From a virus, in IMG/VR virus record IMGVR_UViG_3300026292_000003, positions 1-64,000 of that record: a stretch of 64,000 nucleotides of DNA; one strand, written 5' to 3'. Below, piece by piece: positions 1 to 64,000 of the stretch (position 1 is the first letter of the stretch; each line of letters opens with the position of its first letter). The position numbers were made by a program, and so were the translations under genes. The notes below the pieces were generated by a model. That model was not told where the DNA came from, ran no database searches, and saw nothing but the letters and a program-made list of their open reading frames with translations.

Positions 1-83
1 AGTATGTGTGCAGAGTATAAGCATAATGTATTCAACATAGCCCCATAGTAGCCGGCCGAAGCTAACTTAACCCTTATATCCTT

Positions 84-178
84 ATATACACCATATAACG
101 CCTGCAGAGCAGGTTCCTTCGGGGAATAGGTATTCCCCTCTGAAAGGTGGTATAGCTTAAAATATGGTGTATATTTTT
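84..178 (+). ncRNA. three-way-junction RNA or elaborate terminator
   Basis: A perfect 13-bp helix pairs 84-96 with 162-174. It encloses two hairpins: CCTGC/GCAGG (101-105 with 109-113, loop AGA), and a two-part stem in which CCTT (116-119) pairs with AAGG (144-147) around GGGGAAT/ATTCCCC (121-127 with 132-138). A run of five T (174-178) follows the closing helix, as in intrinsic terminators. No gene is seen in 1-340. The element may be the end of an upstream transcript or a stable small RNA. The pairing is read directly; the function is inferred. Confidence 0.55.
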
Positions 179-247
179 CTAAAGGCATGGTTGGTAAAGG
201 TGTCGAAAAAAAGAAAAGGCCGGTCAAAATGTATGGTTTTTGTGCCA

Positions 248-303
248 TTATGGTTCTGCATAGTGCCGTATGAACCGTATGACACTATATGGATTCTGCA
301 TAG
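248..303. repeat. short direct repeats in leader region
   Basis: TATGG(A)TTCTGCATAG occurs twice (about 249-263 and 289-303). Between the copies CCGTATGA is repeated in tandem, and the inverted pair TAGTG/CACTA flanks it. The elements lie just upstream of the first small gene and look like protein-binding sites. No promoter with good -35 and -10 boxes is evident here. Confidence 0.35.
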
Positions 304-362
304 CTTCACCAGTTAAACCGTTCTAACCACTTCTTTATAGTGTGTTCTGTGTAAATAGTGTT

Positions 363-566
363 ATGGATGAATCATATAAAATCTTTGAATACCGTAATCG
401 TTATACACTATATAAGGATGGTCATGTATTGCTTATAACAAGTAACAAGCATTTGGCTTATCGCTATATGTATGAGTGTATGGGAGTTCCAGTACCTGTA
501 GAGTATACACGTAAGAGATTGGATTCATTATTAAATCAAGACATTTCGGTTGACAAACCTCAATAA
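363..566 (+). CDS. small hypothetical protein (67 aa)
   Basis: Unrecognised 67-residue protein rich in Tyr and Lys/Arg, with no membrane segment or known motif. The ATG at 363 is chosen; an in-frame GTG at 342 would add seven residues. Neither start has a convincing Shine-Dalgarno sequence, so the gene is only moderately supported. The end of the gene overlaps the next promoter (-35 at 550). It sits among small early-type genes. Confidence 0.45.
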   Translation: MDESYKIFEYRNRYTLYKDGHVLLITSNKHLAYRYMYECMGVPVPVEYTRKRLDSLLNQDISVDKPQ

Positions 567-578
567 TTAGTGTATATT
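550..578 (+). promoter_or_regulatory. sigma70-type promoter
   Basis: TTGACA (550-555), 17-bp spacer, TATATT (573-578), driving the gene at 601. The sequence ATTTCGG just before the -35, and ATTAGTG before the -10, are shared with the minus-strand promoter at 3813-3841. A CAAGACATTTCG element abuts it at 537-548. Confidence 0.75.
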
Positions 579-600
579 ATAGTGATAATAGGAGAGTATT

Positions 601-816
601 ATGAGTAATATTAATTGGGCCGGTGTGGCTCAAATGATCATTGTTGTAGTAGGGGTATTATGGGCCGTTTCCATACTATGTTTACTATGGGAGATCCGTG
701 AGGCCTTGAATTATATAGCATTAAGCAGTGATTCAACGTTTCAAATGATGGATAGTATCTGGACCGAATTAAGCTGGTTGATACATGATCTAGGTCGGCC
801 TCTAGAAGAAGGCTAA
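601..816 (+). CDS. small single-pass membrane protein (71 aa)
   Basis: A 71-residue protein with one strongly hydrophobic segment at about residues 9-30 and a mixed-charge C-terminal part, so probably an inner-membrane protein. The ATG is preceded by AGGAGAG at good spacing and by a consensus promoter at 550-578. A weak hairpin follows. The family is not recognised. A host-takeover or membrane-modulating role would be typical of such phage early genes but is only inference. Confidence 0.65.
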   Translation: MSNINWAGVAQMIIVVVGVLWAVSILCLLWEIREALNYIALSSDSTFQMMDSIWTELSWLIHDLGRPLEEG

Positions 817-817
817 A

Positions 818-843
818 AAACCCAAGGAATTCAAGGGTTTATT
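818..843 (+). terminator. weak hairpin terminator
   Basis: AAACCC (818-823) pairs with GGGTTT (835-840) around an 11-nt loop, just after the stop codon of the small membrane-protein gene. The trailing T-run is short, so termination may be partial. Confidence 0.4.
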
Positions 844-868
844 AAGCAAGAATTCTTGAATTAAATGG

Positions 869-897
869 TTGACAAATGGTATTATATCATGTATACT
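869..897 (+). promoter_or_regulatory. sigma70-type promoter
   Basis: TTGACA (869-874), 17-bp spacer, TATACT (892-897). It is near-perfect, and lies 35 nt upstream of the ATG at 933. Confidence 0.8.
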
Positions 898-932
898 GTA
901 TAGTATAAAGTTAATAATGCAGAGGGATAGTT

Positions 933-1217
933 ATGAACTGCAAATGGGACATTGAATCAGAATTGACAGAGGCCCCCGATGGCCGATATCTAATCACAAC
1001 CGAAATGTTTGACTACCGCAAGGAGCAGAGTCCGGATTATGTATTCGAGACCTGGACCTCAGATGTAATAGTTACGGTTGAGAATGGCAAGATCAATAAG
1101 CAAGAAGCCTTGAAGGCGGCCGACGATCTATTAGCACAATGTGGATATTGGGGAACCTTCTTAGAAGAATTGGAATACAAGGGTGGCACAACATTGTCGG
1201 CCACGTTTGGTTCCTAA
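933..1217 (+). CDS. hypothetical protein (94 aa)
   Basis: A soluble, acidic 94-residue protein with no motif I recognise. The ATG follows AGAGGGA at suitable spacing and a near-consensus promoter at 869-897, so expression is well supported. It is monocistronic: the next 250 nt hold structured noncoding sequence. Function unknown. Confidence 0.65.
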   Translation: MNCKWDIESELTEAPDGRYLITTEMFDYRKEQSPDYVFETWTSDVIVTVENGKINKQEALKAADDLLAQCGYWGTFLEELEYKGGTTLSATFGS

Positions 1218-1224
1218 CAGATAC

Positions 1225-1452
1225 TAGCGGAGCCTCGGCTCTATGTACAGAGGATTGTCCCTCCTATGTCAGACTCGCAGTACTGACAACTGTACACAAT
1301 AAATCCAGGCCATAGAGATTATCCTGGAATACGTAACTTGGTCATGTTGCTAGTGTGGCCGGTATGTAAGAACGGACTTCAACCTAAGTGTTATTGGGTT
1401 GACTCCTTAACTAACTAGAGTACCCACTATGTTTGTCCGTGTAGTGGGTACT
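1225..1452 (+). ncRNA. structured intergenic RNA region
   Basis: No gene is seen here, but several helices are. TGTACAG and CTGTACA pair around GTCAG/CTGAC (about 1240-1300). TCCAGG pairs with CCTGGA (about 1302-1335). An 11-bp perfect hairpin pairs AGTACCCACTA (1419-1429) with TAGTGGGTACT (1442-1452). It may be a long structured leader for the mini-gene at 1468 or the processed tail of the preceding transcript. Helices are observed; function is not known. Confidence 0.4.
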
Positions 1453-1467
1453 TGTTTAAGGAATCGT

Positions 1468-1530
1468 ATGCTAGAGCTGATAACATTCTTAGTAATAGGG
1501 AACCTAATATTGAGTGTGTTCTCACTATAA
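1468..1530 (+). CDS. 20-residue hydrophobic leader-like peptide
   Basis: A tiny reading frame of 20 codons encodes one Glu and otherwise mostly Leu, Ile, Val, Phe and Ser, compatible with one membrane helix. An AAGG lies about 8 nt before the ATG. The stop overlaps the ATG of the next gene in the arrangement TAATG, a classic translational-coupling junction. It could be a membrane microprotein or only a coupling leader. Too short for homology. Confidence 0.4.
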   Translation: MLELITFLVIGNLILSVFSL

Positions 1531-1751
1531 TGGATTGGGAAGTACATCATAATAGGCGTAGACCCGAGCCACCAGCATGGTCACAATGGAGCCCAATGTA
1601 CCCTGTTACGTACTTGTGTCAGTGGGCATTGTATTGTTTTGTGGTTCCTTTTATACTAGGAATGGTTATGACACCGTTAGGTATACTATTCATAACTGTA
1701 GTAATAGATTATTTCCAATATATCAAAGCGATCAGACTTGAAGAATATTAA
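1530..1751 (+). CDS. small membrane protein (73 aa)
   Basis: A 73-residue protein with a basic N-terminus rich in Arg, Pro and Trp, then one long or two short hydrophobic segments at about residues 28-64, so probably membrane-inserted. The ATG at 1530 shares its A with the stop of the 20-codon frame upstream. A TTG at 1452 would give a longer, less likely product. An intrinsic terminator starts at the stop codon. Family not recognised. Confidence 0.55.
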   Translation: MDWEVHHNRRRPEPPAWSQWSPMYPVTYLCQWALYCFVVPFILGMVMTPLGILFITVVIDYFQYIKAIRLEEY

Positions 1752-1800
1752 AACCTGACCAGGGGGTTGTCTAATGGCACAGCTAGAGGTCTTGGTTTTT
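1750..1800 (+). terminator. intrinsic terminator
   Basis: AAAACC (1750-1755) pairs with GGTTTT (1794-1799) and GACC (1757-1760) with GGTC (1788-1791), ending in a T-run. It starts at the stop codon of the preceding gene. The rest of the gap to 1992 holds only a further hairpin, GTAGCAA/TTGCTAC (1929-1935 with 1950-1956). Confidence 0.55.
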
Positions 1801-1992
1801 CAGGGTGGGGGCCCAACGAATTTTTGGATTTTTTCCCATTTTTAGCACAAGACCAATCTTAAGCTAACGTAGGGTTACCGGATCCATATAGGGAAAACCT
1901 TCGCTTACCACTGTTTTAAAAAAAATACGTAGCAATTTTTTTCACAGATTTGCTACAGGGTCTTTCTATAACGCATCACTATAAGGAACTGT

Positions 1993-2250
1993 ATGCACTA
2001 TAACGATACTGATGTTACACGTGTACAAGCTACTAGTAAGCATATTGAGTTTGAACTCTCCGAGTTTATGTGTTTACTAAAGGATTGGATGAACTGTGAT
2101 CAAGCTAACGAGGATAATCACTATATGTACTACAAGCTAATAGATTGGCTTAATGTGTTACAACACAAAGTAAACGATTTAGAGTTAAGTGTAGCTGAAT
2201 TAGAGCTATTAGAACGCATATATGAGTGTGGTTATATAGGAGATTGTTAA
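1993..2250 (+). CDS. hypothetical protein (85 aa)
   Basis: An acidic, largely helical 85-residue protein with many Leu, Glu and Asp. The C-terminal half may form a coiled coil. The ATG follows AAGGAAC at good distance. No domain is recognised. It lies in the run of small plus-strand genes ending at the terminator near 2700. Confidence 0.6.
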   Translation: MHYNDTDVTRVQATSKHIEFELSEFMCLLKDWMNCDQANEDNHYMYYKLIDWLNVLQHKVNDLELSVAELELLERIYECGYIGDC

Positions 2251-2311
2251 CAACTTATACGTTAATTATCAACAGTTTTAACTAACCAAGACATTTTGGT
2301 TAAATAATAAT

Positions 2312-2695
2312 ATGGATAATATATACATATACGGAAACAAAGCTAATCATGACTTGATTAAACCCAAGACGGAATACAACTACGACTATATCATTAACGA
2401 TGCAGTACGTAGTGCTAAAGCTAAATGGGCTATTACTCCATTCAATAACAATGATGTATTAGAGTATAAAGTAGTTTGTAGAGAGTTTGGACGTCCACTT
2501 GAGATGGTACATCATCATTGGAGTAGTATAATGGAAGCAGATCGTTTATGGTATATAGTAAGTGAAATGGATTGGGATCATATAGAACCAACTGCACGTA
2601 GCAATAGACAGCTAAAATATCAAGGCTGGTATGATCAATACTTCAAAGATATATACACTCCAGAACAATACGCCAGTATACTGCGTCTAGCATAG
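2312..2695 (+). CDS. hypothetical protein (127 aa)
   Basis: A soluble 127-residue protein rich in aromatic residues (many Tyr and Trp). No known motif. No clear Shine-Dalgarno sequence precedes the ATG; upstream at 2287-2299 is a CAAGACATTTTGG element like those beside other promoters here. The stop codon lies inside the first of two strong terminator hairpins, and the gene converges on hsp20. Confidence 0.55.
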   Translation: MDNIYIYGNKANHDLIKPKTEYNYDYIINDAVRSAKAKWAITPFNNNDVLEYKVVCREFGRPLEMVHHHWSSIMEADRLWYIVSEMDWDHIEPTARSNRQLKYQGWYDQYFKDIYTPEQYASILRLA

Positions 2696-2745
2696 TCGCA
2701 TAGCGACTATAAGGCATACTGTTACATACGCCTTATAGCACGTTT
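2693..2745. terminator. double hairpin between convergent genes
   Basis: TAGTCGC-ATA-GCGACTA (2693-2709) is followed by TATAAGGC (2708-2715) pairing with GCCTTATA (2730-2737), then GTTTTATT. The elements lie between the plus-strand gene ending at 2695 and the minus-strand hsp20 ending at 2761, so they may stop transcription from both sides. Confidence 0.6.
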
Positions 2746-2760
2746 TATTACTGAGAAGTC

Positions 2761-3204
2761 TTACTTGATTTCAATAGTTTTTGCTTTTTTAGCATCAGGG
2801 ATTATTCTTTCCATAGATACTTTAAGCAATCCATCTTTCAATTCAGCACCTTTAACTTCTACATCGTCAGCTACTGTGAATACTTTACTGAACATACGTT
2901 GTGATATACCTTTGTGCAGTACATCATTTCCATCAGCATCTTTGTTCACTTCCTTCTCTTTACTCTTTATAGTAAGCAAATTATCTTCATAGTTTACTAC
3001 TATATCATCTTTAGAGAAGCCAGCTAATGCTACTTCAATGTCGTAAGTATTGCTACCAGTTTTAACGATATTGTAAGGTGGGTAGTTTACTTGAGGTACT
3101 TGAAACACTTCATTATCAAACATTGATTCAAAGTGATCAAATATGTTATCAAAACCTACAGTTACAGGACGTAACTGATTAAAAATAGATAAATGTTTAT
3201 TCAT
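2761..3204 (-). CDS. hsp20: small heat-shock protein, Hsp20/IbpA family
   Basis: A 147-residue alpha-crystallin-domain chaperone that should hold unfolded proteins without ATP. The N-terminal arm resembles IbpA (SIFNQLRP...FD). The alpha-crystallin domain spans about 45-140, with the signature stretch YDIEVALAGFSKDDI and C-terminal GLLKVSMERIIPDAKK. AAAGGAG precedes the ATG. Hsp20 is commonly carried by marine T4-like cyanophages, probably to assist virion assembly or a stressed host. Both a late octamer (3268-3275) and a weaker sigma70-type promoter (3290-3317) lie upstream. Confidence 0.93.
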   Translation of the reverse strand: MNKHLSIFNQLRPVTVGFDNIFDHFESMFDNEVFQVPQVNYPPYNIVKTGSNTYDIEVALAGFSKDDIVVNYEDNLLTIKSKEKEVNKDADGNDVLHKGISQRMFSKVFTVADDVEVKGAELKDGLLKVSMERIIPDAKKAKTIEIK

Positions 3205-3267
3205 CTTTATACTCCTTTATTAAGCAAGTTAATTGTTATTAGTAGACCCTAATGGCATCTACAGTAT

Positions 3268-3275
3268 TATTTATC
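3268..3275 (-). promoter_or_regulatory. late-type promoter octamer (hsp20)
   Basis: On the minus strand this reads GATAAATA, resembling the T4 late promoter read by gp55. It lies about 64 nt upstream of the hsp20 start. A second possible promoter upstream reads TTGACT (3312-3317), 16-bp spacer, TATATT (3290-3295). The rest of the 3205-3500 gap holds no gene. Confidence 0.5.
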
Positions 3276-3453
3276 ATAACACTATATATAATATAAGCAT
3301 TATTTACAAAAAGTCAAGGGCCAATTTGAATCTTTTTTTAACGTGACCCTACTATATGTGCCTGTAGATACTATGGCACTATACGTATTCGAATCTTTAC
3401 AAAGTTTACAATAGATGGTTGGAAAAATTTTTTAAGCTGACCTTCGGTGAGTC

Positions 3454-3488
3454 TAGAGGGGTTATGGACACGCAATCCACCCCCTCTA
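3454..3488 (-). terminator. hairpin after the 92-aa gene
   Basis: TAGAGGGG (3454-3461) pairs with CCCCTCTA (3481-3488) around a 19-nt loop, just downstream of the minus-strand gene ending at 3501. It lacks a good T-run on that strand, so it may be a transcript-stabilising stem instead. Confidence 0.45.
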
Positions 3489-3500
3489 AAATAAATTTAA

Positions 3501-3779
3501 TTAGTAAGTATACTTGATTGACTTCTTCTTACCAACTGTACCATTGATTTTCTCAACAGTAATTCCAAGTTTACCAGCTTCTAATTGAGCAAATACACCT
3601 TGGTTAAGTGTTATACCACTTTTTAAACCTTCGTGAAACAACTGGCTTCTACCTATTTCAGTGTTACCAGCTTGTTTGCTCTCTGCTAAAAACCTTTTGA
3701 TCCACGTTCTAGCAGTCTCTTGTTTGTTCTCTTTCTTAACTTCAACAGTATTTTCTACTGTATTTGTAGTATTTTCCAT
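3501..3779 (-). CDS. hypothetical protein (92 aa)
   Basis: A 92-residue protein with a polar, Thr/Asn/Glu-rich N-terminal tail (1-22) and a compact basic domain after it, ending in a KKKSIKYTY tail. The latter part could bind nucleic acid, but no family is recognised. AGGAG precedes the ATG. It has its own consensus promoter (3813-3841). Confidence 0.65.
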   Translation of the reverse strand: MENTTNTVENTVEVKKENKQETARTWIKRFLAESKQAGNTEIGRSQLFHEGLKSGITLNQGVFAQLEAGKLGITVEKINGTVGKKKSIKYTY

Positions 3780-3812
3780 TTTTACTCCTGTGTTTAATGG
3801 TTAATTACTACT

Positions 3813-3841
3813 AATATACACTAATCAAGACGTCTTGTCAA
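3813..3841 (-). promoter_or_regulatory. sigma70-type promoter with palindromic operator-like site
   Basis: On the minus strand TTGACA (3836-3841), 17-bp spacer, TATATT (3813-3818). A perfect 12-bp palindrome, CAAGACGTCTTG (3826-3837), overlaps the -35 and spacer, as expected for a repressor site. Flanks match the promoter at 550. Confidence 0.75.
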
Positions 3842-3995
3842 CCGAAATACCAAGCTAAAAAACCCTTATAAATCAACAGTTTAGCAAGATGTCTTGGTAA
3901 TTATAACTCAATATATCGGTAAAACCATTAAAATGATGTTTACTATGGGTTGTATTGTTCTAAATACTATACATAAATTGGGAAGGAGGCTTGTT

Positions 3996-4259
3996 ATGAG
4001 ACGTATTAAAAGCCCTGTATCCGATAAGGACTGGAAGAAACTGAAGCGAAAAGCTCCTAAAGTTCCAGATTACACCTGCCCTCAAATCGATGATGTGTTA
4101 GCACGTATCGAAAAGATAAAAGATAAACAGAAGTTGAGTCAATATCAACACGACTTAATAATGAAAAGAATGGAAGCCTTGCGTAAAGCAAATGACGCTC
4201 TACGTGAAAGTGGTATCTATTGGTATGAGATTGCAAAGAACATCAAAGACAACAACTAA
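3996..4259 (+). CDS. hypothetical basic protein (87 aa)
   Basis: An 87-residue, Lys/Arg-rich, mainly helical protein with a probable coiled coil through the central region. The ATG at 3996 has a very strong AAGGAGG 7 nt upstream. A longer TTG-initiated frame from 3894 is less likely. No family is recognised. The gene overlaps the small minus-strand gene by four nt at the tail. A CAAGATGTCTTG palindrome lies upstream at 3885-3896. Confidence 0.6.
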   Translation: MRRIKSPVSDKDWKKLKRKAPKVPDYTCPQIDDVLARIEKIKDKQKLSQYQHDLIMKRMEALRKANDALRESGIYWYEIAKNIKDNN

Positions 4260-4360
4260 TCGTATATAAAAGGATCTTGGTCTTGAATCTTCTTTAGCTT
4301 CTTTTTCATAGCTCTACGATATTTCCATTCACGATACTTTTCTATTATCCATTTAAACAT
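4256..4360 (-). CDS. 34-residue conserved-looking microprotein
   Basis: A 34-codon frame beginning MFKWIIEKYREWKYRR and ending DPFIYD, highly basic in the middle. GGAG sits 6 nt before the ATG, inside the end of the upstream gene, and the start overlaps that gene's stop by eight nt, so it looks like the last gene of the minus-strand operon. I recall similar short proteins ending in DPFIY in marine T4-like phages, but cannot verify that here. Confidence 0.6.
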   Translation of the reverse strand: MFKWIIEKYREWKYRRAMKKKLKKIQDQDPFIYD

Positions 4361-5348
4361 CTGTATCTCCATAGTTCTGTTCTAATTGCCAACCATATTG
4401 GTCTTTCCAAGTGTACGGCCAATCTCTACTGGCTAACAGTTTATTGTTTTCATCTAACAATTCAAATCGTTGTACATTGTTAAACATTTGTATATACTTC
4501 TTATACCACCATTGTTTATCTTCTGGTATTCGCCAACGTGCAATAATTGCATAACCTAATGCGTTAGCAGGATCGTTTTCATCAACACCTAATTGTTTTA
4601 ACCAAGTTCGGAATCCATCCCAATCAATATTTATATCATGGAATACCAAATCAAACTCTCCACTAACATATTTAATAGGTTGCATATCCTCTAATGGTAC
4701 ATTTGTATCTCCACTTAAATATGCTTCTATGAATTGCTTTCCTGTTTGTGGATAATGTAGTCTAACATCTCCGGTTTTGTATTCTTGCATTTGGAATTGG
4801 GATAGGTGTTCTGGTTCTATATTGTGTTTCACATTTGGATACAAACATACAATTATAGATCCACTACTACTATCTTTATTACGACTCCATAGTAGTCCTT
4901 CCATTTCATGACAGAAGTGATTGAATTGATTAATACTAAACCTAATTCCCTTTGGTGCATTTTGTGAAATAGGGTTAGGGGTTTCGTGATGTCCCATTAA
5001 AACTTCAAAGTGTCTATGTATATCATTTAATTGTTTTTGATTTACAGTATCAGCATAGAACTTCATATCAACAATATGATCTATATCGTTTAGTAATAGG
5101 TAATTGTTAACCTTGTCTATATGCCAATTCATTTCGTTGCATAACCATTCTAGGTCTCTGGTGTGCATATCACTCCAACCATGCAAACAGAAGTTCTTAT
5201 CTAATATTACATTGTCGTCATTTATATAGTCTTCGTGTAAACTCTTTGCCCACTTCTGCGATAGTTTAGTTTTAAATATATCATACTCTATCCAAAACTC
5301 TTCGTGCGTATCTGTATGCGTTAGCAATACTCTTAATGTTTTATACAT
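4353..5348 (-). CDS. hypothetical protein (331 aa), radical SAM operon
   Basis: A soluble 331-residue protein with many Trp and His and no signal peptide. I do not recognise a domain. It starts eight nt inside the preceding SGNH-like gene and is second-to-last in the operon running from about 15 kb down to 4.3 kb. Its co-transcription with radical SAM and glycosyltransferase-like genes suggests a shared pathway, but nothing in the sequence defines the reaction. Confidence 0.7.
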   Translation of the reverse strand: MYKTLRVLLTHTDTHEEFWIEYDIFKTKLSQKWAKSLHEDYINDDNVILDKNFCLHGWSDMHTRDLEWLCNEMNWHIDKVNNYLLLNDIDHIVDMKFYADTVNQKQLNDIHRHFEVLMGHHETPNPISQNAPKGIRFSINQFNHFCHEMEGLLWSRNKDSSSGSIIVCLYPNVKHNIEPEHLSQFQMQEYKTGDVRLHYPQTGKQFIEAYLSGDTNVPLEDMQPIKYVSGEFDLVFHDINIDWDGFRTWLKQLGVDENDPANALGYAIIARWRIPEDKQWWYKKYIQMFNNVQRFELLDENNKLLASRDWPYTWKDQYGWQLEQNYGDTDV

Positions 5349-6282
5349 TGTAATTCTCTTTTATATAAGGTATCAAGTAATTGTGTGCAAATAGTTCATG
5401 CACTTTCCAATTAGGATGTGTTAGTACAGTTCTATAATATTCTTTATTGTCACGCACATCTGCCATACTGTGAGCAAACGTATATGGAAAGAACATTTTA
5501 TTAAATTCTTTTTGTAGAAATTTTGTTATATCTGGATTAAGATTTGTTTTAAAGTCATCTGATTCTCTAGCGATCTGTTCGTGTATAGTATTAACAGGAA
5601 CACATATCTCTACACAATTATCTCTAGGATATATATCTCGCTTTTCTATTTCAGGAACTTCTCTATACATACCTATAGCATCAATCATTATTACATTCTT
5701 AAACATAGCTTTAGTGGCCTGCATTAATCCATATGCTTGTACATACCTTGCAGGAATATCATCTACACTATCAAATATATCTATAGCATCTTTAAATCTT
5801 GGATCCAATAAGTGTTGAGTAAACTTATGAACACTATAAGTTTTAAATTTAGGATGTTCAGTGTGTGTATCCCAATGTACATTTAAACGTGTACTTCTAA
5901 ACGGATATGTATAGTTTAGTATAACAAGTGTATTGTCATCTATTTCGTTTTGTCTATTAATCATCTCTGCGAAGATTGCAGTATTACTATACCCACCTAC
6001 GGCATAGTTTTTATATTCTTTTATCCCAAGCTCTTGGTGTGCTATGTATGTAGTAGTAAGTCTTTCAGCTTGATGTTCCCAATCTGCTTCAGCTCGTTCT
6101 ATAGCATAGTATTTTTTATGATGTTCTGCTTTTCTATTCTTTACTGCTATACTACCATCAAACTCTAAATTTGCATTAAAGTTTTCTTTTGCCCAAGCAT
6201 TAATGTCGCCATAATGTTTTTGTACTAGTTCAGTACCTTTCATATAGCTACAACCAAATACTATAATTTTATTAATGCTCAA
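5341..6282 (-). CDS. SGNH/GDSL-hydrolase-like protein
   Basis: A 313-residue protein resembling SGNH-fold hydrolases. Block I is the N-terminal IIVFGCSYMKGTE, and NYAVGGYSNTAIF (about 95) resembles the Gly/Asn blocks. Similar proteins in marine phages are usually left as hypothetical. The start is a TTG at 6282, overlapping the upstream stop, because AAGGAG lies 7 nt before it. The nucleophile would be the Ser of GCSY. The catalytic Asp/His pair is not clear, so activity, perhaps ester hydrolysis on a glycan, is uncertain. Confidence 0.5.
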   Translation of the reverse strand: MSINKIIVFGCSYMKGTELVQKHYGDINAWAKENFNANLEFDGSIAVKNRKAEHHKKYYAIERAEADWEHQAERLTTTYIAHQELGIKEYKNYAVGGYSNTAIFAEMINRQNEIDDNTLVILNYTYPFRSTRLNVHWDTHTEHPKFKTYSVHKFTQHLLDPRFKDAIDIFDSVDDIPARYVQAYGLMQATKAMFKNVIMIDAIGMYREVPEIEKRDIYPRDNCVEICVPVNTIHEQIARESDDFKTNLNPDITKFLQKEFNKMFFPYTFAHSMADVRDNKEYYRTVLTHPNWKVHELFAHNYLIPYIKENYNV

Positions 6283-7288
6283 TGCTACACTCCTTGTTAC
6301 ATATACCTGGCGTAAATGTTTTCCACATAATACTATCAAAGTAATTTAATATACTGTCAAATGATTTGTTCTGTAATTTCATATGGTCCACATTGAATAA
6401 TGATTTAAGTTCTTGTTTGCTAGAGTCTTCAACATATCTATTGTATAAGTCTCCTATATAACAACAAGGAAATACAGTACCATCTACGTGTACCATTAAT
6501 TCAGTACCCCATGACTGTAGACTTTTACAACTAAACTTCTTTTGCTCTACTGTTTGTTTAACACGTATAGGATTGTTTATATCTACTGTATCCTTTACAG
6601 TATCTATTGCGTCTGGTGTAATAGATAATTTATATAATAGCTTTCCGTCTTTGTCATAAACTCCACGTTTATAGTATTTATTATCCCAAAAAAACCCATA
6701 AGGTTTCTTAAATCTAATATCTTGTAAGCCCCATTCTTTACATTGAGCTTTAGCTTGTTCTAGTTGATGCTTGTTATATTCAAACATAAGATAGTCCCAC
6801 ATACCTTTGGCACCTGTACTTGTATAAGCTCTAATGTTTGCATCTATTCTATCCCACAATACTCCACGTCTATACATATTGTTAGTATCTTCTAAACCAT
6901 CAACACTAAAAAACATTTGATACTTGTTGTTATTCTTTAATATATTTCCTATAGCTTTCCATTGTTTAGTACTTCCTAGGCCACCATTTGTATTAACAAT
7001 AATGTACGCATCTTTATTCAAGTGCGTTACAGCATAATCAAGTATCTCTACTATTTCTGGATTAGCTATTGGGTCACCATAGTTACCACAGAACATTAAA
7101 CGTTTTACTCTGTTGTTTAATAGTTCTGGACTACACCAACTTTTAAATTGTTCTAGAGATACATTGTCTTGTATTAGATTTGGATTAAGAACTGTTGAGG
7201 AGTTTACATATCTTGGACAACCAGGACAGTATGCATTGCATCTAGTACTCAGTTCAAAGTGTAATAATAAATTATTGTTTGCCCACAT
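6272..7288 (-). CDS. radical SAM protein with C-terminal SPASM-like domain
   Basis: A 338-residue radical SAM enzyme. C17-N-A-Y-C21-P-G-C24 forms the CxxxCxxC [4Fe-4S] site that cleaves S-adenosylmethionine. The usual G-rich strand follows, and the C-terminus carries a further Cys cluster (around VFPCCYIG and GICNKEC) typical of SPASM/twitch auxiliary clusters. Such enzymes often modify peptides or sugars. It overlaps both neighbours by 11-17 nt in a tight operon with three other radical SAM genes. The substrate is unknown. Confidence 0.85.
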   Translation of the reverse strand: MWANNNLLLHFELSTRCNAYCPGCPRYVNSSTVLNPNLIQDNVSLEQFKSWCSPELLNNRVKRLMFCGNYGDPIANPEIVEILDYAVTHLNKDAYIIVNTNGGLGSTKQWKAIGNILKNNNKYQMFFSVDGLEDTNNMYRRGVLWDRIDANIRAYTSTGAKGMWDYLMFEYNKHQLEQAKAQCKEWGLQDIRFKKPYGFFWDNKYYKRGVYDKDGKLLYKLSITPDAIDTVKDTVDINNPIRVKQTVEQKKFSCKSLQSWGTELMVHVDGTVFPCCYIGDLYNRYVEDSSKQELKSLFNVDHMKLQNKSFDSILNYFDSIMWKTFTPGICNKECSIEH

Positions 7289-8561
7289 TGAAGTCAGTCC
7301 TGTTATAGTGTGGAGCTAACTCTGGGAATGTTTCTAAGAAATTTTCTTCACGTATCTCATCTAACTTATTTGTAATACGTAAGAAGTCTTTATGTACATT
7401 GGCTTTATGATTGTCGGGAAACTCTGTCCAAAGATAATCTTTAATACTCTTGTAATACCACTCTAGTTTTTCATATATGTCTTTATCATTTTTATATTTT
7501 GCTAAATGAGAATCTAGTTTTTGATGTACAGTATGTTTTAATTCCGTAGGCATTGTTTTCATATGATACCAATCTGGATTAGTTAACACGTTACTAATAT
7601 GTAAGTTATTAATTTTTAATCCCAACTCAAACATCTTTTCTACATACTCTGGCATATGCCAAACGTTTAGTAATTGTATAGTAGGACTAACATTTAATTG
7701 TACAATGTCTTTGTGTTTTAATACTTCTGCAAAGTTTTCTTCTATCTTATCCCATCTAGTTCCTTTTCTAATATATTCAGCACGTGGTCCTATGTCATCT
7801 ATACTTGCCATAATCTGTACAAGATTAAAATGTTTCCAAAGGTCAACACACTTCCACTTCTTATAGTTTATTTTCATAAAGTTAGTGTTGTATCTTATCT
7901 TAACATCTTTTCTACCTTTGGCTATTAACTGTTCAAGTATATAATAATGCTCGTCCATAATTAATGGTTCGCCACCTGCAAAGTAAACTTCTTCTACCAT
8001 ATGCAAGTTACTGTCAATAACTTTCTTTATGTCTTGTTTACTAAAGTCATTAACGTGTACAATAGCAGAGTTCTCACTAGTTCTTTTATAAAGTTTCTTT
8101 TCATCTTCGTGCCACAAGTGACTTAGGTGTCCTCCACACATTCTACATTTCATATTACATAAGTTACTGAAACGAAAGTCCCAATATATAAGATCCATTT
8201 TATCTAATGATCCATCTGGGTTAGTTTGTTCAGCTTTAGGATACAAGTGATGATCGAATGTCCAGTTTGCATTTACTCTAAAGCTACGAATACCCTTGCC
8301 TTCTTGTTCATAACATTTCATACAAGACTTTGGCTTCTTACCATCTAGTAAATCTAATCTAAGTTTTTTATAATGATCGTTGTTCCATATCTCGTCCATG
8401 GTATTATCTTTTAAGTTACCAGCAACGTTACGCATATCAGTAATACAACATTGATATACATTTCCATTTGGCCAATGATGTATATGTATCCAAGGTATTA
8501 TACAAAACGATTTACTTGGTGGGTTCTTATAAAACTTTTTCTTATCATTAGGATTAGACAT
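7272..8561 (-). CDS. twitch-type radical SAM protein
   Basis: A 429-residue protein with its Cys-rich twitch-like domain first (C20, C38, C39, C80, C83) and the radical SAM core after it (C135-N-M-K-C139-R-M-C142). This is the reverse of the usual core-then-SPASM order. FAGGEPL later in the core is the expected SAM-contacting GGEP motif. The ATG at 8561 is chosen over an upstream ATG at 8597 because GGGAG lies 7 nt before it. It overlaps the upstream gene by eight nt. Substrate unknown. Confidence 0.85.
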   Translation of the reverse strand: MSNPNDKKKFYKNPPSKSFCIIPWIHIHHWPNGNVYQCCITDMRNVAGNLKDNTMDEIWNNDHYKKLRLDLLDGKKPKSCMKCYEQEGKGIRSFRVNANWTFDHHLYPKAEQTNPDGSLDKMDLIYWDFRFSNLCNMKCRMCGGHLSHLWHEDEKKLYKRTSENSAIVHVNDFSKQDIKKVIDSNLHMVEEVYFAGGEPLIMDEHYYILEQLIAKGRKDVKIRYNTNFMKINYKKWKCVDLWKHFNLVQIMASIDDIGPRAEYIRKGTRWDKIEENFAEVLKHKDIVQLNVSPTIQLLNVWHMPEYVEKMFELGLKINNLHISNVLTNPDWYHMKTMPTELKHTVHQKLDSHLAKYKNDKDIYEKLEWYYKSIKDYLWTEFPDNHKANVHKDFLRITNKLDEIREENFLETFPELAPHYNRTDFNVGKQ

Positions 8562-9903
8562 CAATGCTCTCCCACCAGGCTGTAAAGTTATCATCATTTA
8601 CAATCTTTATTATATCTTGATTACGTCTTTCAGTATATTGTGTAAAGAACTTTTTAAAATCGTTTTCTTTGTTTTCTGTTGTATCAGTATCATCATAAGA
8701 CTTCTCAACTTTTCTTAAATAAGAAACAAGCCTTTGTAATTGATTTGCCTCGTCGGCTTTTAAAAACTCTTTGTTATTTGTAATCCAATCATCTATCTCA
8801 TCAGCCTTTGATTGTTTAATAATATTAGGTAATACATTTACACTTTGAAAACTAGGAAAACGTAAAAGGTTAACACTTAAATTAAAATAGTTTCTATTTT
8901 CAAATTGTTTTTTTAATTCTATTATGTCATCTAAGAACTTTGTAATACTAAACAAACAACCCCAACTGATTGTCATCATAATAGTAATTTGTGTAGCATT
9001 AGCTTTTTCTGCAAACTGTTTAAGATTAGTAAGCCACATATTATAATCAAGTCCAGCTCTAAGTAGTTCAGCATGGTCACCGTGTGCTTCACAGCTAGTG
9101 TATAAGTCAAACTCTTTAAACTTTTTACTGCAATCAATTAACTTATCAAGTCTTTTTTGATCCATAATAAGATTACTGTTAACTGCAAATTTAAACTTTT
9201 CGTTTTGACACTTCTCAACTAGTTCCCAAAATTGTGGACTACGTGTTGGCTCCCCACCTGTTACTCTAAGTTCTTGTAAATTATATCTTAAACTTTCATC
9301 AAACCATTCAAAGAATCTTCTTATATAAAAATTATCTTGAGGTCGTTTAGGTTCAAATGCGTATGCATGACTACCATCATTCTGATATGTCATACCACCA
9401 TCTGTTTTCATTTCTTTATACATTCCATTCTTTTTAATATCATTACTCCAAGTACTACTAAACTCTGCGTTACAATAACTACAAGCTAGGTTACATAGAT
9501 TATCAAAACTTATTTCTAATGTTTTAGGATCTACATCTTGATCCCACGGAATGTTTTTTATTTCTTCAATTTCTTTATCTGTATACAATGCACTCTTATA
9601 AGTTCTATCACTGTGAACTTCTTTGTCTGCATCTTCAACACGCCAACAATAATTACACTCAGCAGGTCTATTACCTTCTAGCATTTGTTTACGTATTTCT
9701 TTTTTAAAATTAGTATTGTGTAATGCGGCAGGGCTGTCGAATATTTCTTTACTAGGAATGTAATGTGCCTGTGGGTGATGGCAACTAGCAGTTCTGCCGT
9801 TGCTTAACCATACAGTACTGTTATACCACTTGGCCGCACAGAAGCTAGAACTAATCTTGTTATTTCTATCTCTAACGTGGTCTAAATACTTTTTGTCGGC
9901 CAT
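8554..9903 (-). CDS. twitch-type radical SAM protein
   Basis: A 449-residue protein paralogous to the next upstream gene. N-terminal cysteines C22, C41, C83 and C86 (FCAAKW, SCHHP, CNYCWR) are followed by the radical SAM CxxxCxxC C137-N-L-A-C141-S-Y-C144 and the GGEPTRS motif. AAGGAAC precedes the ATG, inside the end of the preceding gene (22-nt overlap). The shared architecture implies duplication and divergence within the operon. The substrate is unknown; peptide or glycan modification is the plausible range. Confidence 0.85.
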   Translation of the reverse strand: MADKKYLDHVRDRNNKISSSFCAAKWYNSTVWLSNGRTASCHHPQAHYIPSKEIFDSPAALHNTNFKKEIRKQMLEGNRPAECNYCWRVEDADKEVHSDRTYKSALYTDKEIEEIKNIPWDQDVDPKTLEISFDNLCNLACSYCNAEFSSTWSNDIKKNGMYKEMKTDGGMTYQNDGSHAYAFEPKRPQDNFYIRRFFEWFDESLRYNLQELRVTGGEPTRSPQFWELVEKCQNEKFKFAVNSNLIMDQKRLDKLIDCSKKFKEFDLYTSCEAHGDHAELLRAGLDYNMWLTNLKQFAEKANATQITIMMTISWGCLFSITKFLDDIIELKKQFENRNYFNLSVNLLRFPSFQSVNVLPNIIKQSKADEIDDWITNNKEFLKADEANQLQRLVSYLRKVEKSYDDTDTTENKENDFKKFFTQYTERRNQDIIKIVNDDNFTAWWESIDV

Positions 9904-11297
9904 TGAGTTCCTTTACATAGATTGTAGTAACCAATCAGTTCAGGAAACGTCTCACCAAAGTCTGTGTTTCTTCTTTTGTCATATTCAGTAATAAACTTAC
10001 CAAAATCAAATCTATTTTGCTCTACATTACCTACAGATGATTTGTACATAAATTGACAAAGTCTTTTTATTTGATCTATTTCATCGTCCCAAATAAATCC
10101 ACAATCTTTCATATGATAATTCTCCAACGCATATTTTGTCACTACATCTTCTAGATGCTCAAGCACTTTGTCTTTAGCATCTTTATTTAAATTACATATT
10201 GCCAACATATGAGGATAACGTAAATAGTTTGTCATCATAGGCAATCTATTTCCCTCCTCTATATGGTTGGTTATATACTTCTTACGCAATGATACAACAT
10301 CTTCAATAAATTTATGATATGTTGTAGCACTTAATATATTTACCGTAGTCATAAAGCTGAATATTAGAGGCATCTTTCCATATGTAGCATCTAGTATCTT
10401 TTTACAGTTACGATACCATCTATCATACTCTAATCCGTATCTAGCATACTCTGCCTGCTTACCTACACTTTCTCCGCTTGTAAATATTTGTATTTCTTTT
10501 AGCTTTGGTCCAGTCTTTAACATAAACTCTATAAGTCTGTCTATCATATGATCTGGTACACTTAAATTTGAATTAATACTTAACGTTAGTTCCTCGCTAG
10601 GGTCTTCACTAACTTTATCCATAACACTCCAACAATCTTTACTCATTAATGGTTCACCACCTGTAAGTCTGAGTGTATGTAAACTAGGATAAAGACTAGG
10701 CCACCACTTCCAAAATGCATCAACATATGGATTATGTTCTCTGTTTGGAATTATCTTTTTACCTTGTTCTTCTAATACTTCAAAGCTATTGTATTTTGTT
10801 GTAGTAGGATATGCACCGTGTTGTTTTATTTCGTCATACCACTTACTACTTAAATCTGGACTACAGTAAGCACACTTTAAATTACATACGTTACTAAAAC
10901 TTATTTCAAGGTAGGAAGGGTTAATATCATTTGTTCTTGCATTAAGAACATCAAACGTCCTAGGCTTACTCCAACTGACATTTGATTTATAAACACGATC
11001 ACTAAAATGTTCTTTGCCCATATCTTCAACACGCCAACAGTAGTCGCAACCAGATGGACGTTTACCGTCAAGCATCATTTGCATTTCTTTTTTCTTATGT
11101 TGTGTGTTGTGTAGGGCGGCTGGATTCTTTTCTATTTCGTGTATAGGAATCTTATGAACAGGTGGATGGTGGCAACTATGATTCATTCCTGTTTGCAAAT
11201 ATAGTGTATGTTGTAACCATTTTGCTAAACAAAAACTAGGGCTGATTCCATTTAAGTCATCACGTACCCTGTTAAGTTGATCTATAATTTTTGACAT
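9882..11297 (-). CDS. twitch-type radical SAM protein
   Basis: A 471-residue paralogue of the 449-residue neighbour. N-terminal C23, C42, C84 and C87 (FCLAKW, SCHHPP, CDYCWR) and radical SAM C138-N-L-K-C142-A-Y-C145 match it motif for motif, as does TGGEPLM. The spacing to the upstream glycosyltransferase-like gene is 10 nt and no strong Shine-Dalgarno sequence is seen. It is the first radical SAM gene transcribed in this operon. Substrate unknown. Confidence 0.85.
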   Translation of the reverse strand: MSKIIDQLNRVRDDLNGISPSFCLAKWLQHTLYLQTGMNHSCHHPPVHKIPIHEIEKNPAALHNTQHKKKEMQMMLDGKRPSGCDYCWRVEDMGKEHFSDRVYKSNVSWSKPRTFDVLNARTNDINPSYLEISFSNVCNLKCAYCSPDLSSKWYDEIKQHGAYPTTTKYNSFEVLEEQGKKIIPNREHNPYVDAFWKWWPSLYPSLHTLRLTGGEPLMSKDCWSVMDKVSEDPSEELTLSINSNLSVPDHMIDRLIEFMLKTGPKLKEIQIFTSGESVGKQAEYARYGLEYDRWYRNCKKILDATYGKMPLIFSFMTTVNILSATTYHKFIEDVVSLRKKYITNHIEEGNRLPMMTNYLRYPHMLAICNLNKDAKDKVLEHLEDVVTKYALENYHMKDCGFIWDDEIDQIKRLCQFMYKSSVGNVEQNRFDFGKFITEYDKRRNTDFGETFPELIGYYNLCKGTQWPTKSI

Positions 11298-11307
11298 AAT
11301 AAAGCAT

Positions 11308-12294
11308 CTATTCTAAAGTATCCTCAACCTGATCTTCTCTTACCTGAGCTCCAAGTCTACTAGGATTAATATATACTTCTTTAAAGAAACGAGAACCTTC
11401 TTTACCTAAGTCTGCTATTTCTAAGCCAAGTTCTGATCTAATGTCATATCCTAGTTTATTACTTTCTTCTTGTAACTTTGCATAGTTCCATTTCATTCCA
11501 GTTCTTGGACATAGTTGATCTGAAGACTGTTCAAAATTTGGCAATACATTTTCTTTAAAATAATTTGATAACCAATCAAAGTCTCTAACGTTTTTCCAAT
11601 CCCAACTTTCTCTTTGAATGTTTGTCATATGACATCCAAGTCTAGCACCATAGATTGCCCACAGTCCATTCTCAACATCATCACCAACACTCATCCAAGT
11701 TAGTAAACGTTTATAGTTTTTATTGTGTACTTTAGCTTTTAGATATAACGGATCTATTACATCTCCATCTACTAATCCCATCTTAACACCTTCACGGAAA
11801 CCTGCTCTCCAGGCTTGAAGAGGACTAGCATTATTCATAACATCACAGTAAATATTATTCATTTGTACATAGTTAATATTCCAACAGAAATCAACCTGAG
11901 CTCGTTTATCTCCTGCTGGTGCATTTTCGTGTGTTTGCATTCCATATACAACTTCTTTTGGCCAACACTTAATACCACCATTACCATATACAAGACCGTT
12001 AACTATATTCTTACCAGCCCAACTAATAACGTCAGTATCTCTAATACGTTCCATATCTACTTCAATGCCAAAGAAATCTTCTTTAACAATGTTATCAGCA
12101 TCAATGCCAATAAATCTATCTGTCTCTGCCAAGTCTGCCGCGGCTTTGTGTGCGGCGTCACTTCCAAACACACCATGACTTCTTTTAGCCCATGGTGCTT
12201 TTTCAATTAAATTATTATAGTTCTCATCTGCGTTTGGTTCATCATAGCTAATAAAGACTATATCAAATTCATTGATACTAACCATTTTGCTCAT
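11308..12294 (-). CDS. glycosyltransferase-like protein (GT-A fold)
   Basis: A 328-residue protein. The N-terminal FDIVFISYDEP strand and D65-A-D67 in FIGIDADNIV resemble the nucleotide-sugar strand and metal-binding DxD of GT-A glycosyltransferases. Similar proteins are common beside tail genes of marine myoviruses. It starts 17 nt inside the upstream gene, with GGAG upstream. The donor and acceptor are unknown; phage DNA, a virion protein or host surface sugar are all possible. Confidence 0.55.
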   Translation of the reverse strand: MSKMVSINEFDIVFISYDEPNADENYNNLIEKAPWAKRSHGVFGSDAAHKAAADLAETDRFIGIDADNIVKEDFFGIEVDMERIRDTDVISWAGKNIVNGLVYGNGGIKCWPKEVVYGMQTHENAPAGDKRAQVDFCWNINYVQMNNIYCDVMNNASPLQAWRAGFREGVKMGLVDGDVIDPLYLKAKVHNKNYKRLLTWMSVGDDVENGLWAIYGARLGCHMTNIQRESWDWKNVRDFDWLSNYFKENVLPNFEQSSDQLCPRTGMKWNYAKLQEESNKLGYDIRSELGLEIADLGKEGSRFFKEVYINPSRLGAQVREDQVEDTLE

Positions 12295-13297
12295 TTAATT
12301 CTTCTCCGTTTGTACTTACTGTTACGTAATTATTTCTAAAAACTATAAGTGGATCCTCTGGCCACTTAAAACTTAAATTAACTTTTGATTTCTTTTGTAG
12401 TAGATTTTCTACTGGTACTTGAAATGCACCAACTAAATTATCAATGCTATTGTCGCATACTACAAATTTCATTTGTTTCCTTCCATCAAAGTAATATAGT
12501 TCAGAGTCTTTAATATTGCTGTCTATATAAGCAGTATTATCTACTACGTTAATATTTATGTTAGATTTATCTTGTACATTTCGTTGCAGTATTCTTTTAG
12601 TTCCAAGGAAGTCCTGATTACGTATAAGACTAGCACTTAACGACCATCCATAGTTACTAAAGACTGTTTTTGCATATAAACTAATATTGTTCCAGTCAAC
12701 CTTCTCATTAATTGCAGTAGGAAGCTCAACAATTTGTTTTCCATTTTTAAATAAAGTTAATGGATCAACTTCAATACTGCTTATTAAATAGTCTGGATCG
12801 TTTTTCTTAGTAATATAGATATCTAATAATTTATTCTCAGATGATGCAATTTCCGTTATATCACTTAAATTTTTTAATCCTCTGATGTTACCTTTATTAG
12901 CTTCTATTACTATTTTTGCATCTTCATAAAACACTTTAGCAAATATTTCAGTAGCAGTAGGGTCAGCATCATATGTAAATGGGGTTAGCTTATTATGTTT
13001 TGCTTCAATGATTAATGTAGTGCTACGAAAATCAATATCCCATTTTTCATTTATCATATCCCATATCATACCATATCTTTTTAAACTGGCTTGACCTTTG
13101 ATAATTCTTTTGCAAACAGGATTCCAAGATTCTGCTTCCATGAAATTTTCTTTATCTTTTATTTCATTAGGAGTATTAGTAATCTTTTTTATTTTTCCAG
13201 AGGTCTTTTCAAAAACAATATAATATTTTCTTTTATTATAATGAGGATTAGTCCCCTCGTTTCGCTGTGCTTGTAAATGCTTGTCTGTGTCCATCAA
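12278..13297 (-). CDS. hypothetical protein (339 aa)
   Basis: A 339-residue beta-rich protein with many charged residues and no motif I recognise. The assigned start lies 50 nt inside the preceding gene. This is an unusually long overlap, so the true start may be downstream, though no better ATG is close. It lies between two glycosyltransferase-like genes. A virion or accessory-structure role is possible given its beta-strand content, but this is guesswork. Confidence 0.55.
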   Translation of the reverse strand: MMDTDKHLQAQRNEGTNPHYNKRKYYIVFEKTSGKIKKITNTPNEIKDKENFMEAESWNPVCKRIIKGQASLKRYGMIWDMINEKWDIDFRSTTLIIEAKHNKLTPFTYDADPTATEIFAKVFYEDAKIVIEANKGNIRGLKNLSDITEIASSENKLLDIYITKKNDPDYLISSIEVDPLTLFKNGKQIVELPTAINEKVDWNNISLYAKTVFSNYGWSLSASLIRNQDFLGTKRILQRNVQDKSNININVVDNTAYIDSNIKDSELYYFDGRKQMKFVVCDNSIDNLVGAFQVPVENLLQKKSKVNLSFKWPEDPLIVFRNNYVTVSTNGEELNEQNG

Positions 13298-14111
13298 ATA
13301 TTTCTTTTGTTAAAAACTCTTGTTCTCCGTAATATAGATTAGTGTTTATAGCAAAGTTCTGAATTTTAACTTTAGCTCCACTACTAATCCAAGTATTCAA
13401 TCTATCTGTCCACTTTGGCCAGAATCCTATACAGCCATCACTTAACGTTGTAAGCATATTAACTGTTTTAAAAATATCGTTATGCAAGTTTTTATTTTCG
13501 TAGAGTACTACAGTATTAAGTATACTATGCATAATATCATTATTATAATATTTTGGTCTATGTTGTTCTTTAAAGTATTTTGCAAATACAGATCTCCAGT
13601 CTTGCATAAATGGGTCAGCAAGTTTATGATATGCTAATGCTAAATCAGTATCGTGTTTAAAGTAATACATATTTCCATATACAATATCCATATCGTAATC
13701 TTCTTTATATATCTGTAATTTTTTATTTTCTAATGCGTCACCTTTAAAATTATAAGACTCATTAAAGAAACATATATCATATTGATCAATTAAGAATTCC
13801 CATATACTATCATGATTTTCTTTTACTAAACTAGCAGGGTCAATTACTATATTATGCAAATAAGGTGTTGCCCAATATAACTGCCAATCATTACATCTAG
13901 TAGTTTCACTTGAACCAAATGGAAGTTCTATCATATGATCAAATGCATCGTGATAATGATGAGGTATTCTATCTTTATAGTTTGTAACAATAGCTACACT
14001 GGCATCTTTATTATGAGTTTTAATACTATAAGCCAATGCTGTTGCTTGTTCATATTCATAATCCTGCATAGCAGGAATTACATAACCTTGTCCTTGTTTA
14101 TGTTCCTGCAT
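13248..14111 (-). CDS. glycosyltransferase-like protein, possibly degenerate
   Basis: A 287-residue protein whose N-terminal third (GYVIPAMQDYEYEQATALAY, then VAIVTNY) resembles GT8/GT-A transferases like the 301-residue gene upstream. The expected DxD is replaced by HNIVIDPASLV, so catalysis may be altered or lost. It overlaps that upstream neighbour by six nt. The pair looks like a duplicated transferase module. Confidence 0.5.
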   Translation of the reverse strand: MQEHKQGQGYVIPAMQDYEYEQATALAYSIKTHNKDASVAIVTNYKDRIPHHYHDAFDHMIELPFGSSETTRCNDWQLYWATPYLHNIVIDPASLVKENHDSIWEFLIDQYDICFFNESYNFKGDALENKKLQIYKEDYDMDIVYGNMYYFKHDTDLALAYHKLADPFMQDWRSVFAKYFKEQHRPKYYNNDIMHSILNTVVLYENKNLHNDIFKTVNMLTTLSDGCIGFWPKWTDRLNTWISSGAKVKIQNFAINTNLYYGEQEFLTKEIFDGHRQAFTSTAKRGD

Positions 14112-15003
14112 TAAGTGTCTCCAATACTTTATCTTTAATTCTACCTAGTGAACGTTTATTCATAACGTGTACATCTTGGTCTTGTGATTTTACTAAAATG
14201 TTTTTCCATTCTTCTTTTGGATCGTGTGCTATAAATATCCACTCGTTATCATTTGTCGCTTCGATGATATCATCTTTCTGACTCATATTAATTAGTGGTG
14301 TGTTGTCAAAGTTTCCAAACATATCTTCTTGCCCAATCATTCCTGTAAGTAAATGAACTGCTATACTTACACAATAGTCTGTTCTAAATAGTTTACTTGG
14401 AAAGTTATACAGATACTGATAAAACTCGTAGTTATCAGCAACGTGAGCCCACGTGTCAAAAAACATTTTACTAAAATCGCTACGGTCAAAGTACACTACA
14501 GTACTCCACCACATCTTAATACCTGCATCATATAACATTCGTTCTCGTTCAGCAGGAGGTTCGTTTCTTAGAGTTAATGCATTATCAAACATTATAACAC
14601 TCTCACCAGCGTCAAAGTATTTTAACAATACATCTGTTTTAACAATGTAATCAATATCTAGTAATAGTGTTTGTTCAAATGGACTGTATTCGTAAATTTT
14701 ATGTTTGTTACTGTTACTAAATTGTGCATTAAATTCTGTCCACGGACTATCATAGTGACGTCTGTGGTTTTCTTTCATCTCATCATTTGTCGTGATAATG
14801 TAATCAAAACATTTATTGATTAATTTTTCATCTTGACTTTGCTCAAGCCATTGCTCTGATCCTACATCAGTAACTAAGGCTACTGGAAGTTTAAGATTTT
14901 TCTTTACGTATAAGGCGGCAGTCATTGCCATACTAACATAATCTAATTGATCATTGTTGTAAGCAAAAAAGCATACACCTTGTTTGTCGGCGTATTCTTT
15001 CAT
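14098..15003 (-). CDS. glycosyltransferase-like protein (GT8-like)
   Basis: A 301-residue protein with a GT-A-type layout: a strand at about 9-14, LPVALVTDV at 39-47, and D116-I-D118 in TLLLDIDYIV as the metal-binding DxD. The ATG at 15003 shares one base with the upstream stop (TAATG), so it is translationally coupled; a TTG two codons earlier is less likely. A UDP- or NDP-sugar transferase role is probable. The acceptor is unknown. Confidence 0.6.
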   Translation of the reverse strand: MKEYADKQGVCFFAYNNDQLDYVSMAMTAALYVKKNLKLPVALVTDVGSEQWLEQSQDEKLINKCFDYIITTNDEMKENHRRHYDSPWTEFNAQFSNSNKHKIYEYSPFEQTLLLDIDYIVKTDVLLKYFDAGESVIMFDNALTLRNEPPAERERMLYDAGIKMWWSTVVYFDRSDFSKMFFDTWAHVADNYEFYQYLYNFPSKLFRTDYCVSIAVHLLTGMIGQEDMFGNFDNTPLINMSQKDDIIEATNDNEWIFIAHDPKEEWKNILVKSQDQDVHVMNKRSLGRIKDKVLETLNAGT

Positions 15004-15350
15004 TACCAATCCATTATTTTCTTAATGTTCCTTGCCTTCTTTAGACGTTCGTTCTCAATATCAAATTCAGTAGTAGCACTAGTGTAAGCATCAACAAGTT
15101 TATCCATAAGTTCTTTTAAACTTTTTACAGTAACAGGATTTTGTCTACTATCAATTACTATAGCACTTTTCTTATCCATATCTAATAGTGTTTTTATAAA
15201 TGCAATCGTTTCGTGATTAGCAATAAACACACCACCAAGATAGTGTACTATCTGTAATTGTGCTACTCTATTTCGGATATTTCGTTTTTGGTTGTTTATA
15301 GTTAAGGCATAATTACTGAATTCTAATGCCTTTTCAAGTCTTTCATCCAT
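15003..15350 (-). CDS. hypothetical protein (115 aa), first gene of accessory operon
   Basis: A 115-residue, mostly helical basic protein with no recognised domain. It is the first gene after a late-type octamer (15401-15408) and so leads the long minus-strand operon of transferases and radical SAM enzymes. It ends in a TAATG junction with the transferase gene. Function unknown. Confidence 0.65.
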   Translation of the reverse strand: MDERLEKALEFSNYALTINNQKRNIRNRVAQLQIVHYLGGVFIANHETIAFIKTLLDMDKKSAIVIDSRQNPVTVKSLKELMDKLVDAYTSATTEFDIENERLKKARNIKKIMDW

Positions 15351-15400
15351 ATTAGAGTATACTCCTTTATCGTATATAATTATATACGTACATTATAAAG

Positions 15401-15408
15401 TATTTATC
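15401..15408 (-). promoter_or_regulatory. late-type promoter octamer
   Basis: Minus strand GATAAATA followed by CTTTATAATG, about 55 nt before the first gene of the radical SAM/transferase operon. It implies the whole operon is expressed late, with virion genes. Confidence 0.55.
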
Positions 15409-15427
15409 GATGTGTGTCAATGGTTAA

Positions 15428-16540
15428 TTATGGAGTGGGTAATTGGTAGCCAGGCGTTACATCTACTGATTTCCATTCTTCTATTTGTGTAACACTTGGT
15501 GCAGTTCTAGCTAAAAATTGACGTAATGTTCCTAATGTCATAAATGAAGCATTACCATCAGTTGGTACTGGTGTTAATGCTGGAGTAGAATGTCCAGAAG
15601 TTAATGTAATAGGTTGCGTTATAGAAAATACATCGTCGTCATCTTCTACTAATATAACTTTAACAAAAACATTAAACTTACCAGCATCTTCTGTACCTCT
15701 TAATTGTAATCTTATTCTTCTACTATTATATTCACCAGCTACATAAACATATGCGTAAGCATATGCGTAGTCGCCTGTTGTATATCTAAAAACACCTGCA
15801 TCTAATATTGTATTCCACGCACCATCAAATGTTATTCCGTTATAAAAACCTTTTGGTGCTAATGTACTTGTTGACAATATATCTTTTGGATCAGCATCAT
15901 CTTGAACTACTCTACAACCTTCTGCTCCAATTCTTATACTATCAAATTGTTCAAATATTTGTCTCCAAGTATCGTTACCAGCTGATCCGCCTGGTTGCAT
16001 AGATAGTTCTAGTGTTAACTCTCCGCCACTATTAAAAAAATGTCTAGCTTCGTTGTAATCGTTAAATTGAAATCTATGAACACAATATAAGTCTTGGTCC
16101 CAAGCTGTAGTGTTTGTAGTTTCTAAAACATCTAGTGTAAGGTCTGACCATTCTGTTTTAAATTTATCAGTTTCAAATGTAGCAACTTTATCAACAAGTG
16201 AATTATATAATACAGGTGAAATTGGATCTGTATGATTGGCCGCTAACTTTGAAAGTAGTCTAGTAGGGTCATCGTTAATATGATATTGTCCAGCATTAAC
16301 TTGAACAATAGCTTGGTTCATATCATTAGCTTCAATAAGTTTACCTACTGTTACCGCAGGTGTTATTGTAACATTTGATTGTCCCCAACCATATCTTCTA
16401 TTATCATTTTTTGTGTTATGGTTATTGTCAAAGGTATAGGTTCCGCCAGTCCAGATCTCATTATAATATGTAACGAGATCGTTTAAGTGAGAAGCTGTTA
16501 TCTTCTCGCCTGTGTATACTGTAGCGGGCCTATTTAGCAT
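15428..16540 (-). CDS. tail-fibre or virion structural protein (370 aa)
   Basis: A 370-residue protein typical of marine myovirus structural proteins: an N-terminal helical region (ASHLNDLVTYYNEIW and similar), a central beta-rich portion, and a Tyr-Ala repeat (YAYAYAYVYVAG) inside a strand near residue 265. It follows the 304-residue structural gene by one base. A role in tail fibres or the baseplate is likely from context. No enzymatic motif. Confidence 0.6.
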   Translation of the reverse strand: MLNRPATVYTGEKITASHLNDLVTYYNEIWTGGTYTFDNNHNTKNDNRRYGWGQSNVTITPAVTVGKLIEANDMNQAIVQVNAGQYHINDDPTRLLSKLAANHTDPISPVLYNSLVDKVATFETDKFKTEWSDLTLDVLETTNTTAWDQDLYCVHRFQFNDYNEARHFFNSGGELTLELSMQPGGSAGNDTWRQIFEQFDSIRIGAEGCRVVQDDADPKDILSTSTLAPKGFYNGITFDGAWNTILDAGVFRYTTGDYAYAYAYVYVAGEYNSRRIRLQLRGTEDAGKFNVFVKVILVEDDDDVFSITQPITLTSGHSTPALTPVPTDGNASFMTLGTLRQFLARTAPSVTQIEEWKSVDVTPGYQLPTP

Positions 16541-17455
16541 TTACTTTACCCCAACTATAACTTCAATAACGCCTTCACCTTCAGTAGTTTTCTTTTCTAA
16601 AGCTCTACCTAAAACGTGTGACCATCTAACATCATCGCCAGCTTCCATTGCGTGACCTTCTATATCACTTGATATAAGTCTGTCACCTTTATTAACTTTT
16701 CCAGTAACTTTACAAGGAACTCTTCCCATTAAAGCAACGCCTACAGTAAACATACCTTCGGGTGCTTCTAATGTTGAGTTCATTAGCAATGCTGGATTTG
16801 TAGTAACTACTCCAAGTACTTTAGGATCTTTTGTATGTTTGCTAGATGTAACTTCAAATTTGTTTTCATCTTCAGCATCCATCATTATTACAGTTCCTGG
16901 TTCAAATTGCTCATCAGCTGTATACATCTCTGCAACGTCTGCGTATTGTGCGTGTGTTGCAGTTCCGTGAAACTTCATAGCTGACGCTGTAACTGTATTT
17001 AAAGTGATACCAGTTTTGATTGTTGCTACACTACCTGTACCACCATCTAAAAAATATTGATGATAATCAGTTTCTGAAGTGTTAAGAATAAAGTCAGCAT
17101 CTGAACTTGCCATTGATACTGGTATTCCGTTTGCTCTTGCAACAAATACATTGTGGTCTACGTTAGTATTATCTTTAACAGTAATCATACTACTTCCAGC
17201 ATCAACACCTAACCATGTTGAGCCACTTCTTAAGTACATTACTTTTTCTGATGGTTTCCACCAAATCTGACCTTCAATTGGATTGGAAGGAGCAGTTTCA
17301 CTAGCAAAATTCTCTAATAAGCTAACTGAGTTTTGTGCAATAGCTTCACCGTATCCAATATAATCCTTACCAACTAAACGCAGGCTGGTTTCAGTGTTTA
17401 GTGTATCGTCTGCTACACTAATCGTTCCACCGTTTTTATTAATTGTATATGCCAT
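16541..17455 (-). CDS. tail-fibre-like structural protein (304 aa)
   Basis: A 304-residue virion protein. The first 80 residues (YTINKNGGTISVADD, then IEGQIWWKP) match the attachment-domain style of cyanophage fibres. The C-terminal 130 residues (YADVAEMY, GTVIMMD, KVLGVVTTNPALLMN) resemble the tail ends of fibre proteins in marine phages. It lies between two other putative fibre genes on one transcript. Receptor binding or fibre assembly is the probable role. Confidence 0.65.
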   Translation of the reverse strand: MAYTINKNGGTISVADDTLNTETSLRLVGKDYIGYGEAIAQNSVSLLENFASETAPSNPIEGQIWWKPSEKVMYLRSGSTWLGVDAGSSMITVKDNTNVDHNVFVARANGIPVSMASSDADFILNTSETDYHQYFLDGGTGSVATIKTGITLNTVTASAMKFHGTATHAQYADVAEMYTADEQFEPGTVIMMDAEDENKFEVTSSKHTKDPKVLGVVTTNPALLMNSTLEAPEGMFTVGVALMGRVPCKVTGKVNKGDRLISSDIEGHAMEAGDDVRWSHVLGRALEKKTTEGEGVIEVIVGVK

Positions 17456-17457
17456 GT

Positions 17458-18063
17458 TTAAACTCCTGCTCTAATTCTTAGAGTGTATAGTACCTCTAAT
17501 TTTCTGTTATTACTTTTTTGGATAGGATGAAAAATTAAATGTGTCAAGAAGTCGCCGTTATCAGTAATTAGTGCTATCTCATCAAACACAAAACTATCAG
17601 CGTCATCAAAATCTGATGCGTTGTCTAATGCTGGACCACTTGCGTCCGGTTGGTTGTAATCTAATACAACTTTACATTCTAAGTCTGTGTATGGTTGATT
17701 CTTAGCATTGTTTACTGTAAATTCGGTTACAGATACTTGTAGTGGGTTTGAACTTGGGTTGGCTCCTATTGTCGCCGGGCTTGGTGAATATAATCCACCT
17801 GTTGATCCAGAAACTTTAGGGTCTTTGTATGTAACGTTGCCGTTAGCATCAATGGTAGTACCACCATAACCAAATGCCAGTTTTCCAATAAAATGATTAT
17901 TGCTATTAGTAGTCTGATTAGCCATAGAATTTGCTACAGCCAATGCAAAGTTCTCAAAGTTAATTGCATTGTACTTGTTTAGTAGCACTTCTTGGGAATC
18001 AGCGTCTCTAATTACAACGTGACCTTCAACTCCTAGATGTGATTTATCGTTTAATGTTTTCAT
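17458..18063 (-). CDS. virion structural protein (201 aa)
   Basis: A 201-residue beta-rich protein with no recognised enzymatic domain, two nt upstream of the fibre-like gene. A late-type octamer (18082-18089) lies just before it, separating it from the 3499-residue gene. Similar small proteins sit beside baseplate genes in cyanophages. Probably a baseplate or fibre connector; inferred from context. Confidence 0.6.
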   Translation of the reverse strand: MKTLNDKSHLGVEGHVVIRDADSQEVLLNKYNAINFENFALAVANSMANQTTNSNNHFIGKLAFGYGGTTIDANGNVTYKDPKVSGSTGGLYSPSPATIGANPSSNPLQVSVTEFTVNNAKNQPYTDLECKVVLDYNQPDASGPALDNASDFDDADSFVFDEIALITDNGDFLTHLIFHPIQKSNNRKLEVLYTLRIRAGV

Positions 18064-18081
18064 ATCCTATTCCTTATACAC

Positions 18082-18089
18082 TATTTATG
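18082..18089 (-). promoter_or_regulatory. late-type promoter octamer
   Basis: Minus strand CATAAATA, about 20 nt before the 201-residue structural gene. It matches octamers before gp25, gp20 and other virion operons in this window. Confidence 0.55.
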
Positions 18090-18106
18090 ATATTCATAAA
18101 CTAGTA

Positions 18107-21100
18107 TTATAACTCTATTCCTTTACCAAAGTCTTGCAACTCTTGTGCAGTCTCTGATACAGGTGTACTCAATAATGAACTGCCTGTTTGATTATAACTT
18201 ACAGTATCATTAGCAAATGTAAGTTGATAGTTTGATATTTGAACTACAGCATCTCCAGTATCTGCTGATACTATAAATGTCTGTCCTACTGCTCTTTTCA
18301 TTATTTTTAATGTAGTAGCATCGGTTTTAGCATATTCAATTATCTCTCCACCAACATATACAAATCCTGTGTCATCAAATGCGGTTGTACTTGCTATTGC
18401 TAAATCTGTACTATCTTCATCTATTGCAGAAGTTAGTGTAGATTTTTTAGCATCAAGTAAGGCATATGCTTTCACATTGCCTGCCGCATCTTGTATATGT
18501 GTAAATGTTCTTGAAGTGTTTGCGTATGTGTTACCTGTTGCGTTTGTTTGAACATTAATACGTAACAATTCAAGTGGGTCTATATTTACAAAACTGTTTC
18601 TTTTCTCATCAGCATTAACATTAAAGTTATATGGTGATAAGAAGTTTATTGCTTCTATAGTATCTGCTGGAGTACTAGTAAAGTCTCCACCTGTTACTAT
18701 GTCTGTGCTATCTGCTCCAACATATGTAGTTCCATTAAATGTTGGAGTAAAATCTTGTGTGTTAAGTGTAATTACGTGTGTAGGCGTATCAGTTACAGTT
18801 ATAGAAGTTTCGTCAATAACTTTATAGTTAGTCTTAACTGCACTTATTTTTGTATGGAAAGGTTTAACTTCATTTATGTAGCCTATCGCATTTACTAAAT
18901 TATCTTTCTTAAATGTTCTTGAAGTAGTATCAATTTGACTATCAACTTCAATTTTAACATATGTTGTTTTTCTAATCCAATTTGTTTGAGCAAAAGAACT
19001 TAATGTATAATCAACTATACTAAAGAATAATTTGTTCATCTTTAGTTTATGATATTCTACAAATATATCTTTCTTTAATGCTTCAATAAGAACTTGCCAA
19101 TACTCAGAAACAAATGTATGATCCCAACCTTTTGAATCCCAAGGTGTCATATCAAATCCATCTGATGGACTTAATAAGTCTACATCAAAACGAACTGTAC
19201 TATTTTTCTTATGTACTAGAATCCATTTTGCAGTATCGCTATTGTAATAATAAATTTCACTTCTGTCAAGTTTTAATGCACTATCATATATAGGTAGCTG
19301 AACTACACTATGGAAATCTTTATCTATGTCAGTCTCAAGTTTATCTGTATCTGTAACTGTAGCTGTATAGTTTAATGTACCCAAGTATGTGTTTAATGTA
19401 TAGTCTTTCCAATTCCATAAGTATCTAGGAAAACTATTTGCTAATAATGTTTTATTCCAACTATCTTTGTACTCGTCGTGTAAGTTTATATCTTCTAATA
19501 ACTTATTAATTGTTATAATTGCGTTACGTCTTGCAGTAGTTAAATTATTAAACCAAGTTTGTCCAATACTTAATTCGTCACCGTACTTGTTAAATCTATG
19601 TAAAGTTTGATGTGGAATCTTTCTCAAACTCTTATCCCAACCTGCTAAATTATATTTCATTCCTTCAATATAGTATTCTGGAATAGTATCTAAGTCTTTA
19701 GTTATTAATGTCCATTCGTTATGAGATTTAAATTTATCTCCTACTAAATTAATTTGTAATACTGTACTTGTATCTTCAACATAATAACTAACATTGTCAA
19801 TAATAAAAGTTTCATTGTCTAATACTGCAAACCAACTTATTCCATTGGCTGTTGGGTTTTCAATAATGTTTGCAACATCAAATGCTGATAAAGTTCTTGT
19901 TCCGTTTATAGTAGTTTTATTTTTAACCCAGTAGTAGAATACATCAGTGTATGTACCTGTGTTAGAATTGTATTCTTGTTCTTGTGAATAATAATATAAT
20001 GTTTCTCTGGCTGTAGCGTCATATACTGAGTAAGCTTCTCCTGTTGCAGTAACACCAAACATTTCTTTTTGTGATGTAACTGATTCAGCATAATCGTCTG
20101 GAGCAACTGTAGATTTAATCCACTCCCATACTACAATTTCACTTCCTGGATATAGTTTACCCCACATATCTTTTTTATATGATATACTACCTTGATCATA
20201 ATCATAGTAACGTACTTTACTTGTATCCCACCATCTAGTTCCTACTTGTTCTTCTCCCCAAGCATTATCATCTTCAATAAAACGATTTGTGTCTGTTGAC
20301 AAGTTATATATTGCATTATCATTTACACCTGAATAATCTAAATTCTGTTCTGCGATACCTGGTATAATTTTTCTCATTGGGTCGTATGCTTCAAGTTGAA
20401 CCTTTGTTTGATTTGTTTTATGATTGTATATAATAATACTATCAACATCTGCATTTGATGGTCTTGCTATAGTTTGTCTTACAGTAGTTAATCCTACTGC
20501 GTCTGTAGTTGATACAAATGTTCCATTTATAGTACCATTGTTACTTGATACAACTAAAGTTCCTGTAGGTAAGTTCCAATGTGATTTTGTTAATGCGGAA
20601 TCTCTTTGTGTATGGTTTGCAAACCTAGTAGTTACTAATGGCATAATTGAAACTGCGTTACCACACTCTTTAATAAACTCATCTATGTAGAAAATTCTAC
20701 CTGCGTTACTTCCTGTACCTAGTTTAGTAACTTTATGTATTCCATCTATGTTAGGTGTAGTGGTTGTGTTTAATAACATAACAAAGTCACCTACTTGTAA
20801 TCCGTGATCAATATTTGTTGTTACTTCTGCATCATTACCATCACTTGTAGCTGTACCTGCACAAATTCCACAATGTGTTCCATCAACACTCTTAGAGTAT
20901 AGTGGAGAATGATTTTGAATTACTTGTAGTACATTGTATCCAAAGAATTTTGTATTAATACCTTCAACATCAGATATTTCAAAATCACTATCATCTGTAA
21001 TTAATATATTAAATGTTGCTGGATCTAAACTTGGATCAACTGGTGCACCACCGAATTGATTTATATCAAATGTATTTTGTACAGTTCCTTCAGCGGCCTC

Positions 21101-24100
21101 AAGTGTTCCTGTAGCAATACCTGCTATTGAGTTAAAGTCTGTATTACCAAGTGTTAATGATTGTCCTGTAGATGTTATTTTAATTCTGTTTGCATCTGCT
21201 GTAATTGTTACTTCAGTATTGTTTGCAGATGTTAATGCAGATTGTATTTGACTAATAGCTGAATTCATTCTAGTAGTTACATTTACACTACTTGTTGTTG
21301 CTGTATAAGACTCATTTAATCCAACTGTAGTTCTAGCAGTACCTGCAACTGACATTGTTGTGTTAGTACTTGTTAGTTTTAATTGACTATTCTCATCTGA
21401 AGCTGTTACTGAAAATAAGTTTGAAGTATCATTAATTTGAGAAACTATATCAGATAAGTTTAATGCAACAGATTGTTGTTGTACTTCTGTAGGAGGTGCA
21501 GTAACTTTTCCACTTGCTGGAAATCCTAAATCAGTATTAGTAGCACCTGCGGACAATGTTAATGTTTCATTAGGATCTGTTGTTGTAAATGTAAGTTCTA
21601 ATAAGTTTGCAGTAGTAACTATACTTGCTGTTAATCCTGTAATACTTGCATTATTAATTGCGTTCATAATTTCAGTAGTCGTCATTTGATCTGGAATATG
21701 TGTTAGTGTTATTGCTACTGCGGCATTCTGCGTTGGTTGTGCATTAAGAGTTAATACTTGACCATTAATAGTCCAACCAGTTTCAAGTACACCGTCTATA
21801 GTTACACTTGCAACACTATAAGTACTATTTGATAATGCTTGTGATATTGTATAAGCTGTCTTAATGAGAGGTTGATGAGTCAGTGTAATATCAACTGCCT
21901 CACCACCTGTCATTGTTGGATTGTTAATTGTAACAACCTGTCCATTCAGAACATAGTCTGAAGTTGGTACGATGGTACTGTCTACTTCCACTTTAAGAAC
22001 ACTCCAGGTACTCGGACTTAAACTTTGATTAATTGTAAAATCTGTTTGACTTGCTGTAGCTGTATTAGTTTCTGTTATATCAGCTGGTGCAATATTATCT
22101 GCGTTAAATGATTCAGTTACGTCTGCTGGTGTAATATCAAAATTAATTAATGTACCATTAACTGTAATTTGTTTACCAGTTACATCTGCAAAACTAGCAT
22201 TACCAGAAGTAGCTCTCATAACTGCATCACCAGTAACTACTGTAACGTTCTGTGATTTACTAAATCCAATACTTACACCATCAATAATTAATGTCTCACT
22301 TGGTAAGAATGTTGGACTTACTACAGTACCTACTGCTTCTATATCTTGATATTCTGTTGCTGTATCATTAAATGTAACTGTAGTACCTGCAATGTTTGCA
22401 ACTGTTCCATTAGGAAATACTGGGTTAGTTACTGTACCAATCTCTTCTATGTTGGCGGCAACTTCCGTAAGTCCTGTAAAGTTAACACTACATTTCCATA
22501 ACTGTCCTTCATGTCTTACTAGGTCATCTTTCTTATAACTTGTAGTAGAATTCCACGTAGGAATTGTTGCGTATGATTCTGTAGAATCAAAAACATTTAT
22601 TTCAGATGAATTTGATATATAATATTTTGTTTCTGTTGTTAATGTTTCTCCACCAGTTAATATTTCTGATGATGAATCGTCATAGCTTAATGTTTCAAAT
22701 GTTGTTGCTACGTCATTTATAATCTTTTTTGTATCAACTTGAGATAAGTCAATAGATAAAGGTAAGTTTATAATATCACTTGATACTATTTCCATCTCAA
22801 ATGGTTCTTGTAAATTATCATTACCTAATGTTGATTGTCTGAACATATATTGTTCAAATGCTGATAGGCTTGTTGTTCCTCCATCGAGTATAGTTGATCT
22901 ACCAAATCTTTCAATCGCACCTTTGGTACCTTTTTGTTTAATAACACCTTGATGAAAGTTTGTAATAGTATTTTTGTTTAGTCCTAATCCACTTACCCAA
23001 TCTTTATCAATGTTACCTATAGTTAAATCTTTTGATTTAGTAATTGCTGAATTAAATTCATCTACATCAGTTCTATAAATGTCATCAACGGCTTGAACTG
23101 CACTATCAAAGTTTTCAACAATATGATCACCGAACACCAAGTAACCTGGTGCATTCTTTTCACCATTCCATTCTTGTGTACGTTGACCTCTTATTAATAA
23201 TCTTTGTTGTCTTTTATTTTTAACATCGTCATATAAGTCAACACCTAATGCTGTTTTATTTTCAAATATTAATGCGTGTTCAAAATTTGTAGTAGCACTA
23301 GTAATACTTCCAATAAATGCTTGTTCTTTAGTTTCAATAGATACTGTTCCATCTTGTCTGTTTATACTTAAATCGCTATGCTGAATCTTATTACTATACA
23401 TATCAAGTATATTATTGTTATTGTAAATTAATGTGTTATAAGGATATACATATCCACTAGGTGGTGTATACGAAACTCTTCTTCCTATTTGTAATATGTA
23501 AGTATCTTTTTCTTCAGCAGTATTTGTCCAATTAACAAAGTCAGCGGCATTTTGGTCGCCTGCAAATTGTAATGTGTATCCTTTGCTTTCTAAATAGTTC
23601 CAGTAGCCTCTGATGAAATTATACACGTCTTGTATCTTAGAAACTTTAGTATCAAATTCTAATGTGCTAGGTGTTGTTACAAATTTATTATATCTTCTTA
23701 CAGTAGCATTATTAATCGTTTGTAATTCATAGTCATTGCCACCGTTACCTAAATTAGGTTCAAAGAATTTAAATTCTCTTTTATTATCTGATACACCAGA
23801 TACTTTATATGCATCTGCAGTTTTAGTAATAAGTAAAATAGATGCATTAACAAAACTATTAGACTGTCCTTCATACATTGATATATTATAATCACTGCTA
23901 CCAAGTTCAAAGTCACCGTAGTAACTAGTTTCTCCAAATATACTTAAAAGATGTTGACTACTATATCCTTCAAGTTTTTGTAATAGTTTTGTTGTTAAAT
24001 TTTTATATAATTCTTTTTGGTTATTATCTAACTGTTTTCTTTTAAAGTAATTGTGTTGTGCTTGTGATATTCCGTTAGCTACAAATGAAACTTCTTTTAA

Positions 24101-27100
24101 AGATAATTCAATACCAGGTGCTACACTTAAACTAGTACTATAAGAAAGAATTGGTATACCAGTAAAGTGTTTACCTCTGTCTACCATACTCATTGCTGAT
24201 ATTTTTGTAGCTGTTGTTTTAAATCTTGCTGTACCTATTGTACTTTGATTATCGTCTAGTATATAAAACTCTTCTGAGTCTACTAGGTTTGAACTAGTAG
24301 ATACTTTTATTTCATTAACAACTTTATAAGTTTCACCAGGCATAGTAAAACAAGAACTGTTTATATATTTCTTATCATATGATGAAGCATAGTCTCTAAC
24401 TTTTCCTGGTTGGAAATAATCTGACCAAGCTCTAGCTGGATTTAATTTCAACATAGCATTAACAGTCATAGCTTGACCTAATGCAGATTGTCTCCATTCA
24501 ATCTCTACAGGACCCCAATCACCAAACACAAAGTCTTGAGATGCATCAACATTTGTTGGCGTACCTAAAACATTATGTGGACTTTCTAACTGTCCATTAG
24601 GTTTTACAGGACAATTATTTGTAAAGTCCCAATTACGTCTTGCGTATTTTATATCTTGTTTTTTATTTGGATATGCTTGTGGTGCAACTGTACCTACGTT
24701 TAACGCACCTATTAGTGCCGCACGTTTTGTAGCATCTGTCCAACTATAATACGTATCCCACCAAGTAGGTTTAAACGCATAGCCTAGCATATGCCAAGGT
24801 GTTAAGTGTGGCGTAGCAGTACCAAACAACGTCATGTATGCACCTTTATAATGTCCTGGCAGTTTGTTAGTACCAAACTTACCTCCAACACTTAATGAGC
24901 TATAATTCCAAGTAAATGTATCGTTAACATCATAATAGTTTTCAGTATTAAATGATGTCTTTTTATTTTGTATAGCCCACTTCTCATAAAACTTTTCTAA
25001 ATAATTATCAACGGTTGCTAAATCATACCAAGCACTTATATGATGACTTGGCATATAATCAGTAGGAGTTTTATATTTGTCTTTTATAATGCTATCATCT
25101 CTGTACATTAAATCTTGTGTAACTAGTCCAGCATATATTCTTTTTTCTAAATCAAACAATGCCGCGTGTACAGGATCAAAGTTAGCACCACTTACGTTTG
25201 TAATCTGTCCGTTAATTGTATAAGTAGAACCATCGTGTGTATATAATGTTGATCCAACTACTTGAGGTTGCATACCAAAAGCTAGTCCAAGTTTAACCAT
25301 ACTCTGTGGAACAAAGCATTCACTATCCATTTGATTGTAAACTACTTTAAGTATTGGACTTGTATTTAAATTATCAAGTGATGCGTATGTAAGTTTTAAA
25401 TATATAGTATCACCTATAAAATCATAATCAGTATCTTTTAATAATATTCTTTCTACTTGGTTATTGTTACCATCGTTTTCAGTTAGATATACATACAAGT
25501 GATCTCTAATATTTTGATCACCGTGCATATTAAATTTTGTTTTAAAATCATATATTGTAATATTTGATATAGTAAATGTTTCAGTATCATAGCTGTTACT
25601 ATAAACCATATTAGAATCAATATAAAGTTCTGAATCTTTTTTATTTCTAATAACTTCATTAATTGCTGATTCAGTTAAAAGTTTTATACTAGAATTATTT
25701 GCTCCTACTGAATATAATCTTTTAGCCTGTGCTAAAAATCTTTTTCTAAAAGCATACCATTCGTTAGCTTGTTCGTTAAGTGTTGCAGTTATATTTAAAT
25801 TTGTATCTGAGTAGTTTATATCATGCATTATACTAATGTCAGGGTGTATAAACATAGTACCACCATAGTATGGAGTATGTACAATACTAGCATAATTATT
25901 TTCACCAAACATAGTTCCAGAGTAACCTGGATTGACTACAAGTTTATCTAACCAATGATCAATAGTTTCACTCATAGTAAATGTTTTAATACATTCATTA
26001 TTAGCATTATGTTCTAATGTTTCTGGAAAACTAATATTTGTTGTTGGATTAGTTTTATCATTGCTCACCCAGTTAAAGTCAACTAGGTCACCTTTTGTGA
26101 AAGCACTCTCATCTATTACAGTACTTGTAGCACCAACAGTTACTAATGAGTTAGAAACTTTGTTGCCATTTATTGTTACGTCATAAAATAATCTATCCCA
26201 ATTCTCTGAGATTGACATTGAAGCCATTTCATTTGCGTCTGCAAATATACTAAAGTTATCACCGTCACTGTTTGCTCCTGTTACTATTGTAATTTCTGTT
26301 CCGTTTCTAGTAATGGTTATAGCAGGTATTGGATTAGAGCCTGGATTTTCAATATCAACTTGCCCAACTTTAAATGTAATTGTGTAACCTGTTAAGTTAT
26401 TAATTTTAATTGTTTGGTTAACACCTAATAAATGTCTAGTGTTTTTATGTGATTCATTGTAAGTACCGTTGTTGTTACACTTGGCTAATACAAGCATATT
26501 ACCTTTAACTATTACATTATATTCTTCAACTGGTCTCCAATTATCAGTACCAACTGGTATAGTCAATGGCGTATCAGCAATAGTAATCTCATATTGCTTT
26601 TCTTCTCTAGCACTTGTTAATTCTCCCGACGGTCTGTAAAATGTATGTAAGTTATTTTTAATTTTAATATGGTTATAACCTTCTACCATTTTTGAATAAC
26701 TTTGATCTCTAACTGCGTCGTCGTAACTCTTTTTATATTCTTTAGTTAATAAATAATTTTCAAATTCATATTCAGCACCCTTTGGTGTATCTTTGTAACT
26801 TAATATATGTCCAATTTCTGGATCAACAAAAGTACCTGTTCCAACTTTATATCCAAAAATCTTTTCTCCAGCAAATCCTGTGCCGAGGATAGTTTCTAAA
26901 GGAACGCCATAGTAATCATAAAATCTATACAATGGATATTGATTGGTTTTTATTTTTTGTTGAGCTAATGTAATTGTACTATTTGTATAATAAACATCTG
27001 CATAGTTCCAATCTGCGTAAGCTGTACTTGCTACAGATTCAATATTCATTGTATCGTTTTCAGCTAAAGTTTTTACTACTGTAGGTGTTGTTGAAGTTTT

Positions 27101-28606
27101 CTTATAAACTTTAGTATCACTATTATCAACATAAACATAAGTAGATCCTATTGGAAAGTCAGTTAAACTTTCTCCACTAACTACACCATAGTTAACTTTT
27201 CCTATACTGTTTGGAGTAATATGTTTTGCGTGATTCCATAAATCTAATCCAGTATCATATTCTATAATAGGCCTTTGTGCTATTCTATATTCTTTTAAAA
27301 TTTCTGTAAAATCATATGTAGGAATTAGTTCTTCTACTTTATTAATTGTAGCAAAGTTAACCCATCTGTTTCCTCTACTCCAAGCTGTTTGAAATACGTC
27401 TGCTCTGTCAATAACAATGTAATCTTTTTTAGGATAAGGAACACTACCGTGATCCCATTTGTCATTGTCATCATATTGATCTAGTGCATTAATAAGAGCA
27501 AGTTCATCAGCAGTAATACCTGCAACGTTTGCTAGTGTATATACTCCACCACTAAACGTTGCTTCTACTAATTTTTTAATTGAAACATCACCTGTGGTTG
27601 CATCTACTTGAGTAATGTATATAGATTCATTGTCGCCTTGATTTGTATGTATCCAATCACTATTAAACTTTATTAAAGTTCCTGATAAAAACTGTGTAGG
27701 GTTAGACTTAATACCATTAAATTTAAAACCATCAAATATAGGTAATCTATTTGTATCAGCATTGTAAGCATCAATTACTAATTGAGGTGAGAGGTTTCCA
27801 GCATTGTAATAAGTATTATCTATATTTGGAGATACTCTTACTACTTCACTTTTATCCCAAGTACCAGGATTATCTGATGAATGTTTAACAACATTTCCAT
27901 ATACCTTAACACCATTTTCATCTTTATATAATTCTAATTTTGTTTCTGGGTTGGTTGCTGTTACTAGATAAGTTTTATTTTCTATTTCTGCCGCCCAACC
28001 TGTTCCACTAAATTTTATAAGCATTCCAACTTGTAATACAAAAGAATTATTATCGTCAGTTAGTTTATATGCTGGTATACTTTGCATTTCAATTAATGGA
28101 TTTGATGCAACATTTCCATTGTTATTATATGTAGTAACATACTTACTTTCATATACTGGCATCTCTTCTACCCATCTATAGTTTTTGTAGTTTAAAAATT
28201 TATCAACATTAATAGGTGGACTAAAAGTATGTTTACTTGATGAATACGAAGCATTGTAATTATAAGTTTCAAAGTTTTGATTTATTGAATATGCTATATC
28301 ATCAAATGCAATTTTATTAGTTAATTCGTTATTATCTGAATAAGATACAATAGCAGGTTTTAATTGAGTTTTATTTCTAAGGTTAGTATCAATACTAGGA
28401 GTTACATAAGTATCACTTGATACTGAATGCTTTCCATTTTTACTTCCTACGTAACCATTAACTTGGCCTAGAGGTCCTTTAGAAACCATTTGGTCAAGAG
28501 TACTATCTAGCCAACTCTTATTAATGTTTGTTTGAAAAACATTAGGTAAGAAATTACTAGTTTTAATCTTGTTTACCTTATTTGGGCCTGCTTTCTTTTT
28601 AGCCAT
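18107..28606 (-). CDS. giant virion structural protein, gp7-like by position (3499 aa)
   Basis: An uninterrupted 3499-residue frame, the largest gene here. It follows gp6 by three nt in the place occupied by gp7 (baseplate wedge initiator, about 1000 residues in T4). It is rich in Thr, Asn, Tyr and Trp. Residues about 2070-2500 hold a low-complexity, Ser/Thr-rich, repetitive beta region. No signal peptide, membrane segment or catalytic motif is apparent. It is probably a wedge component extended by inserted beta domains, possibly exposed for host contact. The gp7 identity rests on synteny, not on a clear motif. Confidence 0.6.
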   Translation of the reverse strand: MAKKKAGPNKVNKIKTSNFLPNVFQTNINKSWLDSTLDQMVSKGPLGQVNGYVGSKNGKHSVSSDTYVTPSIDTNLRNKTQLKPAIVSYSDNNELTNKIAFDDIAYSINQNFETYNYNASYSSSKHTFSPPINVDKFLNYKNYRWVEEMPVYESKYVTTYNNNGNVASNPLIEMQSIPAYKLTDDNNSFVLQVGMLIKFSGTGWAAEIENKTYLVTATNPETKLELYKDENGVKVYGNVVKHSSDNPGTWDKSEVVRVSPNIDNTYYNAGNLSPQLVIDAYNADTNRLPIFDGFKFNGIKSNPTQFLSGTLIKFNSDWIHTNQGDNESIYITQVDATTGDVSIKKLVEATFSGGVYTLANVAGITADELALINALDQYDDNDKWDHGSVPYPKKDYIVIDRADVFQTAWSRGNRWVNFATINKVEELIPTYDFTEILKEYRIAQRPIIEYDTGLDLWNHAKHITPNSIGKVNYGVVSGESLTDFPIGSTYVYVDNSDTKVYKKTSTTPTVVKTLAENDTMNIESVASTAYADWNYADVYYTNSTITLAQQKIKTNQYPLYRFYDYYGVPLETILGTGFAGEKIFGYKVGTGTFVDPEIGHILSYKDTPKGAEYEFENYLLTKEYKKSYDDAVRDQSYSKMVEGYNHIKIKNNLHTFYRPSGELTSAREEKQYEITIADTPLTIPVGTDNWRPVEEYNVIVKGNMLVLAKCNNNGTYNESHKNTRHLLGVNQTIKINNLTGYTITFKVGQVDIENPGSNPIPAITITRNGTEITIVTGANSDGDNFSIFADANEMASMSISENWDRLFYDVTINGNKVSNSLVTVGATSTVIDESAFTKGDLVDFNWVSNDKTNPTTNISFPETLEHNANNECIKTFTMSETIDHWLDKLVVNPGYSGTMFGENNYASIVHTPYYGGTMFIHPDISIMHDINYSDTNLNITATLNEQANEWYAFRKRFLAQAKRLYSVGANNSSIKLLTESAINEVIRNKKDSELYIDSNMVYSNSYDTETFTISNITIYDFKTKFNMHGDQNIRDHLYVYLTENDGNNNQVERILLKDTDYDFIGDTIYLKLTYASLDNLNTSPILKVVYNQMDSECFVPQSMVKLGLAFGMQPQVVGSTLYTHDGSTYTINGQITNVSGANFDPVHAALFDLEKRIYAGLVTQDLMYRDDSIIKDKYKTPTDYMPSHHISAWYDLATVDNYLEKFYEKWAIQNKKTSFNTENYYDVNDTFTWNYSSLSVGGKFGTNKLPGHYKGAYMTLFGTATPHLTPWHMLGYAFKPTWWDTYYSWTDATKRAALIGALNVGTVAPQAYPNKKQDIKYARRNWDFTNNCPVKPNGQLESPHNVLGTPTNVDASQDFVFGDWGPVEIEWRQSALGQAMTVNAMLKLNPARAWSDYFQPGKVRDYASSYDKKYINSSCFTMPGETYKVVNEIKVSTSSNLVDSEEFYILDDNQSTIGTARFKTTATKISAMSMVDRGKHFTGIPILSYSTSLSVAPGIELSLKEVSFVANGISQAQHNYFKRKQLDNNQKELYKNLTTKLLQKLEGYSSQHLLSIFGETSYYGDFELGSSDYNISMYEGQSNSFVNASILLITKTADAYKVSGVSDNKREFKFFEPNLGNGGNDYELQTINNATVRRYNKFVTTPSTLEFDTKVSKIQDVYNFIRGYWNYLESKGYTLQFAGDQNAADFVNWTNTAEEKDTYILQIGRRVSYTPPSGYVYPYNTLIYNNNNILDMYSNKIQHSDLSINRQDGTVSIETKEQAFIGSITSATTNFEHALIFENKTALGVDLYDDVKNKRQQRLLIRGQRTQEWNGEKNAPGYLVFGDHIVENFDSAVQAVDDIYRTDVDEFNSAITKSKDLTIGNIDKDWVSGLGLNKNTITNFHQGVIKQKGTKGAIERFGRSTILDGGTTSLSAFEQYMFRQSTLGNDNLQEPFEMEIVSSDIINLPLSIDLSQVDTKKIINDVATTFETLSYDDSSSEILTGGETLTTETKYYISNSSEINVFDSTESYATIPTWNSTTSYKKDDLVRHEGQLWKCSVNFTGLTEVAANIEEIGTVTNPVFPNGTVANIAGTTVTFNDTATEYQDIEAVGTVVSPTFLPSETLIIDGVSIGFSKSQNVTVVTGDAVMRATSGNASFADVTGKQITVNGTLINFDITPADVTESFNADNIAPADITETNTATASQTDFTINQSLSPSTWSVLKVEVDSTIVPTSDYVLNGQVVTINNPTMTGGEAVDITLTHQPLIKTAYTISQALSNSTYSVASVTIDGVLETGWTINGQVLTLNAQPTQNAAVAITLTHIPDQMTTTEIMNAINNASITGLTASIVTTANLLELTFTTTDPNETLTLSAGATNTDLGFPASGKVTAPPTEVQQQSVALNLSDIVSQINDTSNLFSVTASDENSQLKLTSTNTTMSVAGTARTTVGLNESYTATTSSVNVTTRMNSAISQIQSALTSANNTEVTITADANRIKITSTGQSLTLGNTDFNSIAGIATGTLEAAEGTVQNTFDINQFGGAPVDPSLDPATFNILITDDSDFEISDVEGINTKFFGYNVLQVIQNHSPLYSKSVDGTHCGICAGTATSDGNDAEVTTNIDHGLQVGDFVMLLNTTTTPNIDGIHKVTKLGTGSNAGRIFYIDEFIKECGNAVSIMPLVTTRFANHTQRDSALTKSHWNLPTGTLVVSSNNGTINGTFVSTTDAVGLTTVRQTIARPSNADVDSIIIYNHKTNQTKVQLEAYDPMRKIIPGIAEQNLDYSGVNDNAIYNLSTDTNRFIEDDNAWGEEQVGTRWWDTSKVRYYDYDQGSISYKKDMWGKLYPGSEIVVWEWIKSTVAPDDYAESVTSQKEMFGVTATGEAYSVYDATARETLYYYSQEQEYNSNTGTYTDVFYYWVKNKTTINGTRTLSAFDVANIIENPTANGISWFAVLDNETFIIDNVSYYVEDTSTVLQINLVGDKFKSHNEWTLITKDLDTIPEYYIEGMKYNLAGWDKSLRKIPHQTLHRFNKYGDELSIGQTWFNNLTTARRNAIITINKLLEDINLHDEYKDSWNKTLLANSFPRYLWNWKDYTLNTYLGTLNYTATVTDTDKLETDIDKDFHSVVQLPIYDSALKLDRSEIYYYNSDTAKWILVHKKNSTVRFDVDLLSPSDGFDMTPWDSKGWDHTFVSEYWQVLIEALKKDIFVEYHKLKMNKLFFSIVDYTLSSFAQTNWIRKTTYVKIEVDSQIDTTSRTFKKDNLVNAIGYINEVKPFHTKISAVKTNYKVIDETSITVTDTPTHVITLNTQDFTPTFNGTTYVGADSTDIVTGGDFTSTPADTIEAINFLSPYNFNVNADEKRNSFVNIDPLELLRINVQTNATGNTYANTSRTFTHIQDAAGNVKAYALLDAKKSTLTSAIDEDSTDLAIASTTAFDDTGFVYVGGEIIEYAKTDATTLKIMKRAVGQTFIVSADTGDAVVQISNYQLTFANDTVSYNQTGSSLLSTPVSETAQELQDFGKGIEL

Positions 28607-28609
28607 TTA

Positions 28610-31600
28610 TTATGTTCCTGCTCTAATGTTTTCGTCTGTTATATTTTGAATAATGTCAATATCGTTAACACTTACATCTGAAATAATAAGTTCATCGCTG
28701 TTTGGTGTAAATTCAAACATATCACCAAATACACTACCTGCACCTTGTGGTACAATAACAAAACTACTTAACACACCTGCAAGTTTCTTATGCACGTATG
28801 CCGCTAGTTCTGTAAAGTAGAATGTTTCTCCAAAGTCCCAATTTGAAGCATCAAAGAATTCTTTAATAGCCTCAACGGTTTTGTTTTTTAAATCACTGTC
28901 AGTTATATTTGATCCTATAAGTTTAATTACTCTAAATCTTGCCTTTAATGAATCATCTGCGTTTGTACCAAAAAGACATTTGTATCTTACTGGCTTATAA
29001 ACTATAGTATCACTCATTGCTTTCTTTTCACCTATAGATGCAAACAGTTGACCTAGTTCGTAACTTGTTGGTGGTGCTGGCATATTTGTAACTGTACCTG
29101 CTAACCAATTTTTATATTCTGTATCGTATGCTGTAGTTAATGCAAATACATCAATAACATTTGTAAAACTTGGATCAACAACTTGATTGTCAGAAGCAAT
29201 ATGCTCCCATTCAAAGTTTAGGTTTTCTTTACCTCTGTAAAAATTGTCACCAATAGATATGTTTTCAGTTCCTACTGTATTATAAAATACATCTGGATCA
29301 TCTGGTCTACTATCTGCATTACCATCAATTAGAACTGTTCTATAAGTGTTTGTTGCTATTTGATCATAACCATATACATAAAACTTTCCTAGTTTAGAAA
29401 TGTTATTATTTAAAACACCCAATGCTTGTATACTATCTCGTTTTGCTTTTTTAGTAAACGAGCTAATTTCGTTTTCATTTTGAATGTTACCAAGTTTAAC
29501 TGCATTACTATTAAAATTAAATCTTAAAGTTCTTAAGTAAATATCATATTGTTGATTAACATAATTAAAATATATTGACCAACTATCATCTGATAAATTA
29601 AAGTCTGTAGGGAAAACAGTACTAGTACTAAATGCACTTGGTGTAGTATCAACTTCCCAACTCTTGTTCACATAATTATATTTTACACTAAATGATTTTT
29701 TAGCATCAAGGTAAGTTATAATAATATCTCTTTCTCTATTGCTAAAGTTTCTTGATAGTGCAGGGTATATAATATCTATTGTACTGTTTGATGGAATTTC
29801 AGCATCAAGAATAATTGATCCTGTACCATCGTTTTGTACGCCAGTTGGTTCACCAGCATTTGTTCCTGTACCTTCAATACCAAGTCCGTAATTGAATACA
29901 TCTACTACCTTTGCCCATTTACTACCACTTGTTGTAGTAAACTTAATTAAAGCACCAGGCGTAATATATTGCATATATGTAGATACTGTATTACCTACTC
30001 TAACAATAGAATTAGTATTGTCTGTTAGATATCCAGTTTTAACACCACTTACTGTTTGACTTGGACTTTGCCATGTCATGCCATCAGTTACGTAACTATG
30101 TTGTGTTTTTAATCCAATAAATGCATTTCTATATTTTGTGTAATATAAATTTATATACTCATCATTGTTAATAATATCTTTTACAAACTTTTCAAATGTT
30201 TGACTTGAGTTATATGTACCACTAGTTGATGATGTAGATAATTTTTCTTCTTGATATAATCTTGCATCATTTCCTTGTAAGTATAAATTACTATATTCGC
30301 CAGTAGGGTCAATAAATTTTGAATATCTACTGTGTCCACTAAATGTTCTGTTTATGCTTTTTACTTTTACTACTCCGCCTGTGTTGTTAGCTAAAATAGT
30401 ATTGTAGTCTTGAGCAGTAATCATTCTGTCTTGACTTGCATAATTCTTTGGTGCGTTTTCTCTTATACTATCTAACGATTCACTTGAAGTAGCATTTGTT
30501 ATTGCTTGTTTTAATTGTAAAGTAAACACCGCTGTATATGTGTTACCATCTTGTCCTGTATAGTTTACATTAATTTTCTTGTTAGTTAAATCATCTGGTC
30601 TAAGAACGTATGTTGTATTCTCACTAGATCTATACCAAACTCTAATTGTATCTTTTGGAATATTACCAAAAGTTCTATCAGGAAATAAAATTGATACTTG
30701 ATTATTATCTCTAGTCTTAACACTAAAGATATCTCTGATTCCAGAAGCTAAATTGTTATATACTATATTACTATTAACATCTTTAACTTTAGTCCATTCT
30801 TTAACTACGTTTCCTGTAGCATTTACATTTTGTACAAAACAATCTGTGTTGTTAATGTTAGCAACATTAATATCAATAACGTTACTATCAATAGGGTCTG
30901 CTATTGGAAAATCTTGATATAATAAGTCACCTTGTTTAACACCAAAGAAGAAACCAGTGTTAGCACTACTAATTCCTCTACCATCATTTTTGAAATACAT
31001 TCCAAAATTAGAAGATGAGTTAGGAGATTTTTCTTTGAATGTTAAATTAGTTTCATCGTAGTCACTGCTAACAATATTAAATGTTTTTGTAGAACCTGTT
31101 ACAGTACCTTCTATATCAAACTTAATTTGGTTTGGTGTGTTGTTTAAATCATAAAAATCTGTTTTAATATTATTAAGTACTACACTTTTATTTGGGCTAC
31201 CATATTGGTTACTATTTTGTAGTACTGCATTTATTATAGTAATAAAGTCATCTAAATTATTAACATCATTAGTGACTTCATATTTAATTTCTGTTCCGCC
31301 TAAACTTGTTCCGGCACTACCTATAACAGCTTCGTTTGTTTTAACACCAACAACTTTCATTTCACCATACGCAGGCACATTACGTCTTGGAGAGTATCCT
31401 AAGAATTCAGCTAGTTTAAAAACTGATTCTTGTTTTTCTGCTGTTGTTAAAAAATTATTTCTAGCATTGAGGTCTACTCTATATGCTAGGTTGTGTCCAA
31501 ACTGAGCTACTACATCAAGTAGTGATACAAATTCAGCTGATTCAATCCAGTCGTTGTAATTTTCTGGATACGTATTGCTGACATAATCAACCATAGCAGT

Positions 31601-31711
31601 TCTAATAGTATCATAATCAAATGCTTGAAAATTAGCATTTACATATGATTCATAAACTACTGTATAGTCTTCTGCCGCAAATATTTTATTTTGTCTAGTT
31701 TTCTGTGCCAT
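28610..31711 (-). CDS. 6: baseplate wedge protein gp6
   Basis: A 1033-residue baseplate wedge protein, longer than T4 gp6 (660) as usual in marine relatives. The N-terminus (YVNANFQAFDYDTIRTAMVDY, then FVSLLDVVAQFGHNLAYRVDLNARN) is characteristic of the gp6/J family of contractile tails. It forms the inner baseplate ring with gp25 and gp53. The gene follows gp25 by two nt, the conserved order. The inserted central region (about 400-700) is Ser/Tyr/Asn-rich and looks variable. Confidence 0.88.
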   Translation of the reverse strand: MAQKTRQNKIFAAEDYTVVYESYVNANFQAFDYDTIRTAMVDYVSNTYPENYNDWIESAEFVSLLDVVAQFGHNLAYRVDLNARNNFLTTAEKQESVFKLAEFLGYSPRRNVPAYGEMKVVGVKTNEAVIGSAGTSLGGTEIKYEVTNDVNNLDDFITIINAVLQNSNQYGSPNKSVVLNNIKTDFYDLNNTPNQIKFDIEGTVTGSTKTFNIVSSDYDETNLTFKEKSPNSSSNFGMYFKNDGRGISSANTGFFFGVKQGDLLYQDFPIADPIDSNVIDINVANINNTDCFVQNVNATGNVVKEWTKVKDVNSNIVYNNLASGIRDIFSVKTRDNNQVSILFPDRTFGNIPKDTIRVWYRSSENTTYVLRPDDLTNKKINVNYTGQDGNTYTAVFTLQLKQAITNATSSESLDSIRENAPKNYASQDRMITAQDYNTILANNTGGVVKVKSINRTFSGHSRYSKFIDPTGEYSNLYLQGNDARLYQEEKLSTSSTSGTYNSSQTFEKFVKDIINNDEYINLYYTKYRNAFIGLKTQHSYVTDGMTWQSPSQTVSGVKTGYLTDNTNSIVRVGNTVSTYMQYITPGALIKFTTTSGSKWAKVVDVFNYGLGIEGTGTNAGEPTGVQNDGTGSIILDAEIPSNSTIDIIYPALSRNFSNRERDIIITYLDAKKSFSVKYNYVNKSWEVDTTPSAFSTSTVFPTDFNLSDDSWSIYFNYVNQQYDIYLRTLRFNFNSNAVKLGNIQNENEISSFTKKAKRDSIQALGVLNNNISKLGKFYVYGYDQIATNTYRTVLIDGNADSRPDDPDVFYNTVGTENISIGDNFYRGKENLNFEWEHIASDNQVVDPSFTNVIDVFALTTAYDTEYKNWLAGTVTNMPAPPTSYELGQLFASIGEKKAMSDTIVYKPVRYKCLFGTNADDSLKARFRVIKLIGSNITDSDLKNKTVEAIKEFFDASNWDFGETFYFTELAAYVHKKLAGVLSSFVIVPQGAGSVFGDMFEFTPNSDELIISDVSVNDIDIIQNITDENIRAGT

Positions 31712-31713
31712 GA

Positions 31714-32091
31714 TTAAAACTCTGCGTCCTGTTCCCTATCGAACTTAATTTGCAAATCTATTGCTGTTGTAGTAGGTATATATGTTAAATTTACGTTAAT
31801 GGTAACATAATGTTCTTCTTGTCTTATACGAACATCTGTATCATTAACTGTAAAACGAGGATCATAGTTTACTACAGCAAATACTTCTTCTTTTATAGCG
31901 TCAGTAGTTTCATCATCTAACGGTTCAAATACATATAAAGGCAAATTACAACCAAATGTTGGGTTGGTCCATTTCTCACCTTTACGTATATGAAAATGGT
32001 TTAACAGGTCACGTTTAGCAAGTTCAAGGCCAGAAAGACCCTTACTAGTATACGGCTGTTCAACTGTAGTATATCCAATAATATCGCTCAT
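31714..32091 (-). CDS. 25: baseplate wedge protein gp25
   Basis: A 125-residue protein with the gp25/lysozyme-like wedge domain seen throughout contractile tails. KRDLLNHFHIRKGEKWTNPTFGC, the EPLDDETTDAIKEEV helix and the DPRF strand are diagnostic. It nucleates the wedge with gp6 and gp53 and joins it to the sheath. A late-type octamer (32097-32104) lies directly upstream, and gp6 follows by two nt. Confidence 0.93.
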   Translation of the reverse strand: MSDIIGYTTVEQPYTSKGLSGLELAKRDLLNHFHIRKGEKWTNPTFGCNLPLYVFEPLDDETTDAIKEEVFAVVNYDPRFTVNDTDVRIRQEEHYVTINVNLTYIPTTTAIDLQIKFDREQDAEF

Positions 32092-32096
32092 ACAAC

Positions 32097-32104
32097 TATT
32101 TATG
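32097..32104 (-). promoter_or_regulatory. late-type promoter octamer (gp25-gp6)
   Basis: Minus strand CATAAATA immediately upstream of gp25. The octamer ends six nt before the ATG, so the leader would be very short or the octamer may serve only as a spare start. Confidence 0.4.
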
Positions 32105-32124
32105 CGATTTATTATGTTAGTAGT

Positions 32125-32676
32125 TTATGATTGTATAATTAACTTATCTTCTGGCCATTGAACGTAGTCTTGCCAGGAAATATCTGGAATTGTTATAGTA
32201 TGTCGCTTGTTTGACTTATTAATTATATGCCAACTTGGTGCTATTGGCTTTGTAATTGGTTTCATTGATGTGTTACAACCTTTTTTAACATTACAAGGAC
32301 CACAAGATGTAACTACATTTGTCCAACCTAGTCTTCCACCTTTAGATTTTGGTATAACATGATCCATTGTAAGTTCTAGATATGTAAATTCATCACCACA
32401 GTACTGACATTGATATTGATCTCGTAAATAAACATTCTTTCTACTAAATCTAGCTCTGTCGGGTTGTCTGTGATATCTGTTAAGCATTACAATACTTGGA
32501 AAGGGAATAGAAAGTGACGTACTTCTTATAACTTCATTATCATAAGTTTCAATTACATGAACTTTATCAGAGAACATTGCCTTTATAGCATTCTGCCAAC
32601 TGATCGTACTTAATGGTAATGTGGAGAGAGGTTGCCCATCTGCGTTAAGTAAAAGAACATTAGGTTTCATGGTCAT
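32125..32676 (-). CDS. HNH endonuclease
   Basis: A 183-residue HNH nuclease. Zinc-binding CxxC pairs (CQYCG and CGPCNVKKG) bracket the metal-binding TMDHVIPKSKGG motif, with NVV before the second pair. It lies between gp25 and a hub gene, with no hub-like sequence of its own. This placement within a conserved virion block suggests a free-standing homing endonuclease. Many T4-like phages instead carry such HNH proteins for packaging or host DNA cleavage. Confidence 0.88.
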   Translation of the reverse strand: MTMKPNVLLLNADGQPLSTLPLSTISWQNAIKAMFSDKVHVIETYDNEVIRSTSLSIPFPSIVMLNRYHRQPDRARFSRKNVYLRDQYQCQYCGDEFTYLELTMDHVIPKSKGGRLGWTNVVTSCGPCNVKKGCNTSMKPITKPIAPSWHIINKSNKRHTITIPDISWQDYVQWPEDKLIIQS

Positions 32677-32711
32677 CTTTCTTTTATATATTTACTATAT
32701 TTTTATAGTTA

Positions 32712-33437
32712 TTAACTTAACTGTTTTACTAAAACTCTTTTTCTACTTTCAGAAAGATTTGGTAGGAACCTATTAGTTTCTGCATAGTATACATATTCAG
32801 CCTGAGCTTTTTGTTTGTCAGTGAGCTGAAAAGTACTATATTCTTTTAATAGCTGTTGAAGTCCTTGTTCTTTAATTAATGACCTATCTTTATATTGTCC
32901 ATAGTCTGCTAACATTATTATTCTAGATTCAGCTTGTCTTTGTGTTCTTTTTGCTCCGCCTAATATCATTGCAGTACAAAGATAATCCCATTTCTTTTCT
33001 TTAATAAAATCTAATATACGAAACTGTCTTTCTGGGTTACCTATATAATCAATATTATTTGTAAACCAGTATAAACTTAATAACCCATCGTATTGACTTT
33101 GAGACAATGTATCAATAGGTAAAAGGCTTTTAAATCTTCTTTCCTTATCTTTAAAATATCCTGTCCATATAGTATATGCTGTGTCTTCTGTTAATCCATC
33201 GCCGTCTAAGTCTGAAGGTGTAACATTTTTATACCCTATTCTTTCAATTCCGTCAACGGTTTTTCTATATCCATTCCAACCCATAGTTCTGATAATATAG
33301 TTCATAACATTATCACTAGCTTCTAAATTCTTTAATAGTATTTCAGTATTAGCTGTAGTATTATTAAGAACTGAAAATAAACTAAAGTCTATTAGGTTCT
33401 TTTCGTTAACAACGTTTGGAAAGTTAAATGTAGGCAT
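32712..33437 (-). CDS. lysozyme-like baseplate protein (241 aa)
   Basis: A 241-residue protein. Its middle (LPIDTLSQSQYDGLLSLYWFTNNIDY, then AESRIIMLADYGQY) has the pattern of GH24-type phage lysozymes: aromatic helix, Asn, then a Glu/Arg-containing C-terminal helix. A catalytic Glu is not obvious, so it may be inactive. It shares one base with the gp5-like hub gene. In T4 the lysozyme domain is part of gp5, so this may be the detached lysozyme. Confidence 0.5.
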   Translation of the reverse strand: MPTFNFPNVVNEKNLIDFSLFSVLNNTTANTEILLKNLEASDNVMNYIIRTMGWNGYRKTVDGIERIGYKNVTPSDLDGDGLTEDTAYTIWTGYFKDKERRFKSLLPIDTLSQSQYDGLLSLYWFTNNIDYIGNPERQFRILDFIKEKKWDYLCTAMILGGAKRTQRQAESRIIMLADYGQYKDRSLIKEQGLQQLLKEYSTFQLTDKQKAQAEYVYYAETNRFLPNLSESRKRVLVKQLS

Positions 33438-34636
33438 TATGCAGTATTTCCTTTTCCTGATGTAAATGTTTCTTGTGTTCCTTCAACACCTAACCAAGGA
33501 TGTTTTTCTGGAACTCTACTTGCAGTACTGAGTTTTACATTTTGATTTTGTGTTTGATTTTGTACTGTTGTTTTTGTAGCCGCTTTAGGTTCTGGACCAT
33601 TCATATCTATTCTAGCACCTTTAATAATTTGATTACCTGCTACAGTTAAATTATAATTTACATCACTTTGTATATTTAAATCAACTGCACTATAGATATC
33701 AATACTGCCAACACTTGTTTCTAATTTTAATCCATCACCGCCTGTGCTTTTTATATTAACACCCATTTCTGCCTGCATATTAATACTGCCTTTAGAATGA
33801 ACATTATAATCACCTTCAGTGTGTATACTTACTCCACCTTTACTATATACGTCTACTCTACCTTGTTGATCCATTTCAATCCAAGCATCGCCGTTTTGTG
33901 TAGTAACAAAAATAAAACCTTTAGTATCTTCAAGTAATACTTGAGCACCACCGTGTGTTCTTAATCTAATATTTTTACTATTGCCAGATGCATCACCATC
34001 GTCCATTGTAAAAGTATGTCCACCACGTGTTGTTATACCAAACACTTTACTTGGACTTTCTCTTCTAGCACTACTCTGACTATGTCCTCTTGTATAATCT
34101 AAACTTAATCCTTGTTCGTTTAATACTGCCTGAAACCATTCATTTAATGGTTTAGTATCTGCATCATTTTGATCATATGGATTTTTCTCAACTGCTGGAC
34201 CTAAACTTTTTTCTCCATTTGCATAAACTTGATAACTAGCATTTCCACCCATCATAGCATTTCTATCTTTAGCTATAAGGCTTCCTACTACAATACCTTG
34301 TTCTATACTACTTGTATAAGCAACTAATACGTTTGTTCCTATTTCAGGTGGCTGTGGCCAAAAGCCATAACTCATTGGAGCTTGAGCTTCTTTAGTTTCG
34401 TCATCACCACTTTCTTTAATTTTTGTATGCCCACCCATAGGTATTGATAACAAACAAATTCTATCTGCATCTTTTGAACCAAAGTCTGATATTCTAACTT
34501 TAATTCTACCTGTGCGTAAGGCATCTGAATTTTCTGTAACTTCACCAACATATACTCCACTGATATTATTAATATTAAAATCAGAGCTTTGTCTTACTTT
34601 TTTACTTACGTGAACACCGTCGTCTTTAATACCCAT
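33437..34636 (-). CDS. 5: baseplate hub spike protein gp5-like
   Basis: A 399-residue spike protein of the gp5/VgrG family. An OB-fold region occupies about 20-130 (GVYVGEV, RIKVRISDFG, GTNVLVAYTSS, GIVVGSLI). A C-terminal repetitive beta-helix, about 210-345, has many short Gly-turned strands. It lacks the T4 lysozyme insert, which may be supplied by the next gene. It forms the membrane-puncturing needle under the baseplate. Two nt separate it from the upstream hub gene. Confidence 0.85.
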   Translation of the reverse strand: MGIKDDGVHVSKKVRQSSDFNINNISGVYVGEVTENSDALRTGRIKVRISDFGSKDADRICLLSIPMGGHTKIKESGDDETKEAQAPMSYGFWPQPPEIGTNVLVAYTSSIEQGIVVGSLIAKDRNAMMGGNASYQVYANGEKSLGPAVEKNPYDQNDADTKPLNEWFQAVLNEQGLSLDYTRGHSQSSARRESPSKVFGITTRGGHTFTMDDGDASGNSKNIRLRTHGGAQVLLEDTKGFIFVTTQNGDAWIEMDQQGRVDVYSKGGVSIHTEGDYNVHSKGSINMQAEMGVNIKSTGGDGLKLETSVGSIDIYSAVDLNIQSDVNYNLTVAGNQIIKGARIDMNGPEPKAATKTTVQNQTQNQNVKLSTASRVPEKHPWLGVEGTQETFTSGKGNTA

Positions 34637-34637
34637 A

Positions 34638-37058
34638 TTATGTACTTCCTTCCGTTGATGTTGAATTTGGATTAAAATCAGTTCCAGTCATTTGAATTAT
34701 CTGATTTAATACCAATGCTGGATTAGTATTTGTATCTTTAAATCCTACTAGGTTCTGTGTAAATCTTCCACTTTGGAATCTACTTTCTACACTACGAACA
34801 GCATATACTCCAGTTGATATCATGTCAACTGGGCCCCTAGTTTGTTTCTCTAATAAATCTGTTGCGTTAGGATTATAGTTTAACAAAGTTATTAGTAATG
34901 ACTGATTTCCTATATTAGGTGAATTATCTTTACCTTGTACGTGAGCTTTAAATGTATTACCTTGCCAAAAAGGATCACCTTTAATTTCTATGTTAAAATT
35001 AACAGCATCCATTGATCTTAACGCCAAGGCTTGTAACCTTTGAGCATAATGAGAATCACTACCATCAGTTTCATTTTTTTGTTGTTCTTCAACTCCTAAT
35101 GCTTCGTCAACATATTGAACTAAATCGTTGTATCCTTTTTGCATATCGTTAAACGGAATATCATCTAAAAATTTTGTAACTTTAGTTGGTGTTGTAGGAG
35201 TAAACTGTTCTCTACCATCTGCATGGTATATTCCATCCATTGGAATTTTTGAGGTAGTATATAATTGCTCTACGTCAAGTTGATAGTTTAATACTTCATT
35301 ATTTAATCCTGTATACAAATAACTATAACTTTTTGGTATAGTTAAGTTTTTTATTCTTTTCACTTGATGTTGAGGATTGTTAAATTCTTTTTCCTGGTCT
35401 GCAGGATTTAAACTTGGCACAACCTCTGATTGCCTTACGTGAATTGTAAATGTAATAAGTTTCGCTTCAACTTCAACGTTACCTTCACTTGCTTCTACAT
35501 AGTTCGGAGCCGTTTCATATTCTATAGTTGGCTCAACGTGTATGCTGTAAACAATTCCTATTTTCTTTTTAGCTTCTATAACGTATTTTGCAAATGCTGG
35601 GCAGTTAGCTTGTATCTGTTTTTGTATGTATGGAGCTAGTGCAGTTTTAGCATTAACTATTGCTTCTTTTGTTTCTGGTTTATCCATTGTAGTGGAACTT
35701 CCACTACCTTTGTCTGCGTTGGCTGTTGATGCCCACGGTTTAACTTGTAGATTAAAACTCATTAGATCTGTATCTTTATCTCCAACAATTCTAGCACTAT
35801 CAGCAAATACTATTTTAATTTGTTTAGAAGGTTTTATCGCTTTATTCTTTTGTTCTGGTCTAAGTTTATCCCATTCAGCCTGGTTGTATGCTTTTTCTAA
35901 ATTTTTAGCAAATGTACCTACACTATCAATATTTTTTACTGTTATATCTGTTACTGTAACACCTTCTGTTTGTGCGTGTTTAATTAAACTAAATGCAATA
36001 ATATTATATCTAGTACCTTCTGGGCCAGTCTGACTTCTTACTTGGTTTATCTTTATAGGATAAAAAAATGTGTTAGGATATTTTATACTACCGCCAGTAG
36101 CTGGGTCTCTACCTAAAAATTCTAATCTTAATATATAATGTTGTGATGGTAAGTTTGCTGGTCTACCTAATGCTATTCCGGCTTTTAATATTCTGTCTAA
36201 GAAAGTAAATCCAAGAGGTTCCATTAAATCAAATTGAATGATACCTGGTGTAGTATTACCGTGTGCTTGTCCAGGAATTACAGTTTGAATCATAGCAAAG
36301 TTATCCATTGCAAATTCAGTAGTTACTCCAGTTTGTGCTACAATAATAGCATCACCGTTATTAATAGCCGCACTATCTGTACCTTCTAATAGTTCTGGCT
36401 TATTGAATACTTTACTTTTTACAATATATAAAGTCCACCTATATGTTGGACTATCTACTGAACTCATCCAGTTACCTTCAACTCTATTATTTAATTCTGT
36501 TTTTTGTATTTTTTGATTAACTGTTTTCTTTTTGTCTTCTTCTCTTTCTTCTACTTCAATTGTCTCATCATCTTGTCCTTCAGTAAGAGAACTATCATCT
36601 TTAACCTCTGGTCCGTCGTCTGGTAATTTGTCAAAATCAATTTCACTTGCATCTTTTCCGTTTGCTAATGCTATACCATTTTCAATTTGGTTATCATTAA
36701 AACGATTGTTTGGACCTTCGTGCTCGGTCATGGACTTCAATAATTTTTTTGTTAAATTTGGATTATTTTTTAAGCTACCTAAATCAGCATCTGGGTGAAC
36801 ACCTAAATCGTTTGAAACTTTTTGAACATAGGCTTCAGTGTTGTTTTCATTATTTGGAGCCCACTTAGAAATAAGTTCTCTGGTTGTAGTAAGCCCATCT
36901 CGTTCATTGTATGTGTAAAGATTTTTAGCCGCGGCCCTGTAACCATATTCGGGTTTTGAAAATTTTTCAAAGCCCTTATTATTACCTACCTTGCCTACCC
37001 AATCAATTTTTGTAGCTCTGATGTTGAGTGGATTATAATTTCTATAATTTAAGTCCAT
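34638..37058 (-). CDS. hub protein with N-terminal transglycosylase-like domain (806 aa)
   Basis: An 806-residue protein. The first 125 residues (NYRNYNPLNIR, YGYRAA, LISKWAPNNENNT) resemble the peptidoglycan-active domain found in many phage virion proteins. A charged Glu/Asp/Lys linker at about 145-180 leads to a long hub-like region. Related large hub proteins in cyanophages are named VrlC. It probably sits at the spike base and opens the cell wall locally. It shares a base with gp53 upstream. Assignment of the C-terminal domain is uncertain. Confidence 0.6.
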   Translation of the reverse strand: MDLNYRNYNPLNIRATKIDWVGKVGNNKGFEKFSKPEYGYRAAAKNLYTYNERDGLTTTRELISKWAPNNENNTEAYVQKVSNDLGVHPDADLGSLKNNPNLTKKLLKSMTEHEGPNNRFNDNQIENGIALANGKDASEIDFDKLPDDGPEVKDDSSLTEGQDDETIEVEEREEDKKKTVNQKIQKTELNNRVEGNWMSSVDSPTYRWTLYIVKSKVFNKPELLEGTDSAAINNGDAIIVAQTGVTTEFAMDNFAMIQTVIPGQAHGNTTPGIIQFDLMEPLGFTFLDRILKAGIALGRPANLPSQHYILRLEFLGRDPATGGSIKYPNTFFYPIKINQVRSQTGPEGTRYNIIAFSLIKHAQTEGVTVTDITVKNIDSVGTFAKNLEKAYNQAEWDKLRPEQKNKAIKPSKQIKIVFADSARIVGDKDTDLMSFNLQVKPWASTANADKGSGSSTTMDKPETKEAIVNAKTALAPYIQKQIQANCPAFAKYVIEAKKKIGIVYSIHVEPTIEYETAPNYVEASEGNVEVEAKLITFTIHVRQSEVVPSLNPADQEKEFNNPQHQVKRIKNLTIPKSYSYLYTGLNNEVLNYQLDVEQLYTTSKIPMDGIYHADGREQFTPTTPTKVTKFLDDIPFNDMQKGYNDLVQYVDEALGVEEQQKNETDGSDSHYAQRLQALALRSMDAVNFNIEIKGDPFWQGNTFKAHVQGKDNSPNIGNQSLLITLLNYNPNATDLLEKQTRGPVDMISTGVYAVRSVESRFQSGRFTQNLVGFKDTNTNPALVLNQIIQMTGTDFNPNSTSTEGST

Positions 37059-37342
37059 TATGAGAACCTTACTGGAACTTTTATTGTGACACCTTCTTTA
37101 AAATCTATAATTGGGTCTTTTAACTTATCTTGATTAAACAATGCAAAGACCCACCATAACTTTGAGTTACCATACAATTCGTATGCTAACAAGTCTGGTT
37201 TCTCATTATGTTTTAATTCTAATTTAACAGATTTAGTAGTAGTGTTATCAATATCAATGTCATCAACATTTAAAGTATCTAAATATTGATTACTAACAAT
37301 GTTTGTATTTCTGTACAAGCTATCTGGTCTATAAGTAGCCAT
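37058..37342 (-). CDS. 53: baseplate wedge protein gp53
   Basis: A 94-residue wedge protein. KPDLLAYELYGNSKLWWVFALFN and DPIIDFKEGVTIKVP form the LysM-like gp53 core shared with T4-like phages. T4 gp53 is larger (196), so this is the compact marine form. It joins the inner baseplate with gp6 and gp25. Its start overlaps the gp48 stop by one base. Confidence 0.82.
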   Translation of the reverse strand: MATYRPDSLYRNTNIVSNQYLDTLNVDDIDIDNTTTKSVKLELKHNEKPDLLAYELYGNSKLWWVFALFNQDKLKDPIIDFKEGVTIKVPVRFS

Positions 37343-37959
37343 TAAATAAATCCTCCTGTGTTTCCACCTCGAAGCAACGTACCTGTTGCATAATTTCTAA
37401 TGTTAAATTGTTCTTTAACTTTCTTAGGTGGTATCTGTGGAACTAAATCTATTGAAACTAATAACAATGTAGGAACAGTAACACTATCACCTGTAGCTAC
37501 TTCTACATCAACATAATCACTATCTTCAACTAACGTGTAGTTAAAGTTTCTCATTACTACTGGTACATGACTTGCATGAATAACTCCATACGCACTAAAT
37601 TTTAAAATAGGTGGTGGTGTTCCAGCCGTAGCTTGACGCTCTACACCAAAGTCACTTTTAGTACAACTTTTAAAAAAGTGTATTGCCGCCGCTGTATACT
37701 TTGCTTCTTCTACAGTATTTGAAGAAAACAATGCAGTAACGTTGATAGTAGGGTTAGCAGTATTTGAATAATAGTTTTGCTGATATACAGAACCTTGAAC
37801 TTCGTAAGCTCCATAGTTAGCATTATGAGAAAACTGAATAGTAGGTGTATAAGGAAATTGAACTCCACCATCATCGTGTAATGGTTTTAATATACCAAAC
37901 GTTGTAAATGGCTTACCTTTTTCCTTTAGTACTAATTTTACTTTATTTTGAACTGTCAT
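37342..37959 (-). CDS. 48: baseplate tail-tube cap gp48
   Basis: A 205-residue protein. The central strands (FPYTPTIQFSHNANYGAYEV, then STNPTINVTALFSS-like and EEAKYTAAAIHFFKS) match marine gp48 tube-cap proteins, which start tail-tube polymerisation on the baseplate. Its place upstream of gp53 agrees. It is shorter than T4 gp48 (364). It shares one base with the upstream nucleotidyltransferase gene. Confidence 0.7.
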   Translation of the reverse strand: MTVQNKVKLVLKEKGKPFTTFGILKPLHDDGGVQFPYTPTIQFSHNANYGAYEVQGSVYQQNYYSNTANPTINVTALFSSNTVEEAKYTAAAIHFFKSCTKSDFGVERQATAGTPPPILKFSAYGVIHASHVPVVMRNFNYTLVEDSDYVDVEVATGDSVTVPTLLLVSIDLVPQIPPKKVKEQFNIRNYATGTLLRGGNTGGFI

Positions 37960-38567
37960 TATTTTAATCTGTCCTCGATAAAAGCAAATATGTTCTCATC
38001 ATATTTTCCAAAGAACTGGTTAAATGCTTTTACCTTATCTTGTTTATCAACTTCACTTGCCATAACTTTTCTAAAGTCACTTGCACTCATTCCACCCTGC
38101 ATAACTGGAGCAACATATACATATCCTCTTTCTTGTGCAGTAGGAACTAATTCATTCATATCTTTTGGTAAGTCGTGTAAGAAACCTTTTCCAGTTTCTA
38201 GTCTAGATGCATCTTTTTGTCCATATACAAGAATAGTAGCAGTTTTATTAGGATCTCTACCTACTGCTGATAAGTCTGGTCTATATGGATTAGTCTTAAC
38301 AATTTTGTCTGCTGGTATTCCAAACATCTTGCTCATTATAGATGCCTTTTCGTCAAATGTAAAAGGATCTTCGCTATAATTGCCACCTGCGTGGGCTTTT
38401 TGAGCTTTTTGACTAAAAGTAGTGGCGATAAATACGTTATTAGCACCAAACTTACTTACTAGATGTTTGTAGACATCATGATGTCCTTGGTGCATAGGTT
38501 GGAACCTTCCACCATAGAAAACAGCTATATTGTCAACACTTTCTTTTAATATTTCATTAATTAGCAT
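37959..38567 (-). CDS. nucleotidyltransferase (cytidylyltransferase/NMNAT-like)
   Basis: A 202-residue HIGH-superfamily nucleotidyltransferase. GGRFQP-M-H26-Q-G-H29 is the HxGH nucleotide site. A KTNPYRPD stretch and an ASDFRK motif (in place of the usual ISxTxxR) follow. Substrates in this family include nicotinamide mononucleotide and CTP-dependent cofactors. The first 14 residues (MLINEILKESVDNI) precede the fold and look like a leader. It heads the hub operon behind a late-type octamer. Confidence 0.75.
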   Translation of the reverse strand: MLINEILKESVDNIAVFYGGRFQPMHQGHHDVYKHLVSKFGANNVFIATTFSQKAQKAHAGGNYSEDPFTFDEKASIMSKMFGIPADKIVKTNPYRPDLSAVGRDPNKTATILVYGQKDASRLETGKGFLHDLPKDMNELVPTAQERGYVYVAPVMQGGMSASDFRKVMASEVDKQDKVKAFNQFFGKYDENIFAFIEDRLK

Positions 38568-38588
38568 AATACGACTCTCCGTTTATAC

Positions 38589-38596
38589 TATTTATC
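38589..38596 (-). promoter_or_regulatory. late-type promoter octamer
   Basis: Minus strand GATAAATA, 22 nt upstream of the nucleotidyltransferase gene. It heads the hub/baseplate operon, back to back with the sigma70-type promoter of gp55. Confidence 0.55.
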
Positions 38597-38611
38597 AAAT
38601 TAAAAAACCGG

Positions 38612-38640
38612 TTGACTTTGGGTGCAGGTTCAACTATAAT
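38612..38640 (+). promoter_or_regulatory. sigma70-type promoter of gp55
   Basis: TTGACT (38612-38617), 17-bp spacer, perfect TATAAT (38635-38640), 51 nt before gp55. Host-type transcription of the late sigma factor is the expected order of phage gene expression. Confidence 0.78.
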
Positions 38641-38690
38641 AAGCATATCAAAAGATAGAATTAAGAAATTCTAATTTCCGAAAGAATAAA

Positions 38691-39575
38691 ATGAACAGAC
38701 CTAAGAGACAGTTCTATTTAACTAACAAGGACTTATTAAAAGAGATTCACAAAAGCAAGATGTCTTATTGCTGGACTAAAAATGAAGACTTTTCTCATTT
38801 TGATATTATTGTAGATGATATTAAAAATCTTAAGAAAAGAACAGTAATGGCTGAAGCAAAACAAAATAGAGCATCTAGGTTGCAAAAACAAGCCCACGAA
38901 GCAGAAGTAATAAGATGGGAACAAGGACTTACAGGTAAAAAAACTAAACCAAGAGTAGCTGATTTTGCAGTAGATGTAAAGAGTATCAAAGATTCTGACG
39001 TTGTAGTCAGAGTGATGACTTTTGATCACGTACCAGAAGAGAATAGAAAAAACAAACCAAAAACAGAAGCAGACCTTCATGCAAAGTGTAACTTTCCTCC
39101 ATTCAAGCATTATGCTAAACAAGATGGAGAATGGGAAGAAGTAGCAAGATCACATTGGGAAGGTGGAGTAGATAATGGTCACTTTAATGTAGGCCATGGA
39201 AAAACTAGCGATAATTTAGCTCGTATGTATATCAAGTTATGCGAAAGATATAGTATGCGTGGTAACTGGCGTGGTTATACATATGTGGATGAAATGCGAG
39301 GACAAGCACTATTGCAACTTGCACAAATAGGATTACAATTTAATGAATTAAAAAGTAATAACCCTTTTGCATATTATACTGCCGCAATTAATAATAGTTT
39401 TACTAGAGTATTAAATTTAGAAAAAAGAAGTCAAAATATTAGAGATGACTTATTAGAAGAAGAAGGATTAAATCCTAGTCACACTAGAACATTCAATGCA
39501 CAATGGGAAGCTGACCAGGAAAGAAGAGAGCAAGAAAAAAATAAACCAATTATACCAAGTCCATTATCAAAGTAG
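38691..39575 (+). CDS. 55: late-transcription sigma factor gp55
   Basis: A 294-residue relative of T4 gp55 (185), with an extra basic, helical N-terminal section. The diagnostic part is near 205-260: YTYVDEMRGQALLQLAQIGLQFNELKS then NPFAYYTAAINNSFTRVLNLEKRSQNIRDDLLEE. This is the sigma region-2-like core that recognises TATAAATA octamers. It should redirect host RNA polymerase to the late promoters seen here. A strong host-type promoter lies upstream; the Shine-Dalgarno sequence is weak. Confidence 0.93.
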   Translation: MNRPKRQFYLTNKDLLKEIHKSKMSYCWTKNEDFSHFDIIVDDIKNLKKRTVMAEAKQNRASRLQKQAHEAEVIRWEQGLTGKKTKPRVADFAVDVKSIKDSDVVVRVMTFDHVPEENRKNKPKTEADLHAKCNFPPFKHYAKQDGEWEEVARSHWEGGVDNGHFNVGHGKTSDNLARMYIKLCERYSMRGNWRGYTYVDEMRGQALLQLAQIGLQFNELKSNNPFAYYTAAINNSFTRVLNLEKRSQNIRDDLLEEEGLNPSHTRTFNAQWEADQERREQEKNKPIIPSPLSK

Positions 39576-39583
39576 GAGACTAA

Positions 39584-40474
39584 ATGATTACAGTAGTTTA
39601 TGGTACTCATAATGGTACCCAAGATAGTATAGCTTGGTGGTTATGTCACTCTCCTTTTAAAACAGTTGGCCCACAGGTTTATGAAGCTTGTTATTTAAAC
39701 AACGAGTGGAATGGATCTCCTAATGGTTGGAATGGCTTAATCATTGATGAAATAAGACACGAAGAACATACAGAATGTCATAGACTTATGGAAAACATAC
39801 GAGGTGATATTATTGCACCAATGCGTAAGTTTGAAAAAGATTATGATATGTTAATATGGAGTAATTTCTTTGGCGGCTTAAAACATACAGATCAAAAAAT
39901 AGACTGCGATAAACTTATTATATGTGACGAAGACAGATATGAAGATACGTTTCATTATGTAATTACTCATGCATTTAGACCAATAGTAGACAAAAAGAGA
40001 ATAGATGATCAGAGTGAAATATGGTGGATGGATCATAAACTAGTAAATGGTAATGTTACAGATAATTGGAAACAAGTATGGTATGACAGTTACCATCAAC
40101 AGATGCACGATGAATTTCAAAAAGGTAACTTGGTATATATGTGGCAATTAAATTATATGCATTGGGATGTGAATAGTTTAGTTACCGGTAATAATATAAA
40201 ACCAAAACTTGAACCTGCTGATAATTTAAAAAGATTATTATATGAAAAAATAATTGACCGTCACTGGCCAAATAGAACAGACAGAACACTATGGGCTAAT
40301 CCGGGTGCGTTGTATATAAGAGACCCAAAATGGTTTGACAATGATACAATGATACTTGATTATTTAGAAATTGATAAAAGTGAAAAACTTACAGAAACAC
40401 TTGACAAATACAAATATGAGTATACAATAAGACGTGACTGGTTTGATTCATTAGTTAAGAAAACCTTAAGCTAG
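39584..40474 (+). CDS. hypothetical protein (296 aa)
   Basis: A soluble 296-residue protein with high Trp and His content. I do not recognise a fold. It lies eight nt after gp55 and eight nt before gp47, so it is part of the same transcript. AGGAG precedes its start. A role in transcription or recombination is possible only by association. Confidence 0.65.
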   Translation: MITVVYGTHNGTQDSIAWWLCHSPFKTVGPQVYEACYLNNEWNGSPNGWNGLIIDEIRHEEHTECHRLMENIRGDIIAPMRKFEKDYDMLIWSNFFGGLKHTDQKIDCDKLIICDEDRYEDTFHYVITHAFRPIVDKKRIDDQSEIWWMDHKLVNGNVTDNWKQVWYDSYHQQMHDEFQKGNLVYMWQLNYMHWDVNSLVTGNNIKPKLEPADNLKRLLYEKIIDRHWPNRTDRTLWANPGALYIRDPKWFDNDTMILDYLEIDKSEKLTETLDKYKYEYTIRRDWFDSLVKKTLS

Positions 40475-40482
40475 GAGAATGA

Positions 40483-41505
40483 ATGTTTTTTGAAAAAGCA
40501 ATGATGTTTACCGATATTCATTTCGGTATGAAAAATAATAGTAGGCATCACAATCAAGACTGTGAAGACTTTATTATATGGATGATTGATGAAGCTAAGA
40601 AAAGAGGCATAAAAAAATGTTTCTTCTTAGGTGATTGGCATCATAATCGAGCAAGTATTAACGTTAGTACGTTAAACTATACAACAAGTAATTTACGTAG
40701 GCTAAATGATAACTTTGAACAAGTTATTATGATTACTGGTAATCACGATCTCTATTATAGAGAGAAACGTGAAATCCATAGTTTGTCTATGATTGAAGAT
40801 TTTAAAAATATAACCATGATTAATGACAAACCATTAATAGAAGGTGATGTAGCATTTATTCCTTGGTTATGTGATGATGAATGGAAAAGTTTAAGAAAAA
40901 TTAAATGCAAATATATGTTTGGTCACTTTGAGTTACCAAAGTTTCTTATGAATGCATTAGTTGAAATGCCTAACACAGGTGGATTGCAAGTAGAAGATTT
41001 AGCTGGTCCTGAATTAGTATTCAGTGGTCACTTTCATAAAAGACAGCAAATGAACAATGTAGTTTATATGGGAAATGCTTTCCCACACAACTATGCAGAT
41101 GCCTGGGACGACGATAGAGGTGCTATGATATTAGATTGGTCTGGAAATATGGAATATTTAAAATGGCCAGATGCACCAAAATATAGAACATTATCATTGA
41201 GTAAACTTATTGATGATCCAGACAAGTATCTTTCAGATAAAACATATTGTAGGGTTACACTAGACGTTGGTATAACATATGAAGAAGCAAACTTTATTAA
41301 AGAAACGTTTGCTAAACAATATAATTTAAGAGAGATAGCTCTTATGCCAAGTAAAAAAGAAGAACATACAAATGATTGGAACAAGGGTGTAGATATACAA
41401 GTAGAGAATGTTGATCAAATTGTTTTAAATCAATTAGAATCAGTACAAAGCGATACAATCAAAAAAGAATTATTAGTAGACATATACAGAGGGCTTGAAC
41501 GATAA
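40483..41505 (+). CDS. 47: recombination nuclease subunit gp47 (Mre11/SbcD-like)
   Basis: A 340-residue metallophosphoesterase. D11-I-H13, G50-D51-W-H, G86-N87-H88-D89 and a later GHFH are the metal-binding set of Mre11/SbcD nucleases. With gp46 it resects DNA ends for recombination-dependent replication and can degrade host DNA. AGGAG precedes the ATG. The stop is one nt before the gp46 ATG. Length matches T4 gp47 (339). Confidence 0.95.
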   Translation: MFFEKAMMFTDIHFGMKNNSRHHNQDCEDFIIWMIDEAKKRGIKKCFFLGDWHHNRASINVSTLNYTTSNLRRLNDNFEQVIMITGNHDLYYREKREIHSLSMIEDFKNITMINDKPLIEGDVAFIPWLCDDEWKSLRKIKCKYMFGHFELPKFLMNALVEMPNTGGLQVEDLAGPELVFSGHFHKRQQMNNVVYMGNAFPHNYADAWDDDRGAMILDWSGNMEYLKWPDAPKYRTLSLSKLIDDPDKYLSDKTYCRVTLDVGITYEEANFIKETFAKQYNLREIALMPSKKEEHTNDWNKGVDIQVENVDQIVLNQLESVQSDTIKKELLVDIYRGLER

Positions 41506-41506
41506 T

Positions 41507-43282
41507 ATGTTAAAAATTAAAAACATCACCGTAAAAAACTTTATGAGTGTGGGTAATGTCACACAGGCTGTTCATTTTGATAAACACGGCCTTACACTTG
41601 TACTAGGTAATAACATTGATTTAGGTGGAGATGGTTCACGTAATGGTACAGGTAAAACAACAATTATTAATGCGTTAAGTTATGCGTTATATGGCAATGC
41701 ACTTTATAATATTAAAAAAGATAATCTAGTTAACAAAACTAACAACAAAGCAATGATGGTTACTGTTGACTTTGAAAAAGATGGTATAGCATATAGAATC
41801 GAAAGAGGGCGTAAGCCAAATACATTTAGATTTTTAGTAAACAATCAAGATACAACAGAAGGTATCACTGATGAGATGCAAGGCGAGGGTAGACAAAGCC
41901 AAGCAGTAATTGAACAACACTTGGGTATGACTCATACAATGTTTAAACACATTGTGGCTCTTAACACATATACAGATCCTTTTTTAAGTATGAGAGCAAA
42001 CGATCAACGTGAAATGATTGAACAGTTATTAGGTATTACAAAGTTAAGTGAGAAAGCAGACATACTAAAAGAACTTTCAAAGAATACCAGAGACAAAATT
42101 ACAGAAGAAACATATAAAATAAAAGGTATAGAAGAAGCTAACGAAAGAATTAATAGCAGTATTAAAGATTTAGAACGTAGACAAACACAATGGACACTAA
42201 AACGTGATCAACGTTTAGATGAATCTAAACAAGAAATACAAGTGTTAGAACATATTGATATTGATAAAGAATTACAAGCTCATGAAGATTTTACAAAGTT
42301 TACAGAAAAGAGAAATCAAATTGATACACTAAACGCAGAAATTGCTAAACTTGTTACTGCTATTGAACGTGAAACAAAACGTAGAGACAAAGCACAACAA
42401 GATTTAGATCATGCAAAAGATCATAAGTGTTATGCGTGTGGGCAAGAAATACACGACGAGCAACACGATAAAATTGTTACTGCAAAAACTGAAGCAGTAA
42501 ATGAATGTCAAGAGATTATTAACGAAGACGAAAAGTTATTAAAAGATTACAAAGCAGGATTAGAACAAATTGGGGAACTTGGTGATTCTCCTAGAACGGA
42601 ATATAATAGTTTACAAGAAGCATATGAACATCAAAATAAAATTAAAGAATTGAAATATGATTTAACAAATGCAGAAAACGAAGTTAATCCTTATGCAGAA
42701 CAAATTGAATCACTTAAAGCAACAGGATTACAAGAAGTTGATTGGGCAGAAGTAAACAGATTAACAGAATTAAAAGAACACCAAGACTTTTTAATGAAGC
42801 TACTTACAAACAAAGATAGTTTCATACGTAAAAAGATTATTGAACAAAACTTGCAGTTCTTAAACACAAGGCTTGAATATTATATTACAAGACTTGGACT
42901 ACCACACGAAGTACAGTTTCAAAGTGACTTAACAGTTACAATTACACAACTAGGTCAAGACTTAGACTTTGATAATTTAAGTAGAGGTGAACGTAATAGA
43001 CTTATACTTGGATTAAGCTGGAGTTTTAGAGATGTATTTGAAAGTATGAATCATCCTATTAACTTATTATGTATTGACGAACTTGTTGATAGTGGTATGG
43101 ATACTATCGGAGTAGAGAGTGCATTAGGTATTCTTAAAAAGATGGAAAGAGATAGAGGCAAGAATGTATTACTAGTTTCTCATAGAGATGAGTTAGTAGG
43201 TAGAGTAGGTAGTGTGCTTCAGGTTGTAAAAGAAAATGGGTTTACTACATTTAATACCGAGATAGAAGTAATTGACGCATAA
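41507..43282 (+). CDS. 46: recombination ATPase subunit gp46 (Rad50/SbcC-like)
   Basis: A 591-residue SMC-like ATPase, partner of gp47. Walker A GSRNGTGKTT (43-52), ABC signature LSRGER (about 491) and Walker B LLCIDE (about 520) form the head. A coiled coil surrounds the zinc-hook C308-Y-A-C311. The ATG at 41507 is used rather than an in-frame TTG within gp47 at 41495. Length is close to T4 gp46 (560). It shares a base with the next gene. Confidence 0.95.
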   Translation: MLKIKNITVKNFMSVGNVTQAVHFDKHGLTLVLGNNIDLGGDGSRNGTGKTTIINALSYALYGNALYNIKKDNLVNKTNNKAMMVTVDFEKDGIAYRIERGRKPNTFRFLVNNQDTTEGITDEMQGEGRQSQAVIEQHLGMTHTMFKHIVALNTYTDPFLSMRANDQREMIEQLLGITKLSEKADILKELSKNTRDKITEETYKIKGIEEANERINSSIKDLERRQTQWTLKRDQRLDESKQEIQVLEHIDIDKELQAHEDFTKFTEKRNQIDTLNAEIAKLVTAIERETKRRDKAQQDLDHAKDHKCYACGQEIHDEQHDKIVTAKTEAVNECQEIINEDEKLLKDYKAGLEQIGELGDSPRTEYNSLQEAYEHQNKIKELKYDLTNAENEVNPYAEQIESLKATGLQEVDWAEVNRLTELKEHQDFLMKLLTNKDSFIRKKIIEQNLQFLNTRLEYYITRLGLPHEVQFQSDLTVTITQLGQDLDFDNLSRGERNRLILGLSWSFRDVFESMNHPINLLCIDELVDSGMDTIGVESALGILKKMERDRGKNVLLVSHRDELVGRVGSVLQVVKENGFTTFNTEIEVIDA

Positions 43283-43707
43283 TGATAGATTGGACTTACA
43301 AAGGTGAAGTGGTAACAGAAATTCCAACAGGCGTTGAAGGATTTGTATATTTAATTACAAATACTACAAATAATAAAAAGTATATAGGTAAGAAGTTAGC
43401 AAAGTTTAAAACAACTAAACCACCTCTTAAAGGTAAAAAGAATAAAAGACGTGGAACAAAAGAAAGTGATTGGAGGGACTATTGGGGTTCTTCAGATCAT
43501 TTAAATGCTGATGTATTAAAGCTGGGTGAAGATAAGTTTACCAAAGAAATACTGCATTATTGTCCTAGTAAAGGCGTGTTAAGCTATATGGAAGCAAAAG
43601 AACAGTTTGATCGTAAAGTACTAGAAACAGACGAATACTACAATGGAATCATTAATGTAAGAGTAGGAAGTTCAAAAATTCTTACAGAACATCTGAAAAA
43701 AGGTTGA
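43282..43707 (+). CDS. GIY-YIG endonuclease
   Basis: A 141-residue nuclease: GFVYLITNTTNNKKYIGK carries the GIY-YIG pair (as VYL/YIG), followed by a basic Lys/Arg tract and a conserved-looking Arg and Glu. It overlaps the gp46 stop by one base. Such genes are often homing endonucleases beside conserved genes. The DNA immediately downstream is the structured noncoding region, so an intron link was considered, but no intron core was found. No separate DNA-binding domain is evident. Confidence 0.82.
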   Translation: MIDWTYKGEVVTEIPTGVEGFVYLITNTTNNKKYIGKKLAKFKTTKPPLKGKKNKRRGTKESDWRDYWGSSDHLNADVLKLGEDKFTKEILHYCPSKGVLSYMEAKEQFDRKVLETDEYYNGIINVRVGSSKILTEHLKKG

Positions 43708-43732
43708 CAATGTTATCAATCTTTGTTATATT
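43704..43732 (+). promoter_or_regulatory. sigma70-type promoter of structured RNA
   Basis: TTGACA (43704-43709), 17-bp spacer, TATATT (43727-43732). It overlaps the last codons of the GIY-YIG gene and points into a gene-free stretch, so the product should be an RNA starting near 43739. Confidence 0.78.
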
Positions 43733-43738
43733 ATTGAA

Positions 43739-44225
43739 AATTGGGGTTTTTAACGCATAAACCAGCGAATAATTAAAACATCATATAATTACAAGTAACA
43801 ATTCCCAATAAAAAGCAAAACAGACTTAAAGTCAGACAATTACCGGCAAAACATTTCAATACTAATATAGGCATCAAGGCTCCGTTTGGTCGTCATAAGT
43901 CGACTCACCTTGAGGTCACGTTTCACGTGATCGGATTCTGGTGTTGCCAAAAAACGTCAATGCACTGATTTGACAAATCAAAAAGATCAAGCTCTCCTGA
44001 CACTTGGAACTTGAGGATAGTCCGAAGTTGATAATATAGCAACGGATGTTTCTGCGTTAGTAAAGCAGTATGTAATAAGGGTACCGCGTAACCGCCCTTC
44101 CTAGGTGCTAATCTAGGTTTACTATATTATTGTGTGTATGCTTCTCGGTGAAGAACATTATTTACACTTGGCCTGCGGAAGGCGAAGTGTGAATAAAACA
44201 TCTGGTGAAGTAGCAAGTATTCTAC
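43739..44225 (+). ncRNA. large structured noncoding RNA of unknown class
   Basis: No convincing protein gene lies in 43708-44351, but helices are dense: ATTGGG/CCCAAT (43740-43745 with 43804-43809), GACT-TAA-AGTC (43823-43833), CAAGG/CCTTG (43875-43879 with 43908-43912), GTCACG/CGTGAT (43915-43931), and TGATTT-GAC-AAATCA (43966-43980). A 9-bp closing stem (44031-44039 with 44122-44130) encloses three hairpins. A 9-bp hairpin with inner GCCT/AGGC (44161-44193) follows, then AGTAG/CTACT. The 3' end is uncertain. No match to tRNA, tmRNA, RNase P or group I core was established. Confidence 0.6.
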
Positions 44226-44228
44226 TAA

Positions 44229-44237
44229 CATAAATAC
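44229..44237 (+). promoter_or_regulatory. late-type promoter octamer
   Basis: CATAAATAC at the end of the structured RNA, about 115 nt before the likely ATG at 44352. The leader made from it contains two perfect hairpins, GTTTGAC-GCA-GTCAAAC (44284-44300) and TGATGTC-GTA-GACATCA (44309-44325). Confidence 0.5.
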
Positions 44238-44351
44238 TATTACAAAATTTTGCTTTTCTAGACAGCGATAGCTAATACATCGAGTTTGACGCAGTCAAAC
44301 GAAGATGGTGATGTCGTAGACATCAATTACCTGACAAGCAAGAAAGAAACA

Positions 44352-44810
44352 ATGAACTTCGACGACTTTATTAACAAATTCATACAATGGACTGAAGATA
44401 CGATAGAAAAGCCTCGTTCTGACTTAGATGCCCAACCTATATGTCCATTTGCACGTAAAGCCAGATTGCAAAAGAAAATCCAGTTCTTGGATGCACGTAA
44501 ATCCCTAGATGAAATAAAAACGTTTGATAAAGAAAACTTTGAGATTGGTATTGCCTGGTTAGGTGATATAGATGACATTAGTCCTGTAGAAAAATTTTGC
44601 GAAGAACATATGGAAGCCAATCCTGACTTATTACTTTTTACAAGTACACGTAATAGTGGACACTTTGCAAAAAACTTTACGGATTGTGTGTTTGTTCAAT
44701 TAAAAGGTGATATACTTAAGAAACGTAAGTATTTAAAAACTACTAATTATTATGATAATTGGCCTGCAGAGTATTATAAATTAATTACCGGCGACCAGAA
44801 GCCTGTTTAG
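44352..44810 (+). CDS. hypothetical protein (152 aa)
   Basis: A soluble 152-residue protein. The conserved-looking stretch is QPICPFARKARLQKKIQF, and the C-terminal half contains LLLFTSTRNSGHFAKNF. No domain is recognised. The ATG at 44352 is preferred to a TTG at 44286, because that extension runs through two perfect hairpins. The Shine-Dalgarno sequence is weak. The gene ends 26 nt inside the gp51-like gene on the other strand. Confidence 0.55.
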   Translation: MNFDDFINKFIQWTEDTIEKPRSDLDAQPICPFARKARLQKKIQFLDARKSLDEIKTFDKENFEIGIAWLGDIDDISPVEKFCEEHMEANPDLLLFTSTRNSGHFAKNFTDCVFVQLKGDILKKRKYLKTTNYYDNWPAEYYKLITGDQKPV

Positions 44811-45063
44811 TTTGCTTGTTCAATTCCTCAATCCTATTATTCATTCTATCAACTAATAACTTTATACTGTTCACAGGCATAGTCATTATGTCTTGATAAC
44901 TGAAAGAACCTTCAGATCGAATTACTATGTCGATATAGTTTGATTCAGTCTTGTCGTGATCTTTGTTATAACGTTCAACAATTTTAATAATTTCTTCGGG
45001 TTGACGAGAAGCTATCAACCCACGAAAAAATTTGCAATATCCAAGTCCACACCAGTTTTCCAT
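44785..45063 (-). CDS. baseplate hub assembly protein, gp51-like
   Basis: A 92-residue, mainly helical, basic protein (FRGLIASRQPEEIIKIVERY, then SYQDIMTMPVNSIKLLVDRMNN). It follows gp26 with a 49-nt overlap, the position of gp51, the T4 hub-assembly catalyst, next to gp26. Sequence identity to gp51 is not clear enough to be certain. The ATG inside gp26 is the only plausible start other than a TTG at codon 16. Confidence 0.5.
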   Translation of the reverse strand: MENWCGLGYCKFFRGLIASRQPEEIIKIVERYNKDHDKTESNYIDIVIRSEGSFSYQDIMTMPVNSIKLLVDRMNNRIEELNKQTKQASGRR

Positions 45064-45842
45064 TCATGTTGACATTCTTGACACTTTGCGTTAAACGCAG
45101 TTTCAAGACCTGATTCGCTGAGTTCTTCAACTTTAGCTTTTATTAGATCATAATCTTTTTTGGTTATATTTTGTAACCATTCTTTGATCATTTCTTTATC
45201 AACGATTGCTTCTCCGTTTGCATTAACACTACTAATACTGTTAGTGATTAAAGCAACTGTAAGTTCTGCAATCTCTACAAATGTTTTACCAAACAACTCT
45301 TGCCTTGCCTGGTCATCTAATTTTGCGTCAGCTAAACTAGCAATCATTTTTTGCTGTTTAATTTGTTGTACTTGCAATGTAGTTCTGTCATTTAATGTAT
45401 AAGGATTACAAGTAACTTTAATGTCGTCTTGTATAATACATTCTTGATCTGAACTAGTTGACTTTGTGTTAGATAACATAGCACTTGCGTCAAGTGTTAA
45501 TTGATTTTGGTGTTCGCATTTAGGACACTTAACATCAATGTCAACGTCCTTGCCGAAACTTGCCTGTCTAATCCCAACTAGTATGACTAATAAATCACTG
45601 ACCGGCATATCGTTTGGATTTTGAATATCCGGACAACAACTTTTAATCAAACTTACTGTGGCTTCTCCGTTAAACAGAGCATCCGGTGTCTTGGTTATAA
45701 GTTCATCCCTTGCTGTCATCGCATATACTGCCAGTTCGTTATCTGCTGAAAGTTTTGGTTTATCCTTATAGAATCTACCGCCACTTGGCAATGTAACGTA
45801 CATATTAGGCTTTCGATATGCTTGAATTAATGGGTTTGTCAT
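45015..45842 (-). CDS. 26: baseplate hub protein gp26-like
   Basis: A 275-residue protein. MTNPLIQAYRKPNMYVTLPSGG at the start, then a zinc-ribbon pair (CPKCEHQN near 128, CQECQHEW near 260), identify the marine gp26 type of hub-assembly protein. The ATG at 45842 has GGAG 6 nt upstream; an earlier ATG at 45863 does not. A perfect TATAAATA octamer on the minus strand (45910-45917) lies upstream. Confidence 0.75.
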   Translation of the reverse strand: MTNPLIQAYRKPNMYVTLPSGGRFYKDKPKLSADNELAVYAMTARDELITKTPDALFNGEATVSLIKSCCPDIQNPNDMPVSDLLVILVGIRQASFGKDVDIDVKCPKCEHQNQLTLDASAMLSNTKSTSSDQECIIQDDIKVTCNPYTLNDRTTLQVQQIKQQKMIASLADAKLDDQARQELFGKTFVEIAELTVALITNSISSVNANGEAIVDKEMIKEWLQNITKKDYDLIKAKVEELSESGLETAFNAKCQECQHEWKTGVDLDIANFFVG

Positions 45843-45885
45843 TAGTTTCTCCAATTTATACATTATAGTATACTTTAATGAATAC

Positions 45886-45894
45886 CATAAATAC
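45886..45894 (+). promoter_or_regulatory. late-type promoter octamer (tape-measure-like genes)
   Basis: CATAAATAC about 50 nt before the 641-residue gene. It faces the minus-strand TATAAATA at 45910-45917, so the two transcripts should overlap at their 5' ends. Confidence 0.55.
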
Positions 45895-45909
45895 TGTATA
45901 TTACAAGTG

Positions 45910-45917
45910 TATTTATA
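45910..45917 (-). promoter_or_regulatory. late-type promoter octamer (gp26 operon)
   Basis: Minus strand TATAAATA, exactly the T4 late consensus, about 68 nt before gp26. Confidence 0.55.
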
Positions 45918-45943
45918 CGAATTAAAACACCAGAAAATGAGCT

Positions 45944-47869
45944 ATGCAAGAATATTTTGATAACCTAGTAAAAAACTACCCTTGGGCAACCGAGGAAACG
46001 TTAGAAATGTTAAATTCGGAATTAACCGAAGGTAATATGACTATCGCAAAAGTAGCGGCAATAATAGGTGATGGCTCAAAAGCCGTACAAGTTGATAGAG
46101 CAAAAAACAAATCAAGTGACGCAAAAAAGAAAGCAAAAACTGCTCAACAACACGTAGAAGGTGGTTTAAAAGAAACTAGTGGTATGCTAAAGAAAGTTAT
46201 GAGTAATGCTGAACCAGCCAATGCTATAGCAGAATTATCACACGAAGTATCTAAGATATTATATAATGCAGGTGCTACAGTTGGTAACTTTTTAGGACCA
46301 GCGGCAGGTAAAATTGGAAAAGGTGTACAGATGGCAACTAAAGCAGGTGGGTACGCAATGGTAACTGCAACAGGTCTTGGAGTAATTTATGCAAAACTTT
46401 TAACAGAGCAAGACAAGTATGCAAGACAATTAATTAATTATGGTTCAGTAGTTTCTGATGTTGACTTATATACAACCTTAAGATCTTCTATAAGAGGATT
46501 AGGTATGGGTTTTAAAATGTATGCAGATGTTACAGAATCAGCATTACCATTTATTATAGCATCAGAAGGAGATGTGTTTAAAGGACAAATAGCATTGTCG
46601 CAATTTTTACAAGATATTAATAACAATGAAGCATTTAGTGATTTTGGAATGACTATACAACAACAGTCACAGTTTATGGCACAAGAAGCAGAGACACTTT
46701 ATCAGTTAGGTGAACTTGATAAGATGGATCAAAAAGGACAGAGTACTATAATTAATGCATTTGAAGGTGCAAATAAGTTAGGATTGTTTATGGCAGATAG
46801 TTTAGGACAATCACGTATGGATACTCTTAAATTAAGAGAAGAAGCACGTACTACTTTTGATCTAACAACTGGTCTATTACAAAATGCTCAGTTTATAAAT
46901 GAAAACCTTGGCGAACAAGCATCAGCTAATATACAGGCGGCAACAGGATATTTTGCACCATTGATGCAGGCAACGTTTGGGGACGAGTTTAGAGAAGCCT
47001 TTCAAAAATCAGTAGAAGGTACAGTAGGAGATATATCTTTTGATCAGGACGCAATGAACAACATTCCACAAGAGTTTAAAGAAAAATTACAAACACTAGG
47101 ACCAGGTGTTTTACAAATGTATGAGAAAATGGTAGAAGATACTGCTACAGGAAAAATTGCAACACCAGCTGAAGCAGTAAGAAGACAACAAGAATTTGTT
47201 AAGTTAATAGAAAAACAGGCTAGAAAGTTAGGAGGAGATAGTGAGTTATTTAATTGGGTTAATACAATAATATCACAAGCAAAAGTAATTCCAGATTCTT
47301 TCTATACAGCAGATCCAGATGAAATAACAGATCCTGATTATTACAAAAGTATAACCGAAGGTGCAGATTCTTCTATTGATGCAATAGATCAATTCTCAGT
47401 AACATTTCAAAATATACAAGAAGTGTTAACACCAGGATTTGGTACTATAGGAAAATCAGCAGATTTTTTAACAAAGAACTTATTAAGATTTGGTGGTGCA
47501 GTAAGTGGATTCTTTGGAGGAAGTGAATCTTTTAATAAAATTTATAATGAAGAAGTGCAACAACAAATTAATGATCATTTAGCAGTAGTAACAGAGAAAA
47601 ATATAGATGCAACAATACAAGCGGCATCGGCTAATATAGATAACTTTAAAAAACAAAAAGAACAACTGTTAGAAGATGTAGAGACAGCTAAAAATGAGTC
47701 AGAAGATGGAACACTATCTGCAGATGATCAAGCAATAGTTGATCAAAACCTAAGAGTATTAGACGAACAACTAAATCAATATAGAAATTATCATAAACAA
47801 TTATTAGAGAAGAAAAAACAATTTGCTATGAAAGAAGCTGAAACAGACGGAATGGAGACTGGAGACTAA
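45944..47869 (+). CDS. tape-measure-like tail protein (641 aa)
   Basis: A 641-residue, Ala/Gln/Glu-rich helical protein with a hydrophobic stretch around residues 115-150 and a charged coiled-coil C-terminus, the pattern of tape-measure proteins. Its N-terminal YPWATEETLEML resembles AWATETTLVAM of the following gene, so the two look like tandem paralogues. T4 gp29, the tape measure/hub protein, is about 590 residues. Probably fills the tail tube and sets its length; inferred. Confidence 0.55.
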   Translation: MQEYFDNLVKNYPWATEETLEMLNSELTEGNMTIAKVAAIIGDGSKAVQVDRAKNKSSDAKKKAKTAQQHVEGGLKETSGMLKKVMSNAEPANAIAELSHEVSKILYNAGATVGNFLGPAAGKIGKGVQMATKAGGYAMVTATGLGVIYAKLLTEQDKYARQLINYGSVVSDVDLYTTLRSSIRGLGMGFKMYADVTESALPFIIASEGDVFKGQIALSQFLQDINNNEAFSDFGMTIQQQSQFMAQEAETLYQLGELDKMDQKGQSTIINAFEGANKLGLFMADSLGQSRMDTLKLREEARTTFDLTTGLLQNAQFINENLGEQASANIQAATGYFAPLMQATFGDEFREAFQKSVEGTVGDISFDQDAMNNIPQEFKEKLQTLGPGVLQMYEKMVEDTATGKIATPAEAVRRQQEFVKLIEKQARKLGGDSELFNWVNTIISQAKVIPDSFYTADPDEITDPDYYKSITEGADSSIDAIDQFSVTFQNIQEVLTPGFGTIGKSADFLTKNLLRFGGAVSGFFGGSESFNKIYNEEVQQQINDHLAVVTEKNIDATIQAASANIDNFKKQKEQLLEDVETAKNESEDGTLSADDQAIVDQNLRVLDEQLNQYRNYHKQLLEKKKQFAMKEAETDGMETGD

Positions 47870-49908
47870 TGGCTAAATCAACAAACATAAATTTACCTGA
47901 CGGAAGTGTAATACAAGTACCAGCCTGGGCTACAGAAACCACATTGGTTGCAATGGCTCAACAAATGCAACGTACAAATGTACTTACTAGTACTATGTTA
48001 GACGGTGTTAAAGAAATGGCTGAGTTAGATGATGAAGTAATTAAAGCCATAAACAATACTATTACAGCTACAAAAACTAATGCAGAGACTAATAAAAAAC
48101 AACAAGATGGTCAAGGCAATATGGTAATAGGTGCAGTAGGTGCTATTAAAGATACTGCTAGTTTCTTTGGTGATGCAGAAAAGCCTATGTCAAGTATGGT
48201 AGGTGCAGTTAAAGAACTTACTAGCAAAATGTCTGGCCCAGGTGGTAAAAAAGGTTTAGCAAATTTAACTAAAAAGTTTCCTGCTATGGGAAAATTCTTT
48301 GAGAAGTTTGGCGGAAGTTTAAATGTTGTTACTGACGTTGCACTAGCTTGGGCAGGTTGGAATGCGGCCAAGTTTGAACAGTTTGCAGAAGTACAACAAA
48401 AGATGATAGACAGTGGTTCTATATTTTATGCTAGTGCGGCTGAATTTGATAAACTGTATGAACAAAGTTTTAAATCAGGTGTAACTTATAATGCCTTTGC
48501 AGACACAATATCCAATTACGGAGCAACAATGACAGCATTGGGTGGAAACGTTTCGAGAGGTAGTAAACGTTTCTTAGGAATGTACAAACAGTTAAGTGAA
48601 GTTACAGATAGTATGGGTGACTTAGGTATGCAGAACACAGAGTTAATGAACCAATATGCGGCTTACTTAGAAATGGCACGTTTAACTGGACAAGTTAATG
48701 AACGAACTATGGCAGAAAAAGGTAAACAACTAGGAGAGTCATTTGCTAATCTTGTTGTTGAATCTACAGCCCTAGCAAGTTTAACAAAATTAAATAGAAA
48801 CGAAGCACTAGCGGCACAACTTGCGGCAATGAGTGATGTAAGGTTAGCGGCAGGTGCGGCAGATTTAAGACAGTATGGATTTAACGATCAAGCAGAGACT
48901 ATTGAAAACTTTGCAAAACAACTTTCAGTAATAACAGCAGATGATTCATTAGGCGCTGGTGCACAGATTTTTGGAAATATAGCTGAAGCCCTTAATAATG
49001 CAACAGGTCAGTATGCAGATAATATACATAACTTTGATATAGTACCGTCAATGGATAAAGAAACATTACAAACACTACAGACAGTAGCACCGGGTTTAAT
49101 TGAAACTATAAACACTAAAGTTAGAGAAGGTTCGCTAACAGGTGACGGAGTACAAGGTTTCTTATTAAATGAAATAAACAAAATTGATACAGAAGGAAAA
49201 CTTTTCACTACACAAGCAGATGCGGCTGGACAAGCAATTATAGCTTTTAGAGCTACAGTACAAAAAGTAAAAATGAATTATTCAGCTGTTACTGGTAAAA
49301 GTCAAAAAGACTTACAGGACCTTAATAAAGATACAAAGAAGAAATTAGAAGCATCGGGTACTACAGTAGAAGCAATGAACGATGCGGCTAAAATGTTTTT
49401 AACTGCTCAAGAAGCTATCACATTAGATATTAATAGTTTAAGTACAGGTGTAGAGTCGGTATCTAGATGGTTTGAAGAAAATACTTCAATAATAAAGAAC
49501 CAAGCTACTGGATTTTTTAACGGAGAAGTAGAAACTAACTATAGCAACAGTAAACCAGAAGAAAAAACCAATAATAGTACTATTGATAAAAATGATCCAT
49601 ATTATGGTTATCACCTAGAAGGGCAAAAGATGGCCGGCAATGACTCTAATACGAATAATTCAGTAGTAGCACCAACAATAGCACCAAGTGTTTATAATCT
49701 TAATACCGATGAATTAAACCAATCTAAAAAATTGTTGACAGAGTATATAGATCATGTTAAAATATTGAATAAAAACGTAGAAGAATCTAAGAAAAAGGAT
49801 TTAGCCTTATATAAAGAGCAAATTAGTCTAATAGAAGCAGAGCTAGATGCTAGAGAAAAGAAAGAAGCGATGAAACTCAGAGAAAAGATGAAGCACTTCT
49901 CTCAATAG
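47869..49908 (+). CDS. tape-measure-like tail protein (679 aa)
   Basis: A 679-residue protein of the same style as its upstream neighbour: helical, Ala/Gln-rich, with a weak hydrophobic segment near 155-170 and a Lys/Glu-rich C-terminal coiled coil. It shares one base with that gene. The shared N-terminal WAT(E)ETTL motif implies duplication. One may be the tape measure (gp29-like) and one a hub partner. A late-type octamer (49912-49920) follows for gp20. Confidence 0.55.
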   Translation: MAKSTNINLPDGSVIQVPAWATETTLVAMAQQMQRTNVLTSTMLDGVKEMAELDDEVIKAINNTITATKTNAETNKKQQDGQGNMVIGAVGAIKDTASFFGDAEKPMSSMVGAVKELTSKMSGPGGKKGLANLTKKFPAMGKFFEKFGGSLNVVTDVALAWAGWNAAKFEQFAEVQQKMIDSGSIFYASAAEFDKLYEQSFKSGVTYNAFADTISNYGATMTALGGNVSRGSKRFLGMYKQLSEVTDSMGDLGMQNTELMNQYAAYLEMARLTGQVNERTMAEKGKQLGESFANLVVESTALASLTKLNRNEALAAQLAAMSDVRLAAGAADLRQYGFNDQAETIENFAKQLSVITADDSLGAGAQIFGNIAEALNNATGQYADNIHNFDIVPSMDKETLQTLQTVAPGLIETINTKVREGSLTGDGVQGFLLNEINKIDTEGKLFTTQADAAGQAIIAFRATVQKVKMNYSAVTGKSQKDLQDLNKDTKKKLEASGTTVEAMNDAAKMFLTAQEAITLDINSLSTGVESVSRWFEENTSIIKNQATGFFNGEVETNYSNSKPEEKTNNSTIDKNDPYYGYHLEGQKMAGNDSNTNNSVVAPTIAPSVYNLNTDELNQSKKLLTEYIDHVKILNKNVEESKKKDLALYKEQISLIEAELDAREKKEAMKLREKMKHFSQ

Positions 49909-49911
49909 GCA

Positions 49912-49920
49912 TAAATACTG
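49912..49920 (+). promoter_or_regulatory. late-type promoter octamer (gp20 operon)
   Basis: CATAAATAC 15 nt before the gp20 ATG. It heads the head-gene block. Confidence 0.5.
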
Positions 49921-49935
49921 CAAAGGAAATAAATT

Positions 49936-51606
49936 ATGAGCTGGAAAAAGCATTTTACAAGATATAATGTAGGTGGTGCAAACACTACAAGTACAAAAAC
50001 AAATCGTTGGCAGAGTTGGCTACCTGAAGTATACAGTGGTCAGCCAAATCGTATTGAACGTTACACACAGTATGATCAAATGGATCAGGATAGTGAGATT
50101 AATGCGGCATTAGATACTATAGCTGAATTTAGTACACAAACAGATGCTGAAACAAAACTTCCATTTAAAATTGACTATAAAACAGAACCAACAGATTCTG
50201 AAGTAAATGCTATTGAGACTACATTAAAACAATGGATTAGAATAAACGACTTTGAACGTAGAATGTTTACTATGTTTAGATCGTGTATAAAATATGGTGA
50301 TCAATTTTTTATTAGAGATCCAGAAACTTACAAACTTATTTGGGTACAACCAGGTGATGTTGCAAAGTCTATCGTTAACGAAAGTGAAGGTAGAAAAATT
50401 GATCAATATATTGTAAAAAACATTGCTCTTAATCTACAAGACCTTGTAGCTACAGATACTAAGAAGCACACAGACTCTACTACTATTAATCCTACAACAG
50501 GTTATTCAGTAGGTAAAGGTAACGCAGGAATTGTTACTGCAAATAATTCATCAAGTATGAGTTCAGAGTTTGCAGTAGATTCAAAACATATGGTTCACGT
50601 AAGTTTAAGTGATGGTATGAATAATAACTGGCCATTTGGTAACAGTATATTAGAAGCAGTATTTAAAGTATACAAACAAAAAGAATTATTAGAAGATAGT
50701 ATTATTATCTATCGTGTACAAAGAGCACCTGAAAGACGTGTGTTCTATATTGACGTAGGTAATATGCCAGCACACAAAGCAATGGGCTTTGTTGAAAGAG
50801 TTAAAAACGAAGTACACCAAACACGTATTCCAAATATGAGTGGTGGTGGTACTAAGGTTGTTGATGCGGCTTATAATCCTTTATCAATTATGGAAGATTA
50901 TTTCTTTGCACAGACAGCAGAAGGAAGAGGATCTAAAGTTGAAGTTTTACCAGGTGGTGAAAACTTAGGTGAAATAGATGACTTAAAATATTTTAACAAT
51001 AAACTAATGCGTGGTCTACGTGTTCCAACTTCTTATCTACCAACAGGTAGTGAAGATGGAATCGCGGCATTTAATGACGGACGAGTTGGTACTGCAATGA
51101 TTCAAGAATTTAGATTTGCAAAATATTGTGAAAGATTACAAGCAACTTTACAAAACTCTTTAGATAGAGAATTTAAATTATTCTGTAAACACAGAGGACT
51201 AGACGTTAGTGCTAGTTTATTTGATTTAAACTTTGTTGAACCACAAAGTTTCTCACAATACAGAACTATTGAAATTGATGCACAAAGAGCTCAACTATTT
51301 GGACAACTTGAAGGTGTTCCATATCTATCAAGAAGATTCTTATTAGATAGATATCTAGGATTAACTGAAGAAGAAAGAGTAGCAAACGAGAGATTGTGGA
51401 AAGAAGAAAACCAAGCTGGTAATCAACCAGCAAGTAGTGCAACAGGTGATCTAGGAGGATTAGGTATCAGAAACAGTGACGTTGAAAGTTTTGAACCAAC
51501 TGATGTAGATGCAGAAAATGCAGATCCAGCAGATGATGCTGGTGGAGCAGATGTTGATACACCTGATTTAAATGATGATGGAATAGGAACTGGCGATGAG
51601 ATTTAA
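49936..51606 (+). CDS. 20: portal vertex protein gp20
   Basis: A 556-residue portal protein. The YDQMDQDSEINAALDTIAEF region, IYRVQRAPERRVFYIDVGNMP and LPTGSEDGIAAFNDGR are hallmarks of T4-like portals. It forms the dodecameric DNA channel, and its gene opens the head module gp20-gp21-gp22-gp23. AAGGAAA precedes the ATG. The Asp/Glu-rich C-terminal tail (after about 480) is typical. Length resembles T4 gp20 (524). Confidence 0.95.
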   Translation: MSWKKHFTRYNVGGANTTSTKTNRWQSWLPEVYSGQPNRIERYTQYDQMDQDSEINAALDTIAEFSTQTDAETKLPFKIDYKTEPTDSEVNAIETTLKQWIRINDFERRMFTMFRSCIKYGDQFFIRDPETYKLIWVQPGDVAKSIVNESEGRKIDQYIVKNIALNLQDLVATDTKKHTDSTTINPTTGYSVGKGNAGIVTANNSSSMSSEFAVDSKHMVHVSLSDGMNNNWPFGNSILEAVFKVYKQKELLEDSIIIYRVQRAPERRVFYIDVGNMPAHKAMGFVERVKNEVHQTRIPNMSGGGTKVVDAAYNPLSIMEDYFFAQTAEGRGSKVEVLPGGENLGEIDDLKYFNNKLMRGLRVPTSYLPTGSEDGIAAFNDGRVGTAMIQEFRFAKYCERLQATLQNSLDREFKLFCKHRGLDVSASLFDLNFVEPQSFSQYRTIEIDAQRAQLFGQLEGVPYLSRRFLLDRYLGLTEEERVANERLWKEENQAGNQPASSATGDLGGLGIRNSDVESFEPTDVDAENADPADDAGGADVDTPDLNDDGIGTGDEI

Positions 51607-51790
51607 TGAATTAGCTCAAAATGATAAAGATGATAAGTCTAATCAATGGGAATTAGACGATACACGTAGACCTAAATTAACACTTAGACATCTTAATAAA
51701 ATGAGAAATAGAAGAGAATTAGCACGTGCTGAGCATAAAGATAAATTAGAAGATGTGCAATTACAATACGGTGCGGCACCTAAAGAATAG
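51596..51790 (+). CDS. small head protein, prohead-core-like (64 aa)
   Basis: A 64-residue, highly charged protein ending in the pattern LTLRHLNKMRNRRELARAEH, frequent after gp20 in marine T4-like phages. It overlaps gp20 by 11 nt. By position it corresponds to T4 gp67/gp68 prohead-core proteins, but similarity is only of place and character. An intrinsic terminator follows. Confidence 0.6.
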   Translation: MRFNELAQNDKDDKSNQWELDDTRRPKLTLRHLNKMRNRRELARAEHKDKLEDVQLQYGAAPKE

Positions 51791-51845
51791 CCATTAAATA
51801 TCCATTTAACGGCGAAATATTAAAATTTTAATGAATTTAATTAAT

Positions 51846-51872
51846 CGCGGCGTCAAAACCGCGGTTTTTTTT
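51846..51872 (+). terminator. intrinsic terminator
   Basis: CGCGG (51846-51850) pairs with CCGCG (51859-51863) and is followed by eight T. It ends the gp20 transcript. A CAAGATGTCTTA element (51894-51905) lies just after. Confidence 0.72.
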
Positions 51873-51943
51873 GTATTATATATTGGTTTAAGTCAAGATG
51901 TCTTAAATATGTATGTAATAACCTCGATAAAGGAGAAAATGCT

Positions 51944-52864
51944 ATGAGTACTCGCGAACGTTATATTAAAGTAATCGAATCACTAGTAAATGGTGAAGAG
52001 GCTAAAGCCGCTGACCAATTACATGAAGCATTCGTAGAAAAAGCTCGTGAAATCTGGAATGACCTAGTCGAACAAGACGAGATCATTGAAGACGAGGTTG
52101 CTGAAGAAGAATCAGTTGATGAAACTGTTGGCGGTGATAAAGCTGACGATTTTATTGATGACATCGAAGAAGACGATGATGAAATAGAAGCAGAAGAAAT
52201 GTACGGCGAAGACGAGAAGGGCGATGACGCACCTGATATGTCAGAACCAGAAGCTGAAATGGAATTATCAGACGAAGAGCCAAAAGATGGCGACGATGTA
52301 GACTTCGACGGTGACGGTGAAACAGACGATCACGAAGAAGATCATGAAGAGATTAAAGATAAGTTAGTAAACGTTGAAGACGCACTAGCGGATCTTAAAA
52401 CAGAATTTGCCAAAATTATGGGAGATTCAGAAGAAGAAGCGCCAGCTGAAGAAATGCCAGCTATGGAGCCAGAAATGGAACCAGAGATGGAAGCTGTAGC
52501 AGAAACACCTGTAGAAGAAGCTAAAGCAGAAGATGCTGAAGCAGAAGAAACAGTTGAAGAAGCTAAAGACGACGCTGAAGCAGAAGAAAACCTAGAAGAA
52601 GCGGCTGAACTTAAAAAAGTAGGCAAAGACGGAATGCACCCAAAAGATATGCCAGCAGGTGACGATGGTAAAGCATCGCCAGTAGCAGGTAAAAATGATA
52701 TGGGCGGCAAAGCAGTTGATATGTCAAAAAAAGGTTCAGAAGGTGACAAAAAAGGTTTAGTTGATGCTCCAAAAGATATGGGTGTAACACATCCAGGTGA
52801 TGGTGCTAAATTAAAACCAGAAACAAAAGGTCACGGCGCTGAGAAAAAAGGCAAGGCTGAATAA
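51944..52864 (+). CDS. acidic prohead core/scaffold protein (306 aa)
   Basis: A 306-residue, extremely acidic protein (Glu, Asp and Ala repeats, about 40-220) ending in a Lys/Gly-rich tail. Two nt separate it from gp21. Acidic, low-complexity core proteins feature in T4-like proheads (gp68-like in cyanophages). No fold is recognised. AAAGGAG precedes the ATG. Confidence 0.6.
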   Translation: MSTRERYIKVIESLVNGEEAKAADQLHEAFVEKAREIWNDLVEQDEIIEDEVAEEESVDETVGGDKADDFIDDIEEDDDEIEAEEMYGEDEKGDDAPDMSEPEAEMELSDEEPKDGDDVDFDGDGETDDHEEDHEEIKDKLVNVEDALADLKTEFAKIMGDSEEEAPAEEMPAMEPEMEPEMEAVAETPVEEAKAEDAEAEETVEEAKDDAEAEENLEEAAELKKVGKDGMHPKDMPAGDDGKASPVAGKNDMGGKAVDMSKKGSEGDKKGLVDAPKDMGVTHPGDGAKLKPETKGHGAEKKGKAE

Positions 52865-52866
52865 TT

Positions 52867-53505
52867 ATGCTTAACTCAAGTACATTAAAAGAAAATCTTT
52901 CGTATGATCAGGCTCAAATCATTACTGAAACTTCTCAGGATGGTAAGAACCTGTTCATGCAAGGTATTTTTGTACAAGGTGATAAACGTAATCAAAATCA
53001 AAGAGTTTATCCAGTAAACGAAATAAGTAAAGCTGTTAAAGCGATACAAGAAAAAATCGAATCTGGATTCTCAGTATTAGGTGAAGCAGATCACCCAGAC
53101 GATCTGCAAGTAAATTTAGACCGTGTTAGTCACATGATTGAAAAAATGTGGATGGACGGTCAAGACGGTTATGGTCGTTTAAAACTGTTGCCTACTCCAA
53201 TGGGAAATATTTGTAAAACCCTTTTAGAGAATGGAGTAAAACTTGGTGTTTCATCAAGAGGTAGTGGTAATGTAACAGAAAGCGGCAATGTTAGCGATTT
53301 TGAAATACAAACAGTTGATATTGTTGCAAATCCAAGTGCACCAGATGCTTATCCAGACCCATTATACGAACAAATAATGAATGGTAAGCGAGGTAACGTA
53401 TTAATGGATGTTGCATCCGCAGTAAACAACGACAAAATAGCTGAACAGTACTTCCAGAAGGAAGTACAAAAGTTCATTGAAAAACTAGATATTAGGAGAA
53501 AGTAA
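52867..53505 (+). CDS. 21: prohead core protease gp21
   Basis: A 212-residue serine protease of the herpesvirus-assemblin-like fold. The LGEADHPD block supplies the catalytic His, GVKLGVSSRGSG the Ser, and the QTVDIVANPSAPDA strand is conserved. It matures the prohead by cleaving gp22, gp23 and core proteins. It follows the acidic core gene by two nt and shares a base with gp22. T4 gp21 is 212 residues. Confidence 0.95.
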   Translation: MLNSSTLKENLSYDQAQIITETSQDGKNLFMQGIFVQGDKRNQNQRVYPVNEISKAVKAIQEKIESGFSVLGEADHPDDLQVNLDRVSHMIEKMWMDGQDGYGRLKLLPTPMGNICKTLLENGVKLGVSSRGSGNVTESGNVSDFEIQTVDIVANPSAPDAYPDPLYEQIMNGKRGNVLMDVASAVNNDKIAEQYFQKEVQKFIEKLDIRRK

Positions 53506-54608
53506 TGGCTAAAAATGCAATAGAACAACTCCTAGGTTCAGAAGTTATATCAGAGGAAGTGAGAAATACACTTTCAGAGGCGTGGGAATCAAAGCTGAAA
53601 GAAGCTCGTGAAGAGTTAACTGCAGAGCTTCGTGAAGAATTCGCTAACAGATATGAAACTGATAAAACGCAAATGGTGGAAGCACTAGATGCTATGGTAT
53701 CAGATACAATCAAATCAGAGTTAGAAGAATTCAAAGCGGACAAACAAGCGGCAGTTAAAGCTCAAGTTGAGTACAAAGCTAAGATTGCAGAACACGCAGA
53801 TCTTTTAGATAAGTTCGTTATGGAAACTTTGAAAAAAGAAATCGCTGAGTTACGTAATGATAGAAAAGTTCAAGAAGGAAACTTTGAGAAACTTGAAGAT
53901 TTCGTTATGGAACAACTTACTTCGGAACTTAATGAATTCCATAAAGACAAGAAAGACCTAATTGAACAGAAGGTAAAACTTGTTAAAGAAGGTAAAGAAA
54001 TAATTGCAAAAGCTAAAACTGAATTCGTAGATAAGGCTTCTTCTAAACTAGCAGGTATTGTTGAGAATACACTAACAACAGAACTTGGTACATTAAAAGA
54101 AGATATTAAAACTGCAAAAGAAAATATGTTTGGAAGAAAACTATTTGAAACATTTGCGGCTGAATTTATGGGTTCTCATTTAGCAGAAGGAACACATATT
54201 TCAAAACTTTCAAAAGAACTTTCTGAAGCTAAAGCGGCAGTTGAAGCTTCTAAAGAAGAAATTGCTGATAGAGAGACAAAGGTTAAAGAAGCAAACACAA
54301 AAATTGCTAGAATTAACGAGAGTCGTGAACGTGAGGCGGTGCTAACTGACCTTATGGGACCTCTATCAAAAGATAAACGTGAACTAATGACTAACTTACT
54401 TGAATCAACAGAAACAGGCAAGTTAAAAGCACAATTCAACAAATACCTACCAACGGTATTAAACGAAGGTGCGCCTAAGTCAAAAACTTCACAAACAATA
54501 ACGGAATCTCAGAAGACTGAGATTACAGGTAACAAGGCTCACACACAGTCAACTGAAAGTGAAGCCGAAATTATTAACCTTAAAAAGTTAGCAGGAATAT
54601 CAAATTAA
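53505..54608 (+). CDS. 22: prohead scaffold protein gp22
   Basis: A 367-residue, almost wholly helical, Glu/Lys-rich protein, the major scaffold core. Coiled coils span about 25-285. NLLESTETGKLKAQFNKYLPTVLNE near the C-terminus resembles the gp22 family. It should be degraded by gp21 after capsid assembly. It lies between gp21 and gp23, as in T4 (269 residues there). Confidence 0.93.
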   Translation: MAKNAIEQLLGSEVISEEVRNTLSEAWESKLKEAREELTAELREEFANRYETDKTQMVEALDAMVSDTIKSELEEFKADKQAAVKAQVEYKAKIAEHADLLDKFVMETLKKEIAELRNDRKVQEGNFEKLEDFVMEQLTSELNEFHKDKKDLIEQKVKLVKEGKEIIAKAKTEFVDKASSKLAGIVENTLTTELGTLKEDIKTAKENMFGRKLFETFAAEFMGSHLAEGTHISKLSKELSEAKAAVEASKEEIADRETKVKEANTKIARINESREREAVLTDLMGPLSKDKRELMTNLLESTETGKLKAQFNKYLPTVLNEGAPKSKTSQTITESQKTEITGNKAHTQSTESEAEIINLKKLAGISN

Positions 54609-54623
54609 TAAGGAGAATTCCAA

Positions 54624-55787
54624 ATGACACAGAATCTATTTGAAAATTGGGATGCTACAAAAGGCGCCCTAACAGATGGCTTAGAAGGTAACAAGAAGGT
54701 TGTAATGGAATCAGTTCTTGAAAATACTAAGAGCTACCTTTCAGAATCAGCTAATTCTGGTACAACAATGGCAGGTAACGTTGCTTCACTTAACAAAGTG
54801 ATTCTACCAGTTATCCGTCGTGTGATGCCAACAGTTATCGCAAACGAACTAGTAGGTGTACAACCTATGACAGGTCCAGTAGGACAAATCCACACATTAA
54901 GAGTAAGATATGGTCAAACAGCGGCAGGTGTTGCGGCTGGTGACGAAGCACTATCACCATTTGCTATTGCAAAAGGTTACTCTGGTGACGCATCAACAGG
55001 TGGTCCAACTTCAACTTCTTCTTTAGAAGCAGAAGCTGGTAGAAAACTATCAATTCAAGTTTTAAAACAAACTGTTGAAGCAAAAACACGTAAACTATCT
55101 GCACGTTGGACATTTGAAGCGGCACAAGATGCTAATTCAATGCACGGTTTAGATGTAGAAGCTGAAATTATGCAGGCTTTAGCTCAAGAAATTACAGCTG
55201 AAATCGACCAAGAAGTTTTAACTTCTCTACGTACTCTAGCAGGTGCGGCTACTGATACATACGATCAAGCAAACGTATCAGGTCAAGCTACATTCGTTGG
55301 AGACCAACACGCGGCACTAGCAGTTCTAATTAACAGAGCGGCTAACCTAATCGCTACAAGAACAAGACGTGGCGCAGGTAACTACGTTGTTGTTTCACCA
55401 ACAATGTTAACAGTACTACAATCAGCGACAACTTCAGCGTTCGCAAGAACAACTGAAGGTCCTTTCGAAGCTCCAACAAACACTAAATTCGTTGGTACTC
55501 TAAACGGTACAATGAGAGTGTTCGTTGACCAGTACGCGGCAGACGATGCTCCAGTACTAGTTGGCTACAAAGGCGACGGTGAGATTGATGCGGCGGCATT
55601 CTATTGTCCATACATCCCACTAATGTCATCAGGTACAGTACTTGATCCAGCAACATTCGAACCAACAGTATCTTTCATGACAAGATACGGTTATGTAGAG
55701 CTAAACAACCAAGCTTCATCTCTTGGTAATGCGGCTGACTACCTAGCTAAAATTGGTGTTACAGCTGGTAACCTATCATTCTCATAA
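54624..55787 (+). CDS. 23: major capsid protein gp23
   Basis: A 387-residue capsid protein. The gp23 signatures are LNKVILPVIRRVMPTVIANELVGVQPMTGPVGQIH and the C-terminal GYVELNNQASSLGNAADYLAKIGV. It is shorter than T4 gp23 (521), as in small marine relatives. AAGGAG precedes the ATG. A strong intrinsic terminator follows. Codon use is slightly GC-richer than neighbours, as expected for a highly expressed gene. No gp24 gene follows. Confidence 0.96.
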   Translation: MTQNLFENWDATKGALTDGLEGNKKVVMESVLENTKSYLSESANSGTTMAGNVASLNKVILPVIRRVMPTVIANELVGVQPMTGPVGQIHTLRVRYGQTAAGVAAGDEALSPFAIAKGYSGDASTGGPTSTSSLEAEAGRKLSIQVLKQTVEAKTRKLSARWTFEAAQDANSMHGLDVEAEIMQALAQEITAEIDQEVLTSLRTLAGAATDTYDQANVSGQATFVGDQHAALAVLINRAANLIATRTRRGAGNYVVVSPTMLTVLQSATTSAFARTTEGPFEAPTNTKFVGTLNGTMRVFVDQYAADDAPVLVGYKGDGEIDAAAFYCPYIPLMSSGTVLDPATFEPTVSFMTRYGYVELNNQASSLGNAADYLAKIGVTAGNLSFS

Positions 55788-55810
55788 TCCGAGAATATAG
55801 AAGATATATT

Positions 55811-55840
55811 AAAAGGGCGGCTTTATGTCGCCCTTTTTTT
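55811..55840 (+). terminator. intrinsic terminator of the head operon
   Basis: AAAAGGGCG (55811-55819) pairs with CGCCCTTTT (55829-55837) and is followed by a T-run. A textbook terminator, 24 nt after the gp23 stop. Confidence 0.9.
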
Positions 55841-55879
55841 ATGACCTAATTACAGGTTGTAAAAAAATTTAAAAAAATA

Positions 55880-55909
55880 TTGACAAGATACGTTACCGTG
55901 TAGTATATT
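55880..55909 (+). promoter_or_regulatory. sigma70-type promoter of transporter-like gene
   Basis: TTGACA (55880-55885), 18-bp spacer, TATATT (55904-55909). A CGTGTAGTA motif before the -10 is shared with the tRNA promoter at 56910-56938. Confidence 0.72.
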
Positions 55910-55939
55910 AAAACAATATATGACAAAGGGAGGGCACTA

Positions 55940-56902
55940 ATGGGTGACTTAACTATTTGGATGGGACTAGGATTCTTATTAGCGGCCTATTCAGTTATCG
56001 CAAACGATTCAGTACAAACTCTTGGTACGTGGATTGCATCAAACCACGAAAGATTTCATTGGAAAACATTATGGTTTTCTGCTTCGGCAGTTTTACTTTG
56101 GGCCTTATGGTATGGCTGGACAGTGAATGGAGGAGATATATCATACGGGCGACTTAATAGAATTCCGTGGCAGGAAGTAAAGTGGTATCATGCAATGGCA
56201 CCTGCATTACTTTTATTGCTAACAAGAGTTGGTGTACCAGTTAGTACATCATTTTTAGTATTATCAGCATTTGCTAGTACATTTGTATTAGAAAAAATGT
56301 TAATGAAATCTATTATGGGTTATGCAGTCGCGGCTGTGGCGGCGTATGTTATTTGGATTATTATTACAAAAATTGTTGATGAAATAAACGATCCTGTAAA
56401 AGAAAAACATAAACCATATTGGCGAGTAGCACAATGGGTAACTACTGGTTTCTTATGGTGGACTTGGCTATCACATGACATGGCAAACATTGCCGTATTC
56501 CTACCAAGACAAGTAAACTTTGAATTAATGGTAATGATTAGTTTGGTGTTTGTTATCGGATTAGGATTTATGTTCCGTGAAAGCGGAGGTAAGATACAAA
56601 AGATAGTATTAGAAAAACACAATACAAAGTATGTTCGATCAGCAACACTTATTGATTTATTTTATTGGCTGATACTTTGGTTCTTTAAAGAACTAAACGA
56701 TATTCCAATGTCAACAACTTGGGTGTTTGTTGGATTACTATGTGGACGTGAACTTGCAATGGCTACAATGCTAGGCAAGGGAAAACTAAAAGTAGTATTT
56801 CCATTAATTGGAAAAGATTTTATTAAAATGATAACAGGGTTGTTAGCATCTATTGGAATTGTACTAACAATACATTATATTTTAATTCCAAACGGATTCT
56901 AA
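55940..56902 (+). CDS. PiT/PHO4-like membrane transporter
   Basis: A 320-residue protein with eight or more hydrophobic segments. Two motifs resemble inorganic-phosphate transporters of the PiT family: IANDSVQTLGT at about 21-31 (family pattern G/A-NDxxNxxGT) and TRVGVPVSTSF at about 93-103 (family GLPVS(S/T)(S/T)H). The second family motif near the C-terminus is not clear, so it may be a half-size or altered version. Phosphate-uptake genes are frequent auxiliary genes of marine phages. It has its own host-type promoter. AGGGAGG precedes the ATG. Confidence 0.5.
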   Translation: MGDLTIWMGLGFLLAAYSVIANDSVQTLGTWIASNHERFHWKTLWFSASAVLLWALWYGWTVNGGDISYGRLNRIPWQEVKWYHAMAPALLLLLTRVGVPVSTSFLVLSAFASTFVLEKMLMKSIMGYAVAAVAAYVIWIIITKIVDEINDPVKEKHKPYWRVAQWVTTGFLWWTWLSHDMANIAVFLPRQVNFELMVMISLVFVIGLGFMFRESGGKIQKIVLEKHNTKYVRSATLIDLFYWLILWFFKELNDIPMSTTWVFVGLLCGRELAMATMLGKGKLKVVFPLIGKDFIKMITGLLASIGIVLTIHYILIPNGF

Positions 56903-56909
56903 AAAAACT

Positions 56910-56938
56910 TGACAAGCTGATTAACGTGTAGTACTATC
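56910..56938 (+). promoter_or_regulatory. sigma70-type promoter of tRNA-Trp
   Basis: TTGACA (56910-56915), 17-bp spacer, TACTAT (56933-56938). Transcription should begin a few nt before the tRNA at 56951. Confidence 0.78.
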
Positions 56939-56950
56939 AAAGTATAGTTA

Positions 56951-57025
56951 ATCAGCTTGGTGCTAATGGTAACATAGCGGTCTCCAAAACCGAAGACGAG
57001 GGTTCGATTCCTTCAGCTGGTGCCA
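56951..57025 (+). tRNA. tRNA-Trp (CCA anticodon)
   Basis: A 75-nt tRNA. Acceptor ATCAGCT pairs with AGCTGGT (one T-G wobble). The anticodon arm has loop CTCCAAA with anticodon CCA. The T arm GAGGG/CCTTC holds loop TTCGATT, and the CCA tail is encoded. The outer base pair of the anticodon stem is a mismatch (G-A). The only tRNA found in this window; it reads UGG codons. Confidence 0.93.
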
Positions 57026-57039
57026 ATTTAGGAAGTTAT

Positions 57040-57234
57040 ATGGATCCTGATAATCCTGATTATAAAGAATGTTGCAGACTGTTTTATATGCTTAAAGGAC
57101 ATCTGAATACATCTCCAGACACAATTCGTAGTTCATATAATGGTTACTTCAAACGTCTATGGTATAATAATGAAGCATACTTAAAAGAAGAAGGCTTCGA
57201 AGAAGCATATAAAAAACATTTAGAAAATATATAA
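57040..57234 (+). CDS. hypothetical protein (64 aa)
   Basis: A 64-residue, Tyr- and Lys-rich helical protein with no recognised motif. It starts 14 nt after the tRNA with weak GGAAG upstream, so it may be made from the same transcript after tRNA processing. Function unknown. Confidence 0.55.
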   Translation: MDPDNPDYKECCRLFYMLKGHLNTSPDTIRSSYNGYFKRLWYNNEAYLKEEGFEEAYKKHLENI

Positions 57235-57246
57235 TAAATATATAAA

Positions 57247-58152
57247 ATGTTTAGAGGAAAATACACACAAACACACAGTCATTTCTATATGCTTTCCGAT
57301 ACTCACAGAGTAAACGGATTTATTAATGCAATTAGAGAAAGAGTTTGTGTTGGCGATATTGTTGTTGATTTAGGTGCAGGTACAGGTATACTAGGTATTG
57401 AATGTGCTAAAGCAGGTGCAGATACAGTACATTTAGTAGAACAAGAACCTAAACTAATTCCAGTAATAGAAGCAATGATAAAAGAACACGGTGTTGAAGA
57501 ACAATGTGTTATACATAATAAAAGATCAGATGAATTTATAAAAGAGTTTAAGGGGCAAGTTAATCTAATAGTTTGTGAAGGTATTGGAGATCATATATTT
57601 GAAAGCAGACTAATAAAAGATTTTTTAGAATTCAAAGATAAACACAACATAGATAGTATTCCAGAAGATTTTAGACTTTACGTACATCATACACCTGTAA
57701 AAATAAACAGAGAATTACTTGGCAAGTATCATACAGTACTAGACAAGTTAGAAAAACCAACACTAGATTCTGTTAATATAACAAATAATATTATACATGA
57801 TAGGTTATACAAGTTTGGAAATAAAATAACTGAAGCAAAATGTATTTTAGAGTTTAATTCATTAGATCAACTTAAAACACGTTGTGAACAGATTTCATTA
57901 AACAGAATGCCAGATGATGATGAATATTTAATTCTATATTTTGAAATTGACTTAATAGATAAAATAAATATTAGTAATAAACCTACAAGAGAAGATTTAC
58001 CACATAGCTATTACCAAAGATTAATTAGCTGTAAAGATATAAGATCTCAGAATATACAAATAAAAATTGATTATGAAAAACACGTTACAGGAATCGAAGA
58101 CGAGCCCTTTCCAAATATAGAGATAAAACCAAGCAATGTCCAAATTTTATAA
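57247..58152 (+). CDS. protein arginine methyltransferase-like class I methyltransferase
   Basis: A 301-residue SAM-dependent methyltransferase. D41-L-G-A-G-T-G-I-L is the SAM motif I, with E65 as the probable ribose ligand. The double-Glu loop E111-G-I-G-D-H-I-F-E119 and the upstream FYMLSDTHRVNGFINAI helix resemble eukaryotic arginine methyltransferases (E-x8-E, preceding ML.D..R). The C-terminal barrel appears divergent. The ATG has no clear Shine-Dalgarno sequence. The gene overlaps the oxygenase-like gene by 17 nt. Confidence 0.6.
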   Translation: MFRGKYTQTHSHFYMLSDTHRVNGFINAIRERVCVGDIVVDLGAGTGILGIECAKAGADTVHLVEQEPKLIPVIEAMIKEHGVEEQCVIHNKRSDEFIKEFKGQVNLIVCEGIGDHIFESRLIKDFLEFKDKHNIDSIPEDFRLYVHHTPVKINRELLGKYHTVLDKLEKPTLDSVNITNNIIHDRLYKFGNKITEAKCILEFNSLDQLKTRCEQISLNRMPDDDEYLILYFEIDLIDKINISNKPTREDLPHSYYQRLISCKDIRSQNIQIKIDYEKHVTGIEDEPFPNIEIKPSNVQIL

Positions 58153-59116
58153 CGAAGATTTATACGAGTCAATAGAACATCCAGACTTTTTTAATGCAGA
58201 ACAATTACTCTTTATTAAAAATGGTTATAAAAGTTTATATAACGATGTAATAAAAGATATAGAATATAACGATGATACTGAGTATGTAAGAATTGAAGAA
58301 GCGAACTTTACAAGATCACCAATTAATAAAAGATTAAATTGGGGACAAATTGGAGCATCGGTTCGTGATAAAGAATCGCATGATAGCAAAAGATTTAAAC
58401 AATTATCTTTTCAAAGAAACAAACCAGGCTTTGAGTTTGTTGACAACTTAAATGAATGGACTAGTACCATTGTTAGTATAATGGAAAAAAGATTTGAAGA
58501 AATAGGAAGACCTGCAAAAGTTATGGATATTGCATTTCATAATTTTAGTCAAGGTTTACGAATACATTGTGATGGACAAGATATTTTAACTGAACTAAAA
58601 AATTCAGTTCCAAGACCAGCACATCATCCAAATTATGCAATAGAAGAATATGCACCAAAAGAAGGTGGAACAAAACACGCCCATCAAGGATTAGTTAATT
58701 TAGATGCACAACCAGGAAAAGCAACAATTATTTTTGATCAATGGTTTCCATACAGTACATATTATGATATTACAAATGATTTAGATAATTTAGATGAAGC
58801 AAAAAGACCAGTTATAACATTTGCCAAAGGTGATGATTTTGAAATGTTTGGTGAGCATATAAGAGAGCTAACAGGTAAACCTTTTAACAGGCGTACTTGG
58901 ATGCAACTAATCGCACCAGAATTTCATTTACAATTTCCACCAGAAATGTTTCATGGATTGACACTTAATAAAGTATTAGATTTTGGGGAACCAGGACAAT
59001 TAATATCTTGGGATAATAAACGATACCATATGGCAAAACCTTTTATGTTATGGGGAAACCATGGTATAGGACAAGAAGATAGACTAATGTTACAATACGA
59101 AAGTTTATGTTTGTAG
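58136..59116 (+). CDS. 2OG-Fe(II) oxygenase-like protein
   Basis: A 326-residue protein with features of the double-stranded beta-helix oxygenases: H144-x-D146 in RIHCDGQD, a distal H298 in NKRYHMAKPF, and R316 in EDRLMLQYE as a possible 2-oxoglutarate anchor. The spacing fits, but the fold is otherwise divergent. Its start lies inside the methyltransferase gene, so the two are probably co-translated. Substrate unknown. Confidence 0.5.
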   Translation: MSKFYNEDLYESIEHPDFFNAEQLLFIKNGYKSLYNDVIKDIEYNDDTEYVRIEEANFTRSPINKRLNWGQIGASVRDKESHDSKRFKQLSFQRNKPGFEFVDNLNEWTSTIVSIMEKRFEEIGRPAKVMDIAFHNFSQGLRIHCDGQDILTELKNSVPRPAHHPNYAIEEYAPKEGGTKHAHQGLVNLDAQPGKATIIFDQWFPYSTYYDITNDLDNLDEAKRPVITFAKGDDFEMFGEHIRELTGKPFNRRTWMQLIAPEFHLQFPPEMFHGLTLNKVLDFGEPGQLISWDNKRYHMAKPFMLWGNHGIGQEDRLMLQYESLCL

Positions 59117-59152
59117 TTAAATAAGGTAAATAATTTAGTAAATAATAGTACA

Positions 59153-59206
59153 ATCGTTCATCCTGTAGATTTCGGACGGAAGTAAGCGAAAGCTGAAGGA
59201 ACGCAT
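59153..59206 (+). promoter_or_regulatory. glutamine-riboswitch-like aptamer, first copy
   Basis: CGTTC (59155-59159) pairs with GAACG (59199-59203). The core GGACGGAAGTAAG and GAAGGAACGC match the recalled consensus of the glnA / Downstream-peptide glutamine aptamers (CGTTCA ... GACGGAAGTAGG ... GAAGGAACGC). It has an A where the second copy has G (GTAAG against GTAGG). Confidence 0.75.
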
Positions 59207-59210
59207 TATC

Positions 59211-59262
59211 ATCGTTCATCTCGTAAGAGACGGAAGTAGGTAATGAACCGAAGGAACGCACT
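59211..59262 (+). promoter_or_regulatory. glutamine-riboswitch-like aptamer, second copy
   Basis: CGTTC (59213-59217) pairs with GAACG (59254-59258). A CTC/GAG stem, then GACGGAAGTAGG and CCGAAGGAACGC match the glutamine aptamer consensus exactly as I recall it. The ribosome-binding AAAGGAGAG of the next gene begins about 10 nt later, so ligand binding could gate translation. Confidence 0.85.
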
Positions 59263-59284
59263 TAACTGTAAAAAGGAGAGTGTC

Positions 59285-59437
59285 ATGAATCACAGAGACT
59301 TTGAAATCGCTCGTAAAAAGAAGCGAACTGAAGAGGCACACAAAGCAATACATAGAAAGCAAATGGAAAGACCGCTATCTAGACCTCGTGCTGAGAAGAA
59401 CATCTTAAGCTCAGACCCTAAAATGCAAAAAATCTAA
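59285..59437 (+). CDS. 50-residue basic peptide under tandem aptamers
   Basis: A 50-residue, Lys/Arg-rich, helical protein starting MNHRDFEIARKKKRTEE. AAAGGAG lies at good spacing before the ATG at 59285, directly after the second aptamer. The arrangement is that of the Downstream-peptide motif, in which glutamine-binding RNAs precede very short genes of unknown function. By analogy it may help adjust host nitrogen metabolism, but no partner can be named. Confidence 0.75.
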   Translation: MNHRDFEIARKKKRTEEAHKAIHRKQMERPLSRPRAEKNILSSDPKMQKI

Positions 59438-59456
59438 TATTTTTGGTAAAAAAAGG

Positions 59457-59485
59457 TTGACCTTTAGGTAAAGTTAGTATATATT
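59457..59485 (+). promoter_or_regulatory. sigma70-type promoter of small RNA
   Basis: TTGACC (59457-59462), 17-bp spacer, TATATT (59480-59485). Transcription should start close to 59491, where the closing stem of the RNA begins. Confidence 0.75.
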
Positions 59486-59490
59486 ATAGA

Positions 59491-59741
59491 TAATACCAAC
59501 AGCGGATTGATCATCCAATGTTAATAGTGCAAGGAAGAGGCGTTTACCAGAGCGTCGAACTTGACTGTAAAGAGGTGGTACTCAGGCATGGTTGCAGAAA
59601 TGCGTTGTGTCACATCGCTCTACCGAGCGGTTGCAGGTTCCCTGGGTTAGAAATGGTATCTAGTCGAGGGGTTGAGGGTGTACCCAAGTCCCTCCTATTT
59701 TGGTATTAGTATTAAAACCCACATTAATTGTGGGTTTTTTT
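59491..59741 (+). ncRNA. structured noncoding RNA, about 250 nt, unknown class
   Basis: No credible protein gene lies here. A 9-bp stem TAATACCAA (59491-59499) with TTGGTATTA (59700-59708) closes the RNA just after its promoter and just before its terminator. Inside are GGAT-TGATC-ATCC, a GCA-GAAA-TGC hairpin with a GNRA loop, CGCTC-TACC-GAGCG (which competes with AGAGCG near 59550), CAGG-TTC-CCTG, and GAGGG/CCCTC. It has the outline of a stable independent RNA. It matches neither a tRNA nor, to my eye, a 6S or tmRNA. Confidence 0.65.
59715..59741 (+). terminator. intrinsic terminator of structured RNA
   Basis: AAACCCACA (59715-59723) pairs perfectly with TGTGGGTTT (59729-59737) around TTAAT, followed by a T-run. 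Confidence 0.9.
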
Positions 59742-59780
59742 ATGGCCATACGTTAAAACGCAATCTAACATAGCAAAATG

Positions 59781-59789
59781 CATAAATAC
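59781..59789 (+). promoter_or_regulatory. late-type promoter octamer (fibre genes)
   Basis: CATAAATAC, 55 nt upstream of the 201-residue fibre-like gene at 59845, heading the last operon of the window. Confidence 0.55.
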
Positions 59790-59844
59790 ATATATAATTT
59801 TAACTAATTAAAATATGGAAGTAGAAAAATAGGAACAGTATATT

Positions 59845-60450
59845 ATGTCATCACATATTAATCCAGACGCAGGGCGTCTAATTATAGAAAGTACACAAAA
59901 TCTAGACTTGACTGCAAGTCAAGCTAATATGCCTACAGGCGCATCTTTGTATAACAAAGGTGGAATGTTTAATGCTGGGCACCTGTACGTTCAAGGGACC
60001 CTTGTTGTTAATGGTGATATTATTACTTTAGGTAACAGTGGTGGGTCACTTACCTTGAACAGTAATATTAGTAGTGATGTATTACCAGATACAACTTCAG
60101 GTATTCAATACAACATTGGTAGTACAACCAAACCTTGGAATATTGGGTATTTTGAAAAAATAGTATCAAGTCAGAATCCAGCAACAGCAACAACAGATGT
60201 ACCATCAACAAAAGGAACAGTTCTTTTAGATGGTTCAACAAATACATCTTTAGCACTAGCCAATGGAACTGTAGGTGAACGTAAAACAATTATAGTCACA
60301 GCAACTCCATCAGGTACAATCACAGTTACTCCAGCAACAGCATTAGGATATACTAGTATATCATTTGCGGCCGTTGGCGATACTACTGAATTAGTTTACA
60401 CATCAAACGGCTGGTCTATTCTATCTATCTTCCGTGCAAACGTTACGTAA
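59845..60450 (+). CDS. tail-fibre-like structural protein (201 aa)
   Basis: A 201-residue beta-rich protein. LYVQGTLVVNGDIITLG and YNIGSTTKPWNIGYFEKI are typical of marine-phage fibre repeat domains, as is the Thr/Ser-rich C-terminus. It follows a late-type octamer and precedes the PKD-containing adhesin. No catalytic motif. Probably a fibre connector or trimerising unit. Confidence 0.65.
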   Translation: MSSHINPDAGRLIIESTQNLDLTASQANMPTGASLYNKGGMFNAGHLYVQGTLVVNGDIITLGNSGGSLTLNSNISSDVLPDTTSGIQYNIGSTTKPWNIGYFEKIVSSQNPATATTDVPSTKGTVLLDGSTNTSLALANGTVGERKTIIVTATPSGTITVTPATALGYTSISFAAVGDTTELVYTSNGWSILSIFRANVT

Positions 60451-60510
60451 GCAATTTTAATACGTTAATACAAAAACGCAAGAGCGGCGAGATTGTGAGG
60501 AATAAGAATA

Positions 60511-63500
60511 GTGGCTATTAATATAAACCATAGCATTGGAAAACTTAAATCAGATGACGAGTTAATTCTTGACGCAGGTGTAGGAAAAAATATTGATGTA
60601 TCTACAAAAATAATAAAAAATGCATCTGATCCAGTTGATCCTCAAGATTTAGTTACAAAAGCCTTCCTCGACGCAACCCTTGCAAATTTTGATTCAAGCC
60701 AAGATTCAGAAATTACAGCAGACCTTACTGATGTTTATGAAACAATAGAAAACGTAAGAAACAATACATATGTCAAATCAGTTGATTTTGTTTCAGATAT
60801 TACTTCTGGTGGTGCAGGTTTAACTGCAACACTTAATATTACAACTGAAGGAAATCCAAATAGATATACTATTTCTTGGGGTGACGGAGATGTTACTACA
60901 GCTACAACTGATAGTACTCCAACTCACACATATGCTGATAGTTCTGGTTCTCCATTTGACGTACAAGTTACAGCATTTAATAATCAAGGTACAGGTGCTG
61001 GTAGCACACAATCAAAAACAAGAGAAGATTATATTTCGATATTTACCGCCAACCCAGTAGTTAGCTTCGTCGCATATGACGCACTAACAGGCGGTTCACA
61101 GGTTACCACCTGGAATGACGGTGATACTGTCTACTTCCAAAATACAACAACGAACACAGCCGGAGCAACAGTCCAATACACTTGGAATTGGGGCGATGGT
61201 ACTGCGGACGATGTTATATCTGACAACTCCGTTTCAGGTGGTAGTGCTGGGCCGAGGATAGCTCACACGTTCTCGGCCAGCACACTCACAGACGTTACTC
61301 GTACAGTATCATTGACACTTGATGCACACGATACAATGACACAAAGTCTATTACCATTAAGTGGTAGTGACTTGTTTAAAATTTATGATACACATACACC
61401 AGATACAACTTCAGATATTACAACAGGTATTAATGAAGAATCATCTAATGGATTAGATGTTACCTTTACAAATAATACTGAAGCTACAGTAGGAAGTTAT
61501 GCAGATTATGGAATAACTTACAGATGGGATTTTGGTGATGGAACAATACAAACAGTCAATGTAGGTTCAGGTCAAGCAGGAGATACAGGTAGTACGATAA
61601 CACACAAATATACATTACCTACAAATAATGCACCTCAAGATTATACAGGTAATTTACAAGTAATAAGTGGACATACAAGTAGTCCATTTACAAGTTCATC
61701 TTTTACTATACACGTTGAACCAGATGTTAGAGCTAACATTTCAGGAACAGCAGTACATACATCAGATAGAAGTGGAGATAACCAGTTTGATGTTTATGAT
61801 GGGTTTGATTACTTAGGTAACAATAGAGCAATAGTAGAAGTAACAGATACTTCAGAAAATAAAGATAGTGCTGAGTTTGACTGGAATGATGGAAGTACAA
61901 ACGATACAACAACTACAGAAACACTTGTACAACACGACTTCTCAGGCAAAGCACCTGGCAATTATCAATTAGATTATACAGCTAGTGGTACACCAGATAT
62001 CACAGCTCAAACAGATACACAGAATTTAACTTTCCAAGTTAATGCAGTTCCTACTGCTCCAGATGGACTTGGAAATAAAACAATTTCACTAGTAGATCCT
62101 GCACAAGGTACAGATCCAAAATTAGCATATAATTTCACAGACAATAGTGCAACATCACCATTAACAGCAGGTGACGATTTGGATACAACTACTGCAAGGA
62201 GATATACAGGTGGAACACTTGACACGACAATAGCAGAGAATGCATACGATGGACTATCGGGAACTGTAACTGCAATAGTTAATGGTACCCCGAGTGGATC
62301 AAAAACCTTTTCTACTTCCCTCAACGAAACTGGTACATTTAATGATTTAGTGATCACTCAACAAGATGATGCTCACAATACAATAAGTGCTTCGACATAC
62401 CCAACTGGTTTCTACCAAACATTTGATTCAAAAATTTCTAAACCATTTGCAGAGTATGCTATTGGTGTTAATGATCAGAGAATAGAACATAGTACAACAG
62501 GTGAAACAAATTACGTAACTGTTATGTGTGATGACCTAACAGACGTACCTACACTTGATGATACTAGTTCTATTCTTTCTGAGAGTGTTTCAGGAAATTA
62601 CAGATACATATCAGGTATACCATACTATAATACAGGAAATCCAAAATTAACTTTATCAGGATTAAGTGTAACAAATTGGATAGGACAAGCATATAGAGAT
62701 ACTAGTAATGTTTTAGAATTTAGTAATGGTACTAATTCAGAAGGTACTACAGGCGGAACAATTCAAACACAATTTGCAAGTTATGCAGATTTAGAAGATG
62801 CTACATATCTAGTAAATGGTGTACCAACAGCTAATACATTAAGTTATTCATTTGCTGATCAAACTATTGATATTACACAATCAAACATAGCGGCAGTTGA
62901 AACTATCAAAGCTAGAATTAAGAATGTTAATGGATCAAGTAGCTATAAAGAATTTAATACAAAAGTACAAGTACACAGATCTAATCCAACAGGTGTAATA
63001 GAAGATAGTATACCTGTAGCAGGTAGTTTAGGTAATGGAGCAATAACAGACAATGCAATACGTATAGCAGATTTTGTTTCAGATGGTACAGACAACCCAA
63101 CAATAGTAGGTGCAACAGATTATACAGCTACACCATTTACAGGTGCAGTAAGTGTAAGTGGAACACAAGAAGCAACTGTACGTTGGGGAACATTAGAACA
63201 CAATACAACAGATTATTCAACTGGGTATCTTCCAGTTGGTCCTGATAGAAGTGCAGATACAGGAACACAATATTTTACATTCGCATTCCGTAGACAGGTT
63301 GTAGCTAATTTTAGTATTACAATTAATACAACTGGTATAAGTGGATTGTGGGTAGCGGCACCAGGTACTGCTATTGATTCAGCAAGTGGATTAAATGGTT
63401 GGATAGATGGAACAGCTCAATACGCAGGTGTTGGTGTACCAGGTAGTAATACAGCTTCAGGTGGTAACGGAGGAGACGGTTGTGCGTTAACAGGTGCAGA

Positions 63501-63654
63501 CGTTATTCCAACTAATACAAGTATTAACTCAACTTATACAATGACATTAGGTAGTGAGAATATGAGTAATGCAACTAACAATGTTGTACTAGTTAGAGTA
63601 GCATTAGAAGCAGGAAAACAAATTACTAACTTACAAATAGGGGAGTCTAGCTAA
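60511..63654 (+). CDS. large adhesin with PKD-like repeats (1047 aa)
   Basis: A 1047-residue virion-associated adhesin with a GTG start (GAGGAAT upstream). An N-terminal attachment-like section (1-75, containing PVDPQDLVTKAFLDA as in fibre proteins) leads into PKD-type beta domains, recognised by WGDG or related turns near residues 134, 227, 340 and 457 with HTY/HTF/HKY exit strands. The C-terminal half is Thr/Ser/Asn-rich and repetitive. Codon use changes inside the gene (about 61040-61320), suggesting a swapped domain. Probably binds host glycans. Confidence 0.75.
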   Translation: MAININHSIGKLKSDDELILDAGVGKNIDVSTKIIKNASDPVDPQDLVTKAFLDATLANFDSSQDSEITADLTDVYETIENVRNNTYVKSVDFVSDITSGGAGLTATLNITTEGNPNRYTISWGDGDVTTATTDSTPTHTYADSSGSPFDVQVTAFNNQGTGAGSTQSKTREDYISIFTANPVVSFVAYDALTGGSQVTTWNDGDTVYFQNTTTNTAGATVQYTWNWGDGTADDVISDNSVSGGSAGPRIAHTFSASTLTDVTRTVSLTLDAHDTMTQSLLPLSGSDLFKIYDTHTPDTTSDITTGINEESSNGLDVTFTNNTEATVGSYADYGITYRWDFGDGTIQTVNVGSGQAGDTGSTITHKYTLPTNNAPQDYTGNLQVISGHTSSPFTSSSFTIHVEPDVRANISGTAVHTSDRSGDNQFDVYDGFDYLGNNRAIVEVTDTSENKDSAEFDWNDGSTNDTTTTETLVQHDFSGKAPGNYQLDYTASGTPDITAQTDTQNLTFQVNAVPTAPDGLGNKTISLVDPAQGTDPKLAYNFTDNSATSPLTAGDDLDTTTARRYTGGTLDTTIAENAYDGLSGTVTAIVNGTPSGSKTFSTSLNETGTFNDLVITQQDDAHNTISASTYPTGFYQTFDSKISKPFAEYAIGVNDQRIEHSTTGETNYVTVMCDDLTDVPTLDDTSSILSESVSGNYRYISGIPYYNTGNPKLTLSGLSVTNWIGQAYRDTSNVLEFSNGTNSEGTTGGTIQTQFASYADLEDATYLVNGVPTANTLSYSFADQTIDITQSNIAAVETIKARIKNVNGSSSYKEFNTKVQVHRSNPTGVIEDSIPVAGSLGNGAITDNAIRIADFVSDGTDNPTIVGATDYTATPFTGAVSVSGTQEATVRWGTLEHNTTDYSTGYLPVGPDRSADTGTQYFTFAFRRQVVANFSITINTTGISGLWVAAPGTAIDSASGLNGWIDGTAQYAGVGVPGSNTASGGNGGDGCALTGADVIPTNTSINSTYTMTLGSENMSNATNNVVLVRVALEAGKQITNLQIGESS

Positions 63655-64000
63655 TGGCAATTAGTGATAATCAAAAAATTGACTACCTATTTAAAAAGAT
63701 TGGTTATGGTGCGACTAAAACAGATACCAATGCTAATAAGTTGGCGGCTAACGAATCAATTCCAAGTCCGTTATTATTACGTGGTGATAAAGTTTGGGCA
63801 GAAGCTGGCAACGTTCCAGCAGTTAAACCAAATGCAGATACAACTGTAGTCAAGTTATATAATGCTGTTGAATGTACAGAAGATATAACGTCAACAGGAA
63901 ATAGAACTTGGAAAACTAATATTACAGATTGGATTACACCAGAGTTTGGTAGTACATATCTAGTAAGTGTTTATATACATGACGCAAATGATTCAGCAGG
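63654..64000 (+). CDS. tail-fibre-like structural protein, partial
   Basis: The 5' part of a gene cut by the window end. It begins MAISDNQKIDYLFKKIGYG, a start I recall from marine T4-like fibre and structural proteins. The ATG shares its A with the stop of the adhesin gene (TAATG), and GGGGAG precedes it, so it is co-translated. About 115 residues are visible, with a DTNANK linker and a beta-rich region. Confidence 0.7.
   Translation, partial: MAISDNQKIDYLFKKIGYGATKTDTNANKLAANESIPSPLLLRGDKVWAEAGNVPAVKPNADTTVVKLYNAVECTEDITSTGNRTWKTNITDWITPEFGSTYLVSVYIHDANDSA

Follow-up and report, generated by a model that had tools for sequence, protein, structure and literature searches.

A phage operon beside tail-fibre genes joins a fixed block of glycosyltransferase genes to an exchangeable cassette of radical SAM (rSAM) genes, and we read it tentatively, in an interpretation somewhat short of probable, as cytosolic machinery that makes a glycan for a fibre-linked virion protein and tailors it by radical chemistry. 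The operon lies in a 64,000-nucleotide stretch of the viral record IMGVR_UViG_3300026292_000003 (positions 1 to 64,000; hereafter the window). In the scheme that we infer for the acceptor, the reaction and the location of the product on the virion, the fixed block (a, the GT8-like b and c, the beta-sandwich protein d and the GT-A protein e) would attach a short glycan to a virion protein linked with the fibres. The cassette (R1 to R4, S and z) would perform radical chemistry on that glycan or on the residue bearing it, possibly a dehydrogenation, an epimerisation, a deoxygenation or the formation of a new C-C or C-S bond, and acyl transfer or removal on the glycan could be a further cassette step.

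The eleven open reading frames run on the minus strand from 15350 to 4353, and neighbours overlap or lie at most about 10 bases apart, as an initial annotation had described. The operon edge that it placed at 4256 falls inside a convergent gene (3894-4259); the true end is 4353. The fixed block opens with a (15003-15350; 115 aa, probably helical) and continues with b (14098-15009), c (13248-14111), d (12278-13297) and e (11308-12294), which closes it. Upstream, on the same strand, lie f15, f16, f17 and the gene of a 3499-aa VrlC-type structural protein (15428-28606), assigned by synteny and by PHROGs matches to virion structural protein and tail fibre. An Rfam search of positions 1-20000 gave no match.

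Radical SAM enzymes react at otherwise inert C-H bonds, and four are encoded in the cassette: R1 (9882-11297), R2 (8554-9903), R3 (7272-8597) and R4 (6272-7288). All four carry CxxxCxxC, and the cysteines of this motif (C137, C141 and C144) are invariant in the alignment. Pfam Radical_SAM scored 38-46 bits for R3 and R2, 33 bits for R1 and 28.5 bits for R4, the last just below the 29.5-bit cut-off. R1, R2 and R3 match N_Twi_rSAM (NCBIfam NF033640) over its full length with 321, 286 and 405 bits, far above the curated cut-off of 170 bits. R4, at 68.5 bits, is not a member; it is missing the N-twitch part and bears a SPASM-like Cys motif at its C-terminus. Before the SAM domain stands the Cys set of an N-terminal twitch/SPASM auxiliary cluster, C-x13-G-x4-C ... 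C-x2-C, of which C22, G36, C41, C83 and C86 are invariant across 85 sequences and which would bind an Fe-S cluster. R3 has a canonical SPASM-type Cys motif, and R1 and R2, ancient paralogues with 35% identity, share a CHHP-type second motif. The initial annotation had listed four radical SAM proteins, three with an N-terminal Cys-rich twitch and two clearly paralogous, and was right on each count, R4 being marginal as a Radical_SAM match. It had overlooked that the rSAM genes are exchangeable cargo, that R1 and R2 form a conserved pair and that six further rSAM genes lie outside the operon in the same genome, which holds eight N-twitch rSAM genes (R1, R2, R3 and five elsewhere). NF033640 describes a subfamily without a stated reaction, for which, to our knowledge, no function has been shown. 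The nearest solved rSAM enzyme, cytosylglucuronate decarboxylase, aligned with E 0.003 along a stretch of only about 68 columns at the GGEP motif, and we did not take it as evidence for the substrate.

Proteins b and c are GT8-type, glycogenin-like glycosyltransferases. In profile searches c matched glycogenin-1 (E 1.9e-5); b alone matched glycogenin weakly and was assigned through its homology to c (hhalign E 5.9e-25) and its invariant DxD (D118, D120). The c protein of this phage has DPA instead of DxD. For the well-conserved e, the AlphaFold2 model (pLDDT 88.7) found glycosyltransferases and nucleotidyltransferases as its top Foldseek matches, and D65 and D67 (DxD) are invariant; on the model, e is a GT-A fold glycosyltransferase, with TM scores (about 0.3) too low to fix the family within GT-A. 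The three glycosyltransferase-like proteins first proposed are thus b, c and e. The model of d (pLDDT 86.9) consists of consecutive Ig/FN3-like beta-sandwiches, for which Foldseek returned mostly tandem Ig/FN3 proteins, generic and with low TM scores. No enzyme motif was seen in d, which may serve as a structural or acceptor partner. Aligned with its relatives, S (5341-6339) shows GCSY where orthologues have GDSY, together with the G-x-S-N and His blocks; since it has no Pfam match, the earlier designation as SGNH-like stands at motif level only. The last cassette gene, z (4353-5348; 331 aa), had no significant match to any family in profile searches.

The fixed block follows the fibre genes, and the cassette (4353-11297, minus strand) occupies an exchangeable cargo bay behind it. 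By blastn, a sister phage (L176) is 83% identical to the window over 11296-22231 and 80-89% identical over most of 70-4248, whereas the cassette still aligns over no more than 381 bases at 67% and at its last bases (4257-4363). Other rSAM and SGNH-like genes stand there in place of precisely the rSAM part (about 4.3-11.3 kb). The whole cassette is swapped as a unit in the sister phage, as for a surface-type locus, which argues for a glycan on the virion; such a swap would give the surface a different chemical type and leave the fixed block as it is. A second similar locus in the same genome (75456-80984), with GT2-like, e-paralogue and SGNH-like genes behind long tail fibre genes, points the same way. 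More speculatively, phages may carry exchangeable paired N-twitch rSAM sets that install rare radical-made bonds on their own tail-fibre glycans or residues, a switch of virion-surface chemical type in which the priming block is constant and the radical enzymes are swapped.

Linkage to virion genes argues for this placement as well. The gene order VrlC-f17-f16-f15-a-b-c-d-e recurs in relatives; f16 is present in 73 of the 80 e-bearing loci retained for comparison and VrlC in 59 of 80 (flanks are incomplete in the others). Genome scans used the R1/R2 alignment alone, since including R3 made the alignment too diverse to scan with. A second lineage carries the R1-R2 pair between long-tail-fibre homologues and tail sheath and tube genes, and over several phage lineages the pair, R2 being the usual partner of R1, is conserved with glycosyltransferases and tail genes. 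The position beside fibre genes, remarked on at the outset, is therefore a conserved one. In other lineages the co-clustered genes include GT7 plus a lectin-like domain, GT2, Methyltransf_24, a NodU carbamoyltransferase and a UDP-glucose dehydrogenase-like protein, and in Vibrio phage K566, which has been sequenced, the genes of four N-twitch-like rSAM proteins are interspersed with glycosyltransferase-like genes; this co-clustering of glycan enzymes with rSAM genes likewise favours the virion glycan. Tail-linked cassettes of this type, a fixed glycosyltransferase block plus swappable N-twitch rSAM genes, occur on hundreds of aquatic viral contigs. Five operon proteins had no tblastn match among 50,697 deposited phage records, and R3, searched in deposited phages, had weak relatives only, in four Vibrio phages.

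The same enzymes could instead act on the cell: made early from a sigma-70 promoter, they might alter the surface polysaccharide of the host, for example to exclude competing phages. We consider this less likely than a virion glycan but a serious alternative. It has precedent, being the published reading for jumbo cyanophages (PMC7824862) and for pelagimyophage glycosyltransferases (PMC7029224). Bacterial relatives of R1 lie near GT1 glycosyltransferases, a NodU carbamoyltransferase and a sugar aminotransferase, and K566 has a PagP gene close to its rSAM block, all of which would suit such a role; the linkage to fibre genes across several lineages speaks against it. The bacterial homologues are mostly in Bdellovibrionota, some of them inside polysaccharide-type gene clusters, a setting that suits host-surface chemistry as well as a virion glycan. 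GT1 enrichment near these homologues (13 of 100 near versus 5 of 100 far) is modest, and the far genes may share the same clusters; we set it aside as too weak an argument.

Also against host-surface remodelling, the operon encodes no flippase, polymerase or priming transferase of the kind that marks a lipid-linked O-antigen or capsule locus, and none of its eleven genes has a membrane-like segment. Of the 1840 genes that viral loci have no more than 6 kb away from R1, R2 or R3, 15 contain such a segment. So low a number is what a cytosolic acceptor would predict, and export of a lipid-linked polysaccharide would not; since the rate is not much below that over all genes of those loci (31 of 2709), it is consistent with a virion acceptor and does not single it out.

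The upstream region bears on the same choice. The enriched octamer is GATAAATA, which precedes 28 ORFs by no more than 100 bases (2.2 expected) and has one copy at the operon; the plain octamer TATAAATA shows no enrichment in the window, with 3 copies where 15 would be expected. At the operon, the octamer, as GATAAATA(C), sits in the spacer of a perfect sigma-70 match, TTGACA-N17-TATAAT (15420-15392, minus strand). Upstream of a, 62 of 74 relatives have a sigma-70 promoter with at most two mismatches (2.8 expected) and 37 of 74 have an octamer, so that the sigma-70 promoter is the better-conserved element. Because the late octamer is embedded in this conserved promoter, the operon is probably expressed early as well as late. 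The late timing first proposed thus holds as far as the octamer is concerned and omits the early component. Early expression would make room for modification of the host, and the promoter, perfect here and widespread in relatives, counts in favour of that alternative; the octamer counts against it, since the enzymes are then probably still made while virions assemble. In this genome, those capsid, sheath and tube genes that were checked have the octamer alone, a difference that, with the wider occurrence of the sigma-70 promoter, makes early expression likely and sits less easily with a virion glycan. The earlier proposal that a virion surface component is modified agrees with the fibre-gene linkage and the glycosyltransferases, its timing being half right and host modification possible.

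Two further products were considered. Peptides are frequent substrates of SPASM/twitch rSAM enzymes, and weak NCBIfam matches to peptide maturases were found, so that rSAM/SPASM enzymes might mature a small phage peptide into a RiPP-like natural product. We regard this as improbable: the genes overlap or nearly touch, which excludes a precursor gene inside the operon for want of intergenic room, and the operon has no transporter or peptidase family. No precursor was found beside the maturases, and among small proteins of related loci (surveyed for ORFs of at least 50 aa) the conserved ones, c8 (about 70 aa, 22 loci) and a (115 aa), have no Cys-rich or variable core. The initial annotation had likewise named no peptide substrate. 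Decoration of phage DNA by the glycosyltransferases and rSAM enzymes is very improbable. Phage glycosyltransferases that modify DNA are known (Pyle 2024, as cited in PMC12619734), but the 221-kb record, which may be incomplete, holds no member of the thymidylate synthase/dCMP-hydroxymethylase family and thus no T4-type base precursor, and the operon lies among tail genes, away from nucleotide metabolism.

Glycans on the virion have precedent in mycobacteriophages, whose capsid and tail tube proteins bear them (Freeman 2023, cited in PMC12619734); these are other phages, where glycosylation was shown experimentally and, in the available text, no rSAM is mentioned, whereas here we infer it. Closer to our case, the hypervariable host-recognition cluster of pelagimyophages, downstream of VrlC, contains fibres, glycosyltransferases and rSAM cassettes (PMC7029224) and is very probably the same genomic place as the present operon. 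Its content is described there as variable and is interpreted as modifying the O-chain; the available text makes no mention of a fixed a-e block, of the R1-R2 pair or of a dual promoter. Multi-rSAM phages and fibre-linked glycosyltransferases were already known, and what is new is the modular operon, the conserved R1-R2 pair, the N-twitch gene counts and the octamer within a conserved sigma-70 promoter. NF033640 thereby gains a context in which it can be tested, that of virion or host-surface glycans; with their similar rSAM and glycosyltransferase-like genes, the deposited K566 and its relatives could make such tests feasible. If the glycan is indeed on the virion, phages would alter covalent surface chemistry as bacteria alter O-antigens. 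In its unusually many rSAM genes, the present large T4-like aquatic phage resembles the T4-like marine genome TARA_ERS488813_N000010, which has 12 (PMC5332604); that paper links them to Fe-S supply, and its available text is silent on gene order, on exchange of cassettes, on linkage to glycosyltransferases and on a promoter. Two records related to ours have 21 N-twitch matches each.

The window forms the initial 64 kb of a viral record of 221,643 bases (33.6% G+C), which has T4-like baseplate, tail and capsid genes. The operon lies on its minus strand, flanked by structural genes (15428-28606) and by a convergent gene ending at 4259. As the initial annotation had described, it comprises eleven genes; they overlap or nearly abut from 15350 to 4353 and are transcribed in the order a, b, c, d, e (15350-11308), R1 (11297-9882), R2 (9903-8554), R3 (8597-7272), R4 (7288-6272), S (6339-5341) and z (5348-4353). 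A RiPP pathway is unlikely, as no precursor was found and the operon leaves no intergenic room.

R1, R2 and R3 match NF033640, the N-terminal twitch radical SAM family (cut-off 170 bits), over their full length with 321, 286 and 405 bits, whereas R4 reaches only 68.5 bits and carries a SPASM-like motif C-terminally; the earlier count of four radical SAM proteins, three with an N-terminal twitch domain, is thus confirmed. Across 85 aligned R1/R2 sequences, C22, G36, C41, C83 and C86 at the N-terminus are invariant, as are the SAM-cluster cysteines C137, C141 and C144. The resulting C-x13-G-x4-C ... C-x2-C pattern is compatible with a twitch-type site, which may bind a cluster. Eight places in the record exceed the NF033640 cut-off and Pfam detects ten radical SAM genes; across twelve related records the N-twitch matches range from 0 to 21, with 21 each in G009 (198 kb, the record of locus L215) and G007 (519 kb, that of L019).

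The three glycosyltransferase-like proteins proposed earlier are likewise borne out, and the SGNH-like protein is supported at motif level. Gene b is homologous to c (hhalign E 6e-25) and c matches glycogenin, so both are GT8-like; the DxD motif is no longer clear in c of this phage. T4-type DNA glucosylation is an unlikely role, since no PF00303 member was found in the 221-kb record. Protein e (11308-12294) gave no family match, and its model (pLDDT 88.7) retrieves glycosyltransferases and sugar-nucleotidyltransferases from the PDB; with D65, D67 and N68 invariant, e is a predicted GT-A enzyme, reported here as new. The d model (pLDDT 86.9) consists of consecutive beta-sandwich domains with generic Ig/FN3 structural matches only. 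SGNH blocks are visible in S, although GCS replaces GDS in this copy.

Among 80 loci examined in a scan with e, the order VrlC-f17-f16-f15-a-b-c-d-e, which opens with the upstream virion genes, is recurrent, and variable genes follow e. Radical SAM genes are present in 72 of these loci, R1 together with R2 in 14. In two related records, G003 and G004, both fragments, the a-e block occurs with no N-twitch radical SAM match above cut-off; the radical SAM genes thus resemble cargo that a phage may or may not carry. A concrete case of their exchange is the sister phage (L176): it matches the window at ~83% identity across 11296-22231 and at 80-89% across most of 70-4248, but in place of 4363-11296 it has an only distantly related R1 (39%), followed in the list by an SGNH-like gene, another gene and an R3-like gene. 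Right past the exchange point lies an Hsp20-type small heat-shock protein-like gene (2761-3204, by eye).

An IMG/VR scan with R2 yielded 464 encoding stretches; in 71 of 80 loci examined from these, R1 lies immediately upstream of R2 or one gene off. R1 and R2 form separate clades, and the duplication therefore predates these phage lineages. The bacterial sequences come almost entirely from Bdellovibrionota and mostly group with R1; in the genome collection, cellular relatives of R1/R2 (L106-L174) hardly occur outside that phylum. In other lineages R1-R2 is accompanied by GT7 plus lectin-like domain, GT2, Methyltransf_24, carbamoyltransferase and UDP-glucose dehydrogenase-like genes. One flank consists of fibre homologues; the other, in one lineage, consists of sheath and tube genes. 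The deposited Vibrio phage K566 encodes four N-twitch-like radical SAM proteins (202, 193, 154 and 142 bits, two exceeding the cut-off), whose genes are interspersed with glycosyltransferase-like genes. A second modification locus in this genome (75456-80984; L012:11456-16984), behind long-tail-fibre genes, holds a GT2-like gene, an e-paralogue and an SGNH-like gene; it also has two 2-oxoglutarate/Asp-hydroxylase-type-like genes and a sulfotransferase-like gene, the hydroxylase-type, SGNH-like and sulfotransferase-like assignments being by eye, with no Pfam match.

The late octamer of this phage, GATAAATA, stands upstream of 28 ORFs against 2.2 expected, and at the operon it sits inside TTGACA-N17-TATAAT, a perfect sigma-70 match. 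Upstream of gene a, 62 of 74 distinct relatives have a sigma-70 site carrying no more than 2 mismatches (2.8 expected in mononucleotide shuffles), 37 an octamer (4.1 expected) and 27 both; given the relatedness of the 74 sequences, these counts are not independent. In this genome, the octamer stands without a sigma-70 site at those capsid-region, sheath and tube genes that were checked. From these data, the operon is probably transcribed early as well as late, and the late timing originally proposed holds for the octamer but is probably not exclusive.

Fixed fibre-gene linkage, scarcity of membrane proteins and the late octamer fit a cytosolic, tail-linked acceptor. Membrane proteins account for 15 of 1840 neighbours versus 31 of 2709 among all genes of these loci, which is consistent with such an acceptor but not discriminating. 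We tentatively prefer, at slightly under an even chance, the virion surface modification first proposed, in which radical SAM enzymes would tailor a glycan on a fibre-linked virion protein. A change of the host surface is a live though less likely rival, favoured by the conserved sigma-70 promoter, by the partly polysaccharide-like neighbourhood of the bacterial homologues (a modest enrichment) and by the interpretation of such regions in PMC7824862 and PMC7029224.

Two papers report that T4-like marine phages can carry a dozen radical SAM genes (2017, PMC5332604) and that radical SAM cassettes lie within the pelagimyophage host-recognition cluster (2020, PMC7029224). Our literature search found no paper devoted to the cassette itself; new here are the fixed block with its exchangeable cassette, the conserved R1-R2 pair, the dual promoter, e as a predicted GT-A and up to 21 matches per record.

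Elsewhere in the genome, N-twitch radical SAM pairs occur at 169938/171115 (L009:9938-12428) and 192594/193720 (L010:12594-14976), and a single such gene directly precedes the gene for family B DNA polymerase (208316); several of these have sigma-70-like sites upstream. The tenth radical SAM gene, not N-twitch (184806-185714), is flanked by genes for an RyR-domain protein and a UvdE-type UV endonuclease (region 184253-187003; L010:4253-7003). At 55940-57025 the window encodes a membrane protein resembling, by eye, an inorganic phosphate permease, followed by a tRNA-Trp gene.

Follow-up and report, generated by a model that had tools for sequence, protein, structure and literature searches.

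The question raised by this locus is what is encoded in the gene-free interval between a nuclease gene and a late promoter in the 64,000-nucleotide stretch of viral DNA analyzed here (hereafter, the window). The original prediction, made from the sequence alone, proposed some 600 nt of promoter-driven, structured RNA, dense in helices and of no recognized class. On neither strand between nucleotides 43708 and 44285 does an ORF reach 40 aa, and the GIY-YIG endonuclease gene, the consensus promoter and the late-promoter-like sequence which had been proposed were each recovered (Table 1). The nuclease is of the SegE type; members of this family are homing endonucleases in T4. The ATAAATA of the late-promoter-like element is retained in most loci carrying the window type of RNA. 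The pattern TTGACA-17-TGnTAnnnT was kept in all 19 testable window-type loci, compared with 8% of shuffled sequences; no such conservation was seen for the ATG at 43711, which the promoter overlaps. In subtypes other than the window type no sigma-70 promoter is recognizable. A U-tract terminator is absent from the 3' end of the RNA, and there is a single copy of the RNA in the 221,643-base record containing the window. Because folding energy alone is insufficient (the fold of 43739–44351 surpasses those of shuffled sequences by a moderate margin only, z -2.75), the RNA structure was decided by covariation.

Homologs were collected first with the protein of the downstream gene as query and then with DNA patterns taken from conserved stretches; this gave 22 distinct window-type cores from approximately 45 loci. 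A degenerate pattern on hairpin H2, together with a pattern on hairpin P5, revealed a far wider family; the latter had at least 120 matches, and the count for a third variant pattern is likewise a lower bound. The RNA is probably present in several hundred IMG/VR contigs, of up to 355 kb. Eight loci (L018, L021, L052, L061, L063, L066, L070 and L095) were excluded as chance matches to the patterns. A covariance model (R1), built from the 22 window-type sequences over region 43985–44138, matched more than 60 further viral loci end to end, with E-values from 6e-32 to 3e-6. Among these are many of the loci L108–L175, which had been found through P5, outside the region covered by R1.

In an alignment of 57 sequences (A4), 94.4% of the cells were paired, a share which fell to 71.4% after shuffling and to 45.6% or less when the partners were slid; compensatory double changes occurred in 28 of 32 pairs, and the covariation score was 0.610 (shuffled, 0.202; slid, at most 0.104), figures which favor the tested structure inasmuch as A4 was fitted to it. 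Two tests are free of this bias. The plain MAFFT alignment of window-type sequences (A1) scored 0.132 versus 0.076 for shuffled and at most 0.028 for slid sequences, and stem X, which is absent from the aligning model, provides the other. The stems which had been named in advance all lie at the positions given for them, and compensatory base changes across independent viral homologs, together with the conserved promoter, support the prediction of a promoter-driven large structured RNA. The core hardly varies among window-type RNAs; the identity of nearby tail and baseplate proteins, by comparison, drops to 36%.

The core contains the predicted 9-bp long-range stem around three hairpins (stem Y), in which all nine pairs show compensatory changes in A4 and 32 different strand sequences were found. 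Close relatives display compensatory A-U/C-G and U-A/C-G changes in it. With its own partner a Y strand forms a mean of 7.1 bp, versus 4.5 for mismatched or shuffled partners, and for stem X, with 47 distinct strands over 56 RNAs, the corresponding means are 8.4 and 5.1 pairs (shuffled), the best helix being chosen per sequence in the test and likewise in the controls. Stem X reads GUCC/GGAU in the window, GCCC/GGGU in L008 and GCAC/GUGU in L051. Since X crosses Y, the core is a pseudoknot, the long loop of which contains the three hairpins. Stem X had escaped the earlier reading, as had the structured 5' domain and a pair of matched direct repeats.

These repeats, identical over 6–13 nt, lie on both sides of hairpin P5 in approximately 95 loci, and from one phage to another both copies change in concert, the versions including GGUGAAG, GUCAAG, AGAUAAU and AGGAAAUAGUUAA. 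In 94% of the RNAs the identity extends over at least 7 nt, versus 16–23% of controls. No complement to the repeats was found above chance within the RNA or nearby genes, trivial self matches having been removed. P5 itself had been predicted; in close relatives its pairing survives with G-U exchange, and in distant ones through wholesale rewriting (CUUAGCC/GGCUAAG, CUUUGCCC/GGGCAAAG and AAUUCACCGU/ACGGUGAAUU). The two further hairpins foreseen near the 3' end (44284–44325) make up a 3' domain, the strict form of which occurs in 28% of 115 loci, with 10 variants of the outer stem and 10 of the inner one, compared with 0.4% of shuffles. The first of these hairpins may be fully rewritten and still paired (GUUUGAC/GUCAAAC versus ACAAAGC/GCUUUGU), with outer stems CAUC/GAUG, CAGU/ACUG or CAAC/GUUG.

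Table 1. Features of the RNA locus, in window coordinates.
Feature	Position	Strand	Evidence or remarks
SegE-type GIY-YIG endonuclease gene, upstream of RNA	43282–43707	+	PF19835, E=1e-34
Sigma-70-type promoter, extended -10	43704–43732	+	TTGACA-17-TATATT, 11/12 consensus matches, upstream TG
Whole RNA, ~590 nt	43739–44324	+	Conservation and covariation; ends inferred from promoter and last conserved hairpin
5' domain, four stems	43870–43948	+	Pair counts on A1
5' domain outer stem	43870–43872/43946–43948	+	A1
5' domain stem	43888–43894/43899–43905	+	A1
5' domain stem	43906–43909/43940–43943	+	A1
5' domain stem	43914–43919/43927–43932	+	A1
Hairpin GAUUU-GAC-AAAUC	43967–43979	+	Invariant in window type; GGUUU/AAACC in L087
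Hairpin UCAAG/CUUGA with inner stem, loop GCUCUCCUGACA..GGAAC	43987–44014	+	6/8 pairs compensatory in A4
Pseudoknot stem X	44020–44023/44044–44047	+	Covariant; crosses Y
Long-range stem Y	44031–44039/44122–44130	+	Crosses X; encloses three hairpins
Hairpin H1, CUGC/GCAG	44052–44068	+	A4 and A1 pair counts
Hairpin H2, most conserved motif GGGUACMGCRUAACCGCCC	44077–44099	+	A4
Hairpin H3, CCUAG/CUAGG	44100–44117	+	5/5 pairs compensatory in A4
Matched direct repeat GGUGAAG, copy 1	44147–44153	+	Identical-repeat test
Hairpin P5, conserved GGC.AAGUGUGA on 3' side	44161–44193	+	Relatives
Matched direct repeat GGUGAAG, copy 2	44204–44210	+	Identical-repeat test
T4-type late-promoter-like CATAAATAC	44229–44237	+	Sequence; probably serves downstream gene 44352–44810
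3' domain, CAUC-GA-[GUUUGAC/GUCAAAC]-GA-A-GAUG, then hairpin GAUGUC/GACAUC	44278–44324	+	

The RNA region of the window matched no Rfam family, and matches at permissive thresholds were rejected as chance; to this extent the description as a molecule of no recognized class stands. It does not hold for many of the relatives, in which the 5' part of the RNA is Polynucleobacter-1 (RF01718). In other subtypes this family occupies the place of the window-type 5' domain. It matches in 19 scanned relatives (including L068, L071, L077, L112 and L222) and was found also upstream of a third subtype; in the window there was no match at the gathering threshold (37 bits) nor up to E=10. R1, although made exclusively from window-type sequences, hits L068, L071, L077, L086 and others downstream of RF01718, and in 11 loci its match starts only 15–16 nt after the end of RF01718, which indicates that the two are parts of one RNA. 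Polynucleobacter-1 is 141 nt in length and is without the pseudoknot core and 3' domain, together about two-thirds of the RNA. Its model appears to be truncated, since the pseudoknot module follows in the relatives examined for both. The window adds a new subtype to a kind of RNA that had been catalogued only in part, and shows this kind at full length. The literature searched in full text, subscription papers and preprints lying outside the search, mentions Polynucleobacter-1 in a single paper and does not describe the larger RNA.

The RNA has a constant place in the genome: gp47-gp46, nuclease, RNA, zero to few genes, and a convergent T4-type baseplate gene. A nuclease gene precedes it in 100 of 118 loci (90 SegE GIY-YIG and 10 PD-(D/E)XK), and the remaining 18 mostly have no upstream sequence. 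The PD-(D/E)XK phage endonuclease (PF24608) replaces SegE in L075, L087, L128, L137, L154, L157 and others, and the nucleases look as if they had been exchanged at the RNA locus. Three loci of one subtype (L105, L138 and L150) have no nuclease among the three upstream genes called. Among the 102 loci with a gene downstream that could be classed, its orientation is convergent in 46; the 56 codirectional genes come from seven different families. In the window this gene is codirectional, with its ATG 28 nt past the last hairpin. Elsewhere in the window, two tandem glutamine riboswitch aptamers (RF01739; 65.7 and 61.4 bits) were noted at 59153–59262, and the sole tRNA gene, tRNA-Trp (CCA anticodon), at 56951–57025.

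Taken together, we consider it probable that the locus specifies a phage RNA of about 590 nt that stands alone and acts in trans, working as a scaffold in the manner of GOLLD and ROOL. This reading is favored because of the covariation across independent loci, the pseudoknot and the dedicated, conserved promoter, because of the convergent or unrelated genes downstream, and because the window-type core is nearly invariant and present once in the record. Counting against it, the 3' end is without a U-tract terminator, and in most subtypes there is no promoter dedicated to the RNA, whose transcription may come by read-through of the nuclease gene. In the main rival, to which we assign a minor share of the probability, the RNA would be a structured 3' UTR affording cis protection or control of a homing-type endonuclease message, its conservation following that of the nuclease. 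The frequency of an upstream nuclease agrees with this, as does the lack of a recognizable promoter outside the window type. However, the same RNA stands behind two unrelated nuclease families, the window-type RNAs have a strong promoter of their own where the nuclease gene ends, the RNA is present in the three loci with no nuclease among the three genes called upstream, and GIY-YIG relatives in cultured phages are found in other contexts, where the RNA is absent. Less probable still is a role in cis, as a riboswitch or attenuator in the leader of the downstream gene; Weinberg et al. (2010) guessed at such a function for Polynucleobacter-1 and marked it as likely cis-regulatory ('cis-reg: y'; PMC2864571). 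The close codirectional gene of the window would suit a leader, but the convergent genes at other loci argue against one, the RNA is not consistently 5' of a codirectional, functionally related gene, and in the window a late-promoter-like sequence intervenes between the core and the gene.

Two further explanations can be given very little weight. Conservation of the DNA, for example as a homing-endonuclease target beside the nuclease gene, would fit the tight linkage to SegE, but pairing is kept while the letters of both strands change, including in long-range and pseudoknot stems; because a target would conserve letters and not pairs, this is largely refuted, and a role as DNA target could possibly exist in addition to that of the RNA. 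The diverged group I intron which had been entertained, splitting a gene with a 5' exon from ATG 43711, is rejected as extremely improbable. It was suggested by the intron-like strings AAUUACCGGCAAA and GAGGAUAGUCC, by the SD-like AAAAAAGG before the ATG and by the GIY-YIG neighbor. In relatives, however, this ATG is ACG or missing, the P7-like strand becomes AUAGCCC without a change in its supposed partner, its real partner being the 3' strand of X, and there is no second exon; nor did any intron model of Rfam match at E-values up to 10. A P3-P8 core with P7 and joinable exons was not found.

BLASTN searches of 50,697 cultured phages with the window, five relatives and one 90-nt piece returned nothing real, a match in an Erwinia phage being rejected as chance, and two pattern scans of a bacterial and archaeal genome collection were empty. 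No significant model match was obtained in PA5oct, Phosso, Atu_ph07, Vibrio 2.275.O, S-SRM01 and ACP17, which are relatives by gene content, nor, with model R2 only, in V45v66 and Melnitz. Two cultured jumbo phages whose gp46 and baseplate genes are related, Sinorhizobium phage Phosso and Pseudomonas phage PA5oct, show in the corresponding interval gaps of approximately 1.0 kb (L214, 11413–12428) and 0.66 kb (L213, 11867–12531), respectively, which are free of genes and rich in hairpins. Neither gap is matched by R1 or R2; they may contain a more diverged or an unrelated RNA.

The likeness to GOLLD and ROOL (PMC12286853), which the original prediction had raised, holds as an analogy: these too are phage-encoded, ornate and pseudoknotted RNAs of hundreds of nucleotides. 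It does not extend to sequence families, the Rfam models of GOLLD, ROOL and OLE matching neither the window nor the relatives. Unlike them, the window RNA is somewhat shorter and adjoins a nuclease gene and not a tRNA island, the nearest tRNA gene of the window being 13 kb away. Counted with these among the nearest analogs, the abundant noncoding RNAs of the lytic phages ICP1 (PMC7567579) and K (PMC9241854), known from RNA-seq, are also large and intergenic; lnc001 of phage K has its own early promoter (PMC9241854).

As a stand-alone RNA, the molecule would be transcribed from its own sigma-70-type promoter, probably early and by the host polymerase, and its fold would have three parts, namely a 5' domain, a compact core consisting of the X/Y pseudoknot and the three enclosed hairpins, and a 3' domain. 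Like GOLLD and ROOL, it might then form a rigid scaffold for ribonucleoprotein or RNA assembly. The two identical, exposed repeats flanking P5 may be a paired binding site with a partner that varies by phage; of this the matched repeats, for which no complement was found in the RNA or its neighbors, are the sole positive indication.

Few large structured phage RNAs are known (GOLLD, ROOL), and their functions are unexplained. The present RNA is common in uncultured viruses, has a core better conserved than the neighboring tail proteins and keeps a single syntenic position, flanked by recombination genes and by baseplate genes; an existing Rfam family, RF01718, proves to be a fragment of it. 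The covariation-backed pseudoknot supplies exact stems for mutation. Perhaps, and this we advance tentatively, as somewhat less than an even chance, these RNAs constitute a major uncatalogued superfamily whose action during infection would be in trans, as a scaffold or an assembly made of RNA alone, engaging a phage-specific partner through the repeat pair, with Polynucleobacter-1 as the 5' domain of some members.
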